Shown piece by piece: positions 1 to 64,000 of a stretch of DNA of 64,000 nt. A program made the position numbers and the translations under genes. The stretch is from Halobellus clavatus (lineage in GTDB: Archaea > Halobacteriota > Halobacteria > Halobacteriales > Haloferacaceae): assembly GCF_900107195.1 (NCBI RefSeq), contig NZ_FNPB01000001.1:62001-126000 (forward strand). The letters are read 5' to 3'. The notes under the pieces are model-generated. The model did not search any database and was not told the DNA's origin. It was given only the letters and a program-made list of their open reading frames with translations. Each line of letters begins with the position of its first letter. The stretch's first letter is position 1.

Positions 1-265
1 GTCGGGCACGGTCGACATCCTGGCGCAGACGCCGTACGTCGGGAACACGCTGGCCGGGCTCTTGGTCGTCGAGACGGGGTCGCCGGCGCTCGTCGCCGGC
101 TTCTTCGGCGGGATCGTCCTCTGGATCACCGGATTCCCGGCCGCGCTCGTCGGTGCGGAACGCCGCGTCGAGGCCTTCGCGCCCCTGGTCGCCGGTCTCA
201 GTGCCGTCGTCCTCGCGGGGTTCGGCGTGGTCTTCCTCGCCGAGAGCGTCGCGGTGCTCGCTTAA
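1..265 (+). CDS. C-terminal part of a membrane protein (5' end outside window)
   Basis: The reading frame is open from base 2 and stops with TAA at 263-265, so only about 87 C-terminal residues are present. They form two hydrophobic stretches (around TGSPALVAGFFGGIVLWITG and APLVAGLSAVVLAGFGVVFL) separated by a short polar loop (GAERRVEAF), which suggests the last two membrane helices of a polytopic protein. I do not recognise the family. An internal TTG/GTC region around base 62 could be mistaken for a start, but the upstream codons keep the same high-GC third-position pattern, so the gene almost certainly begins before the window. Confidence 0.6.
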   Translation, partial: SGTVDILAQTPYVGNTLAGLLVVETGSPALVAGFFGGIVLWITGFPAALVGAERRVEAFAPLVAGLSAVVLAGFGVVFLAESVAVLA

Positions 266-327
266 CCCGACGTCGAACCCACAGGTGTCGGAGCGATCAG
301 TGCCGCTCGGAGCCACCGTCGAACGGG

Positions 328-336
328 CATAAACTA
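328..336 (+). promoter_or_regulatory. Probable TATA box of the small gene at 365
   Basis: The sequence CATAAACTA stands out in GC-rich surroundings and is centred about 33 bp before the ATG at 365, the distance expected for a short-leader archaeal promoter. Confidence 0.4.
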
Positions 337-364
337 TGTACCAGCAGGACCCTAATTATCTACG

Positions 365-586
365 ATGTCAGACTCACAGCCGCCCGACGAGCGCATCGAC
401 GAGACGACGACCTGGCCCGAACTCGCGATCGGTCTCTACGACAGACTGACCGGGCGCGGAGCGGAGATCACGTACGACTTCGAGGATATGGAGGTCGAAG
501 TCCCGAGCGGAACCGGCGACGACGCCGAGCACGCGCGGTGGCGCGTCGACGGCACGCTCCGCGTCACGACCCGGGAGCGTGACTGA
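365..586 (+). CDS. Small acidic haloarchaeal protein of unknown function
   Basis: This codes for a 73-residue acidic protein without membrane segments or cysteines. The middle (around TWPELAIGLYDRLTGRGAEI) looks like an amphipathic helix followed by alternating beta strands (EITYDFEDMEVEVPS; ARWRVDGTLRVTT). The pattern loosely resembles small amphi-Trp-type haloarchaeal proteins, but I cannot assign it. The TGA overlaps the GTG start of the next gene by several bases, so the two are probably translated from one message that starts at the TATA-like box near 330. Confidence 0.6.
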   Translation: MSDSQPPDERIDETTTWPELAIGLYDRLTGRGAEITYDFEDMEVEVPSGTGDDAEHARWRVDGTLRVTTRERD

Positions 587-956
587 CGCGCACGCCGAGG
601 AACAGTTCCCGCCCCTCTCGGTTGCTGCGGACCTGACCCTCGAGGTCGCCGGGACCCAGGCCGAGGTGCAGTCCACCGGGGAGCGGTTGTTCGTGCTGTT
701 TCCCTCGCTCCCCGGAGCGGTCCGGGCGCTGCGCCGACTCCCCGAGGGCGGCGAGACGCGTCTGGACGAACTCCTCCGACTGACGGATCTGACCGTCGAG
801 ATTCGGATTCGCGACCGGACGGTGGCCGTCGCCGGCGTCGGAGCCGACCCGGGCGTCGTCTCGACGCAACTCGGGACCGCACCGATCGAGGTCCGGATCG
901 GCGGACTGCTCGGCGCTGTCGGCCGCGAACTCGTGGTCGCGCTCCGTTCGGTGTGA
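579..956 (+). CDS. Conserved hypothetical protein, translationally coupled to the gene before
   Basis: This is a 125-residue protein starting at GTG 579, inside the last codons of the upstream gene. It has no signal peptide or clear membrane helix. Two beta-rich stretches (LTLEVAGTQAEVQSTGERLF; LTVEIRIRDRTVAVAGVGAD) flank an Arg/Leu-rich helix (PGAVRALRRLPEGGETRLDE). The family is not recognised. The overlap argues for one operon with the preceding gene, and the chain ends about 100 bases before egsA, which has its own promoter-like sequence. Confidence 0.6.
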   Translation: MTDAHAEEQFPPLSVAADLTLEVAGTQAEVQSTGERLFVLFPSLPGAVRALRRLPEGGETRLDELLRLTDLTVEIRIRDRTVAVAGVGADPGVVSTQLGTAPIEVRIGGLLGAVGRELVVALRSV

Positions 957-1059
957 GCGTCGACTCCCGTCCTCGGAGCCTCGCGTCCCTGCCCCCCGAG
1001 CGTGGCGGGCCGGGACGGAGACCCTCATCTTCTAAATGGTGCAGCGAAGTACGTGTGCT

Positions 1060-2106
1060 ATGTTCGATAAGACGACGTGGATCAAACTCCCGCGGAACGT
1101 GCTCGTCGGGCACGGCGTCCTCGACGACCTCTCCGACGCGCTCGGAGAACTCCATCTCGCCGGCCGTCCGCTCGTCGTCACGAGTCCGACGCCGAACGAG
1201 TTGGCTGGCGACCGGGTCCGTGCGCAGTTCGACGATCCGGCGACGGTCACCGTCGCGTCGGCGAGTTTCGACGCCGTCGAGCGCGTCATCGACGTCGCGG
1301 AGGCCGAAGACGCCGGCTACCTGGTCGGCCTCGGCGGCGGAAAGCCGATCGACACGGCCAAGATGGCTTCCGACCGGCTGGGGTGCGGCTTCGTCTCTGT
1401 GCCCACGGCTGCCAGCCACGACGGCATCGTTTCGGGCCGGTCGTCGATTCCGGAGGGCGACACCAGACACTCGGTCGCCGCGGATCCGCCGCTGGCGGTC
1501 GTCGCCGACACGGAGATCCTCGCGGAGGCGCCGTGGGACCTCACCACGGCGGGCTGTGCGGACATCGTCTCGAACTACACGGCGGTGAAAGACTGGCAGT
1601 TGGCCCATCGGTTGAAGAACGTCGAGTACAGCGAGTACGCCGGCGCGCTCTCGAAGATGACCGCCGAGATGCTCGTCGAATCCTCTGACGCGATCAAACC
1701 CGGGTTCGAGGAGTCGGCGTGGCTGGTGGCGAAGGCGCTCGTCTCCTCCGGCGTCGCGATGTCGATCGCGGGGTCGTCCCGGCCCGCGTCGGGCGCGGAG
1801 CACCTCATCTCACACCAACTTGACCGACTCGTCCCCGGACGCGCGCTGCACGGCCACCAGGTCGGCGTCGCGGCCATCGTCACCGAGTACCTCCACTCCG
1901 GCGAGCGCGGCGAGTGGGCCGACATCCGCGCCGCGCTCGAAGACGTCGGCGCGCCCACGACCGCCGAGGAACTCGGGATCGACGCGGAGACGTTCCTCGA
2001 AGCGCTCACGACCGCCCACACGATCCGCGATCGATACACGATTCTCGGCGACGGCGTCAGCGACGACGCGGCCCACGAGGCGGCGACGTTCACCGGCGTG
2101 CTCTGA
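1060..2106 (+). CDS. egsA: sn-glycerol-1-phosphate dehydrogenase
   Basis: The enzyme reduces dihydroxyacetone phosphate to sn-glycerol-1-phosphate with NAD(P)H, the step that sets archaeal lipid stereochemistry. It is cytosolic and needs Zn2+. The 348-residue product has the family's N-terminal Rossmann region, the glycine-rich LGGGKPIDTAK stretch (about residues 91-101), the metal-site segment ASHDGIVSGR (about 118-127), GAEHLISHQLD and a later HGHQVGVAA histidine motif. An upstream in-frame ATG at 1036 is less likely, because a TATA-like TTCTAAAT lies at about 1029-1036, well placed for a leaderless start at 1060. It is single-gene in context, with a DUF420 membrane protein downstream. Confidence 0.95.
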   Translation: MFDKTTWIKLPRNVLVGHGVLDDLSDALGELHLAGRPLVVTSPTPNELAGDRVRAQFDDPATVTVASASFDAVERVIDVAEAEDAGYLVGLGGGKPIDTAKMASDRLGCGFVSVPTAASHDGIVSGRSSIPEGDTRHSVAADPPLAVVADTEILAEAPWDLTTAGCADIVSNYTAVKDWQLAHRLKNVEYSEYAGALSKMTAEMLVESSDAIKPGFEESAWLVAKALVSSGVAMSIAGSSRPASGAEHLISHQLDRLVPGRALHGHQVGVAAIVTEYLHSGERGEWADIRAALEDVGAPTTAEELGIDAETFLEALTTAHTIRDRYTILGDGVSDDAAHEAATFTGVL

Positions 2107-2158
2107 GCGAGTCGTCGCGGATCCGAAGACCGAATAGTGCCGAGTCCAACCCTTCGAT

Positions 2159-2782
2159 ATGGCAACTGCGAGCGCCGACAACGCGGCCAAACGGCATCCG
2201 CTGGCGGCCACGATCGTCCTCTCGATCGTCGGCTACGCCGCCGTCGTCGGGACCTTCCTCGGCGTGGTCCCCCGGAGTCTCTTCCCCGAGCTCTCGCTGA
2301 CGGCAGTGAACCGCCTCGCCGACGCGATCGCACTCGTCAACGCGGTGAACGTGCTCGTGATCGCCGCCGGGTGGCGGTGGATCCGGCAGGACGAGGTGAA
2401 AAAACACGCCACCGCGATGGTGACTTCCTTCGTGCTGATCTTGGTGTTCCTCGTGATGTATCTCACCAAGATCGGCGGCGGCGGAACCAAGGAGTTCGTC
2501 GGGCCGAACATCGTCTACTACCCGTATCTGGCGATGCTCGCGATCCACATCGTCCTCTCGATCGTCGCGGTTCCGGTGGTGCTGTACGCGCTCGTACTCG
2601 GCGCGACGCACTCGCCGGCCGAACTGCGGACGGAGACGCGACACCGCACGGTCGGTCGGATCGCCGCGGGATCGTGGCTGCTGTCGCTCACCCTCGGCGT
2701 CGTCACCTACCTCCTGCTGAATCACGCCTTCGACTGGGAGTACGTCGAGGCGGCCGCGGCGACGCTGCTTCTCGTCGGCTGA
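2159..2782 (+). CDS. DUF420 family membrane protein
   Basis: This is a 207-residue protein with about five to six predicted helices: near 17-37 (LAATIVLSIVGYAAVVGTFL), 55-75, 85-105 (MVTSFVLILVFLVMYLTKIG), 123-145, and 166-190. The conserved family features are polar/His-bearing helix ends, H in KKHATAMVTSF and the AIHIVLSIVAVPVVLYAL segment. DUF420 (YozB/CtaM-like) proteins are linked in bacteria to haem-copper oxidase maturation. That role here is inference from the family, though a large respiratory cluster lies 11 kb downstream. It starts at ATG 2159, about 50 bases after egsA. Confidence 0.8.
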   Translation: MATASADNAAKRHPLAATIVLSIVGYAAVVGTFLGVVPRSLFPELSLTAVNRLADAIALVNAVNVLVIAAGWRWIRQDEVKKHATAMVTSFVLILVFLVMYLTKIGGGGTKEFVGPNIVYYPYLAMLAIHIVLSIVAVPVVLYALVLGATHSPAELRTETRHRTVGRIAAGSWLLSLTLGVVTYLLLNHAFDWEYVEAAAATLLLVG

Positions 2783-2797
2783 CCCGATCCAGCCGAA

Positions 2798-2807
2798 CCA
2801 TTTTACC
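2798..2807 (+). promoter_or_regulatory. TATA box of the VOC gene
   Basis: CCATTTTACC is centred about 30 bp before the ATG at 2833. The spacing fits a leaderless haloarchaeal transcript and supports that start codon over the long upstream-open frame. Confidence 0.5.
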
Positions 2808-2832
2808 GTCCGGCGCCGTCGCTCTCGCTGGT

Positions 2833-3330
2833 ATGAGTGGCACGCAGTACACGCACGTCAGTATCCTCGCGACCGACCTGGATGCTTCAGTCGAGTTTTA
2901 CGAGTCGGTGTTCGGGATGGAACAGATCCCGACGCCCGGCTTCGACGAACCGACGCAGTGGCTCGCCTGCGGCGATCTCCAGTTGCACATCGTCGAACGG
3001 GCGGACGAACCACCGGCGTTCAACCACCACGCGCTCCACGTCGACGATTTCGAGGCAGTCTACGAGGCCATCCGCGCCCACGAGAGCGCCGAGGTGGAAC
3101 TCCTGCCACAGATCGAGACCGGCTACGTCGACGGTGAGCCGCCGGTGTACGTGCTCCCGTCCGGCGCGGTACAGTTCTACATCCGCGATCCCGCCGGCAA
3201 CCTCGTCGAGGTGAACGCGCCCGACGCGGAGGCCCTCGACGACGGGGTCGTGGGGAATCTCGTCGAGCGGACCGACGTGGCGGCACCCGGACCCGACGAG
3301 GCGGCCGCACCGATCTATATGGACGACTGA
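2833..3330 (+). CDS. VOC (glyoxalase/dioxygenase-fold) protein
   Basis: This is a 165-residue member of the vicinal-oxygen-chelate superfamily. The opening strand THVSILATDLDASVEFYESV (residues 6-25) gives the first metal-ligand His. FNHHALHVDDF (about 62-72) and the terminal FYIRDPAGNLVEV (about 115-128) give the second module with the usual acidic ligand. These folds serve glyoxalase I, extradiol dioxygenases and resistance proteins, and the substrate cannot be told from sequence. The C-terminal tail after residue 130 is acidic and low-complexity. It stands alone, with its own TATA-like box at 2798. Confidence 0.8.
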   Translation: MSGTQYTHVSILATDLDASVEFYESVFGMEQIPTPGFDEPTQWLACGDLQLHIVERADEPPAFNHHALHVDDFEAVYEAIRAHESAEVELLPQIETGYVDGEPPVYVLPSGAVQFYIRDPAGNLVEVNAPDAEALDDGVVGNLVERTDVAAPGPDEAAAPIYMDD

Positions 3331-3345
3331 GACGGATCAGAGGCG

Positions 3346-3414
3346 ACAGCCACGCCCGAGCCGGAGGCGGCAGACGCCGGATCGCAGCCAACAGCTACAC
3401 CCGAGCCGGAAGCG
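3346..3414. repeat. Imperfect 24-bp direct repeat in the intergenic region
   Basis: Two copies (3346-3369 and 3391-3414) share 21 of 24 bases, spaced by 45 bp, downstream of the VOC gene. The cores are CCCGAGCCGGA. No coding frame is convincing across them, and the rest of 3331-3506 shows nothing recognisable. Confidence 0.6.
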
Positions 3415-3506
3415 AGCGACCACCCGCGGGACCGGCGGCTACGGGCAGTCACCCTCCGGTCTCCGCACGACAACGATGCGGCGTTTCGACCGCCGGAATG
3501 TCGAGG

Positions 3507-3516
3507 GTTTTTATCG
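3507..3516 (+). promoter_or_regulatory. TATA box of the glycosyltransferase gene
   Basis: GTTTTTATCG lies 21-30 bp before ATG 3537, a typical position for a leaderless transcript. It excludes the in-frame upstream ATG at 3498. Confidence 0.5.
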
Positions 3517-3536
3517 CCACGCCGGAATCCTCGGAT

Positions 3537-4595
3537 ATGCGCGTCGCGTTCGTCTCGCTGTATCCCGATCAACGCCGTTCAGACGGGGCAACGAGGCGTG
3601 CACGACGAGTCGCCGAGCGGTTGGCCGCCCGCGACCACGACGTCGTCTTCTTCTGTACGCAGTGGTGGGACGGGCCGCTGGATCGGTTCGAGCAGAACGG
3701 CGTCGAGTACGTCGGAGTGACCGAGACGCCGTCGGCGCGGGGGTTCGCCTCGAAACTGCCGTTCGCGCTGCGACGAGCCGGTCCGGATGTCGTCCACGTG
3801 ACCAACAGCCCGCCCTCCCAGGTCGTCGCGGCGAAGACGGCCGCACGGGTACTCAGAGTGCCGGTGATCGTCGACTGGTGGGAGAGACGCGACGGCGACA
3901 CCACGCGGATGTGCCGCCGGGCCGTGAGCGGCGCGAGTCGGGTGCTCGCCCCCTCACGGCTGGTGAAGACCGACGTTCGCGAGTACGGCGTCGCCGCCGA
4001 CGCAATCGACGTCGTCCCGGAGTCGATCGACTTCGACCTCGTTCGCGACGCCGGCGTCGACCACCGCGCGGACGTGGTGTACGCGCGTCGCTTAGACGAG
4101 CACGCCAACGTCGAGTCGTTTCTCCTGGCGCTGGCGGAACTCCGGGACCGCGACTGGCGTGCGGCCATCGTCGGCGACGGTCCCGAGCGCGAGGCCGCGA
4201 TGGAGACGGCCGCGGAGCTCCGTATCGACGACCGCGTCGCGTTCCTCGGGGCACTGGATCCCGCGGAGTTCGTGCCGATATTCAAGGGCGCACACGTGTT
4301 CGCGCAGACGGCGACCGTCGAGCCGTTTCCCCGCGGCCTGCTGTGGGCGCTGGCCTGCGGGTGTGTCGGCATCGTCGAGTATCAGGCCCGTTCGAGCGCG
4401 CACGAGTTGGTCGAGAACCGCGAGCGGGGCGCTCGCGTTACGAGTCCCCAAGAACTGGCTGACGAGGTCGTCGCCGCCGCCGGGCACGAACGCGAGACGA
4501 TCAACGAGACGTTCATCGAGTACGACCACGGAGCCGTACTGGACAGCTACGAACGCATCTACGAGGCCGAAATCGACGAATACGGGCTATTCTGA
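3537..4595 (+). CDS. GT4-type glycosyltransferase
   Basis: This is a 352-residue GT-B fold enzyme. The N-terminal half begins with a Rossmann strand (MRVAFVSLYPDQRRSDGATR) and carries the acceptor-side VVHVTNSPPSQVVAAK segment. The C-terminal half contains the donor-binding pattern: VDHRADVVYARRLDEHANVE, AAIVGDGPEREA and FAQTATVEPFPRGLLWALACG, a variant of the retaining-GT EX7E region (E in TVEPFPRG, then E in GIVEYQ). It probably transfers a nucleotide-sugar-derived hexose to a lipid or glycoprotein, but donor and acceptor are unknown. The start at 3537 is supported by a TATA-like box 21-30 bp upstream. There are no partner genes alongside. Confidence 0.8.
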   Translation: MRVAFVSLYPDQRRSDGATRRARRVAERLAARDHDVVFFCTQWWDGPLDRFEQNGVEYVGVTETPSARGFASKLPFALRRAGPDVVHVTNSPPSQVVAAKTAARVLRVPVIVDWWERRDGDTTRMCRRAVSGASRVLAPSRLVKTDVREYGVAADAIDVVPESIDFDLVRDAGVDHRADVVYARRLDEHANVESFLLALAELRDRDWRAAIVGDGPEREAAMETAAELRIDDRVAFLGALDPAEFVPIFKGAHVFAQTATVEPFPRGLLWALACGCVGIVEYQARSSAHELVENRERGARVTSPQELADEVVAAAGHERETINETFIEYDHGAVLDSYERIYEAEIDEYGLF

Positions 4596-4607
4596 GCCCC
4601 GAAGGGC

Positions 4608-5168
4608 TTACTCCTCCTCGATCTCGTAATCGCCGCCGTACTTGAGGAAGAAGAAGGCGAGTCCGAGGGTGGCGACCATCGCGAACGTCGTCGCGACCCC
4701 GAGCGTCTTCGCAGAGTTCGGGAGTTCCGGCGCGCCCGATCCCGACGGCGTCGAGAGGGATTCGACGACCTCGATGGACGCGACCATCCCCGCAGTTCGG
4801 TGGGGCTGACAGTAGTACTCGTAGGTACCGACCGTCTCGAACGTGTGCGTGTACGTGAAGCCCGTGTTCTCGATCGGCTCGTGGCCCTCCCAGTTCGCCC
4901 CTTCGGGCTGGCTCTCGACGACGATGTTGTGGTTGTCCGAGTCCCAGACGAACTCGACCGTCGTGCCGGGCGTGATTTCGAGCGGTTCCTCGGTGCCCGG
5001 TTCGTAGACCAGCGATCCGCCGGGGCCGACCGTCACGGTCTCGGTGGCGCCGCCGCCACCGCCGTCTTCCTGTGCCGCTGCGGTCCCGGCTGCGCCGGTC
5101 GCCGCCGCGGTGCCGGCCGCCGTCGTGAGGAAGGCGCGACGGGACATCTCCGCGTTGCCGTCAGTCAT
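4608..5168 (-). CDS. Membrane-anchored halocyanin-like blue copper protein
   Basis: This is a 186-residue predicted periplasm-facing electron carrier. The N-terminus has a twin-arginine signal (MSRRAFLTT, residues 8-16) with an Ala-rich hydrophobic stretch. The plastocyanin domain follows (about 40-138), with type-1 copper ligands visible as His in SDNHNIV and Cys/His/Met in YYCQPHRTAGM. A short linker leads to a C-terminal membrane helix (TLGVATTFAMVATLGLAFFF) and an acidic cytoplasmic tail. The cupredoxin core is almost identical to that of the gene at 16530-17180, although the ends differ. It likely shuttles electrons in respiration. It is convergent with the glycosyltransferase and has its own promoter. 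Confidence 0.9.
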   Translation of the reverse strand: MTDGNAEMSRRAFLTTAAGTAAATGAAGTAAAQEDGGGGGATETVTVGPGGSLVYEPGTEEPLEITPGTTVEFVWDSDNHNIVVESQPEGANWEGHEPIENTGFTYTHTFETVGTYEYYCQPHRTAGMVASIEVVESLSTPSGSGAPELPNSAKTLGVATTFAMVATLGLAFFFLKYGGDYEIEEE

Positions 5169-5193
5169 ACCCGGGGGTTGGGAGTCGCCTGTA

Positions 5194-5206
5194 GTGAATA
5201 CTTTGG
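5194..5206 (-). promoter_or_regulatory. TATA box of the halocyanin gene
   Basis: On the minus strand the AT-rich CCAAAGTATTCAC is centred about 32 bp upstream of the ATG at 5168, in an otherwise GC-rich gap. Confidence 0.45.
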
Positions 5207-5240
5207 TTTGTCTCCTTCCACGGGAGCGGAACCGGTAGCG

Positions 5241-5696
5241 TCACTCGATGCTCGGCGCTTCGCGACCCTTCATCTTCGTGATCTCGAGTTCGTACCACGC
5301 GGGGTCGAGATCCGCCGACGGCCGATCGAACACCGAGAGGCCGGCGAGAGAGGCGAACTCGGCGAAGATCTCCGACGCGTCCATCGCCGCCGGTGACGCC
5401 TCCTCGATCGGCTGGAGCCGACCCTCGACGACGACGCTCCGCCAGTCGCTCGGGTCGTTCCACTCGTAGGCGACCAGCGAGACGCGGTTCGATGCCTCGA
5501 GTCGGGCACTCTTCTCGCTGTCCTCGTGGAACACCAACTGGAAGATGCACCGGTTCTCGAGGACGTCGTAGCCGAACGAGATCGGGAGGCTATACGGGAC
5601 GTCGCCCCCGAACGAGAGGACACCGTGTCCCTGTGAGGTGAGGAACGACGCGACCGCTTTGTCGTCCATCGCGACACCGTAATCACCACGCGGCAT
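5241..5696 (-). CDS. Pyridoxamine 5'-phosphate oxidase-like flavin-binding protein
   Basis: This is a 151-residue split-beta-barrel (PNPOx-like) protein of the kind that binds FMN, F420 or haem. Visible family features are the opening helix DDKAVASFLTSQGHGVLSF, the strand pair VPYSLPISFGYDVLENRCIF, KSARLEASNRVSLVAYEW (phosphate-contact region) and SVVVEGRLQPIEE. Its substrate is unknown. The frame stays open further upstream (other ATG at 5711), but MPRGDYGVAMDD at 5696 is the usual type of start for haloarchaeal members. It is divergent from the MTH865-like gene over a 124-base shared promoter region. Confidence 0.75.
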   Translation of the reverse strand: MPRGDYGVAMDDKAVASFLTSQGHGVLSFGGDVPYSLPISFGYDVLENRCIFQLVFHEDSEKSARLEASNRVSLVAYEWNDPSDWRSVVVEGRLQPIEEASPAAMDASEIFAEFASLAGLSVFDRPSADLDPAWYELEITKMKGREAPSIE

Positions 5697-5820
5697 TGGT
5701 GGCGCTTCCATATCGACGTCAAAGAAAGCACGGGCCGAACCCCGGTGTCCGAGCAACAACTCACAACCCGTTTGTGGTGGTTCCGGAACGTTTTTGCAGG
5801 TCGTCTCGCACGTCTCGGCT

Positions 5821-6078
5821 ATGGCAGACGTTGAGGCGGAACTCCGCCAGCAGTTCACCGACGCGTTCAGTGGTGCCGACTACCCCGTCACGAGTCAGAT
5901 GGACCTCGTCCCGACGCTCCCGGACGGCCCGGGGACGAAGTTCGAAGCCGGCGACGTGACGCTGAGCGCGATGGAGATGGCCGCGAAGCTCGGCTCCCAC
6001 CAGGACTTCCCGTACGACGACGTCGAGTCGCTCGTCGACGACGTCATCGAGGGGCTGAAGGCCGAAGGGATTATCTGA
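5821..6078 (+). CDS. MTH865-like small protein
   Basis: This is an 85-residue protein matching the MTH865 family of small archaeal helical proteins of unknown function. Typical features are the N-terminal helix ADVEAELRQQFTDAFSGADY, the central VTSQMDLVPTLPDG, and the C-terminal helix FPYDDVESLVDDVIEGLKAE. It has no cysteines and no membrane segment. A T-rich box (ACGTTTTTGC, about 5789) lies 27-32 bp upstream of the ATG at 5821, which favours this start over an in-frame GTG-like start near 5794. Confidence 0.8.
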   Translation: MADVEAELRQQFTDAFSGADYPVTSQMDLVPTLPDGPGTKFEAGDVTLSAMEMAAKLGSHQDFPYDDVESLVDDVIEGLKAEGII

Positions 6079-6198
6079 TCCGGCGAGCGTTCCTCGCGTT
6101 ATAGCCCACGGCGGTCGGCTGTTGCGGCCGTCGAGGCAGTGAGCGATGGTGACCGGTGGGACCCGAACGCTTTCGTCCGCGGCGGCGAACGCGGAGGT

Positions 6199-8052
6199 AT
6201 GCCCCACGACATCGAGCGGTACCTCAACGTTCGGAGTGCCTACGGCGCGTCGATCGGACCCGAGGACGAAGCACTCGCGTTTCTGATGGATACGACCGGC
6301 GTCCCGCAGGTGTGGACGATCGACGAGCCCGGTGGCTGGCCCGAGCAGCGGACCTTCTTCGACGAGCGGGTGACGTTCGTCTCGTGGTCGCCGACTCGCC
6401 GGGAGTTCGCGTTCGGGATGGACGAGGGCGGGAACGAGCGCGCGCAACTGTTCCGATACGACCTGGCCGACGGTGCGATCACCAACCTCACTGCGGACCC
6501 GGAGGCGAAGCATCGCTGGGGCGGGTGGAGCCACGACGGCGAGCGGTTCGCGTTCACCTCCAACCGTCGCGAGGCATCCGTCTTCGACGTGTACGTCCAG
6601 GGACGAGACGAGCGCGGCAGTGCCGCCGACCTGATCACCGAAGGCGACGGGTGGCTGACGCTCGGCGGATGGTCCCCCGACGATTCGCGGCTCATCGTCT
6701 CACAAGCGTATTCGAACTTCGATCAGGACGTCTCGGTCCTCGACGTCGAAAGCGGCGAACTGACGCTGTTGACCCCGCACGACGGAACCGTCCGGTTCCA
6801 GAGCCCCGAGTGGGGGCCCGACGGAGAGCGCGTGTATCTCGTCTCCGACCGCGAGAGCGACACGCTCGATCTGTGGTGCGTCGACGTCGAAACCGGTGAG
6901 TTCGCGCTCGTCGAGCGCGACCCCGACTGGGAGATCGACGGCGTCGCCGTCGACGAGGAGACGGGGCGGATCGCGTACGCCACGAACGTCGACGGCTACA
7001 CCGAACTGACCGTGGGCCACCTCCGCGCGCCCGACTCGGCGGAATCGGCGGCCCCGGCGATCGAGGAGGGGCCGGCACCCGCGCTGCCGCGCGGCGTGAT
7101 CGGCGGTGTCGAGTTCGACAGCGCGGGGGACCGGTTCGCCGTGACCGTGACGCAGCGCGGTGATCCCGCCAACGTCTACGTCGTCGAGTCGGACGCGGTG
7201 ACCGCCGTGGACGAAGGGTCGGAGCGCCCGGCCGAGCGCTGGACGCGGGCGGCGACCGCGGGAATCCCGCGGGACACGTTCGTCGCGCCCGAACTGGTCC
7301 ACTACCCGACGTTCGACGGACGGGAGATTCCGGCGTTCTTCTCGACCCCCGAGTCCGACACGGGGACGGACGAGACGCCGGTGATCGTCGACATCCACGG
7401 CGGCCCCGAGTCCCAGCGCCGACCCTCGTTCAGCGCGGTGACGCAGTACTTCCTCGCGAACGGCTATGCGGTCTTCGAACCCAACGTCCGCGGCTCGGCG
7501 GGCTACGGGAAGGCCTACGGCCACCTCGACGACGTCGAAAACCGGATGGATTCGGTGAAGGACATCAAAGCGGCCGTCGAGTGGCTCGAAGACCATCCGG
7601 CGATCGACCCCGACCGGATCGTCGCGATGGGGGGCTCCTACGGCGGGTTTATGGTGCTCGCTGCGATGACTGAGTATCCCGATCTGTGGGCCGCCGGCGT
7701 CGACATCGTCGGAATCGCGAACTTCGTCACGTTCCTCGAGAACACCGGCGAGTGGCGGCGCGAACTCAGGGAAGCCGAGTACGGTTCACTCGACGACGAC
7801 CGCGCGTTCCTCGAATCGATCTCACCGCTCAACACCATCGAGGAGATCCGCGCGCCGCTCTTCGTCATCCACGGCGCGAACGACCCGCGGGTCCCCGTCT
7901 CGGAGGCGCACCAACTCGTCGAGGCCGCGAGCGAACACGTCCCGGTCCGAGAGCGCATCTTCGAGGACGAGGGCCACGGCATCGCGAAACTGGAGAACCG
8001 AATCGAGGCCTACAGCGAGGTGGTCGAGTTCCTGCGTGAGCACGTCCCGTGA
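6199..8052 (+). CDS. S9 family serine peptidase (prolyl-oligopeptidase / acylaminoacyl-peptidase type)
   Basis: This is a 617-residue peptidase. The N-terminal two-thirds (about 25-370) is a WD-like beta-propeller with repeated motifs such as SWSPTRREFAF, GGWSHDGERFAFTSN, LGGWSPDDSRLIVS and SPEWGPDGERVYLVSD. The C-terminal alpha/beta-hydrolase domain has the nucleophile elbow GGSYGGF (Ser about 480), Asp about 562 in GANDPRVP and His about 593 in EGHGI. It cleaves short peptides, probably in the cytosol, as no signal peptide is visible. An in-frame GTG at 6139 would add 20 residues. ATG 6199 (MPHDIERYLNVRS) matches the conserved beginning better. Confidence 0.9.
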   Translation: MPHDIERYLNVRSAYGASIGPEDEALAFLMDTTGVPQVWTIDEPGGWPEQRTFFDERVTFVSWSPTRREFAFGMDEGGNERAQLFRYDLADGAITNLTADPEAKHRWGGWSHDGERFAFTSNRREASVFDVYVQGRDERGSAADLITEGDGWLTLGGWSPDDSRLIVSQAYSNFDQDVSVLDVESGELTLLTPHDGTVRFQSPEWGPDGERVYLVSDRESDTLDLWCVDVETGEFALVERDPDWEIDGVAVDEETGRIAYATNVDGYTELTVGHLRAPDSAESAAPAIEEGPAPALPRGVIGGVEFDSAGDRFAVTVTQRGDPANVYVVESDAVTAVDEGSERPAERWTRAATAGIPRDTFVAPELVHYPTFDGREIPAFFSTPESDTGTDETPVIVDIHGGPESQRRPSFSAVTQYFLANGYAVFEPNVRGSAGYGKAYGHLDDVENRMDSVKDIKAAVEWLEDHPAIDPDRIVAMGGSYGGFMVLAAMTEYPDLWAAGVDIVGIANFVTFLENTGEWRRELREAEYGSLDDDRAFLESISPLNTIEEIRAPLFVIHGANDPRVPVSEAHQLVEAASEHVPVRERIFEDEGHGIAKLENRIEAYSEVVEFLREHVP

Positions 8053-8222
8053 GCGCCCGCGCGGAACTTGTCTCAATTGAAGACACTAACGGGTTTTGGC
8101 GCACTGGTAATAGCTACCAAGTCCCGTCGAATTCGGCGAGTTTACACACCAAGGGGTGAGTACGGGACTGAACCGGTCTGCCGGGCAAACATCTTAATGG
8201 ACTGACGTTCAAGGGGTGCGGT

Positions 8223-9644
8223 ATGGTGGGGGCAGCAGACGGGGGACGCATTCTTGTCGTCGTTCCGGAGTCCGTCGACATCCCACGGGAAGGGGTCGAC
8301 GTCGGCGACTGGGACGGCTCACGACAGGGGGCTGTCGACGGAGGGGAGACAGGATTTGGCCACGATGACGGCTGCGACCCCGTCGAGAGCGGTGGTTCGA
8401 GAGCCGACGAGGATGGCGACGGCAACTGTGACACAGACCGCGATAGTGAGCAGGGAACGAGTCGCGACCGCGACGCCGACGCCGACGCCAACAGGGAACC
8501 GAGCGTCGAGACGGTCCTCAAGACGCTCGAACGACACCTCAGAGCCGAAGTGGTGGTACGGTGTCGGAGAACGTATGCCGAATACGTCGAGGAACTCGGG
8601 CCGACCCTCGATTGCGTCGTGGTTCTCGGCAAGGACGAGTCGCTCGTTCGCGCGCTCGTCGAAGACAGTCTAGTACCCACGGTCATCTACAGTCCACCGA
8701 TCGTGGGAACCATAGATGGCGTCCGTTCCGGCGACGACGGTATCGAGACGCTTCTCAACCGCGTCGAGTCGGCGGTCCAAGAAGACCGGCACATCAACAA
8801 GCTTCGGGAGTCGAACGCGCGACTCGCTGCACTGAGCCACTACGCCGAGGACATCGCCGCCTGCAAGACGGCTGGCGCCGTCGCCGAACAGACGATCGAA
8901 GCGACGACCGAGGCGCTGGCGTTCGATCACGCCATCGTGTTCCTCGCCGAATGTGGGCGGCTCGTTCCGCAGGCGTCGGCCCTCCCCGATCCGGCGGCGA
9001 GCGCAACTGATCTCGAGGACGGCATCGCCGGGCGGACGCTGGCCACCGGAGAATCCGAAGTCGTCGCCGACATGCAGTCCGATCCCGACGCGGTCTCCGA
9101 ACACGACGACCTCCACGCCGTCCTGAGTGTCCCGGTCGGGGACCAAGGAGTGATCCAGGCGGTCTCGGACGAACGAGACGCCTTCGACGATCGGGACGTC
9201 GAGTTCCTCGAGATCCTCGCCGGATACACCGCCGAGGCGCTCGAACGGATCGAACGCGAGGTGACGCTGCGACGCGAGCGCGACCGCCTGCACGCGTTCT
9301 TCGACGAGATCCCCGCATCGGCGCTCTACGTCGAACGGAACAGACCGAGCCAGACCCTTCGCATCGAGGAAACGAACGGGGCCTACGACGACCGCTTCGG
9401 AACGGTCGAGAGTGACACACCGCTCACGGCAGTCACCTCGAGCGATGCCGAGACGGAGCAGTACGAGGCCGCTATGGGAACCGGCGGCGTCTCGAACGGC
9501 CGCGTCGAGCGGACGATGGCCGATGGATCGACAGCGACGTTCGCGCTGAGCGTCGTCTCGGTATCGCTGCCGGACGGGCGCACAGGCGCGTACGGGATCT
9601 ATATCGATCCCACGAACAGCGCGTTCTCCGAGTTGCTCGACTGA
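8223..9644 (+). CDS. GAF-domain sensor protein with degenerate PAS-like C-terminus
   Basis: This is a 473-residue soluble protein. The N-terminus (ILVVVPESVDI, then a very acidic Asp/Glu/Arg linker at about 25-95, then LDCVVVLGKDESLVRALVEDS and VPTVIYSPP) looks like a receiver-like Rossmann domain broken by an insertion. A GAF domain spans about residues 205-340 (helix LAALSHYAEDIAACKTAGAV through VLSVPVGDQGVIQAVSD). A helical linker (ALERIEREVTLRRERDRLHAFFDEIP) leads to a PAS-like end. No histidine-kinase or DNA-binding module is present, so the output is unclear. Similar bacterio-opsin-activator-type architectures carry an HTH, which is absent here. Confidence 0.75.
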   Translation: MVGAADGGRILVVVPESVDIPREGVDVGDWDGSRQGAVDGGETGFGHDDGCDPVESGGSRADEDGDGNCDTDRDSEQGTSRDRDADADANREPSVETVLKTLERHLRAEVVVRCRRTYAEYVEELGPTLDCVVVLGKDESLVRALVEDSLVPTVIYSPPIVGTIDGVRSGDDGIETLLNRVESAVQEDRHINKLRESNARLAALSHYAEDIAACKTAGAVAEQTIEATTEALAFDHAIVFLAECGRLVPQASALPDPAASATDLEDGIAGRTLATGESEVVADMQSDPDAVSEHDDLHAVLSVPVGDQGVIQAVSDERDAFDDRDVEFLEILAGYTAEALERIEREVTLRRERDRLHAFFDEIPASALYVERNRPSQTLRIEETNGAYDDRFGTVESDTPLTAVTSSDAETEQYEAAMGTGGVSNGRVERTMADGSTATFALSVVSVSLPDGRTGAYGIYIDPTNSAFSELLD

Positions 9645-9686
9645 CCCTCCGGTAGATCCAAGCGCCGGGCGCACGAACACCGGGAT

Positions 9687-10118
9687 ATGAGCGCCGACGC
9701 CGAGCAGCACGGCCGCAACCGACCGATCCGGTGTCTCATCGCCAAAGTCGGCTTAGACGGCCACGACCGCGGGGCGCACGTCATCGCCCGCGCCTTCAGA
9801 GACGCCGGCTTCGAGGTCGTCTACTCGGGGCTCCACCGCGCGCCCGACGAGATCGTGCAGGCGGCCGTCCAGGAGGACGTCGACGTGCTCGGAATCTCGA
9901 TCCTCTCGGGCGCGCACAACAGTCTGGTCCCCAAGGTGGTCGACGGGCTGAAACGTCACGGGGCGTTCGCGGACACTCTCCTGATCGTCGGTGGGATTAT
10001 TCCCGAGGAGGATCGACCGGAACTCCGCGACCTGGGCGTCGCCGCGATTTTCGGCCCCGGCACGCCGATGGAGGAAACGATCGAGTTCGTGCGCGAGAAC
10101 GCGCCGCGCCGCGAGTGA
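9687..10118 (+). CDS. mcmA2: Methylmalonyl-CoA mutase B12-binding subunit
   Basis: This is a 143-residue stand-alone cobalamin-binding domain. The signature KVGLDGHDRGAHVIAR (residues about 20-35) contains the DxHxxG motif whose His is the lower axial cobalt ligand. DVLGISILSGAH and LIVGGIIPEED provide the SxL and GG motifs of the flavodoxin-like fold. With the separate catalytic subunit, encoded elsewhere, it would interconvert methylmalonyl-CoA and succinyl-CoA in propionate/odd-chain metabolism. Its TGA overlaps the ATG of the MeaB gene by one base, so the two are coupled. Confidence 0.92.
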   Translation: MSADAEQHGRNRPIRCLIAKVGLDGHDRGAHVIARAFRDAGFEVVYSGLHRAPDEIVQAAVQEDVDVLGISILSGAHNSLVPKVVDGLKRHGAFADTLLIVGGIIPEEDRPELRDLGVAAIFGPGTPMEETIEFVRENAPRRE

Positions 10119-11269
10119 TGGCCGGCGACGACACATCCGGGCGCGATCTCGACGCACGGAACGACGACCTCGTCGCGGCCCTGCTCGCCGGCGAGCACCG
10201 CGCGCTGGCCCGCGTCATCACCCTGATCGAGAACCGCGCACCGGGCCATCGCGACCTCGTCGCACGACTGCATCCCCACGCGGGCGACGCCGCCGTCGTC
10301 GGCATCACCGGAAGCCCCGGAGCCGGAAAGTCGACGCTCGTCGACAAACTCGCGGCAGCCTACCGCGACCGAGGCGACACCGTCGGCGTCGTCGCCGTCG
10401 ATCCGTCCTCGCCGTACTCCGGCGGTTCGGTCCTCGGTGACCGGATCCGGATGGCCTCGACGAACGGCGATATGGACGTGTTCTTCCGTTCGATGAGCGC
10501 CCGGGGGCGTCTCGGCGGCCTCTCGACGGCGACGACGGACGCGATCACCGCGCTCGACGCGTTCGGCAAGGACGTCGTGATCGTCGAGACCGTCGGGGCC
10601 GGCCAGAGCGAAGTCGACATCGTTCGAACCGCCGACACCGTCGGCGTCCTGGTGCAACCCGACAGCGGCGACGACGTCCAGATGCTGAAGGCCGGAATCC
10701 TCGAGATCGGCGACGTCTTCGTCGTCAACAAGGCGGATCTGGACGGCGCGGCGCGCACTGTCGCCGAGTTGGAGGAGATGCTCCACCGGCGGGACGTCGG
10801 CGCCGGGGCCGGCAAGCACGGTCACGGGAGCGTAAGCCAATCCGGTGGAGAGAGTCACGCTGACGGGGCGCGGTCCGACGGTGCCGACGCAGCCGCCGAC
10901 TGGGAGCCGCGCGTCGTCGAGACAGTCGCGACCTCGGGCGAGGGGATCGAGGACCTCGTGGACGCACTGGACGCGCACGCCGCGTACCTCCGCAGCTCAG
11001 GGGTGGGAGAGGCGAAAGCACAGCAGCGCCACGGCGAGAAGATCCGCCGGCTCGTCCGCGGCGATCTCACCGAACTGCTGGAGGCGGAACTCGACCGACG
11101 CGGCGGCGTCGATGCACTCGCCGAGCGGGTGCGATCGGGTGAGACCGATCCCTACACCGTGGCCGACGCGGTCGTCGAACCGCTACGAGAGTGCCTCGAC
11201 GGCCAGCGAGTCGACAACAAGCGCACGCCCACCGCGGCGGAGTCAGACCCCGGAGACGACCGCGACTGA
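10118..11269 (+). CDS. meaB: MeaB-type GTPase chaperone of methylmalonyl-CoA mutase
   Basis: This is a 383-residue G3E-family P-loop GTPase that protects and loads the B12 mutase. Walker A is GITGSPGAGKSTLVDKL (about 66-82), followed by the Asp-containing VVAVDPSSPYSGGSVLGDR, the switch region FFRSMSARGRLGGLS, Walker B-like VIVETVGAGQSEVDI and the base-specificity NKAD. A Gly/His/Ser-rich stretch (about 228-260, GAGAGKHGHGSVSQSGGESH) interrupts the domain before WEPRVVETVATSGEG and is longer than usual. The dimerising C-terminal helices (EAKAQQRHGEKIRRLVRGDL) are intact. It is operonic with the mutase B12 subunit. Confidence 0.92.
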   Translation: MAGDDTSGRDLDARNDDLVAALLAGEHRALARVITLIENRAPGHRDLVARLHPHAGDAAVVGITGSPGAGKSTLVDKLAAAYRDRGDTVGVVAVDPSSPYSGGSVLGDRIRMASTNGDMDVFFRSMSARGRLGGLSTATTDAITALDAFGKDVVIVETVGAGQSEVDIVRTADTVGVLVQPDSGDDVQMLKAGILEIGDVFVVNKADLDGAARTVAELEEMLHRRDVGAGAGKHGHGSVSQSGGESHADGARSDGADAAADWEPRVVETVATSGEGIEDLVDALDAHAAYLRSSGVGEAKAQQRHGEKIRRLVRGDLTELLEAELDRRGGVDALAERVRSGETDPYTVADAVVEPLRECLDGQRVDNKRTPTAAESDPGDDRD

Positions 11270-11314
11270 GTCCCGCCCAGCAACCTCAAGCGTCTCGCGG
11301 TCGTGCAGACTCGT

Positions 11315-12238
11315 ATGAGACTCAGATCGGTCGCCGGCGCGGCCGTCGCCGGAGCCGGCGCGCTCGCAGTGGCCAACACCGCACTCGATCGACGCGCAGC
11401 GCCCCTCGAACCCGCCCTCGGCGGGACGCAGCAGACGTTCGAGTGGAACGGGTTCGACGTCGCGTACGCCGAGGCCGGCGATCCCGAGGATCCGGATCTC
11501 GTGTGCCTCCACGGGATCAACGCTGCCGGATCGAGCGGCGAGTTCCGCGAGATCTTCGACGACCTCGCAGACGACTACCACGTCGTCGCGCCCGACCTCC
11601 CGGGCTTCGGGACGTCCGATCGGCCGCCGCTGCGCTATTCGGCGACGTTCTACGAGGAGTTCGTCCGCGATTTCGTCGCGACGTTCGAGTCGCCGCGGGT
11701 GGTGGCGTCCTCGCTCACGAGTGCGTACCTCGCGGCGGTCGCCGACGACCTCGATCTCACCTCGCTCGTCCTGATCTGCCCGACCGAGCGCGGCGGCCCC
11801 GACCGGAATCTCCTGGCACGGGAACTCCTCAGGTCGCCGCTGCTGGGGGAGGCACTCTTCAATGTGCTCGCGTCGAAGCCGTCGATCCGGTACTTCAACG
11901 CCGACCACGGCTACTACGATATGGACAGCGTGACCGACGAGTGGATGGACTACGAGTGGCAGACGGCCCATCAGCCGAACGCCAGGTACGCGCCCGCATC
12001 GTTCGTCAGCGGCTTTCTCAACGCCGAGATGGACCTCACATCGACGCTCGAGGACATCGATGCGCCGGTGACACTGCTGTGGGGACGCGAGGCCGACATC
12101 ACGCCGTTGAAGCGGGGTCGCGAACTGGCGGACGCGGTCGGCTGTCGGCTGGTCGTCGTCGACGACGCGAAACTCCTGCCGCACGTCGAGTTCCCCGCAC
12201 AGTCACTCGAGGCGATCCGCGAGGCGATCGAGGAGTGA
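11315..12238 (+). CDS. Alpha/beta hydrolase
   Basis: This is a 307-residue hydrolase. A hydrophobic N-terminus (SVAGAAVAGAGALAVANTAL, about 5-24) may act as a membrane anchor or signal. The oxyanion-region motif is CLHGINAAGSS, then VVAPDLPGFGTSDRP. The nucleophile elbow is changed from GxSxG to VVASSLTSAY, as in a known haloarchaeal subgroup. LLWGREADITP carries the acid residue, and LLPHVEFP carries the likely catalytic His. The substrate is unknown. An in-frame GTG 12 bases upstream is possible, but ATG 11315 is preferred. Confidence 0.8.
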   Translation: MRLRSVAGAAVAGAGALAVANTALDRRAAPLEPALGGTQQTFEWNGFDVAYAEAGDPEDPDLVCLHGINAAGSSGEFREIFDDLADDYHVVAPDLPGFGTSDRPPLRYSATFYEEFVRDFVATFESPRVVASSLTSAYLAAVADDLDLTSLVLICPTERGGPDRNLLARELLRSPLLGEALFNVLASKPSIRYFNADHGYYDMDSVTDEWMDYEWQTAHQPNARYAPASFVSGFLNAEMDLTSTLEDIDAPVTLLWGREADITPLKRGRELADAVGCRLVVVDDAKLLPHVEFPAQSLEAIREAIEE

Positions 12239-12379
12239 GCGACGACCCACGCGGCATCTGATCCGGACCCCGGATCGATATCGAACCGCTGGGTCTTTTT
12301 CCTCGACTGTCGTAGCGGCGTGTATGTGCGGAGTCGAGTCGGCCAGACGGGCGAGACGGACGCGACCGGAGACCGAGCT

Positions 12380-13132
12380 GTGAGCGACGCGGCTCGCTCG
12401 GTGCTCGTCCTCCATCGGCCCGATTCGGCGGATTCGACGGTGGAAGCGACGCTCTTCGACCGTGAACCGGCCGATATCGAGGTCGCAGACCCGACCGAGA
12501 CAGACGTCGGCGAGCGGATCGCAGCCGCCGACGTCGTCGTTGCCGACGGGGAGGCCGCGCTGCTCTCGTTGGCGGGCCACCCCCCCGACTGCCCGGTCGT
12601 TCCCGTCGGCACCGGCGCGACGCGCTACGATGTCCCCGCGACGGACGTCGCGGCCGCCGTCGACGCCGTCGGTGCCGGCGTCGAAACCGCGCCGCACCCG
12701 GTCCTCGGCGTGACGATCGACGGCGAGACCGTCGGGCACGCCGTGACCGACGTCTCACTCGTGACGGCCGAACCCGCTCGCATCTCCGAGTACGGGGTCG
12801 CTTCCGGTGCCGGGTGGTCCGACACGGTCAGGGCCGACGGGATCGTCGTCGCGACGCCGCTCGGGAGCGAGGGCTACGCGCACGCGGTGGGCGGCCCGCT
12901 GTTAGCGCCCGAGACCGGACTCGCGGCGGTCCCGATCTCCCCGTACGCGATGCACGCGGACGTGTGGGTCCTCCGTCCCCCCGTGTCGGTGTCGGTCGAG
13001 CGCGACGAGGCCGCCGTGTCGCTCCTGCTGGACGACGAGGAAGCGAGAACGGTTCCGGCGAAGGCGCCGGTCGAGATCACCGTCTCGCGGACGCTCGCCG
13101 TCGTGACACCGGACAGCGTCCCGGATCGGTAA
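12380..13132 (+). CDS. NAD kinase-like protein with altered active-site motifs
   Basis: This is a 250-residue protein with the general plan of ATP-NAD kinases. The first domain ends with DVVVADGEAALLSLAG, where true enzymes have GGDGT. The C-terminal beta-sandwich keeps recognisable family segments: VATPLGSEGYAHAVGGPLL in place of the PTGSTAY-x-S-x-GGP motif, and VPISPYAMHADVWVLRPP in place of PICPH-x-L-x-x-RP. Loss of the GGDG core suggests a changed or lost kinase function. The start could instead be GTG 12320, supported by a T-rich box near 12295. I chose GTG 12380, where homology-like sequence begins. Confidence 0.7.
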   Translation: MSDAARSVLVLHRPDSADSTVEATLFDREPADIEVADPTETDVGERIAAADVVVADGEAALLSLAGHPPDCPVVPVGTGATRYDVPATDVAAAVDAVGAGVETAPHPVLGVTIDGETVGHAVTDVSLVTAEPARISEYGVASGAGWSDTVRADGIVVATPLGSEGYAHAVGGPLLAPETGLAAVPISPYAMHADVWVLRPPVSVSVERDEAAVSLLLDDEEARTVPAKAPVEITVSRTLAVVTPDSVPDR

Positions 13133-13199
13133 GCGGCGTTGCGCAGACGCTCCGGTGTCAAAAACGCGTCGACGGGGATCGCTCGGGTCGTGGCCCCCG

Positions 13200-13649
13200 T
13201 CAGATGATCGAGTTCCAGAGCGGCTCGATGAGGAAGAAGAAGCTCTGATAGGCCGCATATATGAGCGCGAAGACCGACGCGCCGACCGCCGGGATCGGTC
13301 GTTCGAGATCCTTGCTCTTCGAGCGCGCTTCGACCTTGCGCGACTCGAATCCGAAGAAGTCCGCGATGAATACCGTCACGACGAGGACAGACAGCACCAT
13401 CCCGCCGTGCGGGGCGACGATCAGATAGAGGAACGACAGCAGCACCATCCCCAGGGTGGTCAGCGTGTGCGGGAGCCACCGGGTGATCGCCTCGTCGCCG
13501 TCATTCTCGCGAAGCTGGCGTTTGTGGTGGTTGTGCTGGAGGATCCGCGTGATCATATTGAGTATCACCAGTACGAGGACGGCGACAGGGAGAATCCCAC
13601 CGACGGCCTCGAGTGCGTCGATCGGAACGAGGAACTGTAGCGGTTGCAT
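13200..13649 (-). CDS. Haloarchaeal membrane protein at the end of the cytochrome b cluster (DUF7313-like)
   Basis: This is a 149-residue protein with four likely membrane helices: about 12-33 (AVGGILPVAVLVLVILNMIT), 62-80 (TLTTLGMVLLSFLYLIVAPH), 84-102 (MVLSVLVVTVFIADFF) and 122-144. A His-rich loop (RILQHNHHKRQ) follows the first helix. It has no known function and I recall it only in haloarchaea beside cytochrome b genes, so an accessory-subunit role is inference. It lies 93 bases downstream of the next minus-strand gene and could be co-transcribed or separate. Confidence 0.65.
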   Translation of the reverse strand: MQPLQFLVPIDALEAVGGILPVAVLVLVILNMITRILQHNHHKRQLRENDGDEAITRWLPHTLTTLGMVLLSFLYLIVAPHGGMVLSVLVVTVFIADFFGFESRKVEARSKSKDLERPIPAVGASVFALIYAAYQSFFFLIEPLWNSII

Positions 13650-13742
13650 ACTCGACGTTGGGTATAGGAGTCATTAGAGTTTTTCCAATCCGTCGCGCGA
13701 CTGGACGATCGACGACATCGACGGCAGAATAGGGCGACAGCG

Positions 13743-14018
13743 CTACTGTGCGCGTTCTTCGATCGCTTCGCGAGCCTGCCGGATCAGGGGGATCCCGACC
13801 CAGAACGTCAGCGCGCCGATGACAGTGAACCAGAACAGCGCGTCCATCAGCAGGACGCCCAACGAGTCGAACATCGTCGCAGAGTCACCGATCGAGATCG
13901 GCGCGACGAGCTGCTGACTGCTCTCGAAGCTCGGCGTCCGGTACCAGCCTGCGAGCACCATCCAGGCGAGGCCCCCGCCAGTGAAGATGCCCAATCCTTT
14001 GACGAACTCGTCAGCCAT
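13743..14018 (-). CDS. Small membrane protein of the cytochrome b cluster (DUF7314-like)
   Basis: This is a 91-residue protein with two predicted helices: residues about 8-25 (GLGIFTGGGLAWMVLAGWY) and about 55-76 (LLMDALFWFTVIGALTFWVG), followed by a short charged tail (RQAREAIEERAQ). Its ATG overlaps the end of the upstream gene by 8 bases, so translation is probably coupled. The family is known to me only from haloarchaeal respiratory clusters, and no enzymatic motif is visible. Confidence 0.65.
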   Translation of the reverse strand: MADEFVKGLGIFTGGGLAWMVLAGWYRTPSFESSQQLVAPISIGDSATMFDSLGVLLMDALFWFTVIGALTFWVGIPLIRQAREAIEERAQ

Positions 14019-14421
14019 TGTTGTTCGAATCTTCGTTGGAGTCCTCTTGAGACTTTCCCATTCCGCGGGCCCGAAACCGCGTGCCGATGACGTACACGCC
14101 CGCGCCGAACGCGATGATCGCGAGGCCCAGTGCGGCCAGGACGGTGCTCAACACGCTCTCGGCAACACTGACGCCGAGGAACGACAGGAGACCGCGGATC
14201 AGTCCGCCCAGAAAGCTCACGTTCAGCGTCGCCGCGTCGAGGAGCATGAACCCGAACACGACGCCCACGACGGCGATCAGCGTCGAGAACACGGTCACGA
14301 CCTTGTACAGCGGCATCGGGACGATGACGTCGCGGCCCCGGCCGCTGGGATTGCCCCCTTCCGGCGTCTCCGTGTCTCCCGGCTCGACGGCACTCGTGCC
14401 GGTCGCGTCTCCATCGGTCAT
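14011..14421 (-). CDS. Membrane protein of the cytochrome b cluster (DUF7315-like)
   Basis: This is a 136-residue protein. The N-terminal 30 residues are acidic, Gly/Ser-rich and disordered-looking. Two or three helices follow: about 41-62 (VVTVFSTLIAVVGVVFGFML), 70-85, and 93-114 (STVLAALGLAIIAFGAGVYV). A basic stretch (GTRFRARGMGKS) then leads to an Asn/Glu-rich C-terminus. No cofactor ligands stand out. The overlap with the following gene and position after the cytochrome b genes suggest a small structural subunit of the complex, which is inference. Confidence 0.65.
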   Translation of the reverse strand: MTDGDATGTSAVEPGDTETPEGGNPSGRGRDVIVPMPLYKVVTVFSTLIAVVGVVFGFMLLDAATLNVSFLGGLIRGLLSFLGVSVAESVLSTVLAALGLAIIAFGAGVYVIGTRFRARGMGKSQEDSNEDSNNNG

Positions 14422-14553
14422 TAGCGTTCCTACGGCCGGGAGCGAAAAGGACCTTTCCGTCTCTGGGCGGTCGACGATGATGCGAGCGGCGAAAATCAGA
14501 TCAAACGCAGCAGGAAACGTGGGAGTGAAGACGGGACGCAGAGCGCCGTGCGG

Positions 14554-15327
14554 CTACTTCGGTGGCCGGAGGCGGTAGTACCGGCGGTTGAGGTCGTACA
14601 TATACCCCTCCCGCATCGTCTTCAGCACCGCCCAGGTGATGAATCCGCCGACGATCGGCAGGAGGAACGCCAGGTCGAACGCGAGGTCGACGTTCATCGG
14701 GAGGAGGTTCTTCGCGGAGTAGACGCTGATCGTGAACGCGAAGATGACGCCGCCGACGCCGACCGCCGCCCAGAAGGGCTGTTCGACGGGCCGGCGTGCG
14801 CTCCCCTTGTTGAGGAAGGGCACGATGGCGACGATCCCGACGACGACGAGGTTCGCGAGGACGCCGTAGGTCCGGTCGGCCATCAGCTTCTGCCCGCCGA
14901 GGATCGACAGTTCGGGGTTCAGCGGACCGAGCTTGAGCAGCCCGAAGGACCAGTAGAGATACCAGTCAGGCAGGATGATGGCGGGCGTACTCGATGGGTT
15001 CGCCGGATCGCCGATGTGCGGTGGCAGCGTCGCCGACAGGAACAGCAACATCCCCACGAAGAAACTCGCGATGGCGAGGTTTCGGATGACCTCGTGGGGC
15101 CAGGTCGGGAACGCGAGCACGTCGCGTTCGACGTAATCGGACTCCTGACGGAGGTCCTGGTCTTCGCGGCGGGCGCGCTCGAAGTACTCGTAGGTGAGCC
15201 GGGAGAGCCCCTGAGCGCGCTTCTTGCGCTCGTGCCACGTCGGGGTCTCGTCGTCCGGCGCGACGATGCCGCTGCCGTCGGTGCGAGCGTCGTCGGTCTC
15301 GGTGTCGGAGGTGGTTTCGTCGGTCAT
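14554..15327 (-). CDS. Cytochrome b C-terminal-half protein (subunit IV/PetD-like)
   Basis: This is a 257-residue protein of the quinol-oxidising cytochrome bc complex. A 70-residue acidic cytoplasmic N-terminus precedes membrane helices at about 84-103 (NLAIASFFVGMLLFLSATLP), 158-176, 190-210 and 222-245. The quinol-site motif PEWY appears as LPDWYLYW (PDWY), a variant seen in some other lineages. DPANPSSTPAIILPDWY is the usual lead-in. The cytochrome b is therefore split as in b6f complexes, with the haem-binding half upstream (7 bases away), and the two are certainly co-transcribed. Confidence 0.9.
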   Translation of the reverse strand: MTDETTSDTETDDARTDGSGIVAPDDETPTWHERKKRAQGLSRLTYEYFERARREDQDLRQESDYVERDVLAFPTWPHEVIRNLAIASFFVGMLLFLSATLPPHIGDPANPSSTPAIILPDWYLYWSFGLLKLGPLNPELSILGGQKLMADRTYGVLANLVVVGIVAIVPFLNKGSARRPVEQPFWAAVGVGGVIFAFTISVYSAKNLLPMNVDLAFDLAFLLPIVGGFITWAVLKTMREGYMYDLNRRYYRLRPPK

Positions 15328-15334
15328 TGGTCTC

Positions 15335-16141
15335 TTAGTGGGGTTCCGCGATGCCCTGCACCCAGACGATCCCGATGTGGATGGCGATGAGCGTCGTCAC
15401 CACGAACGGGAGTAAGAACACGTGCAGGACGTACATCCGTTGCAGCGTCGCCTGACTCAGCGAGAAGCCGCCGAACAGGAGCTGTGCGATCCACTCGCCG
15501 GCGAGCGGGATCGACAGCGACATCTCGACGCCGATCTGGCCCGCCCAGAAGGCCAGTTGGTCCCACGGGAGCAGGTAGCCGGTGTACCCGAACACCATCG
15601 TCAGGCTGATCAGGACGATGCCGATCAGCCAGTTGAGTTCGCGGGGCTCCTTGTACGCGCCGGTGAAGTACACGCGGAGCATGTGCAGGAACACCGCGGC
15701 GACCATCACCTGCGCCGCCCACCGGTGGATGGAGCGAAGCATGAACCCGAACTGCATATCGCGCATAATGAACGCGATGCTCTCGTAGGCGACCGTCCCC
15801 GCCGCCTCTGATCCCGCGGCGGCTGACGGACTATAGTAGAAGCCCAACAGCGCGCCCGATATCGCGGCGACGACGTACGCGAGGGTCGAAAACAGCCCCA
15901 GCGTGTAGAGGGGGTACCAGTACCAGAACTTGTTGTCGAGGTTGTACTGCTCGGTGTGGCTCTTCGGCATCTGGAGGTTGACCCGGTAATAGAGGGTCTC
16001 CAGGAGCTCCAGATAGTCGACGATGCGGAACCGCTTGTCGAGCCAGATGAGCGTCGTGAGGAAGGTCGACTCCACGGGAGTCAGATCCTTCTCTTTCATC
16101 CAGCCTTTGTGATCGTATTCGTCTTTCTTTTCGAGGCTCAT
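15335..16141 (-). CDS. Cytochrome b N-terminal half, haem-binding (PetB-like)
   Basis: This is a 268-residue membrane protein that should carry the two b haems. A helix with GALLGFYYSP and the paired histidines in LRSIHRWAAQVMVAAVFLHMLRVYF are followed by MVFGYTGYLLPWDQLAFW and a second His pair in YVLHVFLLPFVVTTLIAIHIGIVW. This is the standard four-helix haem core. A 75-residue cytoplasmic N-terminus (KGWMKEKDLTPVESTFLTTL) is longer than in b6. The frame continues upstream, but ATG 16141 directly follows the previous stop by two bases and gives the natural start MSLEKKDEYDH. Confidence 0.92.
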   Translation of the reverse strand: MSLEKKDEYDHKGWMKEKDLTPVESTFLTTLIWLDKRFRIVDYLELLETLYYRVNLQMPKSHTEQYNLDNKFWYWYPLYTLGLFSTLAYVVAAISGALLGFYYSPSAAAGSEAAGTVAYESIAFIMRDMQFGFMLRSIHRWAAQVMVAAVFLHMLRVYFTGAYKEPRELNWLIGIVLISLTMVFGYTGYLLPWDQLAFWAGQIGVEMSLSIPLAGEWIAQLLFGGFSLSQATLQRMYVLHVFLLPFVVTTLIAIHIGIVWVQGIAEPH

Positions 16142-16143
16142 TG

Positions 16144-16530
16144 TTATCGCTTGTAGTACGGGTAGATCGCCCGTTTGACTTGGTCCCACGCGCCGTCACC
16201 GAACGTCGTCCCGTCGACGTCCTCCTCGCGGATGTAGAGGTCCTCGTACTTCCGGCGCCGTTTCTTCACGATCATCACGTCCGGGAGGAACTCCTTCCGG
16301 TACAGTGCCAGTATGAACGCCAGGTCAACGAAGATTACGGCCAGGACCGCGCCGAGGTACATGTTCCCGGTCTCCGACAGTCCCCAGCCCGAAATCAGGC
16401 CGTACGTGAACAGGAACACGAAGACGACTTCGATGACCGTCAACAGGACGATCGCGATGGCGGCCGCGGTACTCTCGCGCGCTGGCTCGTAGCGATGGAT
16501 GTCGCCGTAGGTGCTTCCACTCGATGACAT
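16144..16530 (-). CDS. Membrane protein between halocyanin and cytochrome b (DUF7318-like)
   Basis: This is a 128-residue protein with two membrane helices: about 20-44 (STAAAIAIVLLTVIEVVFVF, continuing FTYGLI) and about 55-75 (GNMYLGAVLAVIFVDLAFIL). A basic cytoplasmic stretch follows (KKRRRKYEDLYIREED) and an aromatic end (AIYPYYKR). Its ATG overlaps the stop of the halocyanin gene and its stop is 2 bases before cytochrome b. This tight packing argues for a stoichiometric subunit. No redox-ligand pattern is visible. Confidence 0.7.
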   Translation of the reverse strand: MSSSGSTYGDIHRYEPARESTAAAIAIVLLTVIEVVFVFLFTYGLISGWGLSETGNMYLGAVLAVIFVDLAFILALYRKEFLPDVMIVKKRRRKYEDLYIREEDVDGTTFGDGAWDQVKRAIYPYYKR

Positions 16531-17180
16531 TATCCGTTCCTCCCCGTGCCCGTGTGGGCCGATTCACCGTACTTCAGGACATAGAACGTGAAGATGATCG
16601 TGACGATGATCGCGAGGATCGTCGCCGCGCCGACCCAGTGGGCCTGGATCGGAACGCCGAAGCTGTGGAGTTCCTTCTCGCCGCCACCGCCGCCGGCGTT
16701 GGGGTTCTCGACGACTTCGATGGAGGCGACCATTCCAGCGGTCCGGTGCGGCTCACAGTAGTACTCGTAGGTCCCGAGCGTCTCGAACGTGTGCGTGTAC
16801 GTGAAGCCCGTGTTCTCGATCGTCTCGTGACCCTCCCAGTTCGCGCCTTCGGGCTGGCTCTCGACGACGATGTTGTGGTTGTCTGAATCCCAGACGAACT
16901 CGACCGTCGTGCCCGGTGCGATCTGGAGTGGTTCCTCGGTGCCCGGCTCGTAGACCAGCGACCCGCCGGGACCGACCGTCACGGTCTTCGTCGGCCCGCC
17001 GCCACCGCCGGATCCGCCCGAGGTACTCGTTCCCGTTCCGGTACCCATCCCGGTCCCGGTTTCCGTACCGGTCTCGGTGCCGCCGTCCGTCTCCTGGGCA
17101 GCGACGCTGCCGGCGGCAGCAGAGGCCGTCGTGGCAGCAGCAGGGACGCTTGCTGCTCGCAGAAAGTCCCGCCTCTTCAT
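16530..17180 (-). CDS. Halocyanin fused to a C-terminal membrane helix, first gene of the cytochrome b operon
   Basis: This is a 216-residue blue-copper protein. A twin-arginine-type start (MKRRDFLRAASVPAA) is followed by a low-complexity Gly/Thr/Glu linker (about 32-62) and a plastocyanin domain with ligands His (SDNHNIV) and Cys/His/Met (YYCEPHRTAGM). A Gly-rich linker and one membrane helix (WVGAATILAIIVTIIFTFYV) complete it. Its place at the head of the cytochrome b operon suggests it takes electrons from the b complex, where other organisms use a Rieske protein and cytochrome c/f. It shares a 95-residue core with the gene at 4608 (89 identical). Confidence 0.9.
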   Translation of the reverse strand: MKRRDFLRAASVPAAATTASAAAGSVAAQETDGGTETGTETGTGMGTGTGTSTSGGSGGGGGPTKTVTVGPGGSLVYEPGTEEPLQIAPGTTVEFVWDSDNHNIVVESQPEGANWEGHETIENTGFTYTHTFETLGTYEYYCEPHRTAGMVASIEVVENPNAGGGGGEKELHSFGVPIQAHWVGAATILAIIVTIIFTFYVLKYGESAHTGTGRNG

Positions 17181-17203
17181 ACAAGTCGGTCTCAGGATGG
17201 AAT

Positions 17204-17215
17204 GCGCTTAAACCC
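17204..17215 (-). promoter_or_regulatory. TATA box of the cytochrome b operon
   Basis: Minus-strand GGGTTTAAGCGC is centred about 30 bp upstream of the halocyanin ATG at 17180. It is the only good promoter-like site before the tightly packed run of genes down to 13.7 kb. Confidence 0.5.
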
Positions 17216-17240
17216 ACCGACTCCCCCGCCAGAAACGGAT

Positions 17241-18155
17241 CTACGCACCGGGGTCCTCGTCGGCTGTATCGGCGGTTCGGGGCGCTTCGGGGGCGTCCGT
17301 TTCACTCGGCGCCCCGCCGTCTGAGCCGCGTCCCTCGTCCGCTGCGGCCGCCATCTGTTCGGCGACGACGTCGGCCGGTTCCTCGCTCGCCGCGTCCAGC
17401 GTCTCGAGTCTGGCGCGGAACTCCTCGACGCGGAACCGATCCGAGAGTCGGGCGTTCGCGACGACCAGGAACAGGAAGAACCCGATTACCAGGAAGCCGA
17501 AGGACGCGATCGGCGCGACGATGGTGGAGAGTGACGGGAGTGCGAGCCAGGCGACGAGCAGCCCGACCCCGACGAGGAGTTGGACCCCAGCCACGATCTG
17601 GAGCATCAGGTTCCCGAACTCGCCGCTGCCCTCCGGGACGTCGTCGGGGTCTGGGAGCGACGCGTCCGCCGGCGCGTCCATCAGCTCGTAGTCGGCCATC
17701 GAACAGAGCGCCACCGTCGGTTTGACGTCTCGGAGGACGGTGCCTTCGCCCTCGACGCTCCCGTCCTTGTAGATGACCGCGTACCCCTCGTCTGAGTAGG
17801 CGATGACGCGGTCCTCGCCGTCGGTGACGCGTTCGACGACGGCGAAGATCTCGCGGATCGCGACCCGCGCGTTGAGTTCCTGTTCGACTCGGTCGAGGAG
17901 TTCCTCGCCGACGACCCACGTGCCCGGATCGAACGCGGCCTCCCACTCTTCGAGACTCATCTCGGCCATCTCCGCGGGGCCGAAGTTCTCGAAGTCGTAC
18001 GTCGCTTCGACCTCTTTGCGGAGCGCTTCGAGGTCGTCTGTCTCGGACGTGTCGCCGGCGGTATTTGTCGCGGCGGCGGCCTCGTCCGGTGGGTCGTCGG
18101 ACCGCGGGTCCGAGGGGCGGTCCGCCGCGGACGACTGTTCCGAGGACTCCGTCAT
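17241..18155 (-). CDS. Haloarchaeal protein with two membrane helices and acidic tails (DUF7319-like)
   Basis: This is a 304-residue protein. The first 45 residues and the last 45 are acidic, Ser/Ala/Asp-rich and probably disordered. A folded domain (about 45-160: EVEATYDFENFGPAEMAEM; WVVGEELLDRVEQELNARVA; RVIAYSDEGYAVIYKDGSVE) precedes two helices (about 180-205, LQIVAGVQLLVGVGLLVAWL, and 212-236, IVAPIASFGFLVIGFFLFLV). The family is unknown. It lies just upstream of the cytochrome b operon on the same strand, with 60 bases and a promoter between, so a shared role is possible but unproven. Confidence 0.65.
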   Translation of the reverse strand: MTESSEQSSAADRPSDPRSDDPPDEAAAATNTAGDTSETDDLEALRKEVEATYDFENFGPAEMAEMSLEEWEAAFDPGTWVVGEELLDRVEQELNARVAIREIFAVVERVTDGEDRVIAYSDEGYAVIYKDGSVEGEGTVLRDVKPTVALCSMADYELMDAPADASLPDPDDVPEGSGEFGNLMLQIVAGVQLLVGVGLLVAWLALPSLSTIVAPIASFGFLVIGFFLFLVVANARLSDRFRVEEFRARLETLDAASEEPADVVAEQMAAAADEGRGSDGGAPSETDAPEAPRTADTADEDPGA

Positions 18156-18269
18156 CGGTGGCGGTTGGAGCGGCAGACTCCTTAGGGTAACGGTTCCGCT
18201 ACCGGTGCGTGACGTCGCCGGCGACGTCGAGTCGGACGGTTTACACCCGGGGAGCCCCTAGCCGGACTG

Positions 18270-18752
18270 ATGGTATCCGACTCGGCCATCGCGACGCTCG
18301 CGGCGCTGATGGTCTCAGCGAGCCTCCCGTTCTACCTCTACGGCGCGTGGATTATGATCGACGCGGAAGTCGTGACCTGGGGCGTGCTGATGTACCATCT
18401 CAAGTTCATCGTCCCCGGGCTGGTGCTCAACACGATTCCGGTCGTGACGTGGATGCTCCCACGGATCCTGAATCAACTCGAGGGAGTCACCGTCCTGCAC
18501 GCGCTCTTGGGACTACAGGCGTACGCCCTGCTGGCGTTCGCCCTGACCGGCATCGTGCGAATTCTGCAGGTGAAACGGGAGGCGGACCTCTACGACGAAC
18601 CGGGAAAGGCAGTCGACATCGACGAACTCCACCCCAATATGAGCGCGTGGCGGGGTCGACTCCGAGTCGGCGTCTTCGGGTACGTGCTCTTCTGGTTTCT
18701 GGCGTGGGTGCTCGGCCTCTATCGCTACGTCGGTCGGTACGTGCTGGGCTGA
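18270..18752 (+). CDS. Polytopic membrane protein (DUF7321-like)
   Basis: This is a 160-residue protein with four likely helices at about 5-25, 34-56 (GVLMYHLKFIVPGLVLNTIP), 72-95 and 132-152 (VFGYVLFWFLAWVLGLYRYV). Histidines lie at the helix boundaries (MYHLKF; TVLHALLGLQAY), similar in spacing to small haem- or quinone-associated membrane proteins, but that is speculative. It is divergent from the DUF7319-like gene and carries its own TATA-like GGTTTACACC near 18238. Confidence 0.65.
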   Translation: MVSDSAIATLAALMVSASLPFYLYGAWIMIDAEVVTWGVLMYHLKFIVPGLVLNTIPVVTWMLPRILNQLEGVTVLHALLGLQAYALLAFALTGIVRILQVKREADLYDEPGKAVDIDELHPNMSAWRGRLRVGVFGYVLFWFLAWVLGLYRYVGRYVLG

Positions 18753-18792
18753 GGTGACGCCGCCGGGGCGCGTCGAGCCGGACCGGAAGCGC

Positions 18793-19479
18793 TCACTCCC
18801 ACGACTCGCCCGACGCGAGATCGACGTCGCTGTCCAGTTTCGAGGACGGACAGACGTCCTCGAGGACGCACTCGCCGCAGTCGGGGTTACGCGCGGTGCA
18901 GACGGCGCGCCCGTGACTGATGAACAGGTGAGTCGACTGCTGCCAGTCCGATTCGGGGAGTAGGTCCATCAGTTCCGTCTCGATGGCCTCGGGCCGTTCT
19001 TCCTCGGTGATCCCGAGCCGGCGCGTGATTCGCTGGACGTGCGTGTCGACGACAACGCCTTCGACGACGTCGTGACCGTGTTGGAGGACGACGTTGGCCG
19101 TCTTGCGGCCGACGCCCGAGAGGTCAGTGAGCGCCGTCATCGTGTCCGGAACCTCGCCGTCGTGCTCGGCTTCGAGCGTTTCGCCGATCGATTGCAGGTA
19201 GCCGGCCTTGTTGTTGTGGAACGTGATACCGTAGATGTTCTCCGCGAGTTCCGCTTCGTCGGCAGCGGCGTAGTCGGCCGCAGTCTGGTACTTCTCGAAG
19301 AGATCCTCGGTGACGTCGTTGACCCGCTCGTCGGTGCACTGTGCCGAGAGGACGACGGCGACGAGCAGTTCGAGCCTGTTGGTGAAGTGCAGCGAGATCG
19401 TCGAGTCGGGATACGCCTCAGCGAGGCGGTCGAGTACCTCCGCGGCCTGGTCGTCGCGAGTATCGAGCGGCGTGCCCAT
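18793..19479 (-). CDS. nth: Endonuclease III (DNA glycosylase/AP lyase)
   Basis: This is a 228-residue base-excision repair enzyme that removes oxidised pyrimidines and nicks the AP site. The helix-hairpin-helix LSGVGRKTANVVL contains the catalytic Lys (about 126), and the G/P-D loop VVVDTHVQR contains the catalytic Asp (about 145). The [4Fe-4S] loop with Cys spacing 6-2-5 is visible in CTARNPDCGECVLEDVC near the C-terminus. The length is normal for the family. It is downstream of rad50 on the same strand (66 bases apart), in a repair-rich block. Confidence 0.95.
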   Translation of the reverse strand: MGTPLDTRDDQAAEVLDRLAEAYPDSTISLHFTNRLELLVAVVLSAQCTDERVNDVTEDLFEKYQTAADYAAADEAELAENIYGITFHNNKAGYLQSIGETLEAEHDGEVPDTMTALTDLSGVGRKTANVVLQHGHDVVEGVVVDTHVQRITRRLGITEEERPEAIETELMDLLPESDWQQSTHLFISHGRAVCTARNPDCGECVLEDVCPSSKLDSDVDLASGESWE

Positions 19480-19545
19480 ATCTGTGTCTCACGGGCGCCG
19501 GTGTTGAGTGATTCGGCCGCGGTTCGGCGAGCACGGACCGGTGCC

Positions 19546-22242
19546 TCAGTCGTCGGACTCGGCAGTCACCGCCGCCAGCGACGCCTCGCCGACGCGATCG
19601 ACGGACGATCGGTTGCTCGTGGGATCTTTCTCCACGGTGACGAGGTCGTCGGCGGCCGCGACGAGTTCGTCGTCGTGGCTCACGATCAGGATTTGGTTCA
19701 CGCCGAGGCGCCGCATCTCCTCGACGAGGTCGACGAGCCGCGAGACGTGCCCCGAGTCGAGGAAGACCGTCGGCTCGTCGAGGATCAGCGGCGGCATCGG
19801 TGCCGATCCCTCGATCCCCTCCGCGAGCAACCGATAGATCGCACACCGCAGCGAGAGGTTGAACAGCGCGCGCTCGCCCCCGGAGAGTTGCTCGGGTTCG
19901 AGCGCGGTGCCGTCCTTCTGGAACACCGTGAGGTCGTACTCGTCGTCGAGTCGGATCCGCGAGTAGGCGTCGTTGCCGTACACCAACTCGAACGTCTCGT
20001 TGAGCATCCGTTCGAGCGTCTCGACGTTCCGCCGACGGAGTTCGGCTCTGAGGTCGCCGTAGGTGGTTTCGAGCGTCGACACCTCCTCGTGGAGCGACGC
20101 TAAGCGCTCGACGCGCTCGCGGATCCGATCGCGGTCTTCGCGAAGCGACTCCAACTGTTCGATCGATCCGCGGACGCCGCCGATCTCGTTCTGGAGTTCG
20201 TCTCGGCGTTCGCGGAGTTCACGCAGTTTCGTCTCGACGTCGTCGAGGTAGGACGCCGCCTCGCGCTTGTTCTCGCGGGCCGTCTGGATCCGCGATTCGT
20301 CGATCTCCGCGGCGAGTTCGTCCCGGCGCTCGCGCTTCTCCCGGAGATACTCCCGCCGCTCGTCGTTGCGGTCGGCGATCGTCTCTCGACGCTCCCGGAG
20401 TCGGTCGATCTCCGATTCGGCGTCAGCGATCCGTTCTCGAAGGTCCTCGACGCGATCGAGTCGGTCCCGTGCCGACTCGATCCGCTCCAATTCGGCCTCC
20501 AGGTCGGCGACGCGCTCGCTGGCCTCGGTCGCGGCGTCGGCTTGCGCCTCCGCGGCGTCGCGCTTCTCCTCGGCCTCGGCCTCGAACTCCGCGGCGTCCT
20601 CGCGGTGCGACGACGCCTCCGCGCGACGCTCCTCGGCGGTCGATTCGGCGTCTGCCACGCTCTCGTCGAGCAACGACCGCCGCTCTTCGAGATTGGCGAG
20701 TCGGGTTTCCGCCTCCGCCAGCGACGTTGCCGTCTCCAGTTCCGATTCGAGCGCGTCGCGACGCTCCTGTAGCGCTTCGAGATCGCCCTGGAGTTCCGTG
20801 ATCCGCGCTTCGTACTCGCCGATGGCGTCGACGTGGGGCGAGCCGTCGACCGGCTGTCCGCACTCGGGACACTTGCCCGCCTGGCGGAGCGACTCGGCCT
20901 CTTCGAGGCGATCGCGGACCGTCTGCAGTTCCGCACGCGCGTCGGCGAGTTCGTCGCGGACGTCGTCGAGGTCCGACTGGATCGAGTCTCGGTGGGCCGC
21001 CGCCGAACCCGGATCGACCGGGGCCTCGCCGAACCGCTCGCGAATGGACGCGATCTCGGAGTCGACCTCGTCGCGTTCGCTCGCTCGGTTCTCGGCGCGA
21101 GCCTCGGCGTCTTCGGCGGACGACTCCGCATCAGTCGCTCGGTCGCGCGCCTCCTCCGCGCGCGAATCGAACTCTTCGGCTCGCTCGCGAAGCTTCTCGG
21201 CCTGATTCGAGAGCATCGTCTGGCGCTGGCGCGCTTGCTGCAGGTCGTCGCGGACCGACGACTCCTCGGCGTCGAGCGCGTCGCGACGATCTTCGAGTGC
21301 GTCGGTGTCGACCCCACTGGCTCCCCCGTCCAGCGCCGTCTCGGCGACCACGTCGTCGAGCGTTGCGTCCAGTTCGTCGATCGCCTCGCGCGTCTCGACG
21401 ATCTCGTCGCGGAGGTTCTCGCGGGTCGATTCGTCGGACTCGATCGTCTCTTCGAGTTTCGCGATGTCGGATTCGAGCGACTCGATCTCGGATTTCGTCT
21501 CCTCGTAGTCGCCCAGGATCTCCTTCGCATCTGCGAGCGTCTCCTCGGCGCGGTCCCGGTTCTCCTCGAAGCGTTCGATCTCGTCGTCGACCGTCGAGAG
21601 TTCGGTTTCGAGGTCGTTCAGCCGGTCGTGCAGCCCCGCCTCCTCTTTCGCTTCGATCCGAGACTCCCGATCGGAGAGGAGTTCGCGCTTCCGGTTCAGC
21701 ACGTCTTCGACGCCGAGGCGCGCCTGGCCCGCTCGCTCGCGGTACGCCTCGAGCTTGCCGAGTTGGAGGAGGTCGTCGATGGTATCCTGTCGCTGCGCCG
21801 GCGTCGCGTTGATGAGTTTGTTCACCTCGCCCTGCCGGACGTACGCGCAGTTGACGAACGCCTCGGCGTCCATCCGCAGGAGGCCGGCCACGAACTCGCG
21901 GACGTCGGTCGCGCCGTCGATCTCGACGTCCGGGCCCGAGAGCGTGCAGGCCGCCGTCTGCATCCGGTCCCCGGTGCGCCGGAGGCGACGCTCGATCCGG
22001 TAGGTCTCGCCCTCGTGGACGAACGAGAGCGTCACCTCGGCCTCGTCCTCGCCGGTCGTCACGACGTCGTCGAGCGTCTCGTCGAGGGCCCGGGCGCCGT
22101 AGAGGGCGAAGAAACACGCTTCGAGCAGCGACGACTTGCCGCTGCCGTTGAGCCCGTGGATGACGGTGACGCCGTCCCGAAGGTCGAGGTCGGCGTCGGC
22201 GTACGGCTTGAAGTTCTGCAGCGAGATTCGCTGAAAGCGCAT
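19546..22242 (-). CDS. rad50: DNA double-strand-break repair ATPase Rad50
   Basis: This is an 898-residue SMC-like ATPase that partners Mre11 in end processing. Walker A is GLNGSGKSS (about 30-38) and Q-loop RQGEVNKLI is about 140. Long coiled coils rich in Glu/Arg run from about 160 to 440 and 480 to 730, around the zinc-hook KCPECGQP (Cys 458 and 461), which dimerises molecules. The C-terminal lobe has the signature [13 protein letters not shown] (about 785), Walker [14 protein letters not shown] and the switch His region IVSHDDEL. The start codon abuts the mre11 stop directly, so the two are one operon. Confidence 0.97.
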
Positions 22243-23667
22243 CTAGAAGTCCTCCATCGTGACCTGGGTGTCCGCCGGCGTCGTCTCGTCGGTCGCAGAG
22301 CCGGGGGCATCGTCCGTCTCGTTCGCGTCCGCCGTTTCGTCTTCGTCGTTCAGGCCTTCTGGTTCGTCGGCGTCGTTCGCGTCCGCCGTTTCGTCTTCGT
22401 CGGTCGTTTCCTCCGTCTCGTCAGCGTCGTTCGCGCCCTCAATTTCGTCTTCGTCGTCCGCGTCGTCCAGTTCGTCAGTGTCGACGGCGTGGTCTGCCGC
22501 ATCGGTCGCCGTCGACTCCCCGACGTCGTCAGCGGAATCGTCCGCCGACGGGTCGGCCGCCGGCGCGAAGGCGTCGGCGTCGTCTTCCAGCAGTTCCGAG
22601 ACATGGGACTCGACGGTCTCGCGGACGGTGGTGTCGGGAATGCCGTCCGCGCGGATGGTGCCCTCAACGTCGAGGGCGGCCGCGGAGAGGCCGAGTTCGC
22701 GGACGCGCTCGTCGACCGCGGCGTCGGGATCGGCGAAGGAGACGTCGATACTCGCCTCGTGGTCCTGCTCGCGGCGGTCCGTGACGCGCGCAATGAGCGC
22801 GCCTCGCTCGGTGAGCGCCTCCTCGACGGCTGCGGGCGTCACCGGATCGCCCGCGCCCGTCACCTCGACGACGACGACCGCGTCGGTGACGTCGCGCTGT
22901 CGCAGTTGCTCGTGGACGCGCTCGACGCCCTCGTCCTCGGCCAACTCCACGGACACGAAGACGAAGGGCCGGGTGTCGAGCGTTCGCCGGCGGACGTCCA
23001 CCGACTCGTCGAACGTCACGAGGTTGTACCCGCGGGGCTCCTCCTCGGCGGCGCTGGCTCGCTCGGTGGACCCACAGTAGGTCACCCAGGTGTCGTCGAC
23101 GACCTCGGTGCCGGGCGCGTGGTTGTCGCCCAGGAGGAGCGCGTCGAAGTCGACGTTCGACTGTTCGAGGACCGTTTCGGTCTCCCAGTTGGCGTGTGCG
23201 AACGGGGTGAACAACCCGTGACCGACCAGTACCGCGTGCGCCGCGTCGTGGGCCTGGAAGTCGTAGTCGAGGTCCGCACGTCGCGACTTCGGGACGTGAT
23301 CGAGTCCGTAAAACGCGGTATCGCCGACGGTTCGGGGCGCGTCGCCGAGGCGTTCGGCGAGATCGAGGTTCTCGAAGAGATCCAGCCACTGACCGCCGCG
23401 CGTGGCCTCGTGATTGCCGACGACCGCGAGGAAGGGGACGTCGGCGTCCCGAAGGCGGCGGAGGACGCGGATCGTCCCCAGGAGGTCCCGCAGGTCCGGG
23501 CGGCGGTCGTGGAAGAGGTCGCCCGCGTGGACGACGGCGTCCACATCGGTCTCGATGGCGTCGTCGATCACCTGCTCGAAGGCGTCGAGGAAGTCCGCGC
23601 GACGCTCGGGGGAGTGGTACTGCTGGTACCCCAGGTGGGTGTCGCCGGTGTGGATCACCCGTGTCAT
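22243..23667 (-). CDS. mre11: DNA double-strand-break repair nuclease Mre11
   Basis: This is a 474-residue Mn-dependent phosphoesterase-fold nuclease. Metal-site motifs appear in order: GDTHLGY (D/H near residue 10), VVHAGDLFHDRRP, VVGNHEATRG, VLVGHGLF and LLLGDNHAPG. The cap domain follows to about residue 390. The C-terminal 85 residues are extremely acidic and include three tandem 18-residue repeats of the type DEDETADANDADEPEGLN, ending in VTMEDF. The frame is open upstream, but ATG 23667 (MTRVIHTGDTHLGY) is the family start and lies 29 bp from a TATA-like box. Confidence 0.96.
   Translation of the reverse strand: MTRVIHTGDTHLGYQQYHSPERRADFLDAFEQVIDDAIETDVDAVVHAGDLFHDRRPDLRDLLGTIRVLRRLRDADVPFLAVVGNHEATRGGQWLDLFENLDLAERLGDAPRTVGDTAFYGLDHVPKSRRADLDYDFQAHDAAHAVLVGHGLFTPFAHANWETETVLEQSNVDFDALLLGDNHAPGTEVVDDTWVTYCGSTERASAAEEEPRGYNLVTFDESVDVRRRTLDTRPFVFVSVELAEDEGVERVHEQLRQRDVTDAVVVVEVTGAGDPVTPAAVEEALTERGALIARVTDRREQDHEASIDVSFADPDAAVDERVRELGLSAAALDVEGTIRADGIPDTTVRETVESHVSELLEDDADAFAPAADPSADDSADDVGESTATDAADHAVDTDELDDADDEDEIEGANDADETEETTDEDETADANDADEPEGLNDEDETADANETDDAPGSATDETTPADTQVTMEDF
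22319..22456. repeat. 54-bp tandem repeats inside mre11
   Basis: A 30-bp block recurs exactly at 22319-22348 and 22373-22402 and in diverged form at 22427-22456, a period of 54 bp (18 codons). It encodes the acidic units DEDEIEGANDADETEETT, DEDETADANDADEPEGLN and DEDETADANETDDAPGSA near the Mre11 C-terminus. Confidence 0.85.
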
Positions 23668-23690
23668 CTGCGCGGATCTTGTGCGGTGGT

Positions 23691-23703
23691 TCCTAAAACG
23701 ATT
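23691..23703 (-). promoter_or_regulatory. TATA box of mre11-rad50
   Basis: Minus-strand AATCGTTTTAGGA is centred about 29 bp from ATG 23667. It fits a leaderless transcript for the mre11-rad50 pair. Confidence 0.5.
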
Positions 23704-23754
23704 CCGCGACCGGAGTGGAAGTGGTCGCCCCGGAGCCGGCGCATAGGCGGTCAC

Positions 23755-24126
23755 TCAATCGCTGGCCTGCCCGACGGCCGGTGACGACTGAGAATCAGTT
23801 CGCGCGTCGAGCAACGCCGTCTGGAGTCGTCGGAGCGTCCGGCGGGCCGCCCGGCCGCGACGCGCGAGGTCGTCGTCGTGGTCATCCGAGGAGCGCTCGG
23901 TCGCGGCGGCATCGACCGCGCGATCGAGAGCCGCGAGGCGGCCGTCGGCCAGGTACGCCGACGCGCGCTGCGCACAGGTCGTCGCCGCCTCTGCTTCCGC
24001 GATCGCCCGTGCTGCGGCGTCGACGGCGACGACATCGGCTGGGCTGCTGCGCGGCGCTGTGCCGTCTGCCAGCGCACGAAGCGAACGCCGAACCGCGTGA
24101 GCGGACGGTGCGGGGGTGTTCGACAT
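23755..24126 (-). CDS. Conserved hypothetical helical protein upstream of mre11
   Basis: This is a 123-residue Ala/Arg/Asp-rich protein predicted to be all-helical, without cysteines or membrane segments. Segments such as HAVRRSLRALADG, AVDAAARAIAEAEAATTCAQ and GRAARRTLRRLQTALLDART look amphipathic. The family is not recognised. The position 87 bases upstream of mre11, on the same strand, is a context I recall in other haloarchaea, so it may be related to repair, but that is inference only. The TATA-like box of mre11 lies between the two genes. Confidence 0.6.
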   Translation of the reverse strand: MSNTPAPSAHAVRRSLRALADGTAPRSSPADVVAVDAAARAIAEAEAATTCAQRASAYLADGRLAALDRAVDAAATERSSDDHDDDLARRGRAARRTLRRLQTALLDARTDSQSSPAVGQASD

Positions 24127-24189
24127 ATCCCCTCTGGCTCCCGATCCGGGAAGAACGTTCGGACGAGTCGGTGAGCCGGAGTGCGTCCG

Positions 24190-24453
24190 TCAGATAGCCA
24201 GCGTGTAGAGCCGTTTGCGCGCGTCGGTGAACGAGAACCGCGAATCGACGACGTCGGCGTCCTCGAGTCGGGAGAGGGCGTAGCGGACCGTCCGCGGCGG
24301 AAGCAGCGTCTCCTCGGCGAGTTGGCTCTGCGTCAGCGTGTCGTTGTAGTCGAGGACCTTCGCCACCAACTTCGCACTCGGCGGCATCTCGCGCACCGGG
24401 TCCCAGCGATCTGTCGACTCTTCGTCCGGAGCGACTGCCTCGGTGGTACTCAT
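24190..24453 (-). CDS. Winged-helix transcriptional regulator (MarR-like)
   Basis: This is an 87-residue single-domain DNA-binding protein. After a short acidic start comes a helix (PSAKLVAKVLDYNDT), then the helix-turn-helix TQSQLAEETLLPPRTVRYALSR (split over about 44-65) and a two-strand wing (VVDSRFSFTDARKRLYTL). No ligand domain is present. The small size and high conservation suggest a general regulator. I take ATG 24453 as start because an AT-rich box (about 24481-24493, minus strand) lies about 33 bp upstream. A further in-frame ATG is only 15 bases away. Confidence 0.8.
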   Translation of the reverse strand: MSTTEAVAPDEESTDRWDPVREMPPSAKLVAKVLDYNDTLTQSQLAEETLLPPRTVRYALSRLEDADVVDSRFSFTDARKRLYTLAI

Positions 24454-24480
24454 TCGTACTCGATACACGGTAATGTAGAC

Positions 24481-24493
24481 AGATAATATTTGC
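24481..24493 (-). promoter_or_regulatory. TATA-like box of the winged-helix regulator gene
   Basis: The minus-strand CAAATATTATCT is the strongest AT-rich element of the 203-base divergent region 24454-24656. The rest of that region is also AT-rich (CATAAGCCGG near 24536; TTGTTGAATAACT near 24557) and presumably contains the promoter of the plus-strand FAD gene. Confidence 0.45.
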
Positions 24494-24656
24494 TGTATGT
24501 TCTTATTACCCGTATGAATACCACTTTCGGAAATGCATAAGCCGGTGCTTTCCTATTGTTGAATAACTGCGTGGGGGTGATCGATACGATGTGCGGGCGA
24601 CACCGATCGGAGCGAAACAGGGCACAGCGGCTTCGCCGACGGCCGGAGAGACTGAG

Positions 24657-26018
24657 ATGACACTCGAAAACATCTCCCGATACGACCCGGACCGCGTGAC
24701 CGCGCGGGACGGCCACGCCGTCGTCGTCGGCGCGAGTATGGCCGGCCTGTTCGCCGGGCGCGTCCTGGCCGACGCGTTCGAGCAGGTGACCGTCCTCGAC
24801 CGGGATCCGCTCCCCGACGAGCGGATCGCGCGCCGCGGCGTCCCGCAGGCGAACCACGTTCACGCGCTGCTGGAGCCAGGGCGCGTGATGCTGGAGGATC
24901 TGTTCCCCGGATACGGGGGGGAAATCCGCGACGCGGGCGGGGTCGTGATGAACGCGTCGAAGAAACTCGACCTCTATCAGGGGGGAGACTACATCGCGGA
25001 GGCCGAAGAGGAACTGCCGTTCTACTGCGCGAGCAGACCGCTGTTCGAGCAACTCACGCGACGACACGTCGCCGAGCGAGCGGATATCGCGCTCCGCGGG
25101 GCGTGTCACGTCACCGACTTCGTCGCCGACGACGACGGGAGGACTGTCACCGGAGTCAGGGTCGTCGACGGAGATGACGGCGAGGAGACCATCGCTGCAG
25201 ATCTGGTCGTCGACGCGACGGGGCGGACCTCACGAACCCCCGAGTGGCTCGAACGACACGGCTACCCGACGCCGGAAACCGAGAACGTCGGCGTCGACCT
25301 CGCGTACAGCACGGTCGCCGTCGATCGACCGCCGGAGAACGAACGGGGGTACCTGATCGTTCCGTCGCCGCCGGTCACGCGCGGGGGGACGGCGGTCCCC
25401 GTGGAGGGCGACCGCTGGATCGTGACGGTGTTCGGCCGCCACGGCGATCATCCCCCGACCGATCCGGAGGGGTTCGAGGAGTTCGCGTCGTCGCTCCCGG
25501 CGCCGGCGATCAGCGAGGTCCTCGCGCACCACGAGTGGGACGGCGACGAGATCCACCGCTACCCGTTCCCCGCGAGCAAGCGCCGGTACTACGAAGACCT
25601 GGATCGATTCCCCGACGGCCTCCTCGTCACCGGCGACGCCGTCGCGAGTTTCAATCCGATCTACGGGCAAGGGATGTCCGCCGCGGCCCTCGATGCGTTG
25701 CACCTTCATCACGCGCTCGCGGCCGGACGCGAGAACCTCGCCACGCGGTTCTTCGACCGGGCCGCCGACACGCTGGATGTCGTCTGGCGGATCACGGTCG
25801 GCTCCGACTTCGAGTACGCGGAGACAGAGGGGAAGAAGCCGGCCGGGACGGACGTGTTCAACCGCTATCTCTCGTGGGTCGTCGACGCCGCTCACGAGGA
25901 CAGGTACGTCGCCGAGCAGTTCACGCGCGTTCTCAGACTCGAGTCGCATCCGACCGCGCTGCTGGCGCCTGGGATCCTCGGCCGGGTCGCCACCGCGAAG
26001 GTACGTGCGTATGTCTGA
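24657..26018 (+). CDS. FAD-dependent monooxygenase/oxidoreductase
   Basis: This is a 453-residue flavoprotein of the PHBH/squalene-epoxidase-like group. The dinucleotide-binding start is AVVVGASMAGLFAGRVL (about 22-38) with VTVLDRDPLPDE ending the first beta-alpha-beta. The middle DLVVDATGR (DG-type motif) is followed by the second FAD motif DGLLVTGDAVASFNPIYGQGMS (about 321-342). No NAD(P)H Rossmann motif is seen beyond this. The substrate is unknown. The stop overlaps the start of an epoxide-hydrolase-like gene by 8 bases, so the pair may epoxidise and then hydrolyse a lipid-like substrate, which is inference. Confidence 0.8.
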   Translation: MTLENISRYDPDRVTARDGHAVVVGASMAGLFAGRVLADAFEQVTVLDRDPLPDERIARRGVPQANHVHALLEPGRVMLEDLFPGYGGEIRDAGGVVMNASKKLDLYQGGDYIAEAEEELPFYCASRPLFEQLTRRHVAERADIALRGACHVTDFVADDDGRTVTGVRVVDGDDGEETIAADLVVDATGRTSRTPEWLERHGYPTPETENVGVDLAYSTVAVDRPPENERGYLIVPSPPVTRGGTAVPVEGDRWIVTVFGRHGDHPPTDPEGFEEFASSLPAPAISEVLAHHEWDGDEIHRYPFPASKRRYYEDLDRFPDGLLVTGDAVASFNPIYGQGMSAAALDALHLHHALAAGRENLATRFFDRAADTLDVVWRITVGSDFEYAETEGKKPAGTDVFNRYLSWVVDAAHEDRYVAEQFTRVLRLESHPTALLAPGILGRVATAKVRAYV

Positions 26019-26934
26019 CAGCGTAGTCGACGGGCGGAGAGCCACCGATACGCGGGCGATCGCGCCCGACGCGCTCCCGCCGTCGGCGACGTTCGAGTTC
26101 GTCGAGACGAACGGGATCGAACTGCACACGCTCGTTGCCGGCGACGACGCGGACCCGCCGGTCCTCTGCTTGCACGGCTTCCCGGAGTTCTGGTACGGAT
26201 GGCGCTCACAGATCGCCCCGCTCGTCGACGCCGGCTACCGCGTGATCGTCCCCGATCAGCGCGGGTACAACCGCAGCAGCAAGCCCGACGGAGTCGACGC
26301 CTACACCATCGACGTGCTGGTGACAGACGCGGTCGGCGTACTCGACGCGTTCGGCTACGACAGCGCGCGAGTAGTCGGTCACGACTGGGGCGGGGCGGTC
26401 GTCTGGCAGACGCTCGTGGAGCATCCCGACCGTATCGATCGCGCCGTGACGATGAACATCCCGCACCCGGCAGTGTTCTTGCAGTACTTCAGGGAACGGC
26501 CGAGTCAACTCCGCCGGAGCTGGTATATGTTCTTCTTCCAGTTGCCGAGGATCCCCGAGGTGACGTGGCGCGCCGATGGCTGGCGCGGCCTCCGGTGGTT
26601 CATCGACACCTCGAACCGCCCGGACACGTGGGACGAGCGGACGCTCGAACGGTACGAACAGGCGTGGGCGCGGCCGGGAGCGTTCACGGGGATGCTCAAC
26701 TGGTATCGAGCGCTGCTCCGGGAAGACGCGCCCGAACCGGCGTCCTGGAGGGTCGAACCGGAGACGATGCTGATCTGGGGCCGCGAAGACCCGTACCTCC
26801 ATCCGGAGATGGCGTCGGCGAGCGCTGATCGGTGCGAAAACGGGCGGTTGGAACCGATCGAGGGCGCCACCCACTGGGTACAACACGAGGCGGCGGCGCG
26901 GGTGAACGAGGTCATTCTGGATTTCCTCGAATAA
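26011..26934 (+). CDS. Epoxide hydrolase-like alpha/beta hydrolase
   Basis: This is a 307-residue hydrolase with clear epoxide-hydrolase/dehalogenase motifs. The HGxP oxyanion motif is LCLHGFPEFWYGWRSQI, followed by VIVPDQRGYNRSSKP. The nucleophile elbow is VVGHDWGGAV, where Asp replaces Ser as in epoxide hydrolases. The acid residue lies in LIWGREDPYLH and the catalytic His in IEGATHWVQHE. A helical cap lies between (RSWYMFFFQLPRIPEV). Start at ATG 26011, 8 bases inside the preceding FAD gene, indicates translational coupling. It would hydrolyse an epoxide or ester, substrate unknown. Confidence 0.85.
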   Translation: MSDSVVDGRRATDTRAIAPDALPPSATFEFVETNGIELHTLVAGDDADPPVLCLHGFPEFWYGWRSQIAPLVDAGYRVIVPDQRGYNRSSKPDGVDAYTIDVLVTDAVGVLDAFGYDSARVVGHDWGGAVVWQTLVEHPDRIDRAVTMNIPHPAVFLQYFRERPSQLRRSWYMFFFQLPRIPEVTWRADGWRGLRWFIDTSNRPDTWDERTLERYEQAWARPGAFTGMLNWYRALLREDAPEPASWRVEPETMLIWGREDPYLHPEMASASADRCENGRLEPIEGATHWVQHEAAARVNEVILDFLE

Positions 26935-26992
26935 CGGCGTGAGCGCCGCTCGAGAGCGCCTCCTGCTGTGTCGAGGTTTCACCTACCCGAAG

Positions 26993-27003
26993 CCTCTTAT
27001 GAA
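26993..27003 (+). promoter_or_regulatory. TATA box of pan
   Basis: CCTCTTATGAA is centred about 26 bp before ATG 27024. It fits a leaderless transcript and selects ATG 27024 over the adjacent GTG 27021. Confidence 0.5.
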
Positions 27004-27023
27004 GCCGTGACCTACGACGGGTG

Positions 27024-28241
27024 ATGACTGACACTGTGGACGACGTCGAGCTCCCATACGACGAGGAGGCGGCGTCGCAGCAGGAGAAGATCGAGGCGCT
27101 CAGAGAACGCCTCGACGTTCTGGAGTCCCAAAACGAGGAGATGCGGGACAAGCTGCTGGACGCGAACGCGGAGAACAACAAGTATCAGCAGAAGCTCGAG
27201 CGACTCACGCACGAGAACAAGAAGCTGAAGCAGTCGCCCCTGTTCGTCGCGACGGTGCAGGAGATCACCGACGACGGCGTCGTGATCAAGCAGCACGGCA
27301 ACAACCAGGAGGCGCTCACCGAAGTGACAGACGAGATGCGCGAGGACCTCGAACCCGACGCGCGCGTCGCCGTCAACAACTCGCTGTCGGTGGTCAAGCG
27401 GCTCGATAACGAGACCGACGTCCGGGCCCGCGTGATGCAGGTCGAACACAGCCCGGAGATCACCTATCAGGACATCGGTGGGCTCGAAGAGCAGATGCAG
27501 GAGGTTCGCGAGACCGTCGAAATGCCGCTCAAGTCCCCTGAGATGTTCGAGCAGGTCGGGATCCAGCCGCCGTCCGGCGTGCTGCTCTACGGCCCGCCGG
27601 GGACCGGGAAGACGATGCTCGCGAAGGCCGTCGCGAACCAGACCGACGCGACCTTCATCAAGATGGCCGGCTCCGAACTCGTCCACAAGTTCATCGGCGA
27701 GGGCGCGAAGCTGGTTCGCGACCTCTTCGAGGTCGCCCGCGAGAACGAGCCCGCGGTCCTCTTCATCGACGAGATCGACGCCATCGCCTCCAAGCGGACG
27801 GACTCGAAGACCTCCGGCGACGCCGAGGTCCAGCGGACGATGATGCAGCTCCTCTCGGAGATGGACGGCTTCGACGAGCGCGGCGAGGTTCGCATCATCG
27901 CGGCGACGAACCGCTTCGATATGCTCGACGAGGCGATCCTCCGCCCCGGTCGCTTCGACCGGCTCATCGAGGTCCCCAAGCCCGAGAAGGCGGGTCGCGA
28001 GATCATCTTCCAGATCCACACTCGCGGCATGAACGTCGCCGACGACGTCGACTACGAGCAGCTGGCCGAACTGGCCGACGACGCCTCCGGTGCGGACATC
28101 AAAGCGATCTGCACGGAGGCGGGGATGTTCGCCATCCGCGACGACCGCACCGAGATCGCGATGGCCGACTTCGTCGAGGCCTGGGAGAAGATCCAGGCCG
28201 ACGCCTCCACCGAGGGCGAAGCCAGCCGCGCCTTCGCCTGA
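27024..28241 (+). CDS. pan: Proteasome-activating nucleotidase (PAN, Rpt-like AAA ATPase)
   Basis: This is a 405-residue hexameric ATPase that unfolds substrates and feeds them to the 20S proteasome. An N-terminal coiled coil (about 18-70, KIEALRERLDVLESQNEEMR) is followed by an OB domain (FVATVQEITDDGVVIKQHG). The AAA module has Walker A GPPGTGKT (about 192), Walker B FIDEID, sensor-1 AATNR and the arginine-finger region LRPGRFDR. The C-terminus reads EGEASRAFA, without the HbYX (hydrophobic-Tyr-X) tail that many PANs use to dock on the proteasome. It is single, with its own promoter. Confidence 0.96.
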   Translation: MTDTVDDVELPYDEEAASQQEKIEALRERLDVLESQNEEMRDKLLDANAENNKYQQKLERLTHENKKLKQSPLFVATVQEITDDGVVIKQHGNNQEALTEVTDEMREDLEPDARVAVNNSLSVVKRLDNETDVRARVMQVEHSPEITYQDIGGLEEQMQEVRETVEMPLKSPEMFEQVGIQPPSGVLLYGPPGTGKTMLAKAVANQTDATFIKMAGSELVHKFIGEGAKLVRDLFEVARENEPAVLFIDEIDAIASKRTDSKTSGDAEVQRTMMQLLSEMDGFDERGEVRIIAATNRFDMLDEAILRPGRFDRLIEVPKPEKAGREIIFQIHTRGMNVADDVDYEQLAELADDASGADIKAICTEAGMFAIRDDRTEIAMADFVEAWEKIQADASTEGEASRAFA

Positions 28242-28254
28242 GTTCCGGACGCGG

Positions 28255-28740
28255 TCAGCCGGACTCGTCGGACCGGTTTCCGTCGACTGTCACGGCGTTT
28301 TCATCGCCCGACGCACCGTGTTCCCGTAGCCTCGCGATCGCCCGACGAGTCGTGTCGGTCGCGTCGTAGCCGCGCTCGCCGCGGACCCTCGTCTCGGTGA
28401 GCAGTCCCGCCGCGCGGAACTCCGAGAGGAGACCGTGCAGGTCCGACTCACAGAGGTCGTACGCCGAGAGGAGGTCGACGACCGACATCGGCCCCCGGTC
28501 GGCGAGTTCGACGAGCAGGCCCAGCGATCGGTCGTCGTGGGCGGCCGTGACGACGGTCCGAACCGACGACGGGATCCCGTCAGTGGCGACCGAGAGCGGC
28601 GCGTCGCTGTCCTCGAAGGTCAACTGCTCGTTCGGCAGGTAGCGTTCCTCGCCGGTCTCGGGGTCGCGGACGCGACTCGACTCCGTGGAGCGCTTCACGA
28701 GGAGATACCGGTCGCCCGACGGATCGCGAACCGTCTGCAT
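28255..28740 (-). CDS. Haloarchaeal winged-helix-like protein (DUF7346-like)
   Basis: This is a 161-residue protein. The N-terminal 55 residues contain a small beta-rich domain (RYLLVKRSTESSRVRDPETG) that looks like a conserved leader. About 62-140 is predicted winged helix: SLGLLVELADRGPMSVVDLL, YDLCESDLHGLLSEFRAAGL, then LTETRVRGERGYDATDTTR as a wing. The end is disordered. The function is unknown and may be transcriptional. It is convergent with pan (13 bases between stops), and a TATA-like CGATAAGCG lies about 25 bp upstream of the ATG. Confidence 0.65.
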   Translation of the reverse strand: MQTVRDPSGDRYLLVKRSTESSRVRDPETGEERYLPNEQLTFEDSDAPLSVATDGIPSSVRTVVTAAHDDRSLGLLVELADRGPMSVVDLLSAYDLCESDLHGLLSEFRAAGLLTETRVRGERGYDATDTTRRAIARLREHGASGDENAVTVDGNRSDESG

Positions 28741-28803
28741 ACGCCATCGGAATCACGGCGTGCGCTTATCGGTTGCGCTCGTTCCGCGAGTCGACTCGGC
28801 GCG

Positions 28804-28851
28804 TCGACCCATCGACCCACCGACCCGTCGGCCCGTCGACCCGCCGACCCC
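28804..28851. repeat. Six tandem 8-bp units
   Basis: Units TCGACCCA, TCGACCCA, CCGACCCG, TCGGCCCG, TCGACCCG and CCGACCCC run head to tail, ending two bases before the stop codon of the minus-strand gene at 28853. It is a microsatellite-like array in the gap between two minus-strand genes. Confidence 0.85.
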
Positions 28852-28852
28852 C

Positions 28853-29275
28853 TCACTCGGAGCCGTTCGCTGAGACCTCGCCGGCGGTGTCTGCGGAAGC
28901 GGCGGCCGCATCGTCGGCTCCCGTCGCGTCGTCGTCAGCGACGCGCGTCTGGTAGCTGTCATAGAGATCGTACGTCCGATAGAGTGCGATCAGACCGACG
29001 GCGATCGCCACCCCACCCACCGTGAACTGGCCGCGGAAGGCGATGACCAGCAACCCGATGCTGACGCCACCGAGCGCGACGTTGGCGTAGACGACCGTCA
29101 CCCAGAAGTACCTCGCGAGGTCGCTGTCGATCTCGACCTCGGCGTCGGCGTCGACGCGCTCTCCCGGATCTTCGACCGACGGAATGGACGTGAGATCGTC
29201 TTCGGGCTGGCCCCACCGCGACTCGGGATCGGGATCGTCGGGCTCGTCGGGCCACTCCTCGGAATCCGGGAACAC
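28853..29275 (-). CDS. Haloarchaeal membrane protein with acidic N-terminus (DUF7322-like)
   Basis: This is a 140-residue protein. The first 55 residues are acidic and Pro/Asp-rich (EEWPDEPDDPDPESRWGQ). Two membrane helices follow at about 60-82 (YFWVTVVYANVALGGVSIGL) and 86-105 (FTVGGVAIAVGLIALYRTYD), then a disordered Ala/Asp tail. I chose GTG 29275 because upstream in-frame sequence is basic and unlike the family. A TTG far upstream at 29410 would run into the neighbouring gene. The function is unknown. An 8-bp microsatellite lies immediately downstream of its stop. Confidence 0.6.
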   Translation of the reverse strand: MFPDSEEWPDEPDDPDPESRWGQPEDDLTSIPSVEDPGERVDADAEVEIDSDLARYFWVTVVYANVALGGVSIGLLVIAFRGQFTVGGVAIAVGLIALYRTYDLYDSYQTRVADDDATGADDAAAASADTAGEVSANGSE

Positions 29276-29360
29276 ACCTGAGGTGAGGAACGGCAGTCGC
29301 AAAAGCGGTTCGCTCGGTGGTGGCGGATCGACGTCGAAGTGTCGTCCGCGCCGATACTGC

Positions 29361-29549
29361 TCAGCAGTGATCCGTGAGTGTGACCGTTCGGTCGGCCTCG
29401 ACCCACGCAAGCGGGTTCTGCGGATCGTAGAATACGATCCCGCCGTCGACCTCGTAGGACTCGACGTCGTCGAGTCCGCTCGCTTCGCCCAGCCGCGCGG
29501 GGGCGGCTGACGACCGATCCGTCCGCTCGGAGTCTGCAGGGTCGACCAT
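29361..29549 (-). CDS. Small acidic haloarchaeal protein (DUF7331-like)
   Basis: This is a 62-residue acidic protein with the conserved-looking core VESYEVDGGIVFYDPQNPLA followed by WVEADRTVTL. It has no cysteines, membrane helix or known motif, and its function is unknown. The start at ATG 29549 is supported by a TATA-like box 25-34 bp upstream. It is divergent from the polymerase gene, so both promoters sit within 29550-29675. Confidence 0.65.
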   Translation of the reverse strand: MVDPADSERTDRSSAAPARLGEASGLDDVESYEVDGGIVFYDPQNPLAWVEADRTVTLTDHC

Positions 29550-29573
29550 CGTGGACTTTGGTATGATGTAACA

Positions 29574-29583
29574 CACTATATGT
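29574..29583 (-). promoter_or_regulatory. TATA box of the DUF7331-like gene
   Basis: Minus-strand ACATATAGTG is centred about 29 bp upstream of ATG 29549. The surrounding 29565-29600 is the most AT-rich part of the divergent region with polB. Confidence 0.55.
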
Positions 29584-29644
29584 CTTGCGCCGTGAATATC
29601 GTGGTCGATAGTGCGGTTCCGCAGCGGTCGGGTGTAATGCCGAA

Positions 29645-29655
29645 CCTTTTAGCCC
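29645..29655 (+). promoter_or_regulatory. TATA box of polB
   Basis: CCTTTTAGCCC is centred about 26 bp before ATG 29676. This sets the polymerase start at 29676 and not at the open frame extending back to 29580. Confidence 0.5.
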
Positions 29656-29675
29656 GGACTCCCGAACGCGTGGCT

Positions 29676-32600
29676 ATGAAACAGGCAGGGCTCACCGACG
29701 ACTGGGGGGGCGAGGACGCCGCCGACGGCGCCCGGCCGGACGCGGAGGCAGTCGCGGTCGCCGGCAACGGGACCCAGCACGTTTCGGAGGTTGTCGACAG
29801 CGAGGAGATCCGCTTTCCCGAGCCCGACGGGACGGTCGAACTGCTGGTGACGCAGGTGAACTACTCCATCGAGGGCAGCGGCCGCCGCGAGTATCCCGTC
29901 CTCCACGTGTTCGGTCGGACGCCCGAGGGCGACGTCGAACACGTCCGCGTCCTCGGCTTCGAGCCGTACTTTTACGCACCGACGGAGTCCCTCGACGACG
30001 ACGCGCTCGACAAGGACGTCATCACGCGAACCGAGGAGGGATTCGAGAGCATCCGCGGCGACGACCTCACGAAGATCTGCACCCGGACGCCGCGCGACGT
30101 CGGCGAGATCCGCGACGAGTTCGATCACTACGAAGCCGACATCCTCTTTCCGAACCGGCTGTTGATCGACAAGGACGTCAAGAGCGGCATTCGAGTCCCG
30201 GAACGACGCCTCGACGGCGGCGAGGGCGGCGAAGCGGCCGACGACGCACCGATCCAGATCCCCCACGACGAGATCGAATCGACCGACGTCGAGGGGGACA
30301 TCCGCGTCAACACCTTCGACATCGAGGTGGACGACCGCTCGGGCTTCCCCGAAGAGGGCGAAGAGCCGATCGTCTGTCTCACCTCTCACGATTCCCGCCG
30401 GGACGAGTACATCGCGTGGCTCTACGACGCCCCGGACGCCGGCGCGGACGTCGAGTCTCCCGGCGACCTCGGCGACTACGAGCCGATCCGCTCGGACACG
30501 GACGTCGACGTCCGAACGTTCGAGGCGGAGGATGCGATGCTCGACGCGTTCGTCTCGTACGTCGAACGGACCGACCCGGACATACTGACCGGCTGGAACT
30601 TCGAGGACTTCGATATGCCGTACCTGCTGGACCGGATGGAGGTCCTCGATCCGACCTCGGAGTACGGCCTCGACCCCGAGCGCTTCTCCCGGATCGACGA
30701 GGTCTGGCGAGGCGGGTGGGGCGGTCCTAACGTGAAGGGCCGCGTCGTGTTCGACCTGCTGTACGCGTACAAGCGCACGCAGTTCACCGAACTGGAGTCC
30801 TATCGGCTGGACGCCGTCGGCGAACTCGAACTCGACGTCGGCAAGGAACGGTACCCCGGCGACATCGGCGACCTCTGGGAACAGGACCCGGCGCGCCTGC
30901 TCGAGTACAACGTCCGCGACGTGGAACTCTGCGTCGAGATCGACAGAAAGCAGGACGTCATCGCCTTCTGGGACGAGGTGCGGACGTTCGTCGGGTGCAA
31001 ACTCGAGGACGCCCCGACCCCGGGCGACACCGTCGACATCTACATTCTCCACGAGGCCCACGGCAGATTCGCGCTCCCCTCGAAGGGACAGGCGGACGCC
31101 GAGGAGTACGAGGGGGGAGCCGTCTTCGATCCGATCACGGGCGTGAAGGAGAACGTCACCGTGCTGGACCTCAAAAGCCTCTATCCGATGTGTATGGTGA
31201 CGATCAACGCCTCTCCGGAGACGAAGGTCGACCCCGAGACCTACGGCGGCGACACCTTCCAGGCCCCCAACGGGACGCACTTCCGCCGCGAACCGGACGG
31301 GATCATCCGCGAGATGATCGACGACCTCCTCGCCGAACGCGAGGAGAAGAAGTCGCTGCGGAACGACCACGACCCCGACACGTCCGCCTACGAGCAGTAC
31401 GACCGACAGCAGGCCGCTGTCAAGGTCATTATGAATTCCCTGTACGGCGTCCTGGGCTGGGACCGGTTCCGCCTGTACGACAAGGAGATGGGCGCTGCCG
31501 TCACCGCGACCGGCCGGGACGTCATCGAGCACACGGCCTCGGCGGCGAACGACCTCGGGAAGAGTGTCATCTACGGAGATAGCGTAACTGGAGACCGTCC
31601 GGTCGTCGTTCGGGACCCGGACGGCCAAATACGGATCATACCGATCGAGATGCTCTTCGAACAGACCGCGGCAAACTCGGAGTCAGAGATCCTCATTACC
31701 GCGGACGGCGCGCCGGTCGGAAGTGCTGGGCTTCCCAAAGAGCGCCGGGAGCCCGACGGCTGGGACGCACTATCTCTGAACGAGGCCGGTGAGACGGAGT
31801 GGCAGCCGATCGAGCAGGTCATCCGACACCAAACCGAGAAGGAGGTAGTCAAGCTCCAGCACAAGTTCGGCGAATCGACGACGACCCGGGACCACTCCTA
31901 CGTCGTCGCTTCCGGCGGAAAATACGTCGAGGCCGAACCCGAGGAAGTCGACGAGCCACTCCGAGTGCCCGATCTGCCGGCAGTCGAGACAGTAGAGACT
32001 ATCGACGTATACGAGGCGCTGGTCGGGTACGAACGGGCGTACGAAGACGAGGGAGGCACCGGAGGAACGTCGACGAAGACGAAGCGCGTCCACGCCAACG
32101 ACGAGTACGTCTGGTTCGGTCACGATCACTACGACGAACTCGACTCGACGATCAAGGTCCAGCGATACATCGACGTCGACAGTGAGGACGGACGTGCGTT
32201 GAGCAGACTACTCGCAGCATACATACCGGAAGGAAGTGCGACGACCGCCGAGACGGCGGAGTCGAAGTTCGGGGCGAGCATCGCGGAGTCGCGCCGTGAG
32301 TGGCTCGAACAACTCAAATCCGACTACGAGCGGCTGTTCGAGAACGCGACAGTAAGCATCATATCGAGCGACACACGGAACGAACGAACCGTCGAGTACG
32401 AGACGGCGAGCGGGAGTGGATCGGCGACATACGGCGATCGGACGCTGAAGCTACAGATGATGAACGAACTCTCGGCCGTCTTCTTCCGGGAGTTTGCCGG
32501 ACAGTCCTCACGCGGGAAGCGGATTCCCTCGTTTGTTTATCATCTCCCGACAGGAGAACAGGACCGTTTCATCGACATCCTCATCGAGGGCGACGGTTCT

Positions 32601-33716
32601 CGTGAGTTCCCCCGGTATTCGGACGAGTACGCGGAGCGGAATTTCGACTTCGAGACGACGAGTCGGGAACTTGCCGCTGGGGTGTCGATATTGCTTACCC
32701 AGCGAGACAAGAAGCACTCGCTGAAGTATCGAGACGGCAAGGATTCGTACACAATTCGGACCGTCGACTCCTACCGACGGGGGCGCGATCCCGTCCTCAC
32801 CGAGGTCGATCACGACGGCTACGTATACGATCTCAGCGTGGCCGAGAACGAGAATTTCGTCGACGGACTCGGTGGAGTCGTGCTTCACAACACCGACTCA
32901 GTTATGCTGGAACTCGGCGGCGACGTCAGCAAAGAAGAGGCCATCGAGCAGTCCTTCGAGTTAGAGGAGTACATCAACGCCTCCTACGACGAGTTCGCCC
33001 GCGAGGAACTCGACGCCGACGAGCACCGCTTCCAGATCGAGTTCGAGAAGCTCTACCGGCGGTTCTTCCAGGCGGGCAAGAAGAAGCGCTACGCCGGACA
33101 CATCGTCTGGAAGGAGGGGAAAGACGTCGACGACATCGACATCACGGGCTTCGAGTACAAGCGCTCGGACATCGCACCGATCACGAAAGAGGTGCAAAAG
33201 CGCGTGATCGAGATGATCGTTTACGGGAAGGAGACAGACGAGATTGCGGCGTATCTCAACGGGATCATCGAAGACTTCGAGACCGGCGAGATCCCCGTCG
33301 AGAAGATCGGCATCCCCGGCGGGATCGGCAAGCGACTCGACGCCTACGACACCGCGACGGCGCAGGTCCGGGGGGCGAAGTACGCCAACGAGTTCTTGGG
33401 AACGAACTTCGGCCGCGGCTCGAAGCCCAAGCGGCTCTACCTCCGGAAAGTCCACCCGTCGTGGTTCCGGCAGATGGAGACCGAGGAGGGCTACGATCCC
33501 CAGCGAGACGCACTCTACGGTGAGTTCAAGCGCGATCCCGACGTCATCTGCGTCGAGTACGACGACCAGGTGCCCGACGCGTTCGAGGTCGACTGGGACA
33601 AGATGCTGAAAAAGACGCTGAAAGGGCCGATCGAACGGATTATCGAAGCGCTCGGGATGTCGTGGGACGAGGTCAAATCCGGACAGGAGCAGACCGGCCT
33701 CGGCAGTTTCGTGTAG
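29676..33716 (+). CDS. polB: Family B DNA polymerase with in-frame intein
   Basis: This is the replicative archaeal DNA polymerase, 1346 residues as translated and 909 after intein removal. The 3'-5' exonuclease motifs are visible: FDIEVDD (Exo I), GWNFEDFDMPYLLDRM (Exo II) and YNVRDVELC (Exo III). Polymerase motif A is DLKSLYPM and motif B KVIMNSLYGVLG. Motif C is interrupted as YGD-[intein]-TDSVM. N-extein is residues 1-635, intein 636-1072, C-extein 1073-1346. The downstream thumb (YRRFFQAGKKKRYAG) is intact. Start 29676 follows the TATA-like box at 29645. It is followed by the suf genes on the same strand. Confidence 0.97.
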   Translation: MKQAGLTDDWGGEDAADGARPDAEAVAVAGNGTQHVSEVVDSEEIRFPEPDGTVELLVTQVNYSIEGSGRREYPVLHVFGRTPEGDVEHVRVLGFEPYFYAPTESLDDDALDKDVITRTEEGFESIRGDDLTKICTRTPRDVGEIRDEFDHYEADILFPNRLLIDKDVKSGIRVPERRLDGGEGGEAADDAPIQIPHDEIESTDVEGDIRVNTFDIEVDDRSGFPEEGEEPIVCLTSHDSRRDEYIAWLYDAPDAGADVESPGDLGDYEPIRSDTDVDVRTFEAEDAMLDAFVSYVERTDPDILTGWNFEDFDMPYLLDRMEVLDPTSEYGLDPERFSRIDEVWRGGWGGPNVKGRVVFDLLYAYKRTQFTELESYRLDAVGELELDVGKERYPGDIGDLWEQDPARLLEYNVRDVELCVEIDRKQDVIAFWDEVRTFVGCKLEDAPTPGDTVDIYILHEAHGRFALPSKGQADAEEYEGGAVFDPITGVKENVTVLDLKSLYPMCMVTINASPETKVDPETYGGDTFQAPNGTHFRREPDGIIREMIDDLLAEREEKKSLRNDHDPDTSAYEQYDRQQAAVKVIMNSLYGVLGWDRFRLYDKEMGAAVTATGRDVIEHTASAANDLGKSVIYGDSVTGDRPVVVRDPDGQIRIIPIEMLFEQTAANSESEILITADGAPVGSAGLPKERREPDGWDALSLNEAGETEWQPIEQVIRHQTEKEVVKLQHKFGESTTTRDHSYVVASGGKYVEAEPEEVDEPLRVPDLPAVETVETIDVYEALVGYERAYEDEGGTGGTSTKTKRVHANDEYVWFGHDHYDELDSTIKVQRYIDVDSEDGRALSRLLAAYIPEGSATTAETAESKFGASIAESRREWLEQLKSDYERLFENATVSIISSDTRNERTVEYETASGSGSATYGDRTLKLQMMNELSAVFFREFAGQSSRGKRIPSFVYHLPTGEQDRFIDILIEGDGSREFPRYSDEYAERNFDFETTSRELAAGVSILLTQRDKKHSLKYRDGKDSYTIRTVDSYRRGRDPVLTEVDHDGYVYDLSVAENENFVDGLGGVVLHNTDSVMLELGGDVSKEEAIEQSFELEEYINASYDEFAREELDADEHRFQIEFEKLYRRFFQAGKKKRYAGHIVWKEGKDVDDIDITGFEYKRSDIAPITKEVQKRVIEMIVYGKETDEIAAYLNGIIEDFETGEIPVEKIGIPGGIGKRLDAYDTATAQVRGAKYANEFLGTNFGRGSKPKRLYLRKVHPSWFRQMETEEGYDPQRDALYGEFKRDPDVICVEYDDQVPDAFEVDWDKMLKKTLKGPIERIIEALGMSWDEVKSGQEQTGLGSFV
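31581..32891 (+). mobile_element. pol-c-type intein with degenerate homing-endonuclease domain, within polB
   Basis: This is a 437-residue protein intron. It starts with Ser1 (SVTGDRPVVVRD) in place of the common Cys and ends VVLHN, so the splice uses Ser1, the C-terminal Asn, and Thr as +1 extein residue. Block B is TTTRDHSYVVAS (TxxH), block F VYDLSVAENENF and block G GVVLHN. The middle has two weak LAGLIDADG-like stretches: SRLLAAYIPEGS and FIDILIEGDGS. The second keeps an acidic EGDGS, and the first lacks a clear catalytic Asp, so homing activity is doubtful. The codons are more AT-rich than in the exteins. Confidence 0.93.
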
Positions 33717-33864
33717 GTGTCAACTGGTCCGGGGTGGCCCCGGACGTCGAGGTTTGTTTCGGGAATTGCAAATATATTTTCTCTGCAGTAAAGTTCGGAG
33801 TTGTGAATGCGTAACCATTATGAGCGACACAGCCCACTTCACTGGTACGAGGCAACGAAATACG

Positions 33865-34782
33865 ATGGCTACACTCGAAATCAAGAACCTCCACGCGAGC
33901 GTGGCGGAGGACGATGGCGAACAGATTCTTCGTGGCGTCGACCTGGAGGTCAACTCCGGTGAGATCCACGCCCTGATGGGTCCGAACGGGTCCGGGAAAT
34001 CGACGACGGCGAAAGTAATCGCCGGACATCCCGCCTACGAGGTGACCGACGGTGAGATCCTGCTCCACCTCGAGGACGACGAGTTCGGCGAGGACGTGGA
34101 GATCCCCGACGAAGACCGGACCTGGGACCTGCTCGACTTGGAACCGAACGAGCGCGCGGCGCTCGGTATCTTCCTCGGTTTCCAGTACCCGGCCGAGATC
34201 GAGGGCGTGACGATGACGAACTTCCTCCGGACGGCGCTCAACGCCAAACTCGAAGAGCGCGAAGAACTCTTCGAAGACGAGGACGCAGACGAAGCTGAGG
34301 CCGACGAGGACGACGACGGCTACGAGAACTCCCCGATGGAGGGTCCCGCCGATGATGGCGAAATCGGCGTCGCCGAGTTCCAGCAGCTCCTCAAAGAGAA
34401 GATGGAGATTCTGGATATGGACGAGAAGTTTATGCAGCGCTATCTTAACGCCGGATTCTCCGGCGGCGAGAAGAAGCAGAACGAAGTGCTACAGGCCGCC
34501 ATTCTCGAGCCCTCGGTCGCAGTCCTCGACGAGATCGACTCCGGACTCGACATCGACCGCCTGCAGGACGTCGCGAAGGGCATCAACGCGCTCCGCGACG
34601 AGCAGGGCACCGGCGTCCTCCAGATCACCCACTACCAGCGGATCCTCGAATACGTCGAACCCGACCACGTCCACATCATGCTGGACGGAAAGGTCGTCAA
34701 GAGCGGCGACGCGTCGCTCGCCGAGGACCTCGAGGACCACGGCTACGACTGGGTCCGCGAGGAAGTCTACGAGGCGGCGTAA
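33865..34782 (+). CDS. sufC: Fe-S assembly ATPase SufC
   Basis: This is a 305-residue ABC-type ATPase of the SUF iron-sulfur assembly scaffold. Walker A is MGPNGSGKST (about 36-45), Q-loop FQYPAEIEG, signature FSGGEKKQNE, Walker B SVAVLDEIDSGLD and H-loop ITHYQRIL. A run of about 35 acidic residues (about 127-160, EDADEAEADEDDDGY) sits between Q-loop and signature and is longer than in bacterial SufC, a halophile-type surface insertion. An in-frame ATG at 33820 would add 15 residues without homology, so 33865 is preferred. It heads sufC-sufB-sufD. Confidence 0.95.
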   Translation: MATLEIKNLHASVAEDDGEQILRGVDLEVNSGEIHALMGPNGSGKSTTAKVIAGHPAYEVTDGEILLHLEDDEFGEDVEIPDEDRTWDLLDLEPNERAALGIFLGFQYPAEIEGVTMTNFLRTALNAKLEEREELFEDEDADEAEADEDDDGYENSPMEGPADDGEIGVAEFQQLLKEKMEILDMDEKFMQRYLNAGFSGGEKKQNEVLQAAILEPSVAVLDEIDSGLDIDRLQDVAKGINALRDEQGTGVLQITHYQRILEYVEPDHVHIMLDGKVVKSGDASLAEDLEDHGYDWVREEVYEAA

Positions 34783-34803
34783 CTATGTTTGGTTACGCAC
34801 AAG

Positions 34804-34814
34804 CCTATAAGAAA
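34804..34814 (+). promoter_or_regulatory. Possible internal promoter before sufB
   Basis: CCTATAAGAAA lies about 32 bp before the sufB ATG at 34841, in an AC/AT-rich 58-base gap. It may allow sufBD to be transcribed separately from sufC. Confidence 0.4.
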
Positions 34815-34840
34815 CGAACCGTAAACACACACCACACACT

Positions 34841-36271
34841 ATGAGTTCCGAACAAGATCACCTCAAAGACACTGACACCGAAGCCCGCTTCGACTTCAAG
34901 AAGGAGGAGTCCTCGGCGTTCCAGACCGAGAAGGGCCTGACCGAAGAGACAGTCCGCGTCATCTCCGAGGACAAAGACGAGCCCGAGTGGATGCTGAACC
35001 GGCGGCTCCGGGCACTGAAGCAGTTCCAGAAGATGCCGATGCCGACCGACTGGCCCGGCCAGCCGGACCTCTCGGAAGTCGACGTCGCGGAGATCGTCCC
35101 GTACATCCGCCCCGACGTGGACGTCCGCGCGGGCGTCGACGACTGGACGGAACTCCCCGACGAGATCAAAGACACCTTCGACAAACTCGGCATTCCGGAA
35201 GCCGAGAAGAACGCGCTCTCCGGCGTCGGCGCTCAGTACGAGTCCGAAGTCGTCTATCAGAACATGCAGGAGCGCTGGGAGGAGAAGGGCGTCATCTTCA
35301 TGAATATGGACAAGGCGGTGCAGGAGCACCCCGAAATCGTCAAAGAGCACTTCATGACGAAGTGTGTCCCCCCGTCGGACAACAAGTTCGCCGCGCTGCA
35401 CGGTGCGGTCTGGTCCGGCGGCTCGTTCGTGTACGTCCCCGAAGACGTCACCGTCGAGATGCCCGTTCAGGCGTACTTCCGGATGAACTCCGAGGGGATG
35501 GGCCAGTTCGAGCACACGCTCATCGTCGCCGAAGACGGCGCGGAGGTACACTACATCGAGGGCTGCAGTGCCCCGAAGTACTCCGCGTTCAATCTGCACT
35601 CCGGCGGCGTCGAGGTCTTCGTGGGCGAGGACGCCCACGTCCAGTACTCGACCGTCCAGAACTGGTCGAAGAACACCTACAACCTCAACACCAAGCGCGC
35701 GCTCGTCGAGGCCGACGGCCGGATGGAGTGGATCTCCGGCTCGATGGGCTCGAAGGCGACGATGCTGTACCCCTCGACCGTCCTCAAGGGGCCGAGGGCC
35801 TCCGACAATCACATCACTATCGCCTTCGCTGGCGACGGACAGAACATCGACACTGGCGCGAAGGTCTATCACAACGCGCCGGACACGAAGTCGACCATCG
35901 AGTCGAAGTCGATCTCGAAAGACGGCGGCCGGACCAACTACAGAGGGCTGGTCCACATCGCCGACGGCGCAACTGACTCCTCGACGTCAGTCGAGTGTGA
36001 CGCGCTGATGTTCGACAACGAGTCGACGTCGGACACGATGCCGTATATGGAGATCAACGAGTCGAAAGTCGACGTCGCCCACGAGGCGACGGTCGGCAAG
36101 ATCGGCGACGAGGACGTCTTCTATCTCCAGTCGCGCGGCCTCGACGACGACGACGCTAAACAGATGATCGTCTCGGGCTTCATCGAGCCGATCACCGAAG
36201 AGCTCCCGATCGAGTACGCGGTCGAGCTCAACCGCCTCGTCGAGCTCGAGATGGAGGGGAGCCTCGGATAG
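34841..36271 (+). CDS. sufB: Fe-S cluster scaffold protein SufB
   Basis: This is a 476-residue scaffold subunit that builds Fe-S clusters with SufC and SufD. An N-terminal helical region (ETVRVISEDKDEPEWMLNRR) precedes the long right-handed beta-helix. Family landmarks are HGAVWSGGSFVYVPEDVTV, EHTLIVAEDGAEVHYIEGC, the region SMGSKATMLYPS, GLVHIADGATDSSTSVECDA (with the conserved C-terminal Cys) and MPYMEINESKVDVAHEATVG. Length and motif order are normal for archaeal SufB. Its TAG is one base before the sufD ATG, indicating coupled translation. Confidence 0.96.
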   Translation: MSSEQDHLKDTDTEARFDFKKEESSAFQTEKGLTEETVRVISEDKDEPEWMLNRRLRALKQFQKMPMPTDWPGQPDLSEVDVAEIVPYIRPDVDVRAGVDDWTELPDEIKDTFDKLGIPEAEKNALSGVGAQYESEVVYQNMQERWEEKGVIFMNMDKAVQEHPEIVKEHFMTKCVPPSDNKFAALHGAVWSGGSFVYVPEDVTVEMPVQAYFRMNSEGMGQFEHTLIVAEDGAEVHYIEGCSAPKYSAFNLHSGGVEVFVGEDAHVQYSTVQNWSKNTYNLNTKRALVEADGRMEWISGSMGSKATMLYPSTVLKGPRASDNHITIAFAGDGQNIDTGAKVYHNAPDTKSTIESKSISKDGGRTNYRGLVHIADGATDSSTSVECDALMFDNESTSDTMPYMEINESKVDVAHEATVGKIGDEDVFYLQSRGLDDDDAKQMIVSGFIEPITEELPIEYAVELNRLVELEMEGSLG

Positions 36272-36272
36272 T

Positions 36273-37487
36273 ATGAGCGGCGTCCAACTGCCCGCGAACC
36301 TCTCCGAAGAGACCGTTCGCGAGATCTCAGAAACCCGCGACGAACCCGAGTGGCTGCTCGAAGCCCGCCTCGACGCGCTCGAATCGCTCGAGACGCTCGA
36401 ACTCCCGGACGTCATCCAGACGCCCGGCCGTCGCTGGACCAACCTCGACGCGCTCGACTTCGAGTCGCTCGTCGACCCGCTGGACCAGGCCGACGAGACC
36501 GAGCGCGCGAGCGACGAGGGCGTCGAAGTCCTCACGTTCGCCGAAGCGATCGACGCGCACCCCGAACGCGTCGAATCCGCGTTCGGTTCGACGATCGATC
36601 CCGAGGAGAACTACCTGACGGCGCTGTCGGCCGCGCTCTTCACCACCGGGACAGTCGTCTACGTCCCCGAGGGCGTCGACGCCGAGGACGTGACGATCCG
36701 CGCGGAGATGAACTCCCGCTCGCTGTTCAGTCACACCCTCGTCGTCACCGAGAAATCATCGTCGGTGACCATCCTCGAGAGCATCGAGTCCGGCGAAAGC
36801 GTCGACAGCGACGCGCGGTACTTCTCGAACCTCGTCGAGATCGACGCCGGCGAGAACTCCTACGTGCAGTACGGGTCGCTGCAGGACCTCGAAGAGGACA
36901 CCTACAGCTACTCGCTCAAGCGCGCAGACGTCGGCACGTACGCGACGGTCAACTGGATCGAGGGCAACCTCGGCTCCCGGCTCACCCGCTCGGACGTCGA
37001 GTCCGAACTCAACGGCGACTCCGCCGAGACGAAGATCGTCGGCGCGTTCTTCGGTCACAGTGACCAGCACTTCGACGTGAATGCGCGCGTCTGGCACAAC
37101 GCCGAGAACACGACGGCGGACCTCGTCACCCGCGGCGTCCTCGACGAGGAGGCGCGCTCGGTCTACGAGGGCGTCCAGGACGTCGGCCGCGACGCGTGGA
37201 ACACGAGTTCCTACCAGCGAGAGAACACGCTGATGCTGTCGGACGATAGCGAGGCCGACGCGTCGCCGAAGCTGATCATCCAGAACCACGACACCGAGGC
37301 CTCTCACTCCGCGACGGTCGGACAGGTCGACCAAGAGGACCTGTTCTATATGGTCTCGCGGTCGGTGCCGCCGCAGCAAGCGCGGAATATGCTCGTGGAG
37401 GGGTTCTTCGTGCCCGTCCTCGAGGAGATCGAGGTCGACGAGTTCCGTGAGGACCTCGAAGAACTGATCGCCGCGCGTCTCCGGTAA
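36273..37487 (+). CDS. sufD: Fe-S assembly subunit SufD
   Basis: This is a 404-residue paralogue of SufB that pairs with it on the SufC dimer. The N-terminus repeats the SufB pattern (ETVREISETRDEPEWLLEAR). Then come ALFTTGTVVYVPEGVDAEDV, SHTLVVTEKSSSVTILESIE, a beta-helix core (FFGHSDQHFDVNARVWHNAE) and the C-terminal HDTEASHSATVGQVDQEDLF, with the conserved His also found in SufD. No cysteine desulfurase gene follows, so sulfur donation must be encoded elsewhere. The gene ends 23 bases before the convergent pilus cluster. Confidence 0.95.
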   Translation: MSGVQLPANLSEETVREISETRDEPEWLLEARLDALESLETLELPDVIQTPGRRWTNLDALDFESLVDPLDQADETERASDEGVEVLTFAEAIDAHPERVESAFGSTIDPEENYLTALSAALFTTGTVVYVPEGVDAEDVTIRAEMNSRSLFSHTLVVTEKSSSVTILESIESGESVDSDARYFSNLVEIDAGENSYVQYGSLQDLEEDTYSYSLKRADVGTYATVNWIEGNLGSRLTRSDVESELNGDSAETKIVGAFFGHSDQHFDVNARVWHNAENTTADLVTRGVLDEEARSVYEGVQDVGRDAWNTSSYQRENTLMLSDDSEADASPKLIIQNHDTEASHSATVGQVDQEDLFYMVSRSVPPQQARNMLVEGFFVPVLEEIEVDEFREDLEELIAARLR

Positions 37488-37502
37488 GCAGTCTCGCTCC
37501 CG

Positions 37503-37508
37503 ATTTTT
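37503..37508 (+). terminator. Oligo-T terminator after sufD
   Basis: Six T residues immediately follow sufD in the 23-base convergent gap. Oligo-T tracts without stem-loops terminate archaeal transcription, so this is the likely end of the suf message. Confidence 0.45.
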
Positions 37509-37510
37509 TG

Positions 37511-40500
37511 TCATTCTCGTTGGCACTGTCCCGTCGGCGTGACACAGCGCGGCCCGGGTGCAGAACCGCGCCAGGCCAGCGACCGTTCGTCCATATTGCC
37601 GTCAGTGTCGCCAACACCGAGTTTGCCCGGTGGGACGACCGCGACGGCGACCGTCCGGATCCGGAAGTCGACGCGTTCGCTCCGGCCCAGCGCCTCCGAC
37701 ACTCCGTCGCCGTCGACGTCGAGCGAGACGGCCGCACCGTCGCGGACGTACGTCGTGTCGCTCCCCTGAGCCCCGACGGCGAAGCGGCCGTACGCGCCGC
37801 GGGACTCGACGATCCAGAGGTTCGCCGTGGCGACCCACGGACTGAGCGTCGGCGAGAGCGGTAGCCCCGCCGGGATACCGCCGATGGTGTCGTTCGTCGC
37901 GCGGGCGAGACCCCGCTCGGTGGCACGGGCCGCGGCGTCGGTCGCCGCCCTCTCGGCGACCGCGCGGGTGGAAGTGACGGCGTCGTCGACGGCGGATTCG
38001 GGGACGCGAACGCGCTCGGAAGTCGCGACCGCCCGGAGTTCGACACGGAGGGCGGTGCGGAGTCGGTCCGCGGCGACGGCCCAGGCCTTCTGCCCGGTGG
38101 AGTCCGTTTCGACCGCGACAGCGGCCACTGCGCGGGCCAGGGATCCGTCGGTCGCGGCGACCGCGCGCTCGCCAGGGCCGCCGAAGCGGGCGAACGACTG
38201 ATCCACGACCCGGCGGCGCTCGTCACGGGTGAGCGACGTTTCCCGAGCAAGCGTGCGCGTGGCGGTGGTCCGGACGTCACCCATCGACTGTTCGACCGTC
38301 CGCGCGAGCGCGTCACGTCGCGCTCGAAGCCGTGGGTCCCGGTGCGTTTCGAGGGTCGAGTCGGCGGCGACGAGCGCCTGCCCCGCGGTGTGCAGTGAGA
38401 CGCGACCGGGGTCGCCAAGCAACGTTCGCGTGACGAGATCCGCGCTGTCGCCGTACGGCACGCTGAAGACGTTCACGTTTCTGACAGCGAGTCCGACGTA
38501 GCGTTCGTCGTCAGCGACGCCGTCAACGAGCGTGCCCTCGACGGGATCGGGTGCGAGATACGCGGGGTCCGCGTCGGGGAGCAGGACCGTCTCGCCGCGG
38601 ACGCCCGTCTCCCCCCCGAGGTTCGTCCGCGGTGATGGTGCGTCGGGGGTGAGCGTCGCGAGGTTGTTCACTCGCGAGGGTACGAGACCGCTCGCGTCGA
38701 GCGCGCGATCGATGCCGGCGTTCCGCGACCGGGTCTGTCCAGCGCGGTCCTCGAGTCGCGCGACGACCCGATCGAGGTAGGCCGCGCGGGCGGCGACGCG
38801 AGTTCGATCCGCAACGCCGTCGTACCGGGACGGCGCGTCCAGTAACGCCTCGCGTCGATCGCGGAGCAGTGCCGCGAGCCGCGCCGCGCCGTTTGCGTGG
38901 CCGGTGGCGGCGTCGCTGGCAGCAACGTCGACAGAGAGGGTGCGGACGCGCTCTCGGAGTTCAGCGAGATCGGCGTAGATCCACGAATCGAGGTCGGCGG
39001 GTCGCTCGCCGACGAACGCCCGCGATCCGCTCGTTCGGCCGCCAGTCACCGCCTTCCGGGCAATTGCATCGGCACCGCCGAGCGCGGAGACGAGCCGCTC
39101 GGTTTCCGCACGTCCCTCGCGCAGATTCGGCCCGGCGAGCGCGCCGCCGGACTCGAACAGCGGTCTGAGGGGACGGGTCGGTGCCGCGGTGCCCCGCAGG
39201 CGACCGGTCCCGGTGATCCGAACGCGGTGGACGTCCCGCCAGGTAGCGCTCGTCGTCCGGGGGGTCTCGTTGCGTTTCACCCAGGTCCGGTCGACGCGCC
39301 ATCGCTCGGTGACGCGTCGGGTGGCCGAGTAGAGTCGTCGCGTCCCGACGCCGGCCCGGGAGGCCACCCAGCCGCGTCCGTCGCCTCCACTCACGGAGAT
39401 GTCGTTGGCCGTCGTCGAATACGCGAGAGTCCAGTTCTCGCCGGGAGCCCGCGGAGACGGGCGGTGGCCATCGGCGACCGTCTGCACGCTGGTGTGGACT
39501 GCGACCGTCGCGCGATAGCCATCGCGCCGGATCGATTCGAGGGACTGTGCTCCGTTCGTGCCCCGGAGCAGCGAGAGGAACGCGTCGTCCGCTGTCCCGT
39601 TGACCCCCACCGAGACGGTCTGTGCCGCCGGGAGCGACGTCCGTCCGGAACTGGCCCCGGTTCGCTCGGCCGCGTTCGGGTCCGGAAGGCGACCCGTGAC
39701 CGCCGAGACGACTCGCGGGTCCGTTCGGGGGCCGAGGAGGTCGGTCGCGCCGGTCCGGAGCGTCGCCGCGCGAACGCCGGCCGCCGCGTCGGGGTCGGCC
39801 CGCCCGAAGGCCGCCCGCTGTGCGTCCAGCAACCCGGCGTTCGTCGAGAGCGCGACGTGGCGGTTCCCGACGACGTTCGTGATCGGCAGGCCCCCGTACT
39901 GTCCCAGGCCGCGGGCCTGTGCCATCGCCGTGACCCCGATCGTGGTCCGGCGAGCGAGCCCCGGGGCTTCGATCGGATCGGCGTTCAACCGCGTCTGGAA
40001 GGCCGTCGTGCGGTCGTGAAGCGCCAGCACCGGAACACCGACGGTTACCGTCCGATTCACGCGGCGCGTGTCGAGCGTCCGCCCGTCTGTTTCGACCGTC
40101 AGTTCGAGCCCGTGGATCGTCACCTGGAGTTCCGTGCCGTCGTCGACGCCGGCGATCGAAACGCGCTGGATCGCCTCGGAGGCGTCATCGATTGCGATCC
40201 CGAAAGACGCGCTGGCGACGCTCGCACCACGGTGGTGTTCGACCGGCTCCATCGCCGCCCGAGCGGCGAGGAAGATCCGGAGTCGGAGATATCGACGGAA
40301 GGTATCGGGCCCGGTGAGCGCGGTACCGGCGTCGCTGTCGGCGGCAAGCGTGACCGGATCGCGCGCGGCGGCCATAGCGGCATCGCGAGCAGCGACTCTG
40401 AGGGCGGCGGTCGCTTCGGCATCGACACGGTCTGCCGCGACGTCGGCAGATCGATCGACCGGCGTCGGTCCGGGCGTCGCGAGTGAGGCAGCGAACGTCG

Positions 40501-40573
40501 AACTGCCCACGAGCAGCAGCACGCCGAGGAGCGCGAACGGGATTCGAGCGCGGTCGTCTTCGGCGAGCCGCAT
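37511..40573 (-). CDS. Very large surface protein of the pilus-like cluster (DUF7286-like)
   Basis: This is a 1020-residue protein with a single N-terminal hydrophobic segment after charged residues (DDRARIPFALLGVLLLVGSS, about residues 5-24), the layout of TadG/TadE-type or pilin-like proteins. The rest is extracellular-looking: Thr/Arg/Asp-rich, no cysteines in the first 1000 residues, with many predicted helices (ADRLRTALRVELRAVATSER). The only Cys residues I see are near the C-terminus (RCVTPTGQCQRE). It is the last gene of a four-gene unit, and its ATG overlaps the preceding stop. Its function is unknown. Confidence 0.8.
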   Translation of the reverse strand: MRLAEDDRARIPFALLGVLLLVGSSTFAASLATPGPTPVDRSADVAADRVDAEATAALRVAARDAAMAAARDPVTLAADSDAGTALTGPDTFRRYLRLRIFLAARAAMEPVEHHRGASVASASFGIAIDDASEAIQRVSIAGVDDGTELQVTIHGLELTVETDGRTLDTRRVNRTVTVGVPVLALHDRTTAFQTRLNADPIEAPGLARRTTIGVTAMAQARGLGQYGGLPITNVVGNRHVALSTNAGLLDAQRAAFGRADPDAAAGVRAATLRTGATDLLGPRTDPRVVSAVTGRLPDPNAAERTGASSGRTSLPAAQTVSVGVNGTADDAFLSLLRGTNGAQSLESIRRDGYRATVAVHTSVQTVADGHRPSPRAPGENWTLAYSTTANDISVSGGDGRGWVASRAGVGTRRLYSATRRVTERWRVDRTWVKRNETPRTTSATWRDVHRVRITGTGRLRGTAAPTRPLRPLFESGGALAGPNLREGRAETERLVSALGGADAIARKAVTGGRTSGSRAFVGERPADLDSWIYADLAELRERVRTLSVDVAASDAATGHANGAARLAALLRDRREALLDAPSRYDGVADRTRVAARAAYLDRVVARLEDRAGQTRSRNAGIDRALDASGLVPSRVNNLATLTPDAPSPRTNLGGETGVRGETVLLPDADPAYLAPDPVEGTLVDGVADDERYVGLAVRNVNVFSVPYGDSADLVTRTLLGDPGRVSLHTAGQALVAADSTLETHRDPRLRARRDALARTVEQSMGDVRTTATRTLARETSLTRDERRRVVDQSFARFGGPGERAVAATDGSLARAVAAVAVETDSTGQKAWAVAADRLRTALRVELRAVATSERVRVPESAVDDAVTSTRAVAERAATDAAARATERGLARATNDTIGGIPAGLPLSPTLSPWVATANLWIVESRGAYGRFAVGAQGSDTTYVRDGAAVSLDVDGDGVSEALGRSERVDFRIRTVAVAVVPPGKLGVGDTDGNMDERSLAWRGSAPGPRCVTPTGQCQRE

Positions 40574-41472
40574 CACCGGTCACCTCCGGTATCGCCCCAC
40601 GTTCTGACCACGATACGGACCGAGGAGACCGAAACCGCTTCCGCGGCCTGGGTCGGGGAGTCATACTCAGATCGGAGATCGGCCGACATCCGGGGCGCGA
40701 GGCGGCGTGCAATCCGTGCATTCGCCGCCGCCGTATCCTCGGTCGTGAGCGGTGCCGACACTGAGGCGTTGGTTGCCGCCGCCAACCGCGCGTAGCGGTG
40801 GCGGACCAGCGCCGCCGCTGGGTCGTCGCCGCGGAGCGCGAGCCGCGCCGGACCGGGAGGCACGAGGAGGTTCACGGTCCGTTGAGCGACTGCAGTCCCG
40901 AGTCGATCGAACCCGTCGGCGGTCGATGGCGGCAGCGGCTCGATGCCCGTCGGAATCGTGAGCGTCGCAGCGTGGACACGGTCGGAGGAGGGTTCGGGGC
41001 CAACGCCGAGGTGGCCACCGACCGGTGCGCCGGGATACGGTCGCCACGTCGCGTCGATGCGGACCGACGCACCGGTGCGGGCACGGACCGTATCGCGGAC
41101 GCCTGCAGTGAATCCCGCTCTGCTCCGGGTGAGCGACGACAGATCAGTCGTCTCGCCGTCGAGGTCGACGCCACTGCCAGCCACCGCGCCGCGGGCCAGC
41201 AGACCGGCGAGACTCCCCCGGGCCGTGCGGTCAAGTTCCGGGGAATCGAGAGCGATCTCCGGCGCGAGATCGGCCGCTGAAGCGGACGCTCGCATCTCGC
41301 GAACCCCCGGTGCGAGCGAGTAGTTCACCGCTGCGGTCGTCGTGGCGAGCGCGTCGGCGACGGCGTCGGCCGAGCCGTCCGTCGCGGCTGGCGACCGGTC
41401 GATCGTCGCGAGCCCGACGACAGCCGCCGAGAGCAGAAGCAGACAGATCGCCGCGTCGATGGCGACGTTCAT
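40573..41472 (-). CDS. Membrane-anchored protein of the pilus-like cluster (DUF7284-like)
   Basis: This is a 299-residue protein with one N-terminal hydrophobic helix (MNVAIDAAICLLLLSAAVVG). The remainder appears to be an extracytoplasmic domain rich in Ala, Arg and Asp (VAQRTVNLLVPPGPARLALR; AANARIARRLAPRMSADLRS). The pattern of a short cytoplasmic start, one helix and a large exterior resembles pseudopilins or TadF-type proteins, but no prepilin cleavage motif is convincing. Its start overlaps the stop of the upstream gene and its stop overlaps the next start, so the unit is translated as a chain. Confidence 0.72.
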   Translation of the reverse strand: MNVAIDAAICLLLLSAAVVGLATIDRSPAATDGSADAVADALATTTAAVNYSLAPGVREMRASASAADLAPEIALDSPELDRTARGSLAGLLARGAVAGSGVDLDGETTDLSSLTRSRAGFTAGVRDTVRARTGASVRIDATWRPYPGAPVGGHLGVGPEPSSDRVHAATLTIPTGIEPLPPSTADGFDRLGTAVAQRTVNLLVPPGPARLALRGDDPAAALVRHRYARLAAATNASVSAPLTTEDTAAANARIARRLAPRMSADLRSEYDSPTQAAEAVSVSSVRIVVRTWGDTGGDR

Positions 41473-41882
41473 CGCCACACCCAGACGGTGAGGCGGCCCC
41501 AGATCACCTCGCCCCCGCCGGCGGCGACGCTGACCGGACGGGTCGCTCGATCGACTCCGGGACGGCCGTCAGACGGTGGCCGCCGTCCGTTCGTCCATCG
41601 GCCCCGCGCTGTGCGCACCGCGACGGCGACGCGATAGCCGTCGGGGGCAACACGGCTCGCCCGGAGGAGGGCGACGGGGTCGACCACCCCGCCGGTGCTC
41701 ACGGCGTCGTGAACGCGGTCGAGGGTGGGGTCGGCGAGTTCGTTGTCGGTCTCGGTCGGCAGCATCGAATCCAGGCCCGCCGCGTAGAGAGATATCCCAG
41801 TGCAGACCGCGAAGAGGGCGATCAGCGCGACCAGTGGGGTCGTCTGCGCCCGCGTTCCCGATCGCCGGTCGCGATCACGCAT
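41469..41882 (-). CDS. Pilin-like/TadE-like small protein (DUF7285-like)
   Basis: This is a 137-residue protein whose N-terminus (GTRAQTTPLVALIALFAVCT, residues about 8-27) resembles archaeal pilin and TadE starts: a basic residue, Gln/Ala, Thr-Thr-Pro, then a hydrophobic helix. This is followed by about 100 exterior residues (YRVAVAVRTARGRWTNGRRP). That supports a structural role in the surface machine encoded alongside. The long frame upstream is a shadow of the neighbour, and ATG 41882 (MRDRDRRSGTRAQTT) overlaps the end of the next gene upstream. Confidence 0.7.
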   Translation of the reverse strand: MRDRDRRSGTRAQTTPLVALIALFAVCTGISLYAAGLDSMLPTETDNELADPTLDRVHDAVSTGGVVDPVALLRASRVAPDGYRVAVAVRTARGRWTNGRRPPSDGRPGVDRATRPVSVAAGGGEVIWGRLTVWVWR

Positions 41883-42354
41883 CGACGAGCACGACAGCCA
41901 CGTCCTCCCACGCGGTCCGGCGGACGAGCAGCGTCCGATCGACCTCGCGCCAGGGCGCGTCGGTCGCCCTGGCCCGGGCATCGACGACGGCCTGCCGAAA
42001 CGCCTCGGGCGAGTCGTACACCCGCTCGGGCGGCATCCCGTGGAGGACATCACGCAGCGGCGAATCCGCGACCGGAACCGGCGTAACGGGACCGAACGCC
42101 AGCGACACGTGAGCCGTGCCCGCGTCCGAGCGGAGTGCGATCCGGCGCGTCCCGAGTCGGATCGAATCGGCGTCCAGCGGGTGCTCCGCGGTCGAAGCGT
42201 ACTCCGTGGCCGCGACGCGATCGACGGTTGCTCCCACCGCGCCGGCATCCGGCGGCGGTGCCGACGGGAGTCCTGCGGTCGCGCCGAACAGGGCGACACC
42301 CGCGAGCGAGAGGCCGATCCAGGCGTACCACGCGTCCACCGTTACGTCGAACAT
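41875..42354 (-). CDS. Membrane-anchored protein, first gene of the pilin-like unit (DUF7283-like)
   Basis: This is a 159-residue protein with an N-terminal helix (AWYAWIGLSLAGVALFGATA, about 9-28) and a roughly 130-residue exterior domain containing RIALRSDAGTAHVSLAFGPV and WREVDRTLLVRRTAWEDVAV. The family is known to me only by a DUF number. The gene has a very good TATA-like box 21-33 bp upstream, so it starts a unit with the three downstream genes. Confidence 0.72.
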   Translation of the reverse strand: MFDVTVDAWYAWIGLSLAGVALFGATAGLPSAPPPDAGAVGATVDRVAATEYASTAEHPLDADSIRLGTRRIALRSDAGTAHVSLAFGPVTPVPVADSPLRDVLHGMPPERVYDSPEAFRQAVVDARARATDAPWREVDRTLLVRRTAWEDVAVVLVDA

Positions 42355-42374
42355 AGCGGCCTTGGTCCCGTCTT

Positions 42375-42387
42375 GGTATAAAAACGC
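42375..42387 (-). promoter_or_regulatory. TATA box of the pilin-like unit
   Basis: Minus-strand GCGTTTTTATACC is centred 27 bp upstream of ATG 42354. It is one of three similar T-rich boxes in the cluster (the others at 46230 and 47309). Confidence 0.65.
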
Positions 42388-42404
42388 TCGCGGGCGGTGC
42401 CCCC

Positions 42405-44177
42405 TCAGAACAGGGCTGCGGCCCCGACGTACGCCGCGAAGTACGCCGCGGTGGCGGAACAGAGTGCAAGACCGACGCTGTAGCCGACGAGCGACCGATC
42501 CAGGCCGCGATCAAGCCCGGTCGCCACGGCCGTCAGGATGACCGCAAGGGCGAGCACGTACGCGCCGACGGCCGTTCCGAGCAGCGACGGAGCCAGCACC
42601 GTCGTGCCCGCGGTACCGAGCGGTGCGGCACCAGACGCCACCACGGCTCCCGAGCCCGCTTCGCCGGCACGCGCGGCAGCCATCTGGGCCGCCATCGCGA
42701 CGGTCGCCCCGCCGACCAGCGGCCCGAACAGTGCGGCCGTATGCCGCAACGTCCCCGTGATCGCCGCAAGTTCCCGTCGGGCCGACGCTTCGACCCGCTG
42801 GAGCTCGGTCAGGTGAGCGGCCAGCGTGACCAGCGTGGGTCCCGCGGGCCGGCCCTCCCGCGCCGCGACTGCGAGGAGTGACGCGGTGGCCCGGGCGCGC
42901 GGACTCGGGACATCCGACAGCGCGCCGAAGTCACCGAGGAACGACCGATAAACGCCGACTCGCAGCCGACGCCCGACGCCGGCCGCAGCGGCGAAGCGGT
43001 CACTGGTGGCGCCGGTGGTCGCGTCGGCGGCCGAATCGATCGCTGACTCGACCGACTCGCCGCGGCTCACACGGCGGCCGACGACCGCCGTCGCGTCCGC
43101 GAGACCCTCTTCGACCGCTCTGACGTCCGCTCGTACCGCTGCCATCGGCCGATAATGAACGACGAGTCCGGCGCCGAGGCCGAGGCCCACGGCACCGACG
43201 GGCGACCCCCACGGCACGAGTATGCCGCCGAGAACTGCCCCGACGACGAGCCCAGCGACACCGGCGGCGATCCCACGGATTGGCCCCGACGGAACCGCGG
43301 GGTGAGCAGCGGTCACTCGGACGGGTGCGAGCGCGACCGGCCGTCGGAGTAGCAGCCACGCGCCCGCGAGGAGCAGACCCGTGGGGAGCACACAATCGTA
43401 GAGCAGGACGAACGCAGTCGCCGGAACCGACACGCCGCCGGCGCGTGCCGCTGGCAGCACGCCGACGAGCGCCAGTGGCAGTAGAACCCCAAAGGCGTAG
43501 ATCCCGCTCGCGGGCCCGCGGACGTCCCCAGCGAACTCGGCCATCTCGGTCCGGGTCCCGTCGAGGACCGTCTCCAGCGCCCGGTCGAGGGCCTCCGCAC
43601 GGTCCCCAGCCGAGTCCTCGACGGCAGCCACGAGCAGAGACACCGACCGTTCGAGCGCGGGAAACCAGCCCCGCCACTCGGCCGCGAAAGACCGGAGGCC
43701 GGCAGCGGGACCGGCGCGGGACCGTTCGGCGTGCGCTGCGAGGCTGTTCGCGAGCGGCCCCCGTCCGGTCCGCGCGGCGAACAGGGCCGCTCGCTCCGGT
43801 GTCGGGTCGAGTCTGAGTCGGAGCGCTGCGCGGGCGACGAGCCCGGGTGCCTTACCGAGCGACCGCGTCCGCCGGAGCGTCGCCGCGGCGACGGGCGCGC
43901 GGTGGACGAGCAGTGTCGTGCCCAGGCCGATCCCGACAGCCGCCGACAGCACCGCCGCCGGTGGGAGTCCAGGAATCGAGAGCGTCGCGGTCACGAAGAC
44001 CACCACGGCGACGATCTGGGCCGCGGTGTAGCCGGCGGCGACGACAGTTTCCGCACGGAGTTCGCTCTCGAGGAAGGCCAGTGAGCGGTTCAGTTCGTCG
44101 GTCGGTTCGACGGCGCCCGGATACCAGCGGGCGAGCGTCCGCACGAATCGGTCGAGTCGCGTGGGGGGCCCGGTCAT
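42405..44177 (-). CDS. TadC/PilC-type platform protein of a type IV pilus-like system
   Basis: This is a 590-residue inner-membrane platform with two GspF-like halves. Half one has a cytoplasmic segment (about 20-150) then helices near 190-260 (GIYAFGVLLPLALVGVLPAA, ATAFVLLYDCVLPTGLLLAG). Half two repeats this with VRAVEEGLADATAVVGRRVS, GRPAGPTLVTLAAHLTELQR and helices to the C-terminus (YVLALAVILTAVATGLDRGL). This is the organisation of archaeal PilC/TadC proteins, which anchor the assembling pilus. Start ATG 44177 overlaps the ATPase stop by 4 bases. Confidence 0.85.
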   Translation of the reverse strand: MTGPPTRLDRFVRTLARWYPGAVEPTDELNRSLAFLESELRAETVVAAGYTAAQIVAVVVFVTATLSIPGLPPAAVLSAAVGIGLGTTLLVHRAPVAAATLRRTRSLGKAPGLVARAALRLRLDPTPERAALFAARTGRGPLANSLAAHAERSRAGPAAGLRSFAAEWRGWFPALERSVSLLVAAVEDSAGDRAEALDRALETVLDGTRTEMAEFAGDVRGPASGIYAFGVLLPLALVGVLPAARAGGVSVPATAFVLLYDCVLPTGLLLAGAWLLLRRPVALAPVRVTAAHPAVPSGPIRGIAAGVAGLVVGAVLGGILVPWGSPVGAVGLGLGAGLVVHYRPMAAVRADVRAVEEGLADATAVVGRRVSRGESVESAIDSAADATTGATSDRFAAAAGVGRRLRVGVYRSFLGDFGALSDVPSPRARATASLLAVAAREGRPAGPTLVTLAAHLTELQRVEASARRELAAITGTLRHTAALFGPLVGGATVAMAAQMAAARAGEAGSGAVVASGAAPLGTAGTTVLAPSLLGTAVGAYVLALAVILTAVATGLDRGLDRSLVGYSVGLALCSATAAYFAAYVGAAALF

Positions 44178-46210
44178 CGCGTCTCGCCCCGAGAAGCCCG
44201 CTGCTGCTCGGCCGGCCGCGTCAACCCCGCGGCCGCGAGCCGCTCGAACCGCGCCGTTCGCCGGTCGAGCAGCGCGAGCACGTCGGCGTACGACTCCCCG
44301 TCTCGACGGAACCGGTCGACGAGCGTGCTCTCGCCGCGGTCGATGCGACCACACCGACGGAGCGACCCGTCCGTACGCTGGAAGAGCGCGTCGAAGGAGG
44401 GTTCCGCGCCCGCTCCATCGACCGCCTCGATCGCGGAGACGTATCGGTCGTCGCCGTCGCGAGCGCAGGTGACGACGAGGTCGGTCGCGCCGAACGACGA
44501 CGGCGGCACGCCGAGGTCGGAGACGACGCGCTCGCGGACGGCCGCGGCCGAGTCGCCGTGGATCGTCCCGAGCACGGCGTGGCCGTGCGCACCGATCCGC
44601 ATCGCCTCGTAGAGCGCGCTCGCCTCCTCGCCGCGGACTTCGCCGACGGCGAGCGCACCGTCGCCGAGTCTGAGCGCTGCTCGCAGCGCATCGGTGGGGG
44701 AGAACGACTCGTCTCCCGATCCGCCGGTCGCCCCGCCAGGCCCGCCCGACTCGGTGTGGAGCGCCTGGACATCCCGCCCCCGCTCGCGGAGCGACGCCAT
44801 CGGGAGTTCCGGCGTGTCTTCGATTGTCACGAGGCGCGTCGCCGGCGGCAGTTCCCACAGCAGCGCCCCGAGTGCCGTCGTCTTCCCCGCCCCACGAGTA
44901 CCGGCCACGATGATCGCCGCACCGCGCTCGACGGCGAGTGAGAGCACCGACGCCGCCCGGGCCGTGATCGAACCGGCTTCGATCAGGCGAGTCAGCGTCC
45001 ACGCCGACTCGTCGCGGATCCGGAACGCGAACCCGATGCCGTCGCTGGCGGGGTCAGTCACGCCCGCGACGCGAATCCGTCGCCCGGTTTCGCCGACCAG
45101 CGAGGCGTCGAGTGTCGGCGAACTCCGCGAGAACGCCCGTCCGCTCTCGCGTCGGCAGCGCGAGGCGAGCGACGCGGCCCCCGCCGGCGTCAGCCGGATG
45201 TTCGTGGGCAGGCGTTCTCCCTCGACGACGACACGGACTGGTGCCGCGGTCACCGGCGCGGAGACGAGAACATCGGAGACCGATTCGTCGGCGAAGAGGT
45301 GTTCGAGGAGGCCTAGCCCGTGGGTGTGCCGCGCGAGTACGTCGGCGATCCGCTCGACCGGCTGCGCCGCGGGTGCGACGCGCCTGACCGCGCGTCCGGG
45401 CGCGCGATCACCACCCCCGACGGAGCCACTCGCGAGCAGGTCGCGAGCCGCCGCCAGCGTGTCCGTCGCACCGTCGTCGAGGTCGCGCACGACGGGATCG
45501 AGGTGGTAGGAACGCCCCGACGCGGATTCGACGATCCGGACGGTCGCACCGGTCGGCACGTCGCGCGTCGCACGGACGGTGGCGTCGGCCGGGAAGCACT
45601 GTGACGCGTGCGCCTGCGAGATCGTCGGGCCGACGAACGGATCGAGCGCCGTCATGTATACATCTGCAGTCGGTGCGGTTTGCGACGAGTGCCCACCCCC
45701 GACGTGTGTCGCCGCGACATCGAGTCCCGATTCGGCGGCGATGCGAGCGACTGGACCCGCGCGCCCCGTAGCCTCGTGGCCCGCGGCGATCGGATCTCGG
45801 AGAGCCCGCTCGGCCAGCGCCTCGTCGTGAAACGCGACGCGCTCCACGAAGCGGCCCGCCGCGACGAGCAGCGCCAGGGCGGCGTCGGTGTAGGTCCGCT
45901 CGCGCCCGGCGCATCGGGTCCGGACCGTGTCGACATCCCGGCGAGAGAGCGCGTCGATCACTGTCGCCCGGCACGCCGGGGCCGATTCGAGTCGACCCCG
46001 ACCCGGACAGTCGCCGGCGTCGACGACGAGTTCGCACCGCTCGGAGAGCCCGAGCCCGACCGGTGTCTCGAACGACGTCCGACAGCGACAGACCGGTGAT
46101 TTCGCCGTCGATTCGTCGGCAGTGTCGGGATCGCGGTCGAAGACGGCGCGGGCCGCGTCCGACAGTGAGCTGTTCAGCCCGTCGACGAGGAAATCGAGGG
46201 AGCGAGACAT
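44174..46210 (-). CDS. Type II/IV secretion ATPase (PilB/TadA-like)
   Basis: This is a 678-residue motor ATPase. The C-terminal RecA-like core has Walker A VAGTRGAGKTTAL (about 437-449), the Asp box VTIEDTPELPM, Walker B-like LAVGEVRGEEA and the His box MRIGAHGHAVLGTIHGDS. The N-terminal 200 residues are unusual, with a Cys pattern CRCRTSFET, then CELVVDAGDCPG, then ACRATV and TRCAG, which may bind a metal. The domain before the core (DVLVSAPVTAAPVRVVVEGE) matches the N2 domain of PilB/VirB11 ATPases. It has its own strong TATA-like box and is coupled to the platform gene. Confidence 0.9.
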   Translation of the reverse strand: MSRSLDFLVDGLNSSLSDAARAVFDRDPDTADESTAKSPVCRCRTSFETPVGLGLSERCELVVDAGDCPGRGRLESAPACRATVIDALSRRDVDTVRTRCAGRERTYTDAALALLVAAGRFVERVAFHDEALAERALRDPIAAGHEATGRAGPVARIAAESGLDVAATHVGGGHSSQTAPTADVYMTALDPFVGPTISQAHASQCFPADATVRATRDVPTGATVRIVESASGRSYHLDPVVRDLDDGATDTLAAARDLLASGSVGGGDRAPGRAVRRVAPAAQPVERIADVLARHTHGLGLLEHLFADESVSDVLVSAPVTAAPVRVVVEGERLPTNIRLTPAGAASLASRCRRESGRAFSRSSPTLDASLVGETGRRIRVAGVTDPASDGIGFAFRIRDESAWTLTRLIEAGSITARAASVLSLAVERGAAIIVAGTRGAGKTTALGALLWELPPATRLVTIEDTPELPMASLRERGRDVQALHTESGGPGGATGGSGDESFSPTDALRAALRLGDGALAVGEVRGEEASALYEAMRIGAHGHAVLGTIHGDSAAAVRERVVSDLGVPPSSFGATDLVVTCARDGDDRYVSAIEAVDGAGAEPSFDALFQRTDGSLRRCGRIDRGESTLVDRFRRDGESYADVLALLDRRTARFERLAAAGLTRPAEQQRASRGETR

Positions 46211-46229
46211 AGCGCTCGTGGTCGCGTCA

Positions 46230-46242
46230 CCGTATATAAACG
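46230..46242 (-). promoter_or_regulatory. TATA box of the ATPase-platform unit
   Basis: Minus-strand CGTTTATATACGG is centred 26 bp upstream of ATG 46210. It is a near-ideal haloarchaeal TATA box in a 40-base intergenic gap. Confidence 0.7.
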
Positions 46243-46250
46243 ATCGCCGC

Positions 46251-46721
46251 TCACCCACCCGAGCCGCGGGCGGCGACGAGCGTGGGACCGCGGTCGTCCA
46301 CGACGAGCGCGAGCGAGACGACGTGTCGGCCGCTCGTGCGGAATACGATCGGGCCCGTGGGCGTGCGGAGCCGAACCGGAAGCGACAGTCCACGGATCCG
46401 CGTCGGCGACGATCGGAGGGCGTAGGTCACGACCGACCGGTTCCCGGGGCCACCCGGCCGGCCGCCGACCGCGACGAAGGCCGGAGCGGCAGTCGTCCAA
46501 GATTCCTGCGGGATCGAAACCGCGACGCGTCGCGTCGCCGCCGACCGCCGCGTTTCGACGGCGTCGTTGGTCGATGCGAGTCCCCTGCCGGCGCGTTCGA
46601 TTCGATCTGCCGCGTTCTCGATCCGGTCGGTGGTGTGCGTCGCGCTCGCATTCTCGACGGCCGGGAGAGCAGCCGCGAGCGTCGCGACGGTCAGCACCGC
46701 CGCGACGACCAGCCGAATCAC
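46251..46721 (-). CDS. Secreted or anchored small protein of the pilus-like cluster (DUF7311-like)
   Basis: This is a 156-residue protein starting with a hydrophobic segment (MIRLVVAAVLTVATLAAALP, 1-20) that is either a signal peptide or an anchor. An extended exterior domain follows: helical RIENAADRIERAGRGLASTN, then beta-rich RVAVSIPQESWTTAAPAFVA and HVVSLALVVDDRGPTLVA. It has no cysteines. It overlaps the coiled-coil gene upstream by 4 bases, so the two form one unit. Its function is unknown. Confidence 0.7.
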   Translation of the reverse strand: MIRLVVAAVLTVATLAAALPAVENASATHTTDRIENAADRIERAGRGLASTNDAVETRRSAATRRVAVSIPQESWTTAAPAFVAVGGRPGGPGNRSVVTYALRSSPTRIRGLSLPVRLRTPTGPIVFRTSGRHVVSLALVVDDRGPTLVAARGSGG

Positions 46722-47287
46722 CGGAGGGCGTCTCGGAGCCGCGCGCCGAGTCCCGACTGTCGGTCGGCATCCTGCTCGTCTGCTGCGAGCGGCCCCGATG
46801 AGGACCGCTCGCCCGATAGTGACGAAGGGTGGTCGTCCCGGGATCGGACTCGTTCGGCGGCCGGCGTCGTCGTGGCCGGCTGTTCCGTCGGTGCGTCCGC
46901 TGTTGGTGACTGGCTCGTCGATGAGTCCCTCTCGGGCGGCGATCCGGGCTCGGCCAGTCGCTCGCGGACGAGACCGTTCGGCTCGGTCGAGACCGCTTCT
47001 TCCAGCGCTTCGACCTTCGCGAGGGCGATCGACGCGCGTCGTTCGACCGCCTCGTCGATCGCCTCGACACCGCCGAGGAGGCCGCGGACGGCGTCGAGTT
47101 CGGCTTCCAGTTCGGTCACCCGGCGGTCGAGGGCGACCACGCGAGCAGCCTCAACGGCGTCCCCCCACCCCGGGCCACTCGCTGTGCTCTCCGGTTCGGT
47201 GGGTTGGTCTGACGCGTCTGCGGTAGCGGCTCGGGGGTCGCTCGACGACGGCGTCGGTCGGGCTCGACGGTCGGAATCGCTGGGCAT
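46718..47287 (-). CDS. Coiled-coil protein of the pilus-like cluster (DUF7310-like)
   Basis: This is a 189-residue soluble protein. Disordered acidic/Ser-rich ends flank a central coiled coil (about 45-105: LDRRVTELEAELDAVRGLLG, then VERRASIALAKVEALEEAVS). The terminal GLGARLRDALR is a short basic helix. It has no enzymatic or membrane features, so it could be an adaptor between the motor and another cytoplasmic component. It is the promoter-proximal gene of the cluster, facing cetZ head to head over 117 bases. Confidence 0.7.
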   Translation of the reverse strand: MPSDSDRRARPTPSSSDPRAATADASDQPTEPESTASGPGWGDAVEAARVVALDRRVTELEAELDAVRGLLGGVEAIDEAVERRASIALAKVEALEEAVSTEPNGLVRERLAEPGSPPERDSSTSQSPTADAPTEQPATTTPAAERVRSRDDHPSSLSGERSSSGPLAADEQDADRQSGLGARLRDALR

Positions 47288-47308
47288 ACCGAGGGTGGTC
47301 GCGGCATC

Positions 47309-47320
47309 CGATATAAACCG
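47309..47320 (-). promoter_or_regulatory. TATA box of the coiled-coil/DUF7311 unit
   Basis: Minus-strand CGGTTTATATCG is centred 28 bp upstream of ATG 47287, in the divergent gap with cetZ. The cetZ side has only weaker AT-rich sequence (AGATATACGC near 47390). Confidence 0.7.
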
Positions 47321-47404
47321 TCGCGTGGCCGCGTTCGGGTCGCCCGTCGACGGGGCGATTCGGCGGGGAGAACGTTGAAGGGGGACCTGAGAGATATACG
47401 CAGT

Positions 47405-48490
47405 ATGAAGTCCGTCCTGATCGGCGTCGGCCAGGCCGGCGGGAAACTCGCCCGCGAACTGGTCGAATACGACGAGCGGATGGGGTTCGGCTCCATTCGC
47501 GGCGCCGTCGCGGTCAACACCGCGAAGGCAGATCTCAGAAACCTCCCCTTCGAGACCGTCCTCATCGGTCAGGATCGAGTGAAAGGCCACGGCGTCGGCG
47601 GCGACAACGAACTCGGCGCCGAGGTGATGCAGTCGGATACGAACGAAGTCCTCTCGGCGCTGGACGGCCGCATCACCGCCGGCGTGGAGTCGATCTTCGT
47701 CGTCGCCGGCCTCGGCGGCGGCACGGGGAGCGGCGGCGCACCTGTGCTCGCGAAGGAACTCCAGCGGATCTACGACGTCCCGGTCTACGGTCTCGGAATC
47801 CTCCCCGGACGGGACGAGGGCGCGATGTACCAGGTGAACGCCGGGCGTTCGCTGAAGACGTTCGCGCGCGAGGCCGATGCGCTCTTGCTCGTCGACAACG
47901 ACGCCTTCCGGTCGGCCGGCGAGAGCGTCACCGAAGGATTCGATTCGATCAACGAAGAGATCGCCCAGCGCGTCGGCCTCCTGCTGGCGTCCGGCGAGGC
48001 CGTCGATGGGGTCGCCGAGAGCGTCGTCGACTCCTCTGAGATCATCAACACCCTCCGAACCGGCGGGATCGCCGCGCTCGGCTTCGCGTCGGCGGAGGCC
48101 GCCCCCGATGCCGAGGGGAACATCAACACCGTGATGAGCACCACTCGCCGCGCGCTCCTCTCGGGATCGAGTCTCCCGGACGCGACTGACGCCGACGCCG
48201 CGCTCCTGATCGTCGCCGGGGAGCAGGACGCCATCCCGCGGAAGGGCGTCGAGCGCGCGCGCAAATGGGTCGAAGAGGAGACCGGCAGTCTCCAGGTCCG
48301 CGGGGGCGACTTCCCCCTTTCGAGCGACCGGATTGCGACGCTCGTACTCCTTGGCGGCGTCGAACGCTCGGACCGACTGGAGACGTTTATGGAGCGCGCC
48401 GCGGACGCCCAGAAAGCCGAGGCGGAGGACCCCACCGACGGGGATCCCGCCGAGCAGTGGGGAAACGACGAACTCGACGACCTGTTGTAA
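47405..48490 (+). CDS. cetZ: Tubulin/FtsZ-superfamily protein CetZ
   Basis: This is a 361-residue GTP-binding cytoskeletal protein of the haloarchaeal CetZ group, which affects cell shape. The N-terminal nucleotide-binding strand is MKSVLIGVGQAGGKLARELV, the tubulin signature GLGGGTGSGGAP (about 102-113), and the catalytic-loop region GFDSINEEIAQRVGLLLASG. The C-terminal domain ends in an acidic tail (GDPAEQWGNDELDDLL). Paralogues occur in several copies per genome, and which one this is cannot be told. The frame extends 10 codons upstream, but ATG 47405 is the family start. It is divergent from the pilus-like cluster. Confidence 0.9.
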   Translation: MKSVLIGVGQAGGKLARELVEYDERMGFGSIRGAVAVNTAKADLRNLPFETVLIGQDRVKGHGVGGDNELGAEVMQSDTNEVLSALDGRITAGVESIFVVAGLGGGTGSGGAPVLAKELQRIYDVPVYGLGILPGRDEGAMYQVNAGRSLKTFAREADALLLVDNDAFRSAGESVTEGFDSINEEIAQRVGLLLASGEAVDGVAESVVDSSEIINTLRTGGIAALGFASAEAAPDAEGNINTVMSTTRRALLSGSSLPDATDADAALLIVAGEQDAIPRKGVERARKWVEEETGSLQVRGGDFPLSSDRIATLVLLGGVERSDRLETFMERAADAQKAEAEDPTDGDPAEQWGNDELDDLL

Positions 48491-48592
48491 TCCGGCACTG
48501 ACTCGGCGATCGTTCTGCGCGGAATCGCAGTCTCCGTCGGCAGCGGGTGCGTCGTCCCGTGGCTGACAGGGATGCGACCGCGCGTCCGCCGA

Positions 48593-49939
48593 CTACTTCA
48601 GGAGGCTCGCACCGTCGAGTTCGGCGCGGGCGTACTCGACGTCCATCAGATCGAGGATCGTCGGGGCGATGTCGTAGAGGTCGACGTTCTCGATCTCGGC
48701 GTCGGGATCGTCGACGAACAGCGTCGCGTTGTCGAAGCTGTGCATCCCGTTCCGGGGCCCCGTCCCGAACACGTCCTTGTCGCCTTTGAACCCCGACTTG
48801 AGGTCGAAGCCGTGGTTCGGAACGACCACCAAGTCGGGCGCGATGTCGTCGTGGTCGCCGCGGAAGGCCGCTTCCTTCTCGACGACGCGGTCGGCGACCT
48901 TCCGGCCGTTGGGGCCTTCGAGCGCCTCGAGTTCGGCTTTGAGTTCCGCTCGCGTCTCCTCGTACTCGTCTTTCGGGACGCTTCCGCGGGGCTCGCGCCC
49001 CTCGAGGTTGATGTAGAACCGCCCCGGAATCAGCGAGTAGGCTCGCGTGTCGTCGTCGATATCGCCGAGCTCCTCGTGATCGTCGTCCTCGTAGGAGAGC
49101 CACCCTTGCTCTTCGAGCCAGGCGTTACAGTGGACCTCGTAGTCCAGCGAGGTGAAGCCGTGGTCGGAGGCGACGACGAGTGTCACGTCGTCCGGCAACG
49201 ACGCCCGAATCTCGCCGACGTACTCGTCGACCCGCTCGTAGAACTCCAAGAACGCCTCCTTGTTCTGACCGTCTTCCTCGTAGTCTTTGAACAGGAAGTG
49301 GTTCACCCGATCCGTCGTCATAAAGACGCCGAAGAACAGGTCCCAGTCGTCGCGTTCGAGCACGTTCTGGAACGCTTCGTACCGGCGGTCGAGGGTCTCG
49401 TTGGCGTCCTCGACGAACTCCGTCTTGTCGTCGTCGTGGCCGAGTTTGGCGTTGACGTCGATCCGGTACCCGAGGCCGTCGAGTTCGTCACGGAACTCGT
49501 CGGGAGTGGCTGCCTTGTCGACGCCCGGCGAGAGGAAGCCCGAGACCATCCGCTGGACGTTGCGCTGCGGCGGGAACGTCACCGGGACGTTCAGAATGCT
49601 CGCTTCCCGTCCGGCCTCGGTGACCCGGTCCCAGAGCCGCGTGGCCTGTACGTCTCGGCCCATCGGAACGTAGGTGTCGTAGGAGCCGTTCTCACGGTCC
49701 TGGAAGCCGTAGACGCCGGTCTCTCCGGGGTTGACGCCCGTCGTGAGGGCCGGCCAACACGCCGACGACTCGGGCGGGACGATGCTCTCGATTGGGCCCG
49801 CACTTCCCTCTTTGGCGAGCGCAGCGAAGTTGGGGAACCGCTCCGGGTTGTCGTCGAGAAGACTGAAAGGAACGCCATCGATACCGATGAAGGCAACGCG
49901 CGGGTGATCCTCCCCACGCAACCGATCGAACAATCCCAT
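48593..49939 (-). CDS. Alkaline-phosphatase superfamily protein (phosphodiesterase/pyrophosphatase type)
   Basis: This is a 448-residue metal-dependent hydrolase. The metal/nucleophile region VAFIGIDGVPFSLLDDNP is followed by PPESSACWPALTTGVNP, which supplies the Ser/Thr nucleophile area. Later metal ligands lie in FFGVFMTTDRVNHFLF (D...H), LVVASDHGF (DH) and RNGMHSFDNATLFV (H). No signal peptide is seen, so it is probably cytosolic. The substrate could be a nucleotide, sugar phosphate or phospholipid head group. It stands alone with a TATA-like GTACTTATG about 29 bp upstream. Confidence 0.85.
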   Translation of the reverse strand: MGLFDRLRGEDHPRVAFIGIDGVPFSLLDDNPERFPNFAALAKEGSAGPIESIVPPESSACWPALTTGVNPGETGVYGFQDRENGSYDTYVPMGRDVQATRLWDRVTEAGREASILNVPVTFPPQRNVQRMVSGFLSPGVDKAATPDEFRDELDGLGYRIDVNAKLGHDDDKTEFVEDANETLDRRYEAFQNVLERDDWDLFFGVFMTTDRVNHFLFKDYEEDGQNKEAFLEFYERVDEYVGEIRASLPDDVTLVVASDHGFTSLDYEVHCNAWLEEQGWLSYEDDDHEELGDIDDDTRAYSLIPGRFYINLEGREPRGSVPKDEYEETRAELKAELEALEGPNGRKVADRVVEKEAAFRGDHDDIAPDLVVVPNHGFDLKSGFKGDKDVFGTGPRNGMHSFDNATLFVDDPDAEIENVDLYDIAPTILDLMDVEYARAELDGASLLK

Positions 49940-50080
49940 ACCGACCGTATTTCACGGTAGTCATAAGTACTTTCGTCTCCGTGCGGCCACTGCCGCCGTC
50001 TGGGACGCGCGGTCGGCGCAGTGCCACTGCGACCAGCGAAGGAGCGAAGTGTGCGCCGCCGCAACAGGTGACCGAGAGCC

Positions 50081-50536
50081 GTGAAGGAGTTCGAACGAAA
50101 ACAGCTGTTAGAGCGTGTCAACCGCGAGGCCGCGACGGTGGGTGCGGAGATCCCGGACTCGATCGACGTCCAGGGCGAAGCGATCGAACTGCAAACCTTC
50201 GTCTTCGAGATCAAGCGGCGCGAGACGATCCCGCCGGGCGAACGCGACCGCGTCGAGCGGGCGAAGAAGAACCTCCGTCGCGAGCGCCTCCAGCGCCTCC
50301 AGCGGATCGAGGACGGAGAGATCTCCTACGAGAAGGGGGTCGAACTCGCCGAGAGCATCGTCGGCATCGACCGGGCCCTGAATGCCCTCGAACAGCTCCG
50401 TCCGGTCGACCTCGAGCAGGAGGCCGAGGTCAAAGAGACCGCCGACCAGAAGCGCTGGATGACGTTCCTGAAACAGGCGCTCGGTCGCGAGGACAGCAGT
50501 GGCTCGGCCCGGGGGCGCGGGGGTGGTCGGCTGTGA
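50081..50536 (+). CDS. DUF5788-like haloarchaeal protein
   Basis: This is a 151-residue, mostly helical, highly charged protein starting at GTG 50081: EFERKQLLERVNREAATVGA, VFEIKRRETIPPGERDRVER, GIDRALNALEQLRP. The C-terminus is Gly/Arg-rich (SGSARGRGGGRL), which might contact nucleic acid. No catalytic residues stand out. Its TGA overlaps the GTG of the polymerase X gene, so a repair-related or RNA-related role by association is possible, which is inference. Confidence 0.72.
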   Translation: MKEFERKQLLERVNREAATVGAEIPDSIDVQGEAIELQTFVFEIKRRETIPPGERDRVERAKKNLRRERLQRLQRIEDGEISYEKGVELAESIVGIDRALNALEQLRPVDLEQEAEVKETADQKRWMTFLKQALGREDSSGSARGRGGGRL

Positions 50537-52287
50537 GTCGCAACGCCGAGGTCGCCGCGCGACTCGAGGAGTTCGCCGACTTACTCGAAGCGGACGACGT
50601 CTCGTACAAACCGAACGTCTACCGACGCGCCGCCGAGAACATCCGGGAGCACCCCGAACCGATCGAGGAGCTCGCTGCGGACGGCGAGGCGGCGGTCGCG
50701 GAGATCGACGGCGTCGGCGACGCCATCTCCTCGAAGGTCGTCGAGTACATCGAGACCGGCGAGATCGAGGAACTCGAGGAACTCCGTGCGGCCCTCCCGG
50801 TCGATATCGAGGCGCTAACGCGGGTCGAAGGCGTCGGACCGAAGACCGTCGGAACGCTCTATGAAGCGCTCGAGATCACCACGCTCGACGAACTCGCGGC
50901 GGCCGCCGACGCCGGCGAGATCCAGGAGGTGAAGGGGTTCGGCCCGAAGACCGAGTCGAACATCCGTGAGAACGTCGCCTTCGCGCGGCAGGCCCAAGAG
51001 CGCGAGCGCCTCGGCGACGCGCGCCCGCTCGCAGACGACGTCCTCGGGTACCTCCGGGGGACCGACGCCGTCGCCGAGGCCGACGTCGCGGGGTCGATCC
51101 GACGGTGGCGTGACACCATCGGCGACGTCGACGTGCTCGTCGCCAGCGACGCGGGCGAGCGCGTCGTCGAGGCGTTCGTCGCGTGGCCGGGCGCGACGGA
51201 TACGATCGAGGCGGGCGACGCCAAGGCCAGCGTCCGCGCGGGCGACGTGCGGGTCGACCTCCGCGTCGTCGTCCCCGACGAGTTCGGCGCGGCCCTGCAG
51301 TACTTCACCGGCAGCAAGGACCACAACGTCGAGCTCCGGAACCGCGCGATCGCACGCGATCTGAAGATGAACGAGTACGGCGTCTTCGACGTCTCGGACG
51401 TTCCCGACCCCGACGACGGCCAGCGGGTCGGCGAGCGAATCGCCGGCGAGACGGAGGCGTCGATGTACGAGGCGCTCGATCTGCCGTGGATCCCCCCGGA
51501 ACTCCGCGAGGGGGCCGGCGAGATCGACGCGGCTGCCGAAGGCGCGCTCCCGGATCTCCTCAAGGCATCCAGTCTCCGCGGGGATCTCCACACCCACACC
51601 GACTGGTCCGACGGGCGGTCGTCGATCGACGAGATGGTCGCGGCGGCGGTCGATCGGGGAGACGACTACTACGCCGTGACCGACCACGCGACCGGGCCGG
51701 GAATGGTGGGCGGCGTCGGCCTCTCCGACGATGACCTCGGCGAACAGATGGAGGCGATCGAAGACGTACGCGAGAGGCTCGACTCGGACCTCGTACTGCT
51801 GCACGGCGTCGAGACGAACATCGACGCCGACGGCGGCCTCTCGACGGACGACGACCTGCTCGCGGCGTTGGACGTCGTCGTCGCCTCGCCGCACGCCGCA
51901 CTCGGACAGGACCGCGAGACGGCCACCGAGCGACTCGTCCGCGCCGTCGAACACCCGAGCGTCGACATCCTCGGCCACCCGAGCGGCCGACTGCTCAACG
52001 AGCGCGAGGGGCTGGAGTTCGACGTCGAGCGCGTCGCCGAGGCGGCAGCCGCTGCCGGGACGGCACTCGAGATCAACGCCGATCCCGCCCGACTCGACCT
52101 CCCTGGCGAGCGCGTCCGGATCGCCGTGGACGCTGGTGCGAGGATCGCGATCGACACTGACGCGCACGCGCCCGGCGCACTCGACTACGCGCGGTACGGG
52201 GTCCACACGGCCCGGCGCGGATGGTGCGAGCGCGACGACGTCCTGAACGCGTGGCCCATCGAGGAACTGCAGTCGTTCCTGCACTGA
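50533..52287 (+). CDS. polX: Family X DNA polymerase with PHP domain
   Basis: This is a 584-residue repair polymerase. The N-terminal helix-hairpin-helix 8-kDa domain is followed by nucleotidyl-transfer motif AGSIRRWRDTIGDVDVLV (about 195-212, two Asp ligands in GDVD), and the third Asp is in VRVDLRVVV. The C-terminal PHP domain has metal-ligand clusters DLHTHTDWSDG, VTDHATG, LLHGVETNI, ASPHAAL, GHPSGR and DTDAHAP, which all look intact. It can fill small gaps and process 3' ends. Start GTG 50533 overlaps the upstream gene by 4 bases, and a Mut7-C gene follows 10 bases later. Confidence 0.93.
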   Translation: MSRNAEVAARLEEFADLLEADDVSYKPNVYRRAAENIREHPEPIEELAADGEAAVAEIDGVGDAISSKVVEYIETGEIEELEELRAALPVDIEALTRVEGVGPKTVGTLYEALEITTLDELAAAADAGEIQEVKGFGPKTESNIRENVAFARQAQERERLGDARPLADDVLGYLRGTDAVAEADVAGSIRRWRDTIGDVDVLVASDAGERVVEAFVAWPGATDTIEAGDAKASVRAGDVRVDLRVVVPDEFGAALQYFTGSKDHNVELRNRAIARDLKMNEYGVFDVSDVPDPDDGQRVGERIAGETEASMYEALDLPWIPPELREGAGEIDAAAEGALPDLLKASSLRGDLHTHTDWSDGRSSIDEMVAAAVDRGDDYYAVTDHATGPGMVGGVGLSDDDLGEQMEAIEDVRERLDSDLVLLHGVETNIDADGGLSTDDDLLAALDVVVASPHAALGQDRETATERLVRAVEHPSVDILGHPSGRLLNEREGLEFDVERVAEAAAAAGTALEINADPARLDLPGERVRIAVDAGARIAIDTDAHAPGALDYARYGVHTARRGWCERDDVLNAWPIEELQSFLH

Positions 52288-52297
52288 GCGATTCGAC

Positions 52298-52825
52298 GTG
52301 TCCGACCGACTCCTCCTCGACGCGATGCTCGGGAAACTCGCGACGTACCTGCGACTGTGTGGGTACGACGCGGCGTACGTACTCGACGACCGCGACGGCG
52401 ATCAGCGGGACGAGCAGCGCGCCAGTGACGGCGACGACGAACGAACCGAGAAGGGCTCGCGAGCGACTGTGGATCCCGGGGACGACGAGATCGCCGACTG
52501 GGCCCGCGCGTCTGGGCGCACGCTCCTCACCAGAGATGTGGACCTCGCCGCGCAGGTGGACGGCGCGGTACTGCTGACTTCGCGGGACGTCGGCGATCAA
52601 CTCCGCGAGTTGGTGGCGGCGGGCTACGAACTCTCGCTCGCGGACCCGCCGGCGCGGTGTGCGGCCTGTAACGGCCGTCTCCACGCCGTCGGCAGCGGCG
52701 AGTCGACCCCGCCGTACGCGCCCGATTCGGCCGCGACCGACTGCTGGCGCTGTCGCGACTGTGAGCAGGTGTTCTGGAAGGGCAGTCACTGGGACGACGT
52801 CCGCGACCGACTCGACGCGCTCTGA
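52298..52825 (+). CDS. Mut7-C (PIN-like RNase) domain protein
   Basis: This is a 175-residue protein starting at GTG 52298. The first half is the PIN-like RNase fold: LLLDAMLGKLATYLRLCGYD, DEIADWARASGRTLLTRDVD, with Asp residues forming the likely metal site. An acidic 30-residue insertion (DRDGDQRDEQRASDGDDERT) breaks the fold. The C-terminal zinc ribbon has two Cys pairs: CAACNGRL and CWRCRDCEQVFWKGSHW. It could cut RNA, and its target is unknown. It sits 10 bases after polX and is probably in the same operon. Confidence 0.85.
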   Translation: MSDRLLLDAMLGKLATYLRLCGYDAAYVLDDRDGDQRDEQRASDGDDERTEKGSRATVDPGDDEIADWARASGRTLLTRDVDLAAQVDGAVLLTSRDVGDQLRELVAAGYELSLADPPARCAACNGRLHAVGSGESTPPYAPDSAATDCWRCRDCEQVFWKGSHWDDVRDRLDAL

Positions 52826-52922
52826 GGTCCGGGGTCGACACTCCCAATCGACAGGGGTCTCGTCGATGTGGCACCAACGATTCACGAACCGACGACCGGG
52901 GAGAACGACCGGTGGCGGCGTG

Positions 52923-53900
52923 TCAGCGACGACGCGATCGCGGCGTCCACTCTTCACAGGGATCCATATCGTCCATCAGTTCCTCGGAGACGCCGCAGTA
53001 CGGTTGGATCCCATCGTCCGTACGGACGTACTCGAAGTGCGCGCAGTTACCGCAGTACGTGTCGCCGGTGTCGAGGTCGCGGCCAGCGCCGGGTCCAGTG
53101 GTCGAGCGGGAGCGATCCGGCCCCGACGGCGACCGTCCGGGCGACTGCGGTGACGCATCCGGTCCACCCGACTGCGGTGACGCCTCTGGACCACCCGACG
53201 ACGACTCGTCGAGCGGCGAGGAGATCGATTCAGCGTCGGTGCCGCCGTCAGAGGCGGTCCCCGCGCTCACGCTGCTGCGACCCGTCCCGCCGCGATCACC
53301 CGTCTGCGTCTCGACGTCGCCGTCGGGCGTGCCACCGAAGAACCCGATCCCGCCGAGGCCGCCGCGGGAGCGCTCGACGGGAACGTACTTCGTCTCGCTC
53401 CGCCGCGTCACGTTCACCGTAGCGGTGCCGCCGGGGTCGTTTCGCGTCTTGAAGTTCGCGACGCCGACGAAGAGACACCAGAAGGTGACCATCGCGCCGA
53501 GGAAGTAGACGCCGACGGTCATGAGCGTCAGATCCGGCTTCCCCGCCCCGCAGAGCGACCCCGACCACCGGCACGGGTACGCGTGCGTGAAGAGCGCGAC
53601 GCCGACCACGGCGATGCCGGCGCCCACGACCGCCGCGGCCTTGGTGAGCCGACCCGACGGAAGCACGGCGAAGATGCCGAGGAACACAGCCGGGATGCCG
53701 ACGCCGGCGAGCACCCCACCGAGTTGTCGCTTGGCCGTCAACGCCGCCAGATCCGATCCGTACAGCACGTCTGTCGTCGCGACCACGATTCCGGCCACGA
53801 CCAGGAGCGCGCCGGCGAGGAACAGCCCCAGTCCGAAGAGCAGTCGCCGGAGGCTCGCTCCCGATTTCTTCCCCCTGTAAACCTCCGAGAGACTGGGCAT
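52923..53900 (-). CDS. Membrane protein with C-terminal zinc-like Cys motif (DUF7139-like)
   Basis: This is a 325-residue protein with four predicted helices in the first 165 residues (LRRLLFGLGLFLAGALLVVA; LGGVLAGVGIPAVFLGIFAV; AAAVVGAGIAVVGVALFTHA; GVYFLGAMVTFWCLFVGVAN). A long Ser/Gly/Asp-rich linker (about 200-285) follows. It ends with DTYCGNCAHFEYVR, YCGVSEELMDDMDPCEEW, four cysteines that could bind zinc or Fe-S. The frame is open far upstream, but ATG 53900 (MPSLSEVYRGKKSG) is the natural start. Its function is unknown. Confidence 0.7.
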   Translation of the reverse strand: MPSLSEVYRGKKSGASLRRLLFGLGLFLAGALLVVAGIVVATTDVLYGSDLAALTAKRQLGGVLAGVGIPAVFLGIFAVLPSGRLTKAAAVVGAGIAVVGVALFTHAYPCRWSGSLCGAGKPDLTLMTVGVYFLGAMVTFWCLFVGVANFKTRNDPGGTATVNVTRRSETKYVPVERSRGGLGGIGFFGGTPDGDVETQTGDRGGTGRSSVSAGTASDGGTDAESISSPLDESSSGGPEASPQSGGPDASPQSPGRSPSGPDRSRSTTGPGAGRDLDTGDTYCGNCAHFEYVRTDDGIQPYCGVSEELMDDMDPCEEWTPRSRRR

Positions 53901-54088
53901 ACCGGCCTTTCGTGCGCACGGCACAAAGAGGTGCGTCAGACGGACGCACGACGGACGGCGCGAAGCGTCGGGCTCAACCGGCAGATCGATCGGGGCTCGG
54001 GCGCCGACAGAGAGACGCGTCGGCCTCACGTTCGGGGCTGAGCGGGCGTGTCGAAGGGATTATTGTCGCGGATGGCAAACCGCGGCGT

Positions 54089-54370
54089 ATGGCAGACGAG
54101 GAGGAAGACGAGGGTCCCGTCGTCGAACTGGGCGAGGAGACGCCCGTCGAGGGACAGCCGCTGGCGCGGATCGCCGCGCGGCTCACCTGGCCCCACGAGA
54201 AGAGTCGGATTGTCGAACAGGAAGGCGACAGCGTCGTCCGGACGCCGTCGGGGCCGCAGACGCTCTCTGACGTCCTCGAATCCGTCGACGAGACGTACTT
54301 CGACTCGCGGCAGACGTTCGTCGACCTCGTTCGAGACGTGATTGGCAACGGCCCCGTCGAGACGGAGTGA
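54089..54370 (+). CDS. DUF5789-like small acidic protein
   Basis: This is a 93-residue, very acidic protein (MADEEEDEGPVVELGEETPV) with a conserved-looking centre: GQPLARIAARLTWPHEKSRI and TLSDVLESVDETYFDSRQTF. It is predicted alpha/beta, soluble and without cysteines. The family is common in haloarchaea but of unknown function. ATG 54089 is chosen because the upstream frame is basic and unlike the family. The CPBP protease gene begins 12 bases downstream, so the two are likely co-transcribed. Confidence 0.72.
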   Translation: MADEEEDEGPVVELGEETPVEGQPLARIAARLTWPHEKSRIVEQEGDSVVRTPSGPQTLSDVLESVDETYFDSRQTFVDLVRDVIGNGPVETE

Positions 54371-54382
54371 CGCCACCGGACG

Positions 54383-55072
54383 GTGTCCGTCCACGCCCGA
54401 CTCCGTGCCGCCGCCGGCGAGTCCACGTGGCTCCAGCGATCGCTGATCGTCGGGCTCGTGCTTTCTGTGGCGTGGAGTTCGTGGTCGGTCTCACCGACTG
54501 ATCTCTCCGCACGCGTCGTCCGCGACGTGGTGCTCTTTCTGTTGATCCCCGCAGGATTGGCGCTCACACACGGTCGTGAACTCGGCTTTCGCGTCGACCG
54601 GCGCGCGCTTCGCGATACGCTCGCACTGGCGGCGTTCGTCTTCCCGTTCTACCTCGTCGGGGCGTCGCTGCCGAGCATCCGCGCGTACTATCCGATGTGG
54701 GAGACCTCAACGGCGCTCGGCGAGTTCCTCCCGCACGCGCTCCAACAGTTGCTCGTCGTCGTCGCCGCCGAGACGTACTACCGCGGCCTGCTCTGCGTCG
54801 GCGTCAGTGACGAGTTCGGAGCCAAGAGCGTGTTCATCAGTCCCATCGTGTACGCGCTCCACCACGTCGGGAAGCCGCCGATCGAGTTGCTGCTGTCGGG
54901 ACCGACGGACGTCCTCTTCGGGGCGGTCGACTACCATAGCCAGTCGATCCTGCCGTCGATCGTCGCTCACGGACTGGGGTTGACGCTGCTCGACTGGCTG
55001 GCGCTGCACGAACCGGCGATTCCACCCGAAACGGTCCTCAACGCCCTGCGCTGGCTCCCCGTCCCGCTGTGA
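54383..55072 (+). CDS. CPBP-family intramembrane metalloprotease homologue
   Basis: This is a 229-residue polytopic membrane protein (about six helices) of the CAAX-protease/bacteriocin-processing family. Motif 1, usually EExxxR, is AETYYRGLL (about 130), so the first Glu is Ala. Motif 2 is FISPIVYALHHVGK and motif 3 IVAHGLGLT. These His residues and the remaining Glu/Arg could still hold a metal, but activity is uncertain. It starts at GTG 54383, 12 bases after the DUF5789-like gene. Confidence 0.8.
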   Translation: MSVHARLRAAAGESTWLQRSLIVGLVLSVAWSSWSVSPTDLSARVVRDVVLFLLIPAGLALTHGRELGFRVDRRALRDTLALAAFVFPFYLVGASLPSIRAYYPMWETSTALGEFLPHALQQLLVVVAAETYYRGLLCVGVSDEFGAKSVFISPIVYALHHVGKPPIELLLSGPTDVLFGAVDYHSQSILPSIVAHGLGLTLLDWLALHEPAIPPETVLNALRWLPVPL

Positions 55073-55148
55073 GCCGGCGGTGGCCACTGCTGTGCACAGT
55101 ATTCACAACACCATAGATTTTCATCGCACGCGCTCGTTGGTGGAGACG

Positions 55149-55598
55149 ATGACACTACCGATCGATCCAGAGGCGATTGCGGCGGGAGATATCGGTGAAG
55201 AGCGCGCCATCCTCAATATGGAACACGAGGAGGCGATCGAACACGTGCGAGAGGCGTTCACCGACGCCGGGTTCGGCGTCGCGACGGAATTCTCCGCCTC
55301 GGAGATGCTCAACGAGAAAGTCGACGCCGGGCGTGATCCGTACTACGTCCTCGGGGCCTGCAACCCGAATATGGCCAACCGAGCGCTCGACGCGAGCGAG
55401 AAGCGAATGGGTGGGCTCTTCCCCTGTAACGTCGTGATCTGGCAGGAGGAGCCGGGCGTCCAGACGGTCTATCACATCAGCATTATGCGAGTCGCTCGGC
55501 TCGTCGGGATGGCACCGGAGAACGAGGAGATGGCCGATATCATCGCTGACACGGGGGAACTCGTCGACGAGGCGTTCGGCAACCTCGACGCGCAATAA
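55149..55598 (+). CDS. DUF302-family protein
   Basis: This is a 149-residue soluble protein with the DUF302 pattern: EEAIEHVREAFTDAGFGVAT, FSASEMLNEKVDAGRDPYYV, the conserved LGACNPNMANRALDAS and LFPCNVVIWQEEPGVQTVYH. Members of the family bind small molecules or assemble as trimers, and the reaction is unknown. ATG 55149 lies about 35 bp after an AT-rich TAGATTTTCAT, which supports it over the in-frame start at 55080. Confidence 0.8.
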   Translation: MTLPIDPEAIAAGDIGEERAILNMEHEEAIEHVREAFTDAGFGVATEFSASEMLNEKVDAGRDPYYVLGACNPNMANRALDASEKRMGGLFPCNVVIWQEEPGVQTVYHISIMRVARLVGMAPENEEMADIIADTGELVDEAFGNLDAQ

Positions 55599-55662
55599 TC
55601 ACGAGCGGGCGATGCGGCACGCGTCACGAGGGGAGGGCCGTGAGTGCGGGCGGTCTGGACAG

Positions 55663-55764
55663 TCAGGAGCGGTCGGCATTCGACGCAGTGTCGCGTGACC
55701 CGAGTTGACGGATCGTCGCGTCCATCTGCGAGAAGTGGGCCGTTTTCCTGTCACGTGATGTCAT
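55663..55764 (-). CDS. Possible 33-residue protein (leaderless mini-gene)
   Basis: An ATG at 55764 opens MTSRDRKTAHFSQMDATI and continues RQLGSRDTASNADRS to a TGA at 55663-55665. A TATA-like sequence (minus AAAGTACTTATG) is centred about 32 bp upstream, inside the AT-rich island. The codons are moderately GC-rich at the third position. It has no recognised family. It may be real, or a chance frame next to a decayed insertion. Confidence 0.25.
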   Translation of the reverse strand: MTSRDRKTAHFSQMDATIRQLGSRDTASNADRS

Positions 55765-55789
55765 AGCACACTAGCGGAAGGTGGAATGA

Positions 55790-55801
55790 CATAAGTACTT
55801 T
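55790..55801 (-). promoter_or_regulatory. TATA-like box in the AT-rich island
   Basis: Minus-strand AAAGTACTTATG matches the promoter of the gene at 49939 (which has AAAGTACTTATGAC) over 12 bases. It points leftwards toward the possible mini-gene at 55764. Confidence 0.35.
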
Positions 55802-55999
55802 TTCCCAAAAGTCTCCGAAGTAATACCGAATCATTTGAGACATTATATCCATATTTATTTTCTTCGGGCAGGTATTTTTCGATGATTAGTCTATTTTGAT
55901 CGCTGCCTACTAACGGAACGTGGAATTCGGTGCAGAGCATCTGGCGGGGACGCCATCGCAACCGACAGAATTAGCCCGCATCCGGCCACACGCACTGCT

Positions 56000-56833
56000 A
56001 TGACGCAAAGCGACTGGGGAGACTGGTTGCTCCGAGCGGTCGAATCGGCAGACCCCGAGACGGTCGCGATCTGGTATCTCGGTTGCAACGGATTCATTCT
56101 GAAGGGCTCGGCGGGCACGACGGTCGCGATCGATCCCTACCTCGGGACGGGTGATCCGCCACGGACGGTGCGGATGATCCCCGTCCCGTTTGATCCGGCA
56201 GACGTCACCGAGATGGACGCCGTGCTCGCCACGCACGAACACACGGACCACACGCACGGCCCGAGCCAGGGGCCGATCCTCGAGCGCACCGGGGCGGACT
56301 TCTACGCGCCCGACGATTCGCTCTCGGTCGCGTTCGACGACGAGGCGTGGCTCGACGAGTACGACGTCGACGAGGCGCAGTTCCACGAGGTCGCAGCGGG
56401 CGACACCGTCGAGGTAGGCGAGTTCACGATCTCGGTCGAGCTCTCTCACGACCCCGACTCGACGCACCCGGTCTCGTACCTCTTCGAGCACGAATCGGGC
56501 ACGTTCTTCCACGGCGGCGACACGAAGCCCCACGACGACTTCGAGGAACTCGGCGAGCGCTACGATATCGATCTCGGGGTGCTCGCGTTCGGGGCGATCG
56601 GAAACATCGACGACAAGCAGACCGGCGAGCCGGTTCGGACGCGCTGGTACTCGACCGAGAACGAGGCCGTGAAGTCGGCGTCTGACCTCCAGTTCGATCG
56701 GTTCCTCCCGAGCCACTGGGATATGTGGAAGGGGCTGACCGCGGATCCGAAGACGCTCCACCACCACGCGCGGAGTTACGACTATCCGAAGAGTCTCGAG
56801 ATCGTCGAAATCGGCGATCGAGTCGACCTGTGA
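56000..56833 (+). CDS. Metallo-beta-lactamase-fold hydrolase (UlaG-like)
   Basis: This is a 277-residue zinc hydrolase. The metal motif HEHTDHTHG (about 75-83) is the HxHxDH signature. Further ligand regions are FFHGGDTKPHDDF (His/Asp) and PSHWDMWKGLT (His). The N-terminus (WYLGCNGFILKGSAGTTVAI) shows the usual beta strands of the UlaG/RomA group. The substrate might be a lactone or phosphodiester. It starts at ATG 56000 with a TATA-like AGAATTAGCCC about 30 bp upstream. Confidence 0.85.
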   Translation: MTQSDWGDWLLRAVESADPETVAIWYLGCNGFILKGSAGTTVAIDPYLGTGDPPRTVRMIPVPFDPADVTEMDAVLATHEHTDHTHGPSQGPILERTGADFYAPDDSLSVAFDDEAWLDEYDVDEAQFHEVAAGDTVEVGEFTISVELSHDPDSTHPVSYLFEHESGTFFHGGDTKPHDDFEELGERYDIDLGVLAFGAIGNIDDKQTGEPVRTRWYSTENEAVKSASDLQFDRFLPSHWDMWKGLTADPKTLHHHARSYDYPKSLEIVEIGDRVDL

Positions 56834-56926
56834 TCCCGTCTCATCCCGCCGGCGAGTCACTTCGCAGCGCACGGATCGAAGAGTTACCCCACGCAAGCGA
56901 GTAATCCACCACGAAGACCCCACGCG

Positions 56927-57610
56927 ATGGTTTCCATTCCCCCCGCCACCGGCCTCCCGGCGTATCTCGCTCCGCTACCCGACCGTGTCGAGGAGTGGGC
57001 ACTCCGACTCACCTGGCTCATCGTCGTCGTCAACCTCGCGGGCACGGCGTTCGGATTCTGGTACTACCGGTTCCAACTCCTGCACACCCCGCTCGTGATG
57101 TGGCCCGTCGTCCCCGACAGCCCCCTGGCGACGTTGCTGATGATCGGAAGCCTCGTCTCGTGGCGCCTCGGGCGCGACCGTGGCTGGGTGCACGCGCTGG
57201 CGTTCGTGGCGAACCTGAAGTACGGCCTCTGGGTGGTCGTCGTGCAGGTCGTGATCAACGACGTGTTCGTGAGTGGCGATCCCTATCTCTGGTTCCTGTT
57301 CGTCAGCCACCTCGGGATGGGCCTGCAGGCGTTTGTGATCCCCCGGTACGCCGAATTCAGTGTCCCGGCGGTGGGCGCCGCGGCCGCCTGGTTCGGCTTC
57401 AACGACATTGTCGACTACCTCGTCCCGCTCGTCGGCGACTACCACCACGCGTACTTCGGCCCGAACTTCGCGGGCGCCGCCGACCACACCGTACCCGCGC
57501 ACGACATCGCCGCGGCCGCGGCCGTCGCGCTGACGCTCCTCGCGACGTTCCTCGCGCTCGTCATTCGAATCCGACAGGGAGCAAACGGATCTCGTGGCGG
57601 AACAGGCTAA
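56927..57610 (+). CDS. DUF1405 family membrane protein
   Basis: This is a 227-residue polytopic protein with about six helices: 25-46 (ALRLTWLIVVVNLAGTAFGF), 62-80, 90-112 (LAFVANLKYGLWVVVVQVVI), 120-138, 146-165 and 197-220. Family features are the GFWYYRFQLLHTPLVMWP segment after helix 1 and FNDIVDYLVPLVGDYHHAYF with paired His. The function is unknown. It is separate from the upstream gene by 93 bases and followed by the tRNA-Arg region. Confidence 0.8.
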   Translation: MVSIPPATGLPAYLAPLPDRVEEWALRLTWLIVVVNLAGTAFGFWYYRFQLLHTPLVMWPVVPDSPLATLLMIGSLVSWRLGRDRGWVHALAFVANLKYGLWVVVVQVVINDVFVSGDPYLWFLFVSHLGMGLQAFVIPRYAEFSVPAVGAAAAWFGFNDIVDYLVPLVGDYHHAYFGPNFAGAADHTVPAHDIAAAAAVALTLLATFLALVIRIRQGANGSRGGTG

Positions 57611-57635
57611 TTCCAGCATCGAATGCGCGCGATGA

Positions 57636-57651
57636 GGACGTGACGGGATTC
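57636..57651. repeat. Duplicated 3' fragment of the tRNA-Arg gene
   Basis: The 16-bp GGACGTGACGGGATTC is identical to the 3' end of the tRNA at 57702-57717. With a 4-base gap the match extends through CCGCGA. It lies 66 bp from the intact copy, in the same orientation. Confidence 0.85.
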
Positions 57652-57700
57652 CCGCGAGCGCGAGCGAGTGGGAAGTCGTCACGGACGTGAGTGAAACGAA

Positions 57701-57774
57701 CGGACGTGACGGGATTCGAACCCGCGATCTAGGGGTTAGGAACCCCTCGCCCTGATCCACTAGGCCACACGTCC
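57701..57774 (-). tRNA. tRNA-Arg (anticodon CCT)
   Basis: It folds on the minus strand with 5' GGACGTG pairing to 3' CACGTCC, discriminator G, no encoded CCA. The D stem is GCCT/GGGC, the anticodon stem AGGGG/CCCCT around loop TTCCTAA (anticodon CCT, reading AGG), and the T arm GCGGG-TTCGAAT-CCCGT. All stems pair with at most one wobble each, and no intron is present. A second copy of the 3' end lies just beyond its 3' side at 57636, a pattern left by integration at tRNA genes. Confidence 0.95.
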
Positions 57775-57845
57775 GGCATCAGCGTGTCCCACAGCAGCCG
57801 CTTAAACGGGTGGGGTTTCGCAAAAAGACCGGGTGGGGACGTGAC

Positions 57846-58103
57846 TCAGTTCGTCTCGGTGGACGTGTCGGTCGAGGTGGACGTCGACGTCTCGGATTCC
57901 TCTTCTTCCTCGTCGTCCATCTGGCTCAGTTCCTCTTCGATCTCTTCGCGGCCCCGCCTGAACTCACCCATCGCTTGCCCCGTCGAACGGGCGAGCTTCG
58001 GGATTTTGTTCGCCCCGAACAGCAGTACCAGTATGAGCAAGACGACGAGCACTTCCGGCCCACCCGGCAGCCCCGGGAACAGTGGGGTTACACTTCCGTA
58101 CAT
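57846..58103 (-). CDS. tatA: Sec-independent (twin-arginine) translocase subunit TatA
   Basis: This is an 85-residue TatA/E-type protein. A short N-terminal membrane helix (GGPEVLVVLLILVLLFGANK) ends in the conserved FGANKIPKLARSTGQA hinge. An amphipathic helix follows (AMGEFRRGREEIEEELSQMD), then an acidic Ser/Thr-rich tail. It forms the pore for folded proteins such as the halocyanins here, which carry Arg-Arg signals. ATG 58103 is supported by the TATA-like box at 58128. Confidence 0.93.
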   Translation of the reverse strand: MYGSVTPLFPGLPGGPEVLVVLLILVLLFGANKIPKLARSTGQAMGEFRRGREEIEEELSQMDDEEEEESETSTSTSTDTSTETN

Positions 58104-58127
58104 CACTACGTGAACGTAACCCAGTGG

Positions 58128-58137
58128 TAATTATAGG
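58128..58137 (-). promoter_or_regulatory. TATA box of tatA
   Basis: Minus-strand CCTATAATTA is centred about 29 bp from ATG 58103 and is one of the clearest boxes in this part of the window. Confidence 0.6.
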
Positions 58138-58216
58138 CTTTTTGCTCGCTTGGCACGTACGACGCCGCCCGCGACTGGACAGCAACATTCAACAAAACGG
58201 GCGACGCAGGAGAGGT

Positions 58217-58696
58217 ATGGTTTCAGTCGGCGACGACGCGCCCGATTTCACCGCACCGCTCGCAGACGGCGACGTAGGATCTTTCACCCTCTCGGAGCAC
58301 CTCGAGGAAGCACCGATCGTTTTAGCGTTCTTCCCGGCCGCCTTCACCGGCACCTGTACCACGGAGATGTGCACCTTCCGCGACCAGATGGCCAACTTCG
58401 AGGACGTCGGCGCGACCGTCTACGGCATCAGTATCGATACGCCGTTCACACTCAACGAGTTTCGCGAACAGAACGAGCTGAACTTCGGCCTCCTCAGTGA
58501 CACCAACCGCGAGGTCATCGACGCCTACGACATCTCGATGGACTTCGCTGACCTCGGCGTCCGCAACGTCGCCAAGCGCGCGGTCTTCGTCGTCGACGGG
58601 TCCGGAACGGTCACGTACACGTGGGTGAGCGACGACCCCGGCGTCGAACCCGACTACGACGAGGTCGCCGAGGCGGCCGACGCAGCGAGCGAATAG
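58217..58696 (+). CDS. Peroxiredoxin (AhpC/TSA-like)
   Basis: This is a 159-residue thiol peroxidase. The peroxidatic Cys is in FFPAAFTGTCTTEMCTF (Cys 47), with a second Cys at 52 that could resolve the sulfenic acid. The Arg needed for catalysis lies in the RNVAKRAVFVVDG stretch. The N-terminus VGDDAPDFTAPLADGDVGSF is typical. It reduces H2O2 or organic peroxides. It starts at ATG 58217 after a purine-rich GGAGAGG and is divergent from tatA. Confidence 0.92.
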   Translation: MVSVGDDAPDFTAPLADGDVGSFTLSEHLEEAPIVLAFFPAAFTGTCTTEMCTFRDQMANFEDVGATVYGISIDTPFTLNEFREQNELNFGLLSDTNREVIDAYDISMDFADLGVRNVAKRAVFVVDGSGTVTYTWVSDDPGVEPDYDEVAEAADAASE

Positions 58697-58749
58697 TCGC
58701 GACCGGCGCGACCCGCAGGTACTTTGCGGTCCATAGACTATCTCGGGGT

Positions 58750-59568
58750 ATGGCTGAATCCACCGCGAGCCCCGGGTACGAGTACGATCCCGACGCGGAG
58801 CACAACTTCCCCGACGGGCGACTGAACGCGGTTCTCCCCACGGTTCTCTCTGATCCCGAGATCGAGACCTACCTCGAGGCGCAGAACGTCAACGCCGTCA
58901 CGCGGAAGGGGTACAACGACCACGGACCGAAGCACATCGAGATCGTCCGAAACCGCGCGCTGAACCTTTATGATCTGCTGAAGGGCGGCAACGTCGCGTT
59001 CAACGGAGCCGCCGACCAGGGCCTCGAGGAGGCCGACGAGCCGGTGATCATCGCACTGGCGGCGACGCTGCACGACATCGGGCACGTCGTCCATCGCGAC
59101 GAACACGCCTACTACTCGATTCCGCTGGCTGCGGACATCCTCGATCGACTCCTCTCGGACTTCGAGTTCTACGATACCCAGGAAGCCATCCGGATGAAAG
59201 CCGAGGTGCTGCACGCGATCCTCTGTCACCACACCGAGGAGGACCCGCTGACCCTCGAGGCGGGCGTGATCCGCGTCGCCGACGCCCTCGATATGGAGCG
59301 CGGCCGGTCGCGCATTCCGTACGAGAAGGGTGGCCGCGGCATCAACACGCTCTCCAGTCAGGCCATCGAGAACGTGACGCTCGAGCCGGGCGACGGACGG
59401 CCGGTGCTGGTCGAGATCGAGATGATCAACGCCGCCGGCGTCTACCAGGTCGACAACCTCCTGAAGGCGAAGCTCAAGAGATCGGGCCTCGAGGACCACG
59501 TCCGGATCGTCGCGGTCAACACGAAGGCCGAAGCGGGCGACCAACTGGTCGAGCGGATCGAGTTATAG
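58750..59568 (+). CDS. HD-domain phosphohydrolase
   Basis: This is a 272-residue metal-dependent phosphohydrolase. HD motifs appear as NDHGPKHIEIVRNRAL, LHDIGHVVHRDEHAYYS (the HD pair) and LCHHTEEDP, followed by VIRVADALDMERGR (Asp ligand). The substrate is probably a nucleotide or phosphoester. The C-terminal 80 residues (ENVTLEPGDGRPVLVEIEMI) form a beta-rich addition. ATG 58750 lies 30-34 bp after a TATA-like GGTACTTTG, and the frame upstream belongs to non-coding sequence. Confidence 0.85.
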   Translation: MAESTASPGYEYDPDAEHNFPDGRLNAVLPTVLSDPEIETYLEAQNVNAVTRKGYNDHGPKHIEIVRNRALNLYDLLKGGNVAFNGAADQGLEEADEPVIIALAATLHDIGHVVHRDEHAYYSIPLAADILDRLLSDFEFYDTQEAIRMKAEVLHAILCHHTEEDPLTLEAGVIRVADALDMERGRSRIPYEKGGRGINTLSSQAIENVTLEPGDGRPVLVEIEMINAAGVYQVDNLLKAKLKRSGLEDHVRIVAVNTKAEAGDQLVERIEL

Positions 59569-59585
59569 GCGCGCTCCCCGAGACC

Positions 59586-60497
59586 TCAGTCGTCCGCGGG
59601 CGAGACCTCTTCGAGTCCCGCGACGGTGAGGTCGCCACCCAGCGTCCGGTTGGGATAGGGGATGTCGATACCTTCCGCGTCGAAGCGCTCTTTGACCGTC
59701 TGGACGTACTCTGCGCGCGTCTTCACGAAATCCCCCCGGCTCGGATCGTCGATCCAGATCCGGGATTTGAGCGTCACTGACGAGTCGCCGAGTTCGGTGA
59801 GTCGGACCGTCGGCGCGGGATCGTCGAGGATCTCCTCGTGGTTGTCGGCCTCCTCGATGATGATCTCGGTGGCCCTGTCGATGTCGTCGTCGTAGCCGAT
59901 CCCGAAGGGGACCTGCAGACGGAGTTTCTGCTTGGCGACAGGGTTCTTGATGACGCCGTCGGTCAGACTGGAGTTCGGAACCGTGAGCAGTTCGTTATCG
60001 AAGGTCCGGACCCGCGAGACGCGGAAACTGATGTCTTCGACGATCCCGGAGTTGCCGTCCCACTCGATCCAGTCGCCGATCTTGAACGGCCTGTCGGTGT
60101 AGATGAAGATCCCCGCCACGAAGTTCTTGAGCACGTCCTGCAGCGCAAACCCGATAGCCAGCGTCGCGGCGGCCGCGACCGTCGCCAGCGACTGCAGGAG
60201 ATCACCGTACCCGGCCGCACCGAAGGCAATGGTGACGGCGGCGAATCCGAGAACGACGGCGGTGAGTCGCCGAAGCGGCTTCCGCGCGTGCGGTTCGAGC
60301 CCCCGCGACTCCATCACTCGCTCGATCACTGGGATCAGTACCGCCCGAGTAACGTAGAACAGGACGACGAAGACCGAGAGGAATGCGATCGCCTGTCCAG
60401 CGAGTCCCGCGATGCTGTCTGGAAGGCCCAGATCGGCCAGAAACCGAGCGATCGATCCGCTCAGGCCGACCCCAGTCTGCAGCGCGACGGCGCTCAT
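59586..60497 (-). CDS. MscS-family mechanosensitive channel
   Basis: This is a 303-residue channel. Three N-terminal helices (about 30-52, 79-98, 101-125; AIAFLSVFVVLFYVTRAVLI) end in the pore-lining helix LATVAAAATLAIGFALQDVL. The conserved beta domain comes next (IYTDRPFKIGDWIEWDGNSG, VRTFDNELLTVPNSSL) and a C-terminal alpha/beta domain. It releases osmolytes on hypo-osmotic shock, an important function for a halophile. Its ATG overlaps the stop of the CRM-domain gene by 4 bases. Confidence 0.93.
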   Translation of the reverse strand: MSAVALQTGVGLSGSIARFLADLGLPDSIAGLAGQAIAFLSVFVVLFYVTRAVLIPVIERVMESRGLEPHARKPLRRLTAVVLGFAAVTIAFGAAGYGDLLQSLATVAAAATLAIGFALQDVLKNFVAGIFIYTDRPFKIGDWIEWDGNSGIVEDISFRVSRVRTFDNELLTVPNSSLTDGVIKNPVAKQKLRLQVPFGIGYDDDIDRATEIIIEEADNHEEILDDPAPTVRLTELGDSSVTLKSRIWIDDPSRGDFVKTRAEYVQTVKERFDAEGIDIPYPNRTLGGDLTVAGLEEVSPADD

Positions 60498-60742
60498 CGA
60501 TGCAGTACCCCCGTGTTCCCACGCGTCTCGATGACGTCAGCACCGGTCTGTTCGGCCAGTTCCGTAGCCAGTTCCTCGACGTTCGTCCCACCGCGGGCCG
60601 CCCGCAGGAACTTCACCTTGATCAGGTCGCGATCGGCCAGTTGGTCAGAGGCCTCCTCGACGACCGGCTCCAGTCCCCCCTTGCCGACCCAGACAGTGAC
60701 GTCGAGGTCGTGAGCCCGCTTCCGCAATTCCTGTTCGTCCAT
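60494..60742 (-). CDS. CRM-domain (YhbY-like) RNA-binding protein
   Basis: This is an 82-residue CRM-domain protein. It starts with helix EQELRKRAHDLDVTVWVGKG and shows the loop GKGGLEP (usually GxxG), the strand DRDLIKVKFLRAARG and ATELAEQTGADVIETRGNTG. Bacterial YhbY proteins associate with pre-ribosomal subunits, so ribosome biogenesis is likely. A TATA-like box lies at 60767-60780. It is the first gene of a two-gene unit with the MscS channel. Confidence 0.88.
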   Translation of the reverse strand: MDEQELRKRAHDLDVTVWVGKGGLEPVVEEASDQLADRDLIKVKFLRAARGGTNVEELATELAEQTGADVIETRGNTGVLHR

Positions 60743-60766
60743 ACGGGTCCGCTACGAGGGCGTCCC

Positions 60767-60780
60767 GTTTGAAAGTTAAG
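60767..60780 (-). promoter_or_regulatory. TATA-like box of the CRM-domain/MscS pair
   Basis: Minus-strand CTTAACTTTCAAAC is centred about 32 bp from ATG 60742. Confidence 0.4.
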
Positions 60781-60844
60781 GGTTCCAAAGTCGGTAAAGA
60801 AAGGGCGAGCGGGCGGTTTCGCCGTGATCGCGACGAGCGCTCCC

Positions 60845-61126
60845 TCAGTCTTCGTAGGGATAGCGCTTCGTTGCGCCACAGGACAGACACCGGACGCTCA
60901 CGTGACCCGACCGAAGCCGGACCCGTGCGGTCACGTCCGGTCGGAGATACACGTCACACTCGTCGCAGGTGAACCGCCGAAACCGTCGAGGGACGCCGGT
61001 TCGGTGTCGCTCCGCAATCCGTCGGGCGAGACGGACGTACTCGCGGGCGCGGTCGAGATTGCCGTCGGCCGTCGCCTCCCGCGCGAGGTCGTGCAGGCGG
61101 TCGATCCGCTCGGCCGGGATACCCAT
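60845..61126 (-). CDS. rnp4: RNase P protein component 4 (Rpp21-like)
   Basis: This is a 93-residue subunit of archaeal ribonuclease P, which trims the 5' ends of tRNA precursors. Helices at about 3-45 (RIDRLHDLAREATADGNLDR, YVRLARRIAERHRTGV) match the Rpp21 N-terminal domain. The zinc ribbon has CDEC and CLSC pairs (about 56-59 and 82-85). Start ATG 61126 is supported by a T-rich box 19-30 bp upstream, and the longer frame above is a shadow. It is convergent or neighbouring to no partner, about 100 bases from the CRM gene. Confidence 0.92.
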   Translation of the reverse strand: MGIPAERIDRLHDLAREATADGNLDRAREYVRLARRIAERHRTGVPRRFRRFTCDECDVYLRPDVTARVRLRSGHVSVRCLSCGATKRYPYED

Positions 61127-61144
61127 ACTGGAAGGCCGACGGCG

Positions 61145-61156
61145 GGTCGAAAAAGC
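61145..61156 (-). promoter_or_regulatory. TATA-like box of rnp4
   Basis: Minus-strand CGCTTTTTCGAC is centred about 25 bp upstream of ATG 61126. Confidence 0.45.
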
Positions 61157-61231
61157 GTTCCGAGTCGCCCACAGATCTTCGACGGCCAATTGTATTGTCA
61201 CAACCACACAATATTAGTTCATCGGGAACCA

Positions 61232-62083
61232 ATGATGCGTATGCGCGTCGTATTCGCCACCGACCGCTCGGACGCGAACGAGGACGCGATGCGTTCGCGG
61301 ACGTGCCTGGACTGTCTCGACAACATCGGTGTTACCGACGTACACCTGGTGACTGTCGTCCCCGACAACGTCACGACCGGACTGCCCGGGATGGACACGG
61401 CGTCGGACGCGCAGACGGCGCTGCAGGCCCAGCGCGACGTGTTCGAGTCGGCGGGCTTCCGGGTCGAGACCCACGTCGCGCGCGGGACGCCCCATCGCCG
61501 CATCAACGGCTTCGCCGACCGCCTCGACGCGGATATGGTGATCGTCGGCTCCCGAGGGGAGAGTCCGCTCGAGAACCGCTTCGTCGGGAGCACCACCCGA
61601 AACGTGGCGCGGACGGCCACCCGGCCGCTGCTCGTCGAACGGATCGCACCGCCGGCCGCCGATCAGGCCGTCGTGAAAGAACACCTCTTCGAACACGTCC
61701 TGGTCCCGACGGACTTCTCGGACAACGCCCGACAGGCCGTCGAGTACCTCCCCACGCTTCGGGGCGCGACGCAGGCGGTCGATCTCCTGCACGTCCGGAA
61801 CAACGACACCGAGTCGACTGACGCCCGGTCGCACCTGCAAGACCTCGCCCGCGAGGTCGAACGCGAGATGGATATCGAGGCCGGCATCAACGTCCGTGAG
61901 GGCGATCCAGTCGACGAGATATTAGCGGCGGAACGCCGCGTGGGCGCGACCACGACCCTCCTCGGGACCCGCGGGCAGAGTCGGCTCCGTCGACTCCTCC
62001 TGGGCAGCGTCTCCGAGTCCGTCGTCGCCCGCGGCAACAACAACGTCCTCTTGGTGCCGCCGGAGTCCGCACCCCGGCGCTGA
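61232..62083 (+). CDS. Universal stress protein with two UspA domains
   Basis: This is a 283-residue tandem UspA protein. Domain 1 (about 1-145) starts MRVVFATDRSDANE and ends MVIVGSRGESPLENRFVGST, a variant of the ATP-binding GxxGxx(9)G(S/T) motif, followed by VARTATRPLLVER. Domain 2 (about 155-275) starts HVLVPTDFSDNARQAVEYLP and ends LLGTRGQSRLRRLLLGSVSE and NNNVLLVPP. The role is stress-related ATP-binding. Three close ATGs (61232, 61235, 61241) are possible. An AATATTA box near 61210 fits starts at 61235 or 61241 best. Confidence 0.9.
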   Translation: MMRMRVVFATDRSDANEDAMRSRTCLDCLDNIGVTDVHLVTVVPDNVTTGLPGMDTASDAQTALQAQRDVFESAGFRVETHVARGTPHRRINGFADRLDADMVIVGSRGESPLENRFVGSTTRNVARTATRPLLVERIAPPAADQAVVKEHLFEHVLVPTDFSDNARQAVEYLPTLRGATQAVDLLHVRNNDTESTDARSHLQDLAREVEREMDIEAGINVREGDPVDEILAAERRVGATTTLLGTRGQSRLRRLLLGSVSESVVARGNNNVLLVPPESAPRR

Positions 62084-62182
62084 CGTGACCCGTCGGTCCC
62101 GGCCGGCGAACCGGGAGCACGTCGGGTGCGCTGCGGCCGAGCAGACAGGATAAAATGACCCCGCGGCGAACGGAGAGCAGAC

Positions 62183-63355
62183 GTGGCACTCCGCGCCCTC
62201 AACTACCTCGAGATCGAGTCCAGACTCGATCGCAGCGGAATCGGAACGGCCGCCGACCAGCAGCGCGCCGCGCTCGAACGGACGGACGTCGAGGTGGTGA
62301 CCTCACCGTGGCGCGGCGGGGATCCGCTCTCGGGGCTCCGGGCGGCCGCCACCGGTCGGGGTCTCTTCCGGGAGTACGACGTCGCGCACTGCAACCTCGT
62401 CGGGCCGGGGTCGCTTGCCGTCGCTCGTCACGCGAAGCGGAACGACATCCCGCTGATCTTGCACACGCACGTCACGCGCGAGGACTTCGCCGAGTCCTTC
62501 CGGGGGTCGACGACGGTCGCGCCCGCGCTCGGCCGCTACCTGCGGTGGTTCTACTCGCAGGCGGACCTCGTGCTCTGCCCGTCGGAGTACACGAAGCGCG
62601 TGCTCGAATCGTACCCCGTCGAGGCCCCGATCCAGCCGATGACCAACGGCGTCGACGTCGAGGCGCTCGAGGGGTTCGAGGCGTTCCGTGAGGAGTATCG
62701 CGAGCGCTACGACCTCGAGGAACCGGTCGTCTTCCTCGTCGGCAACGTCTTCGAGCGGAAGGGGCTGACGACCTTCTGTGAAGTTGCGGAAGCGACGCCC
62801 TACGACTTCGCGTGGTTCGGCCCCTACGACACCGGCCCGCACGCCTCGAAAGCGGTCCGCCACTGGACCGCAAACCCGCCCGAGAACGTCACGTTTACCG
62901 GCTGGATCGACGACATCCGGGGCGCGTACGGCGCGGGTGACGTGTACCTCTTCCCGACGAAGAACGAGAACCAGGGGATCGCCGTCCTCGAGGCGATGGC
63001 CTGCGGGAAGGCGGTCGTGCTCCGCGACATCCCCGTGTTCGAGGAGTTCTACACCGATGGCTACGACTGCATCAAGTGTGAGACGACCGCCGAGTTCACC
63101 GCGGCGGTCGAGCGCCTCGCAGCGGACGAGGCGCTCAGACAGCGGCTTGGCGAGAACGCTCGTGAGACAGCCATGAACCACAGCCTCGACCGCGTCGGTG
63201 AGCGACTCGCCGGCATCTACCGCGACGTCCACGAGGCGAAGCGGGACGGCCGGCCAGTCGACGTCGGCGATCGCGACGACGCCGACCGCGACGATCGGGA
63301 CGGCGACGTCGGTCCCGAGGACCACGACGGCGACGGGAGTCGTCGCGGCACGTAA
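62183..63355 (+). CDS. GT4-type glycosyltransferase with charged C-terminal tail
   Basis: This is a 390-residue GT-B enzyme starting at GTG 62183 (MALRALNYLEIESRLDRSGI). Domain 1 has EYDVAHCNLVGPGSLAVARH and LVLCPSEYTKRVLESYPV, then QPMTNGVDVEALEGF. Domain 2 has PVVFLVGNVFERKGLTTFCE, the donor region YLFPTKNENQGIAVLEAMAC (EX7E motif), GKAVVLRDIPVFEEFY and the terminal helix. A disordered Asp/Arg tail (DDADRDDRDGDVGPEDHDGD) ends at a stop that lies inside a 37-bp tandem repeat. Donor and acceptor are unknown. It is probably paired functionally with the next glycosyltransferase. Confidence 0.88.
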   Translation: MALRALNYLEIESRLDRSGIGTAADQQRAALERTDVEVVTSPWRGGDPLSGLRAAATGRGLFREYDVAHCNLVGPGSLAVARHAKRNDIPLILHTHVTREDFAESFRGSTTVAPALGRYLRWFYSQADLVLCPSEYTKRVLESYPVEAPIQPMTNGVDVEALEGFEAFREEYRERYDLEEPVVFLVGNVFERKGLTTFCEVAEATPYDFAWFGPYDTGPHASKAVRHWTANPPENVTFTGWIDDIRGAYGAGDVYLFPTKNENQGIAVLEAMACGKAVVLRDIPVFEEFYTDGYDCIKCETTAEFTAAVERLAADEALRQRLGENARETAMNHSLDRVGERLAGIYRDVHEAKRDGRPVDVGDRDDADRDDRDGDVGPEDHDGDGSRRGT

Positions 63356-63422
63356 CGCCTCAGTCGACCACACGGGTAGTCGCAGCACGTAACGCCTCAG
63401 TCGACCACACGGGTAGTCGCAG
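63349..63422. repeat. 37-bp perfect tandem repeat across a stop codon
   Basis: Two identical 37-bp units (63349-63385 and 63386-63422) begin with CACGTAACG, with a degenerate third start at 63423. The stop codon of the upstream glycosyltransferase (63353-63355) lies in the first unit. The 5' flank (AGTCGTCGCGG) resembles the end of the unit, so the repeat probably grew from the coding end. Confidence 0.9.
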
Positions 63423-63473
63423 CACGTAACCGCCGATCGACCACAGCACCAAGCGGGGCGGGGGATTCGCAAC

Positions 63474-63484
63474 TGATTAAGCCC
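63474..63484 (+). promoter_or_regulatory. TATA box of the last glycosyltransferase gene
   Basis: TGATTAAGCCC is centred about 26 bp before ATG 63505 and supports that start. Confidence 0.5.
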
Positions 63485-63504
63485 GCGTCCGTGAATCGCC
63501 GTCG

Positions 63505-64000
63505 ATGGCTCCCCCTTCGGTCGCCGCGTTCACCGACACCTATCTGCCGACGGTCAACGGCGTCTCCTACACCGTCCAGACGTGGCGCGACCGCTGGCGG
63601 GATCGCGACGGACGGATGTCGATCGTCTATCCCGGCAGTGACGAGTACGATCCCGACGACGACGAGTACCCCGTCGGGAGTCTCCCGTTCCCGGTGTACG
63701 AGGGGTTCCGACTCGGGACACCGACGATTCCGAGCGCCGTCGACGACGTCGACGTCGTTCACGCGCACACGCCCTTCGCGGTCGGCCTCGGCGGAGTGCG
63801 TCTCGCCCGCCGGGAAGACATCCCGCTCGTCACGTCGTATCACACGCCGACAGCGGAGTACGCCGACTATCTCACGTCTCGCCCACGGGTAGAGCGGGGG
63901 ATCGAGCGCGTCGCCGAGCGCTACGAGCGGTGGTTCCTCTCTCGGTCGGACGCGATCGTCTTCCCCAGTGAGGACGCGAGAGAGCGCGCCGTCTCCGAGA
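63505..64000 (+). CDS. GT4-type glycosyltransferase, N-terminal part (cut by window end)
   Basis: About 165 residues of a GT-B enzyme are present and the 3' end is missing. The start VAAFTDTYLPTVNGVSYTVQ is the classic GT4 N-terminus (glycine loop with V-N-G). DVVHAHTPFAVGLGGVRLAR and LVTSYHTPTAEYADYL follow, matching the alpha-mannosyl/glucosyl-lipid transferase group (PimB/SQD2-like). ATG 63505 is about 26 bp after a TATA-like TGATTAAGC. It follows another GT4 gene on the same strand, so the two may act in one glycolipid or glycoprotein pathway. Confidence 0.85.
   Translation, partial: MAPPSVAAFTDTYLPTVNGVSYTVQTWRDRWRDRDGRMSIVYPGSDEYDPDDDEYPVGSLPFPVYEGFRLGTPTIPSAVDDVDVVHAHTPFAVGLGGVRLARREDIPLVTSYHTPTAEYADYLTSRPRVERGIERVAERYERWFLSRSDAIVFPSEDARERAVSE

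Follow-up and report, generated by a model that had tools for sequence, protein, structure and literature searches.

A probable PilB2/PilC2-type pilus-family operon beside cetZ2 in Halobellus clavatus

Genes and transcription units of the locus

The window analyzed here, a stretch of 64,000 nucleotides from Halobellus clavatus, carries eight minus-strand genes (37511-47287) that are grouped in three transcription units and followed by a plus-strand CetZ gene in divergent orientation. Pfam and NCBIfam scans assigned all eight operon genes to families, by curated scores or by recognizable core domains. The unit nearest to the CetZ gene encodes DUF7310 (46718..47287, minus strand; PF23991, 59 bits), a 189-aa cytoplasmic coiled-coil protein with a C-terminal RLRDAL-like motif, and DUF7311 (46251..46721, minus strand; PF23993, 147 bits), a 156-aa protein whose hydrophobic N-terminus is a signal or anchor. 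The second unit holds a PilB2/TadA-type ATPase of 678 aa (44174..46210, minus strand) and a PilC2/TadC-like membrane platform of 590 aa (42405..44177, minus strand). The third unit opens with DUF7283 (41875..42354, minus strand; PF23954, 183 bits), which has 159 aa and an N-terminal hydrophobic segment, and continues with the pilin-like DUF7285 of 137 aa (41469..41882, minus strand; PF23956, 125 bits), the one-helix protein DUF7284 of ~300 aa (40573..41472, minus strand; PF23955, 283 bits), and the single-helix surface protein DUF7286 of ~1,020 aa (37511..40573, minus strand; Pfam PF23957, 1132 bits). Start positions were corrected for DUF7285 (41882), the TadC-like platform (44177), the ATPase (46210), DUF7310 (47287), and cetZ2 (47405). 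Neighboring operon genes overlap by 4, 4, 8, 4, and 4 bp, the gaps between units are 40 and 50 bp, and the operon is separated from cetZ2 by 117 bp. The families and corrected starts confirm the initial annotation in its description of an eight-gene minus-strand cluster with a cetZ gene 117 bases away on the other strand.

The same annotation had divided the cluster into three promoter units, and this division is borne out both in the window and in relatives. A TATA box lies exactly 30 bp ahead of the first start codon in every one of the three units: TTTTTA (42379..42384, minus strand) for DUF7283, TTTATA (46235..46240, minus strand) for the ATPase, and another TTTATA (47312..47317, minus strand) for DUF7310, the last inside the divergent intergenic region. 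Among relatives, TATA-like strings at -38 to -18 precede DUF7310 in 10/14 sequences, the ATPase in 48/127, and DUF7283 in 85/111; ahead of the five internal genes the counts in the same interval are 0/112, 0/121, 0/109, 0/89, and 0/111. The operon is thereby split by three conserved promoters into a regulator unit, a motor unit, and a subunit unit.

Motor, platform, and prepilin-like sites

The ATPase matches T2SSE with 70 bits and carries the Walker A motif GTRGAGKT and an N-terminal four-cysteine region (CxC..C..C), whose cysteines C1, C3, C28, and C40 are invariant across 24 sequences. Against the TadA NCBIfam model it scores 7.7e-34, which is under the model's own cut-off. The best PDB matches of its profile are an archaeal GspE-like structure (afGspE) and CpaF, which supports the TadA/TadC-type machine named in the initial annotation. 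The platform is a putative one, with a weak T2SSF match (17.3 bits, E 0.0046, under the 25.2 cut-off) and a place that relatives steadily keep behind the ATPase. That its family match falls under the cut-off counts against a pilus reading, as does DUF7283, in which an R-[AG] site was found in 0/59 proteins.

In two other members of the subunit unit a prepilin-like site is well conserved, judged by motif only. DUF7286 has an N-terminal R-A site before its hydrophobic helix, and R-[AG] stands in this position in 60/60 relatives. The N-terminus of DUF7285 reads ...TRAQTTPLVALIALF, and R-[AG] precedes the helix in 51/58 proteins of this family, in the conserved form R-[AG]-Q-x-E/T-P. DUF7284 is more variable: the site occurs in 25/55 relatives as R-[AG]-[VI]-S-T (again motif only), and in the window's copy no prepilin-like site was found and no basic residue precedes the helix. 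The view that the one-helix proteins have no convincing prepilin site is overturned by the R-[A/G] conservation in DUF7285 and DUF7286, together with the many DUF7284 relatives. DUF7286 is a candidate large minor pilin or adhesin.

Two of the one-helix proteins were compared with solved structures. AF2 gave a confident model for DUF7284 (pLDDT 89, mixed alpha/beta) and a model with pLDDT 81 for DUF7286; both match no solved fold confidently, with nothing from the PDB at E <= 0.001 in Foldseek. For DUF7284, VIA-align returned ribosomal S3-type chains up to Z 5.8, under the tool's meaningful level, and no pilin appears among the matches listed, which is not proof of absence. A confident DUF7284 model without pilin resemblance among these matches counts against the pilus reading. 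Kinship among the one-helix families was also considered and dropped; hhalign probabilities for DUF7284/DUF7286, DUF7283/DUF7285, and DUF7285/DUF7284 were only 0.6-3.5%, so no relation among the families is demonstrated.

The initial annotation had further pointed to the lack of a nearby prepilin peptidase. This is true and yet uninformative because one is encoded elsewhere in the genome. The archaeal peptidase C-terminal family PF06819 gave no match and missed a Haloferax control as well, so PF01478 was used for the peptidase search; a Peptidase_A24 match over the cut-off lies outside the operon at G000:C22:134445-134825 of the same genome. With this peptidase and the conserved prepilin-like sites (DUF7286 60/60, DUF7285 51/58), the case that the system differs from ordinary adhesion pili becomes weaker, and that claim is not supported.

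These data also bear on whether the operon encodes a Tad-like secretion or export apparatus, its large-ectodomain one-helix proteins being assembled into a fixed complex at the surface and not into a filament. In favor of this, the ectodomains of DUF7284 and DUF7286 lack a confident PDB match, and no PilA-type pilin was among the Pfam matches of the operon. However, the sites in DUF7285 and DUF7286 are conserved, haloarchaeal major pilins are often encoded away from their machines (PMC4858521), and PilA-type pilins of this kind are encoded elsewhere in the same genome. We regard a secretion apparatus as unlikely. The locus is probably a haloarchaeal PilB2/PilC2 type IV pilus-family operon beside cetZ2, subclade 4F-like as judged by its features. 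In the papers searched, no filament or secretion phenotype is given for this locus, which counts against the pilus reading, and the DUF7283-DUF7311 families are not mentioned by name.

CetZ2 and its association with the operon across Halobacteria

The 361-aa product of the divergent gene (47405..48490, plus strand; CetZ_C, 220 bits) aligns almost without gaps to H. volcanii CetZ2 (4B45, 553 bits). The score to CetZ1 (4B46) is 341 bits, with ~22 residues missing at the M-loop. By sequence, the window protein is a CetZ2 with a short M-loop.

The adjacency recurs across haloarchaea and is not peculiar to this genome: it was observed in 83/95 genomes that have both positions listed, always divergent and across 24 genera. 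DUF7286 was found in 224/292 Halobacteria genomes, and the eight genes keep an identical order in nearly all complete loci, including those of named genera. In the set of 292, operon and CetZ2 are associated in presence with an odds ratio of 9, uncorrected for phylogeny; CetZ2 is absent from 20 operon-bearing genomes, and in 36 others it is present but the operon is not. Whether or not the operon is there, cetZ2 keeps a phosphodiesterase neighbor, and in several genomes that lack cetZ2 this phosphodiesterase adjoins the operon.

We see about an even chance that the arrangement reflects nothing beyond ancestral synteny or a shared divergent regulation, with CetZ2 and operon functioning independently. 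The phosphodiesterase neighborhoods and the retention of either partner without the other support this, and the 117-bp divergent promoter region offers a simple regulatory reason for the layout. On the other hand, a head-to-head layout in so many genera exceeds neutral expectation, a judgment in which shared ancestry is uncorrected.

A more tentative proposal, to which we give the lesser credence, is that CetZ2 is dedicated to the machine as its cytoskeletal scaffold or positioning factor, with the coiled-coil DUF7310 tying the two together. The recurrent adjacency and the uncorrected presence association both fit, and deletion of cetZ2 in H. volcanii changes cell shape in early biofilms (PMC10606840). 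The DUF7310/DUF7311 pair gives evidence on both sides. In the f6/g30 genomes G172 and G024, the pair lies beside cetZ2 while the remaining operon genes, the ATPase among them, are located elsewhere, and in Halorussus ruber L165 the pair adjoins cetZ2 in inverted order. In Haloarcula, by contrast, the operon is distant from cetZ2 and the pair remains attached to the operon. DUF7311, which is co-encoded with DUF7310, occurs in 219/224 operon genomes and in 0 genomes without the operon, that is, only alongside DUF7286; it is missing from 41 CetZ2-bearing genomes and present in 20 without CetZ2. Operons without CetZ2 retain both DUF7310 and DUF7311. The pair mostly follows the pilus operon and not CetZ2, which weakens the earlier idea of a coiled-coil link between the machine and CetZ, although G172 and G024 point the other way. 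A C-terminal RLRxxL motif in DUF7310 was also tried as a marker of CetZ2-linked operons (57/77 with CetZ2 in the locus vs 24/43 without) and was dropped because the difference is too weak and phylogenetically confounded. A functional CetZ2 link is possible and not obligatory. We consider very unlikely the fuller picture, in which polymers of CetZ2 provide a cytoskeletal track or scaffold that places an envelope machine in archaea, DUF7310 being the docking protein at the PilB2/PilC2 base, and in which the surface complex assembled by the one-helix proteins consists of unsolved folds and is not a classical pilus.

Proposed mechanism and relation to known systems

On the pilus-family reading, the PilB2 ATPase would power the PilC2/TadC platform to build a short filament or pseudopilus whose subunits include DUF7285 and DUF7286 and perhaps DUF7284. 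The only PibD-type peptidase of the genome would cleave these subunits, and DUF7286, with its 1,020 residues, would form the exposed tip or act as an adhesin. DUF7283 and DUF7311 would serve as accessory components anchored in the membrane, and DUF7310, a coiled-coil protein of the cytoplasm, would regulate the ATPase/platform. We infer that CetZ2 may help in the placement or timing of the machine in some lineages, and that the machine can persist without it.

The locus is a compact test case for whether a tubulin-superfamily protein positions an archaeal surface machine. What is added here beyond the literature narrows that claim: the machine often persists where CetZ2 is absent, DUF7310/DUF7311 are mainly the machine's, and three promoters are conserved. 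The promoter split and the CetZ2-free genera guide which genes to delete jointly and where to seek CetZ2 independence.

Several known systems invite comparison. The bacterial Tad/Flp pilus shares a TadA/CpaF-family ATPase and a TadC-like platform, whereas Pfam and NCBIfam scans of the operon, which remote homologs may escape, gave no Flp pilin, TadE/F/G, or outer-membrane component. Thermococcales clade 1 loci likewise have a single cetZ gene among or next to their type IV pilus genes but belong to another ATPase clade and use other pilin families, as described in those papers (PMC4858521, PMC9856176). Closer is the pilB2/C2 regulon that Brown & Duggin 2023 found to adjoin cetZ2 (PMC9856176), which shares the adjacent cetZ2 and the phosphodiesterase neighbor. 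These authors counted ~seven predicted pilins there, whereas in the window a prepilin-like site is clear in two one-helix proteins and one model of high confidence matched no pilin. H. volcanii PilB2 has been put in 4C by one paper (PMC6491452), which counts against the 4F assignment. Makarova 2016 described subclade 4F loci with the coiled-coil arCOG07564 and an ftsZ-like gene, N-terminal cysteines in the ATPase, and a major pilin of the PilA family arCOG02981 encoded mostly by stand-alone genes (PMC4858521). DUF7310, matched by description, would be arCOG07564. The window and subclade 4F share a TadA-type ATPase with N-terminal cysteines, a TadC-like platform, a surface protein, a cytoplasmic coiled coil, and an ftsZ-like gene (PMC4858521); arCOG02981 is not evident in the window's operon, and no difference in kind was found. 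The cetZ2-pilus operon arrangement is real and widespread, and it counts as already known because Makarova 2016 and Brown & Duggin 2023 described it.

Layout of the Locus and Its Predicted Promoters

The operon most likely encodes a type IV pilus-family assembly machine with a putative product. Pfam and NCBIfam scans of nine genes, with starts adjusted using the sequence and relatives, gave the following minus-strand order, beginning at the side facing cetZ: a DUF7310 coiled-coil protein (46718-47287), DUF7311 (46251-46721), a T2SSE/TadA-type ATPase (44174-46210), a TadC-like membrane protein (42405-44177) with a T2SSF match below the cut-off, DUF7283 (41875-42354), DUF7285 (41469-41882), DUF7284 (40573-41472), and DUF7286 (37511-40573). 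The ninth gene, cetZ2, starts at 47405 on the plus strand, 117 bp from the operon. Neighbors within a unit overlap by 4-8 bp in the window, and the units are separated by gaps of 40 and 50 bp.

TTTATA or TTTTTA starts exactly 30 bp upstream of the DUF7310, ATPase, and DUF7283 start codons in the window, as would be expected for leaderless transcripts in haloarchaea. Among relatives, AT content peaks at the -30 position only before these three genes and cetZ2. TATA-like strings precede DUF7310 in 10 of 14 sequences (a small sample because few DUF7310 starts could be placed), the ATPase in 48/127, and DUF7283 in 85/111, and none was found before any of the five internal genes in approximately 90-120 sequences apiece. 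Conserved boxes before the first gene of each unit and none internally divide the locus into predicted regulator, motor, and subunit units, in agreement with the three promoter units of the initial annotation.

A SufC-SufB-SufD-type iron-sulfur cluster assembly operon (33754-37487) lies tail to tail with DUF7286, as it does at further Halobellus loci (L141-L143). Further along the plus strand (49981-52825) are DUF5788, PHP-domain DNA polymerase X-like, and Mut7-C RNase-like genes. An Rfam scan of the whole window returned nothing besides a single tRNA-Arg (anticodon CCT; 57700-57775, minus strand).

Recurrence of the Operon beside cetZ2

The window CetZ matched H. volcanii CetZ2 (4B45) at 553 bits, almost without gaps, and CetZ1 (4B46) at 341 bits with approximately 22 residues missing at the M-loop; the missing stretch is the published criterion for CetZ2 (Brown and Duggin 2023, PMC9856176). 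One other CetZ_C-bearing gene is present in the genome (G000:C13:13885-14445), a smaller CetZ set than that of H. volcanii, which has six.

DUF7286 was found in 224 of 292 Halobacteria genomes. With CetZ2 scored as present where the top hit against the window copy had E < 1e-100, the operon and CetZ2 occur together in 204 genomes; 20 carry just the operon, 36 just CetZ2, and 32 lack both (Fisher p ~3e-11, relatedness ignored). The adjacency to cetZ that the initial annotation described from one genome recurs widely: in 83 of the 95 genomes with listed positions for both DUF7286 and the best CetZ2, the two lie within 15 kb (the 83 span 24 genera), a lower bound because two genomes scored as having them on different contigs (G040, G152) have the operon split between contigs, with DUF7311 adjoining cetZ2 on the cetZ2 contig. 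In all 83 the two are divergently oriented, cetZ2 lying upstream of the operon, and gene order is the same with few exceptions across 60 retrieved regions and 80 named loci.

A type I phosphodiesterase/nucleotide pyrophosphatase (PF01663; 48593-49939 in the window) is a common cetZ2 neighbor. It also adjoins the operon in several genomes without cetZ2, where it is the mark of a cetZ2 loss or gain site. A divergent form of the operon, with a weak DUF7286 match or none, occurs in Natrialbaceae-type genomes (loci L187, L199, L207, L210, L214, L218, L220) with no cetZ2 nearby and DUF7310/DUF7311 mostly present. DUF7311 lies beside cetZ2 in two genomes of one family (f4; G137, G247). DUF7286 also scored above the cut-off in the control genome Methanosarcina acetivorans, so this surface protein family extends beyond Halobacteria.

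Prepilin-Like Sites and the DUF7310/DUF7311 Pair

The DUF7286 N-terminus reads ...DDR[AG]-RVPFALVGVLLLV... and that of DUF7285 ...R[AG]Q-x-EPLAALVAVFAV.... When [KR][AG] was counted no more than 8 residues before the hydrophobic core, it was present in 60/60 DUF7286 and 51/58 DUF7285 sequences, where the weight rests on the conserved position and not the count because Arg, Ala, and Gly are common in these GC-rich genomes. The earlier statement that a convincing prepilin site is lacking does not hold for these two families. The site was found in 25/55 DUF7284 sequences, the window copy being without the basic residue, and in 0/59 DUF7283 sequences. Elsewhere the genome carries one Peptidase_A24 gene and three PilA-type pilins. 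The DUF7284 model (pLDDT 89, pTM 0.85) combines an N-terminal helix with a mixed alpha/beta head and matched nothing in the PDB at E <= 0.001 (VIA Z < 6); the DUF7286 model (pLDDT 81, N-terminus poorly predicted) had no PDB match. Both results are compatible with pilin kinship or with its absence.

DUF7311 occurs in 219 genomes, every one with DUF7286; 41 genomes that have CetZ2 lack DUF7311, and 20 that lack CetZ2 carry it. DUF7310 and DUF7311 stay with the operon in genomes that have no CetZ2, among them a genus-mate of the window's organism (G014), and at Natronomonas loci without a nearby cetZ2; in Haloarcula the pair is still attached to an operon located away from cetZ2. This retention speaks against the proposal that the coiled-coil protein links the machine to CetZ, whereas the proposal is favored by two genomes that share a genus (G172, G024), where the pair adjoins cetZ2 with the ATPase, platform, and subunits elsewhere, and by Halorussus ruber, in which DUF7310/DUF7311 adjoin cetZ2 in inverted order. 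Taken together, the DUF7310/DUF7311 pair belongs to the pilus machinery, and a minority of cases point to a tie with CetZ2. DUF7310 ends in R-[LI]-[RK]-x-x-[LF] after an acidic linker in the window (46721-46756) and most relatives, which suggests a C-terminal docking helix.

Relation to Known Systems

Our observations show that the tie of CetZ2 to the machine is not obligatory; such a tie is a reasonable hypothesis that has already been published. Brown and Duggin reported that the pilB2/C2 regulon adjoins cetZ2 specifically in many Haloferacales and Halobacteriales and proposed scaffolding (2023, PMC9856176). Makarova et al. described subclade 4F systems in which the ATPase has a cysteine-rich N-terminus, the coiled-coil arCOG07564 is the unique haloarchaeal component, and the loci include an ftsZ-like gene (2016, PMC4858521). 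The locus resembles these systems in the four invariant N-terminal cysteines of the ATPases (CxC..C..C), in an ftsZ-like neighbor, and in a coiled-coil protein that corresponds to arCOG07564 by description. With both the 4F description and the cetZ2 adjacency in print, the finding is a rediscovery; it is extended here by a larger census, evidence for the promoters, the distribution of DUF7311, and counts of prepilin-like sites.
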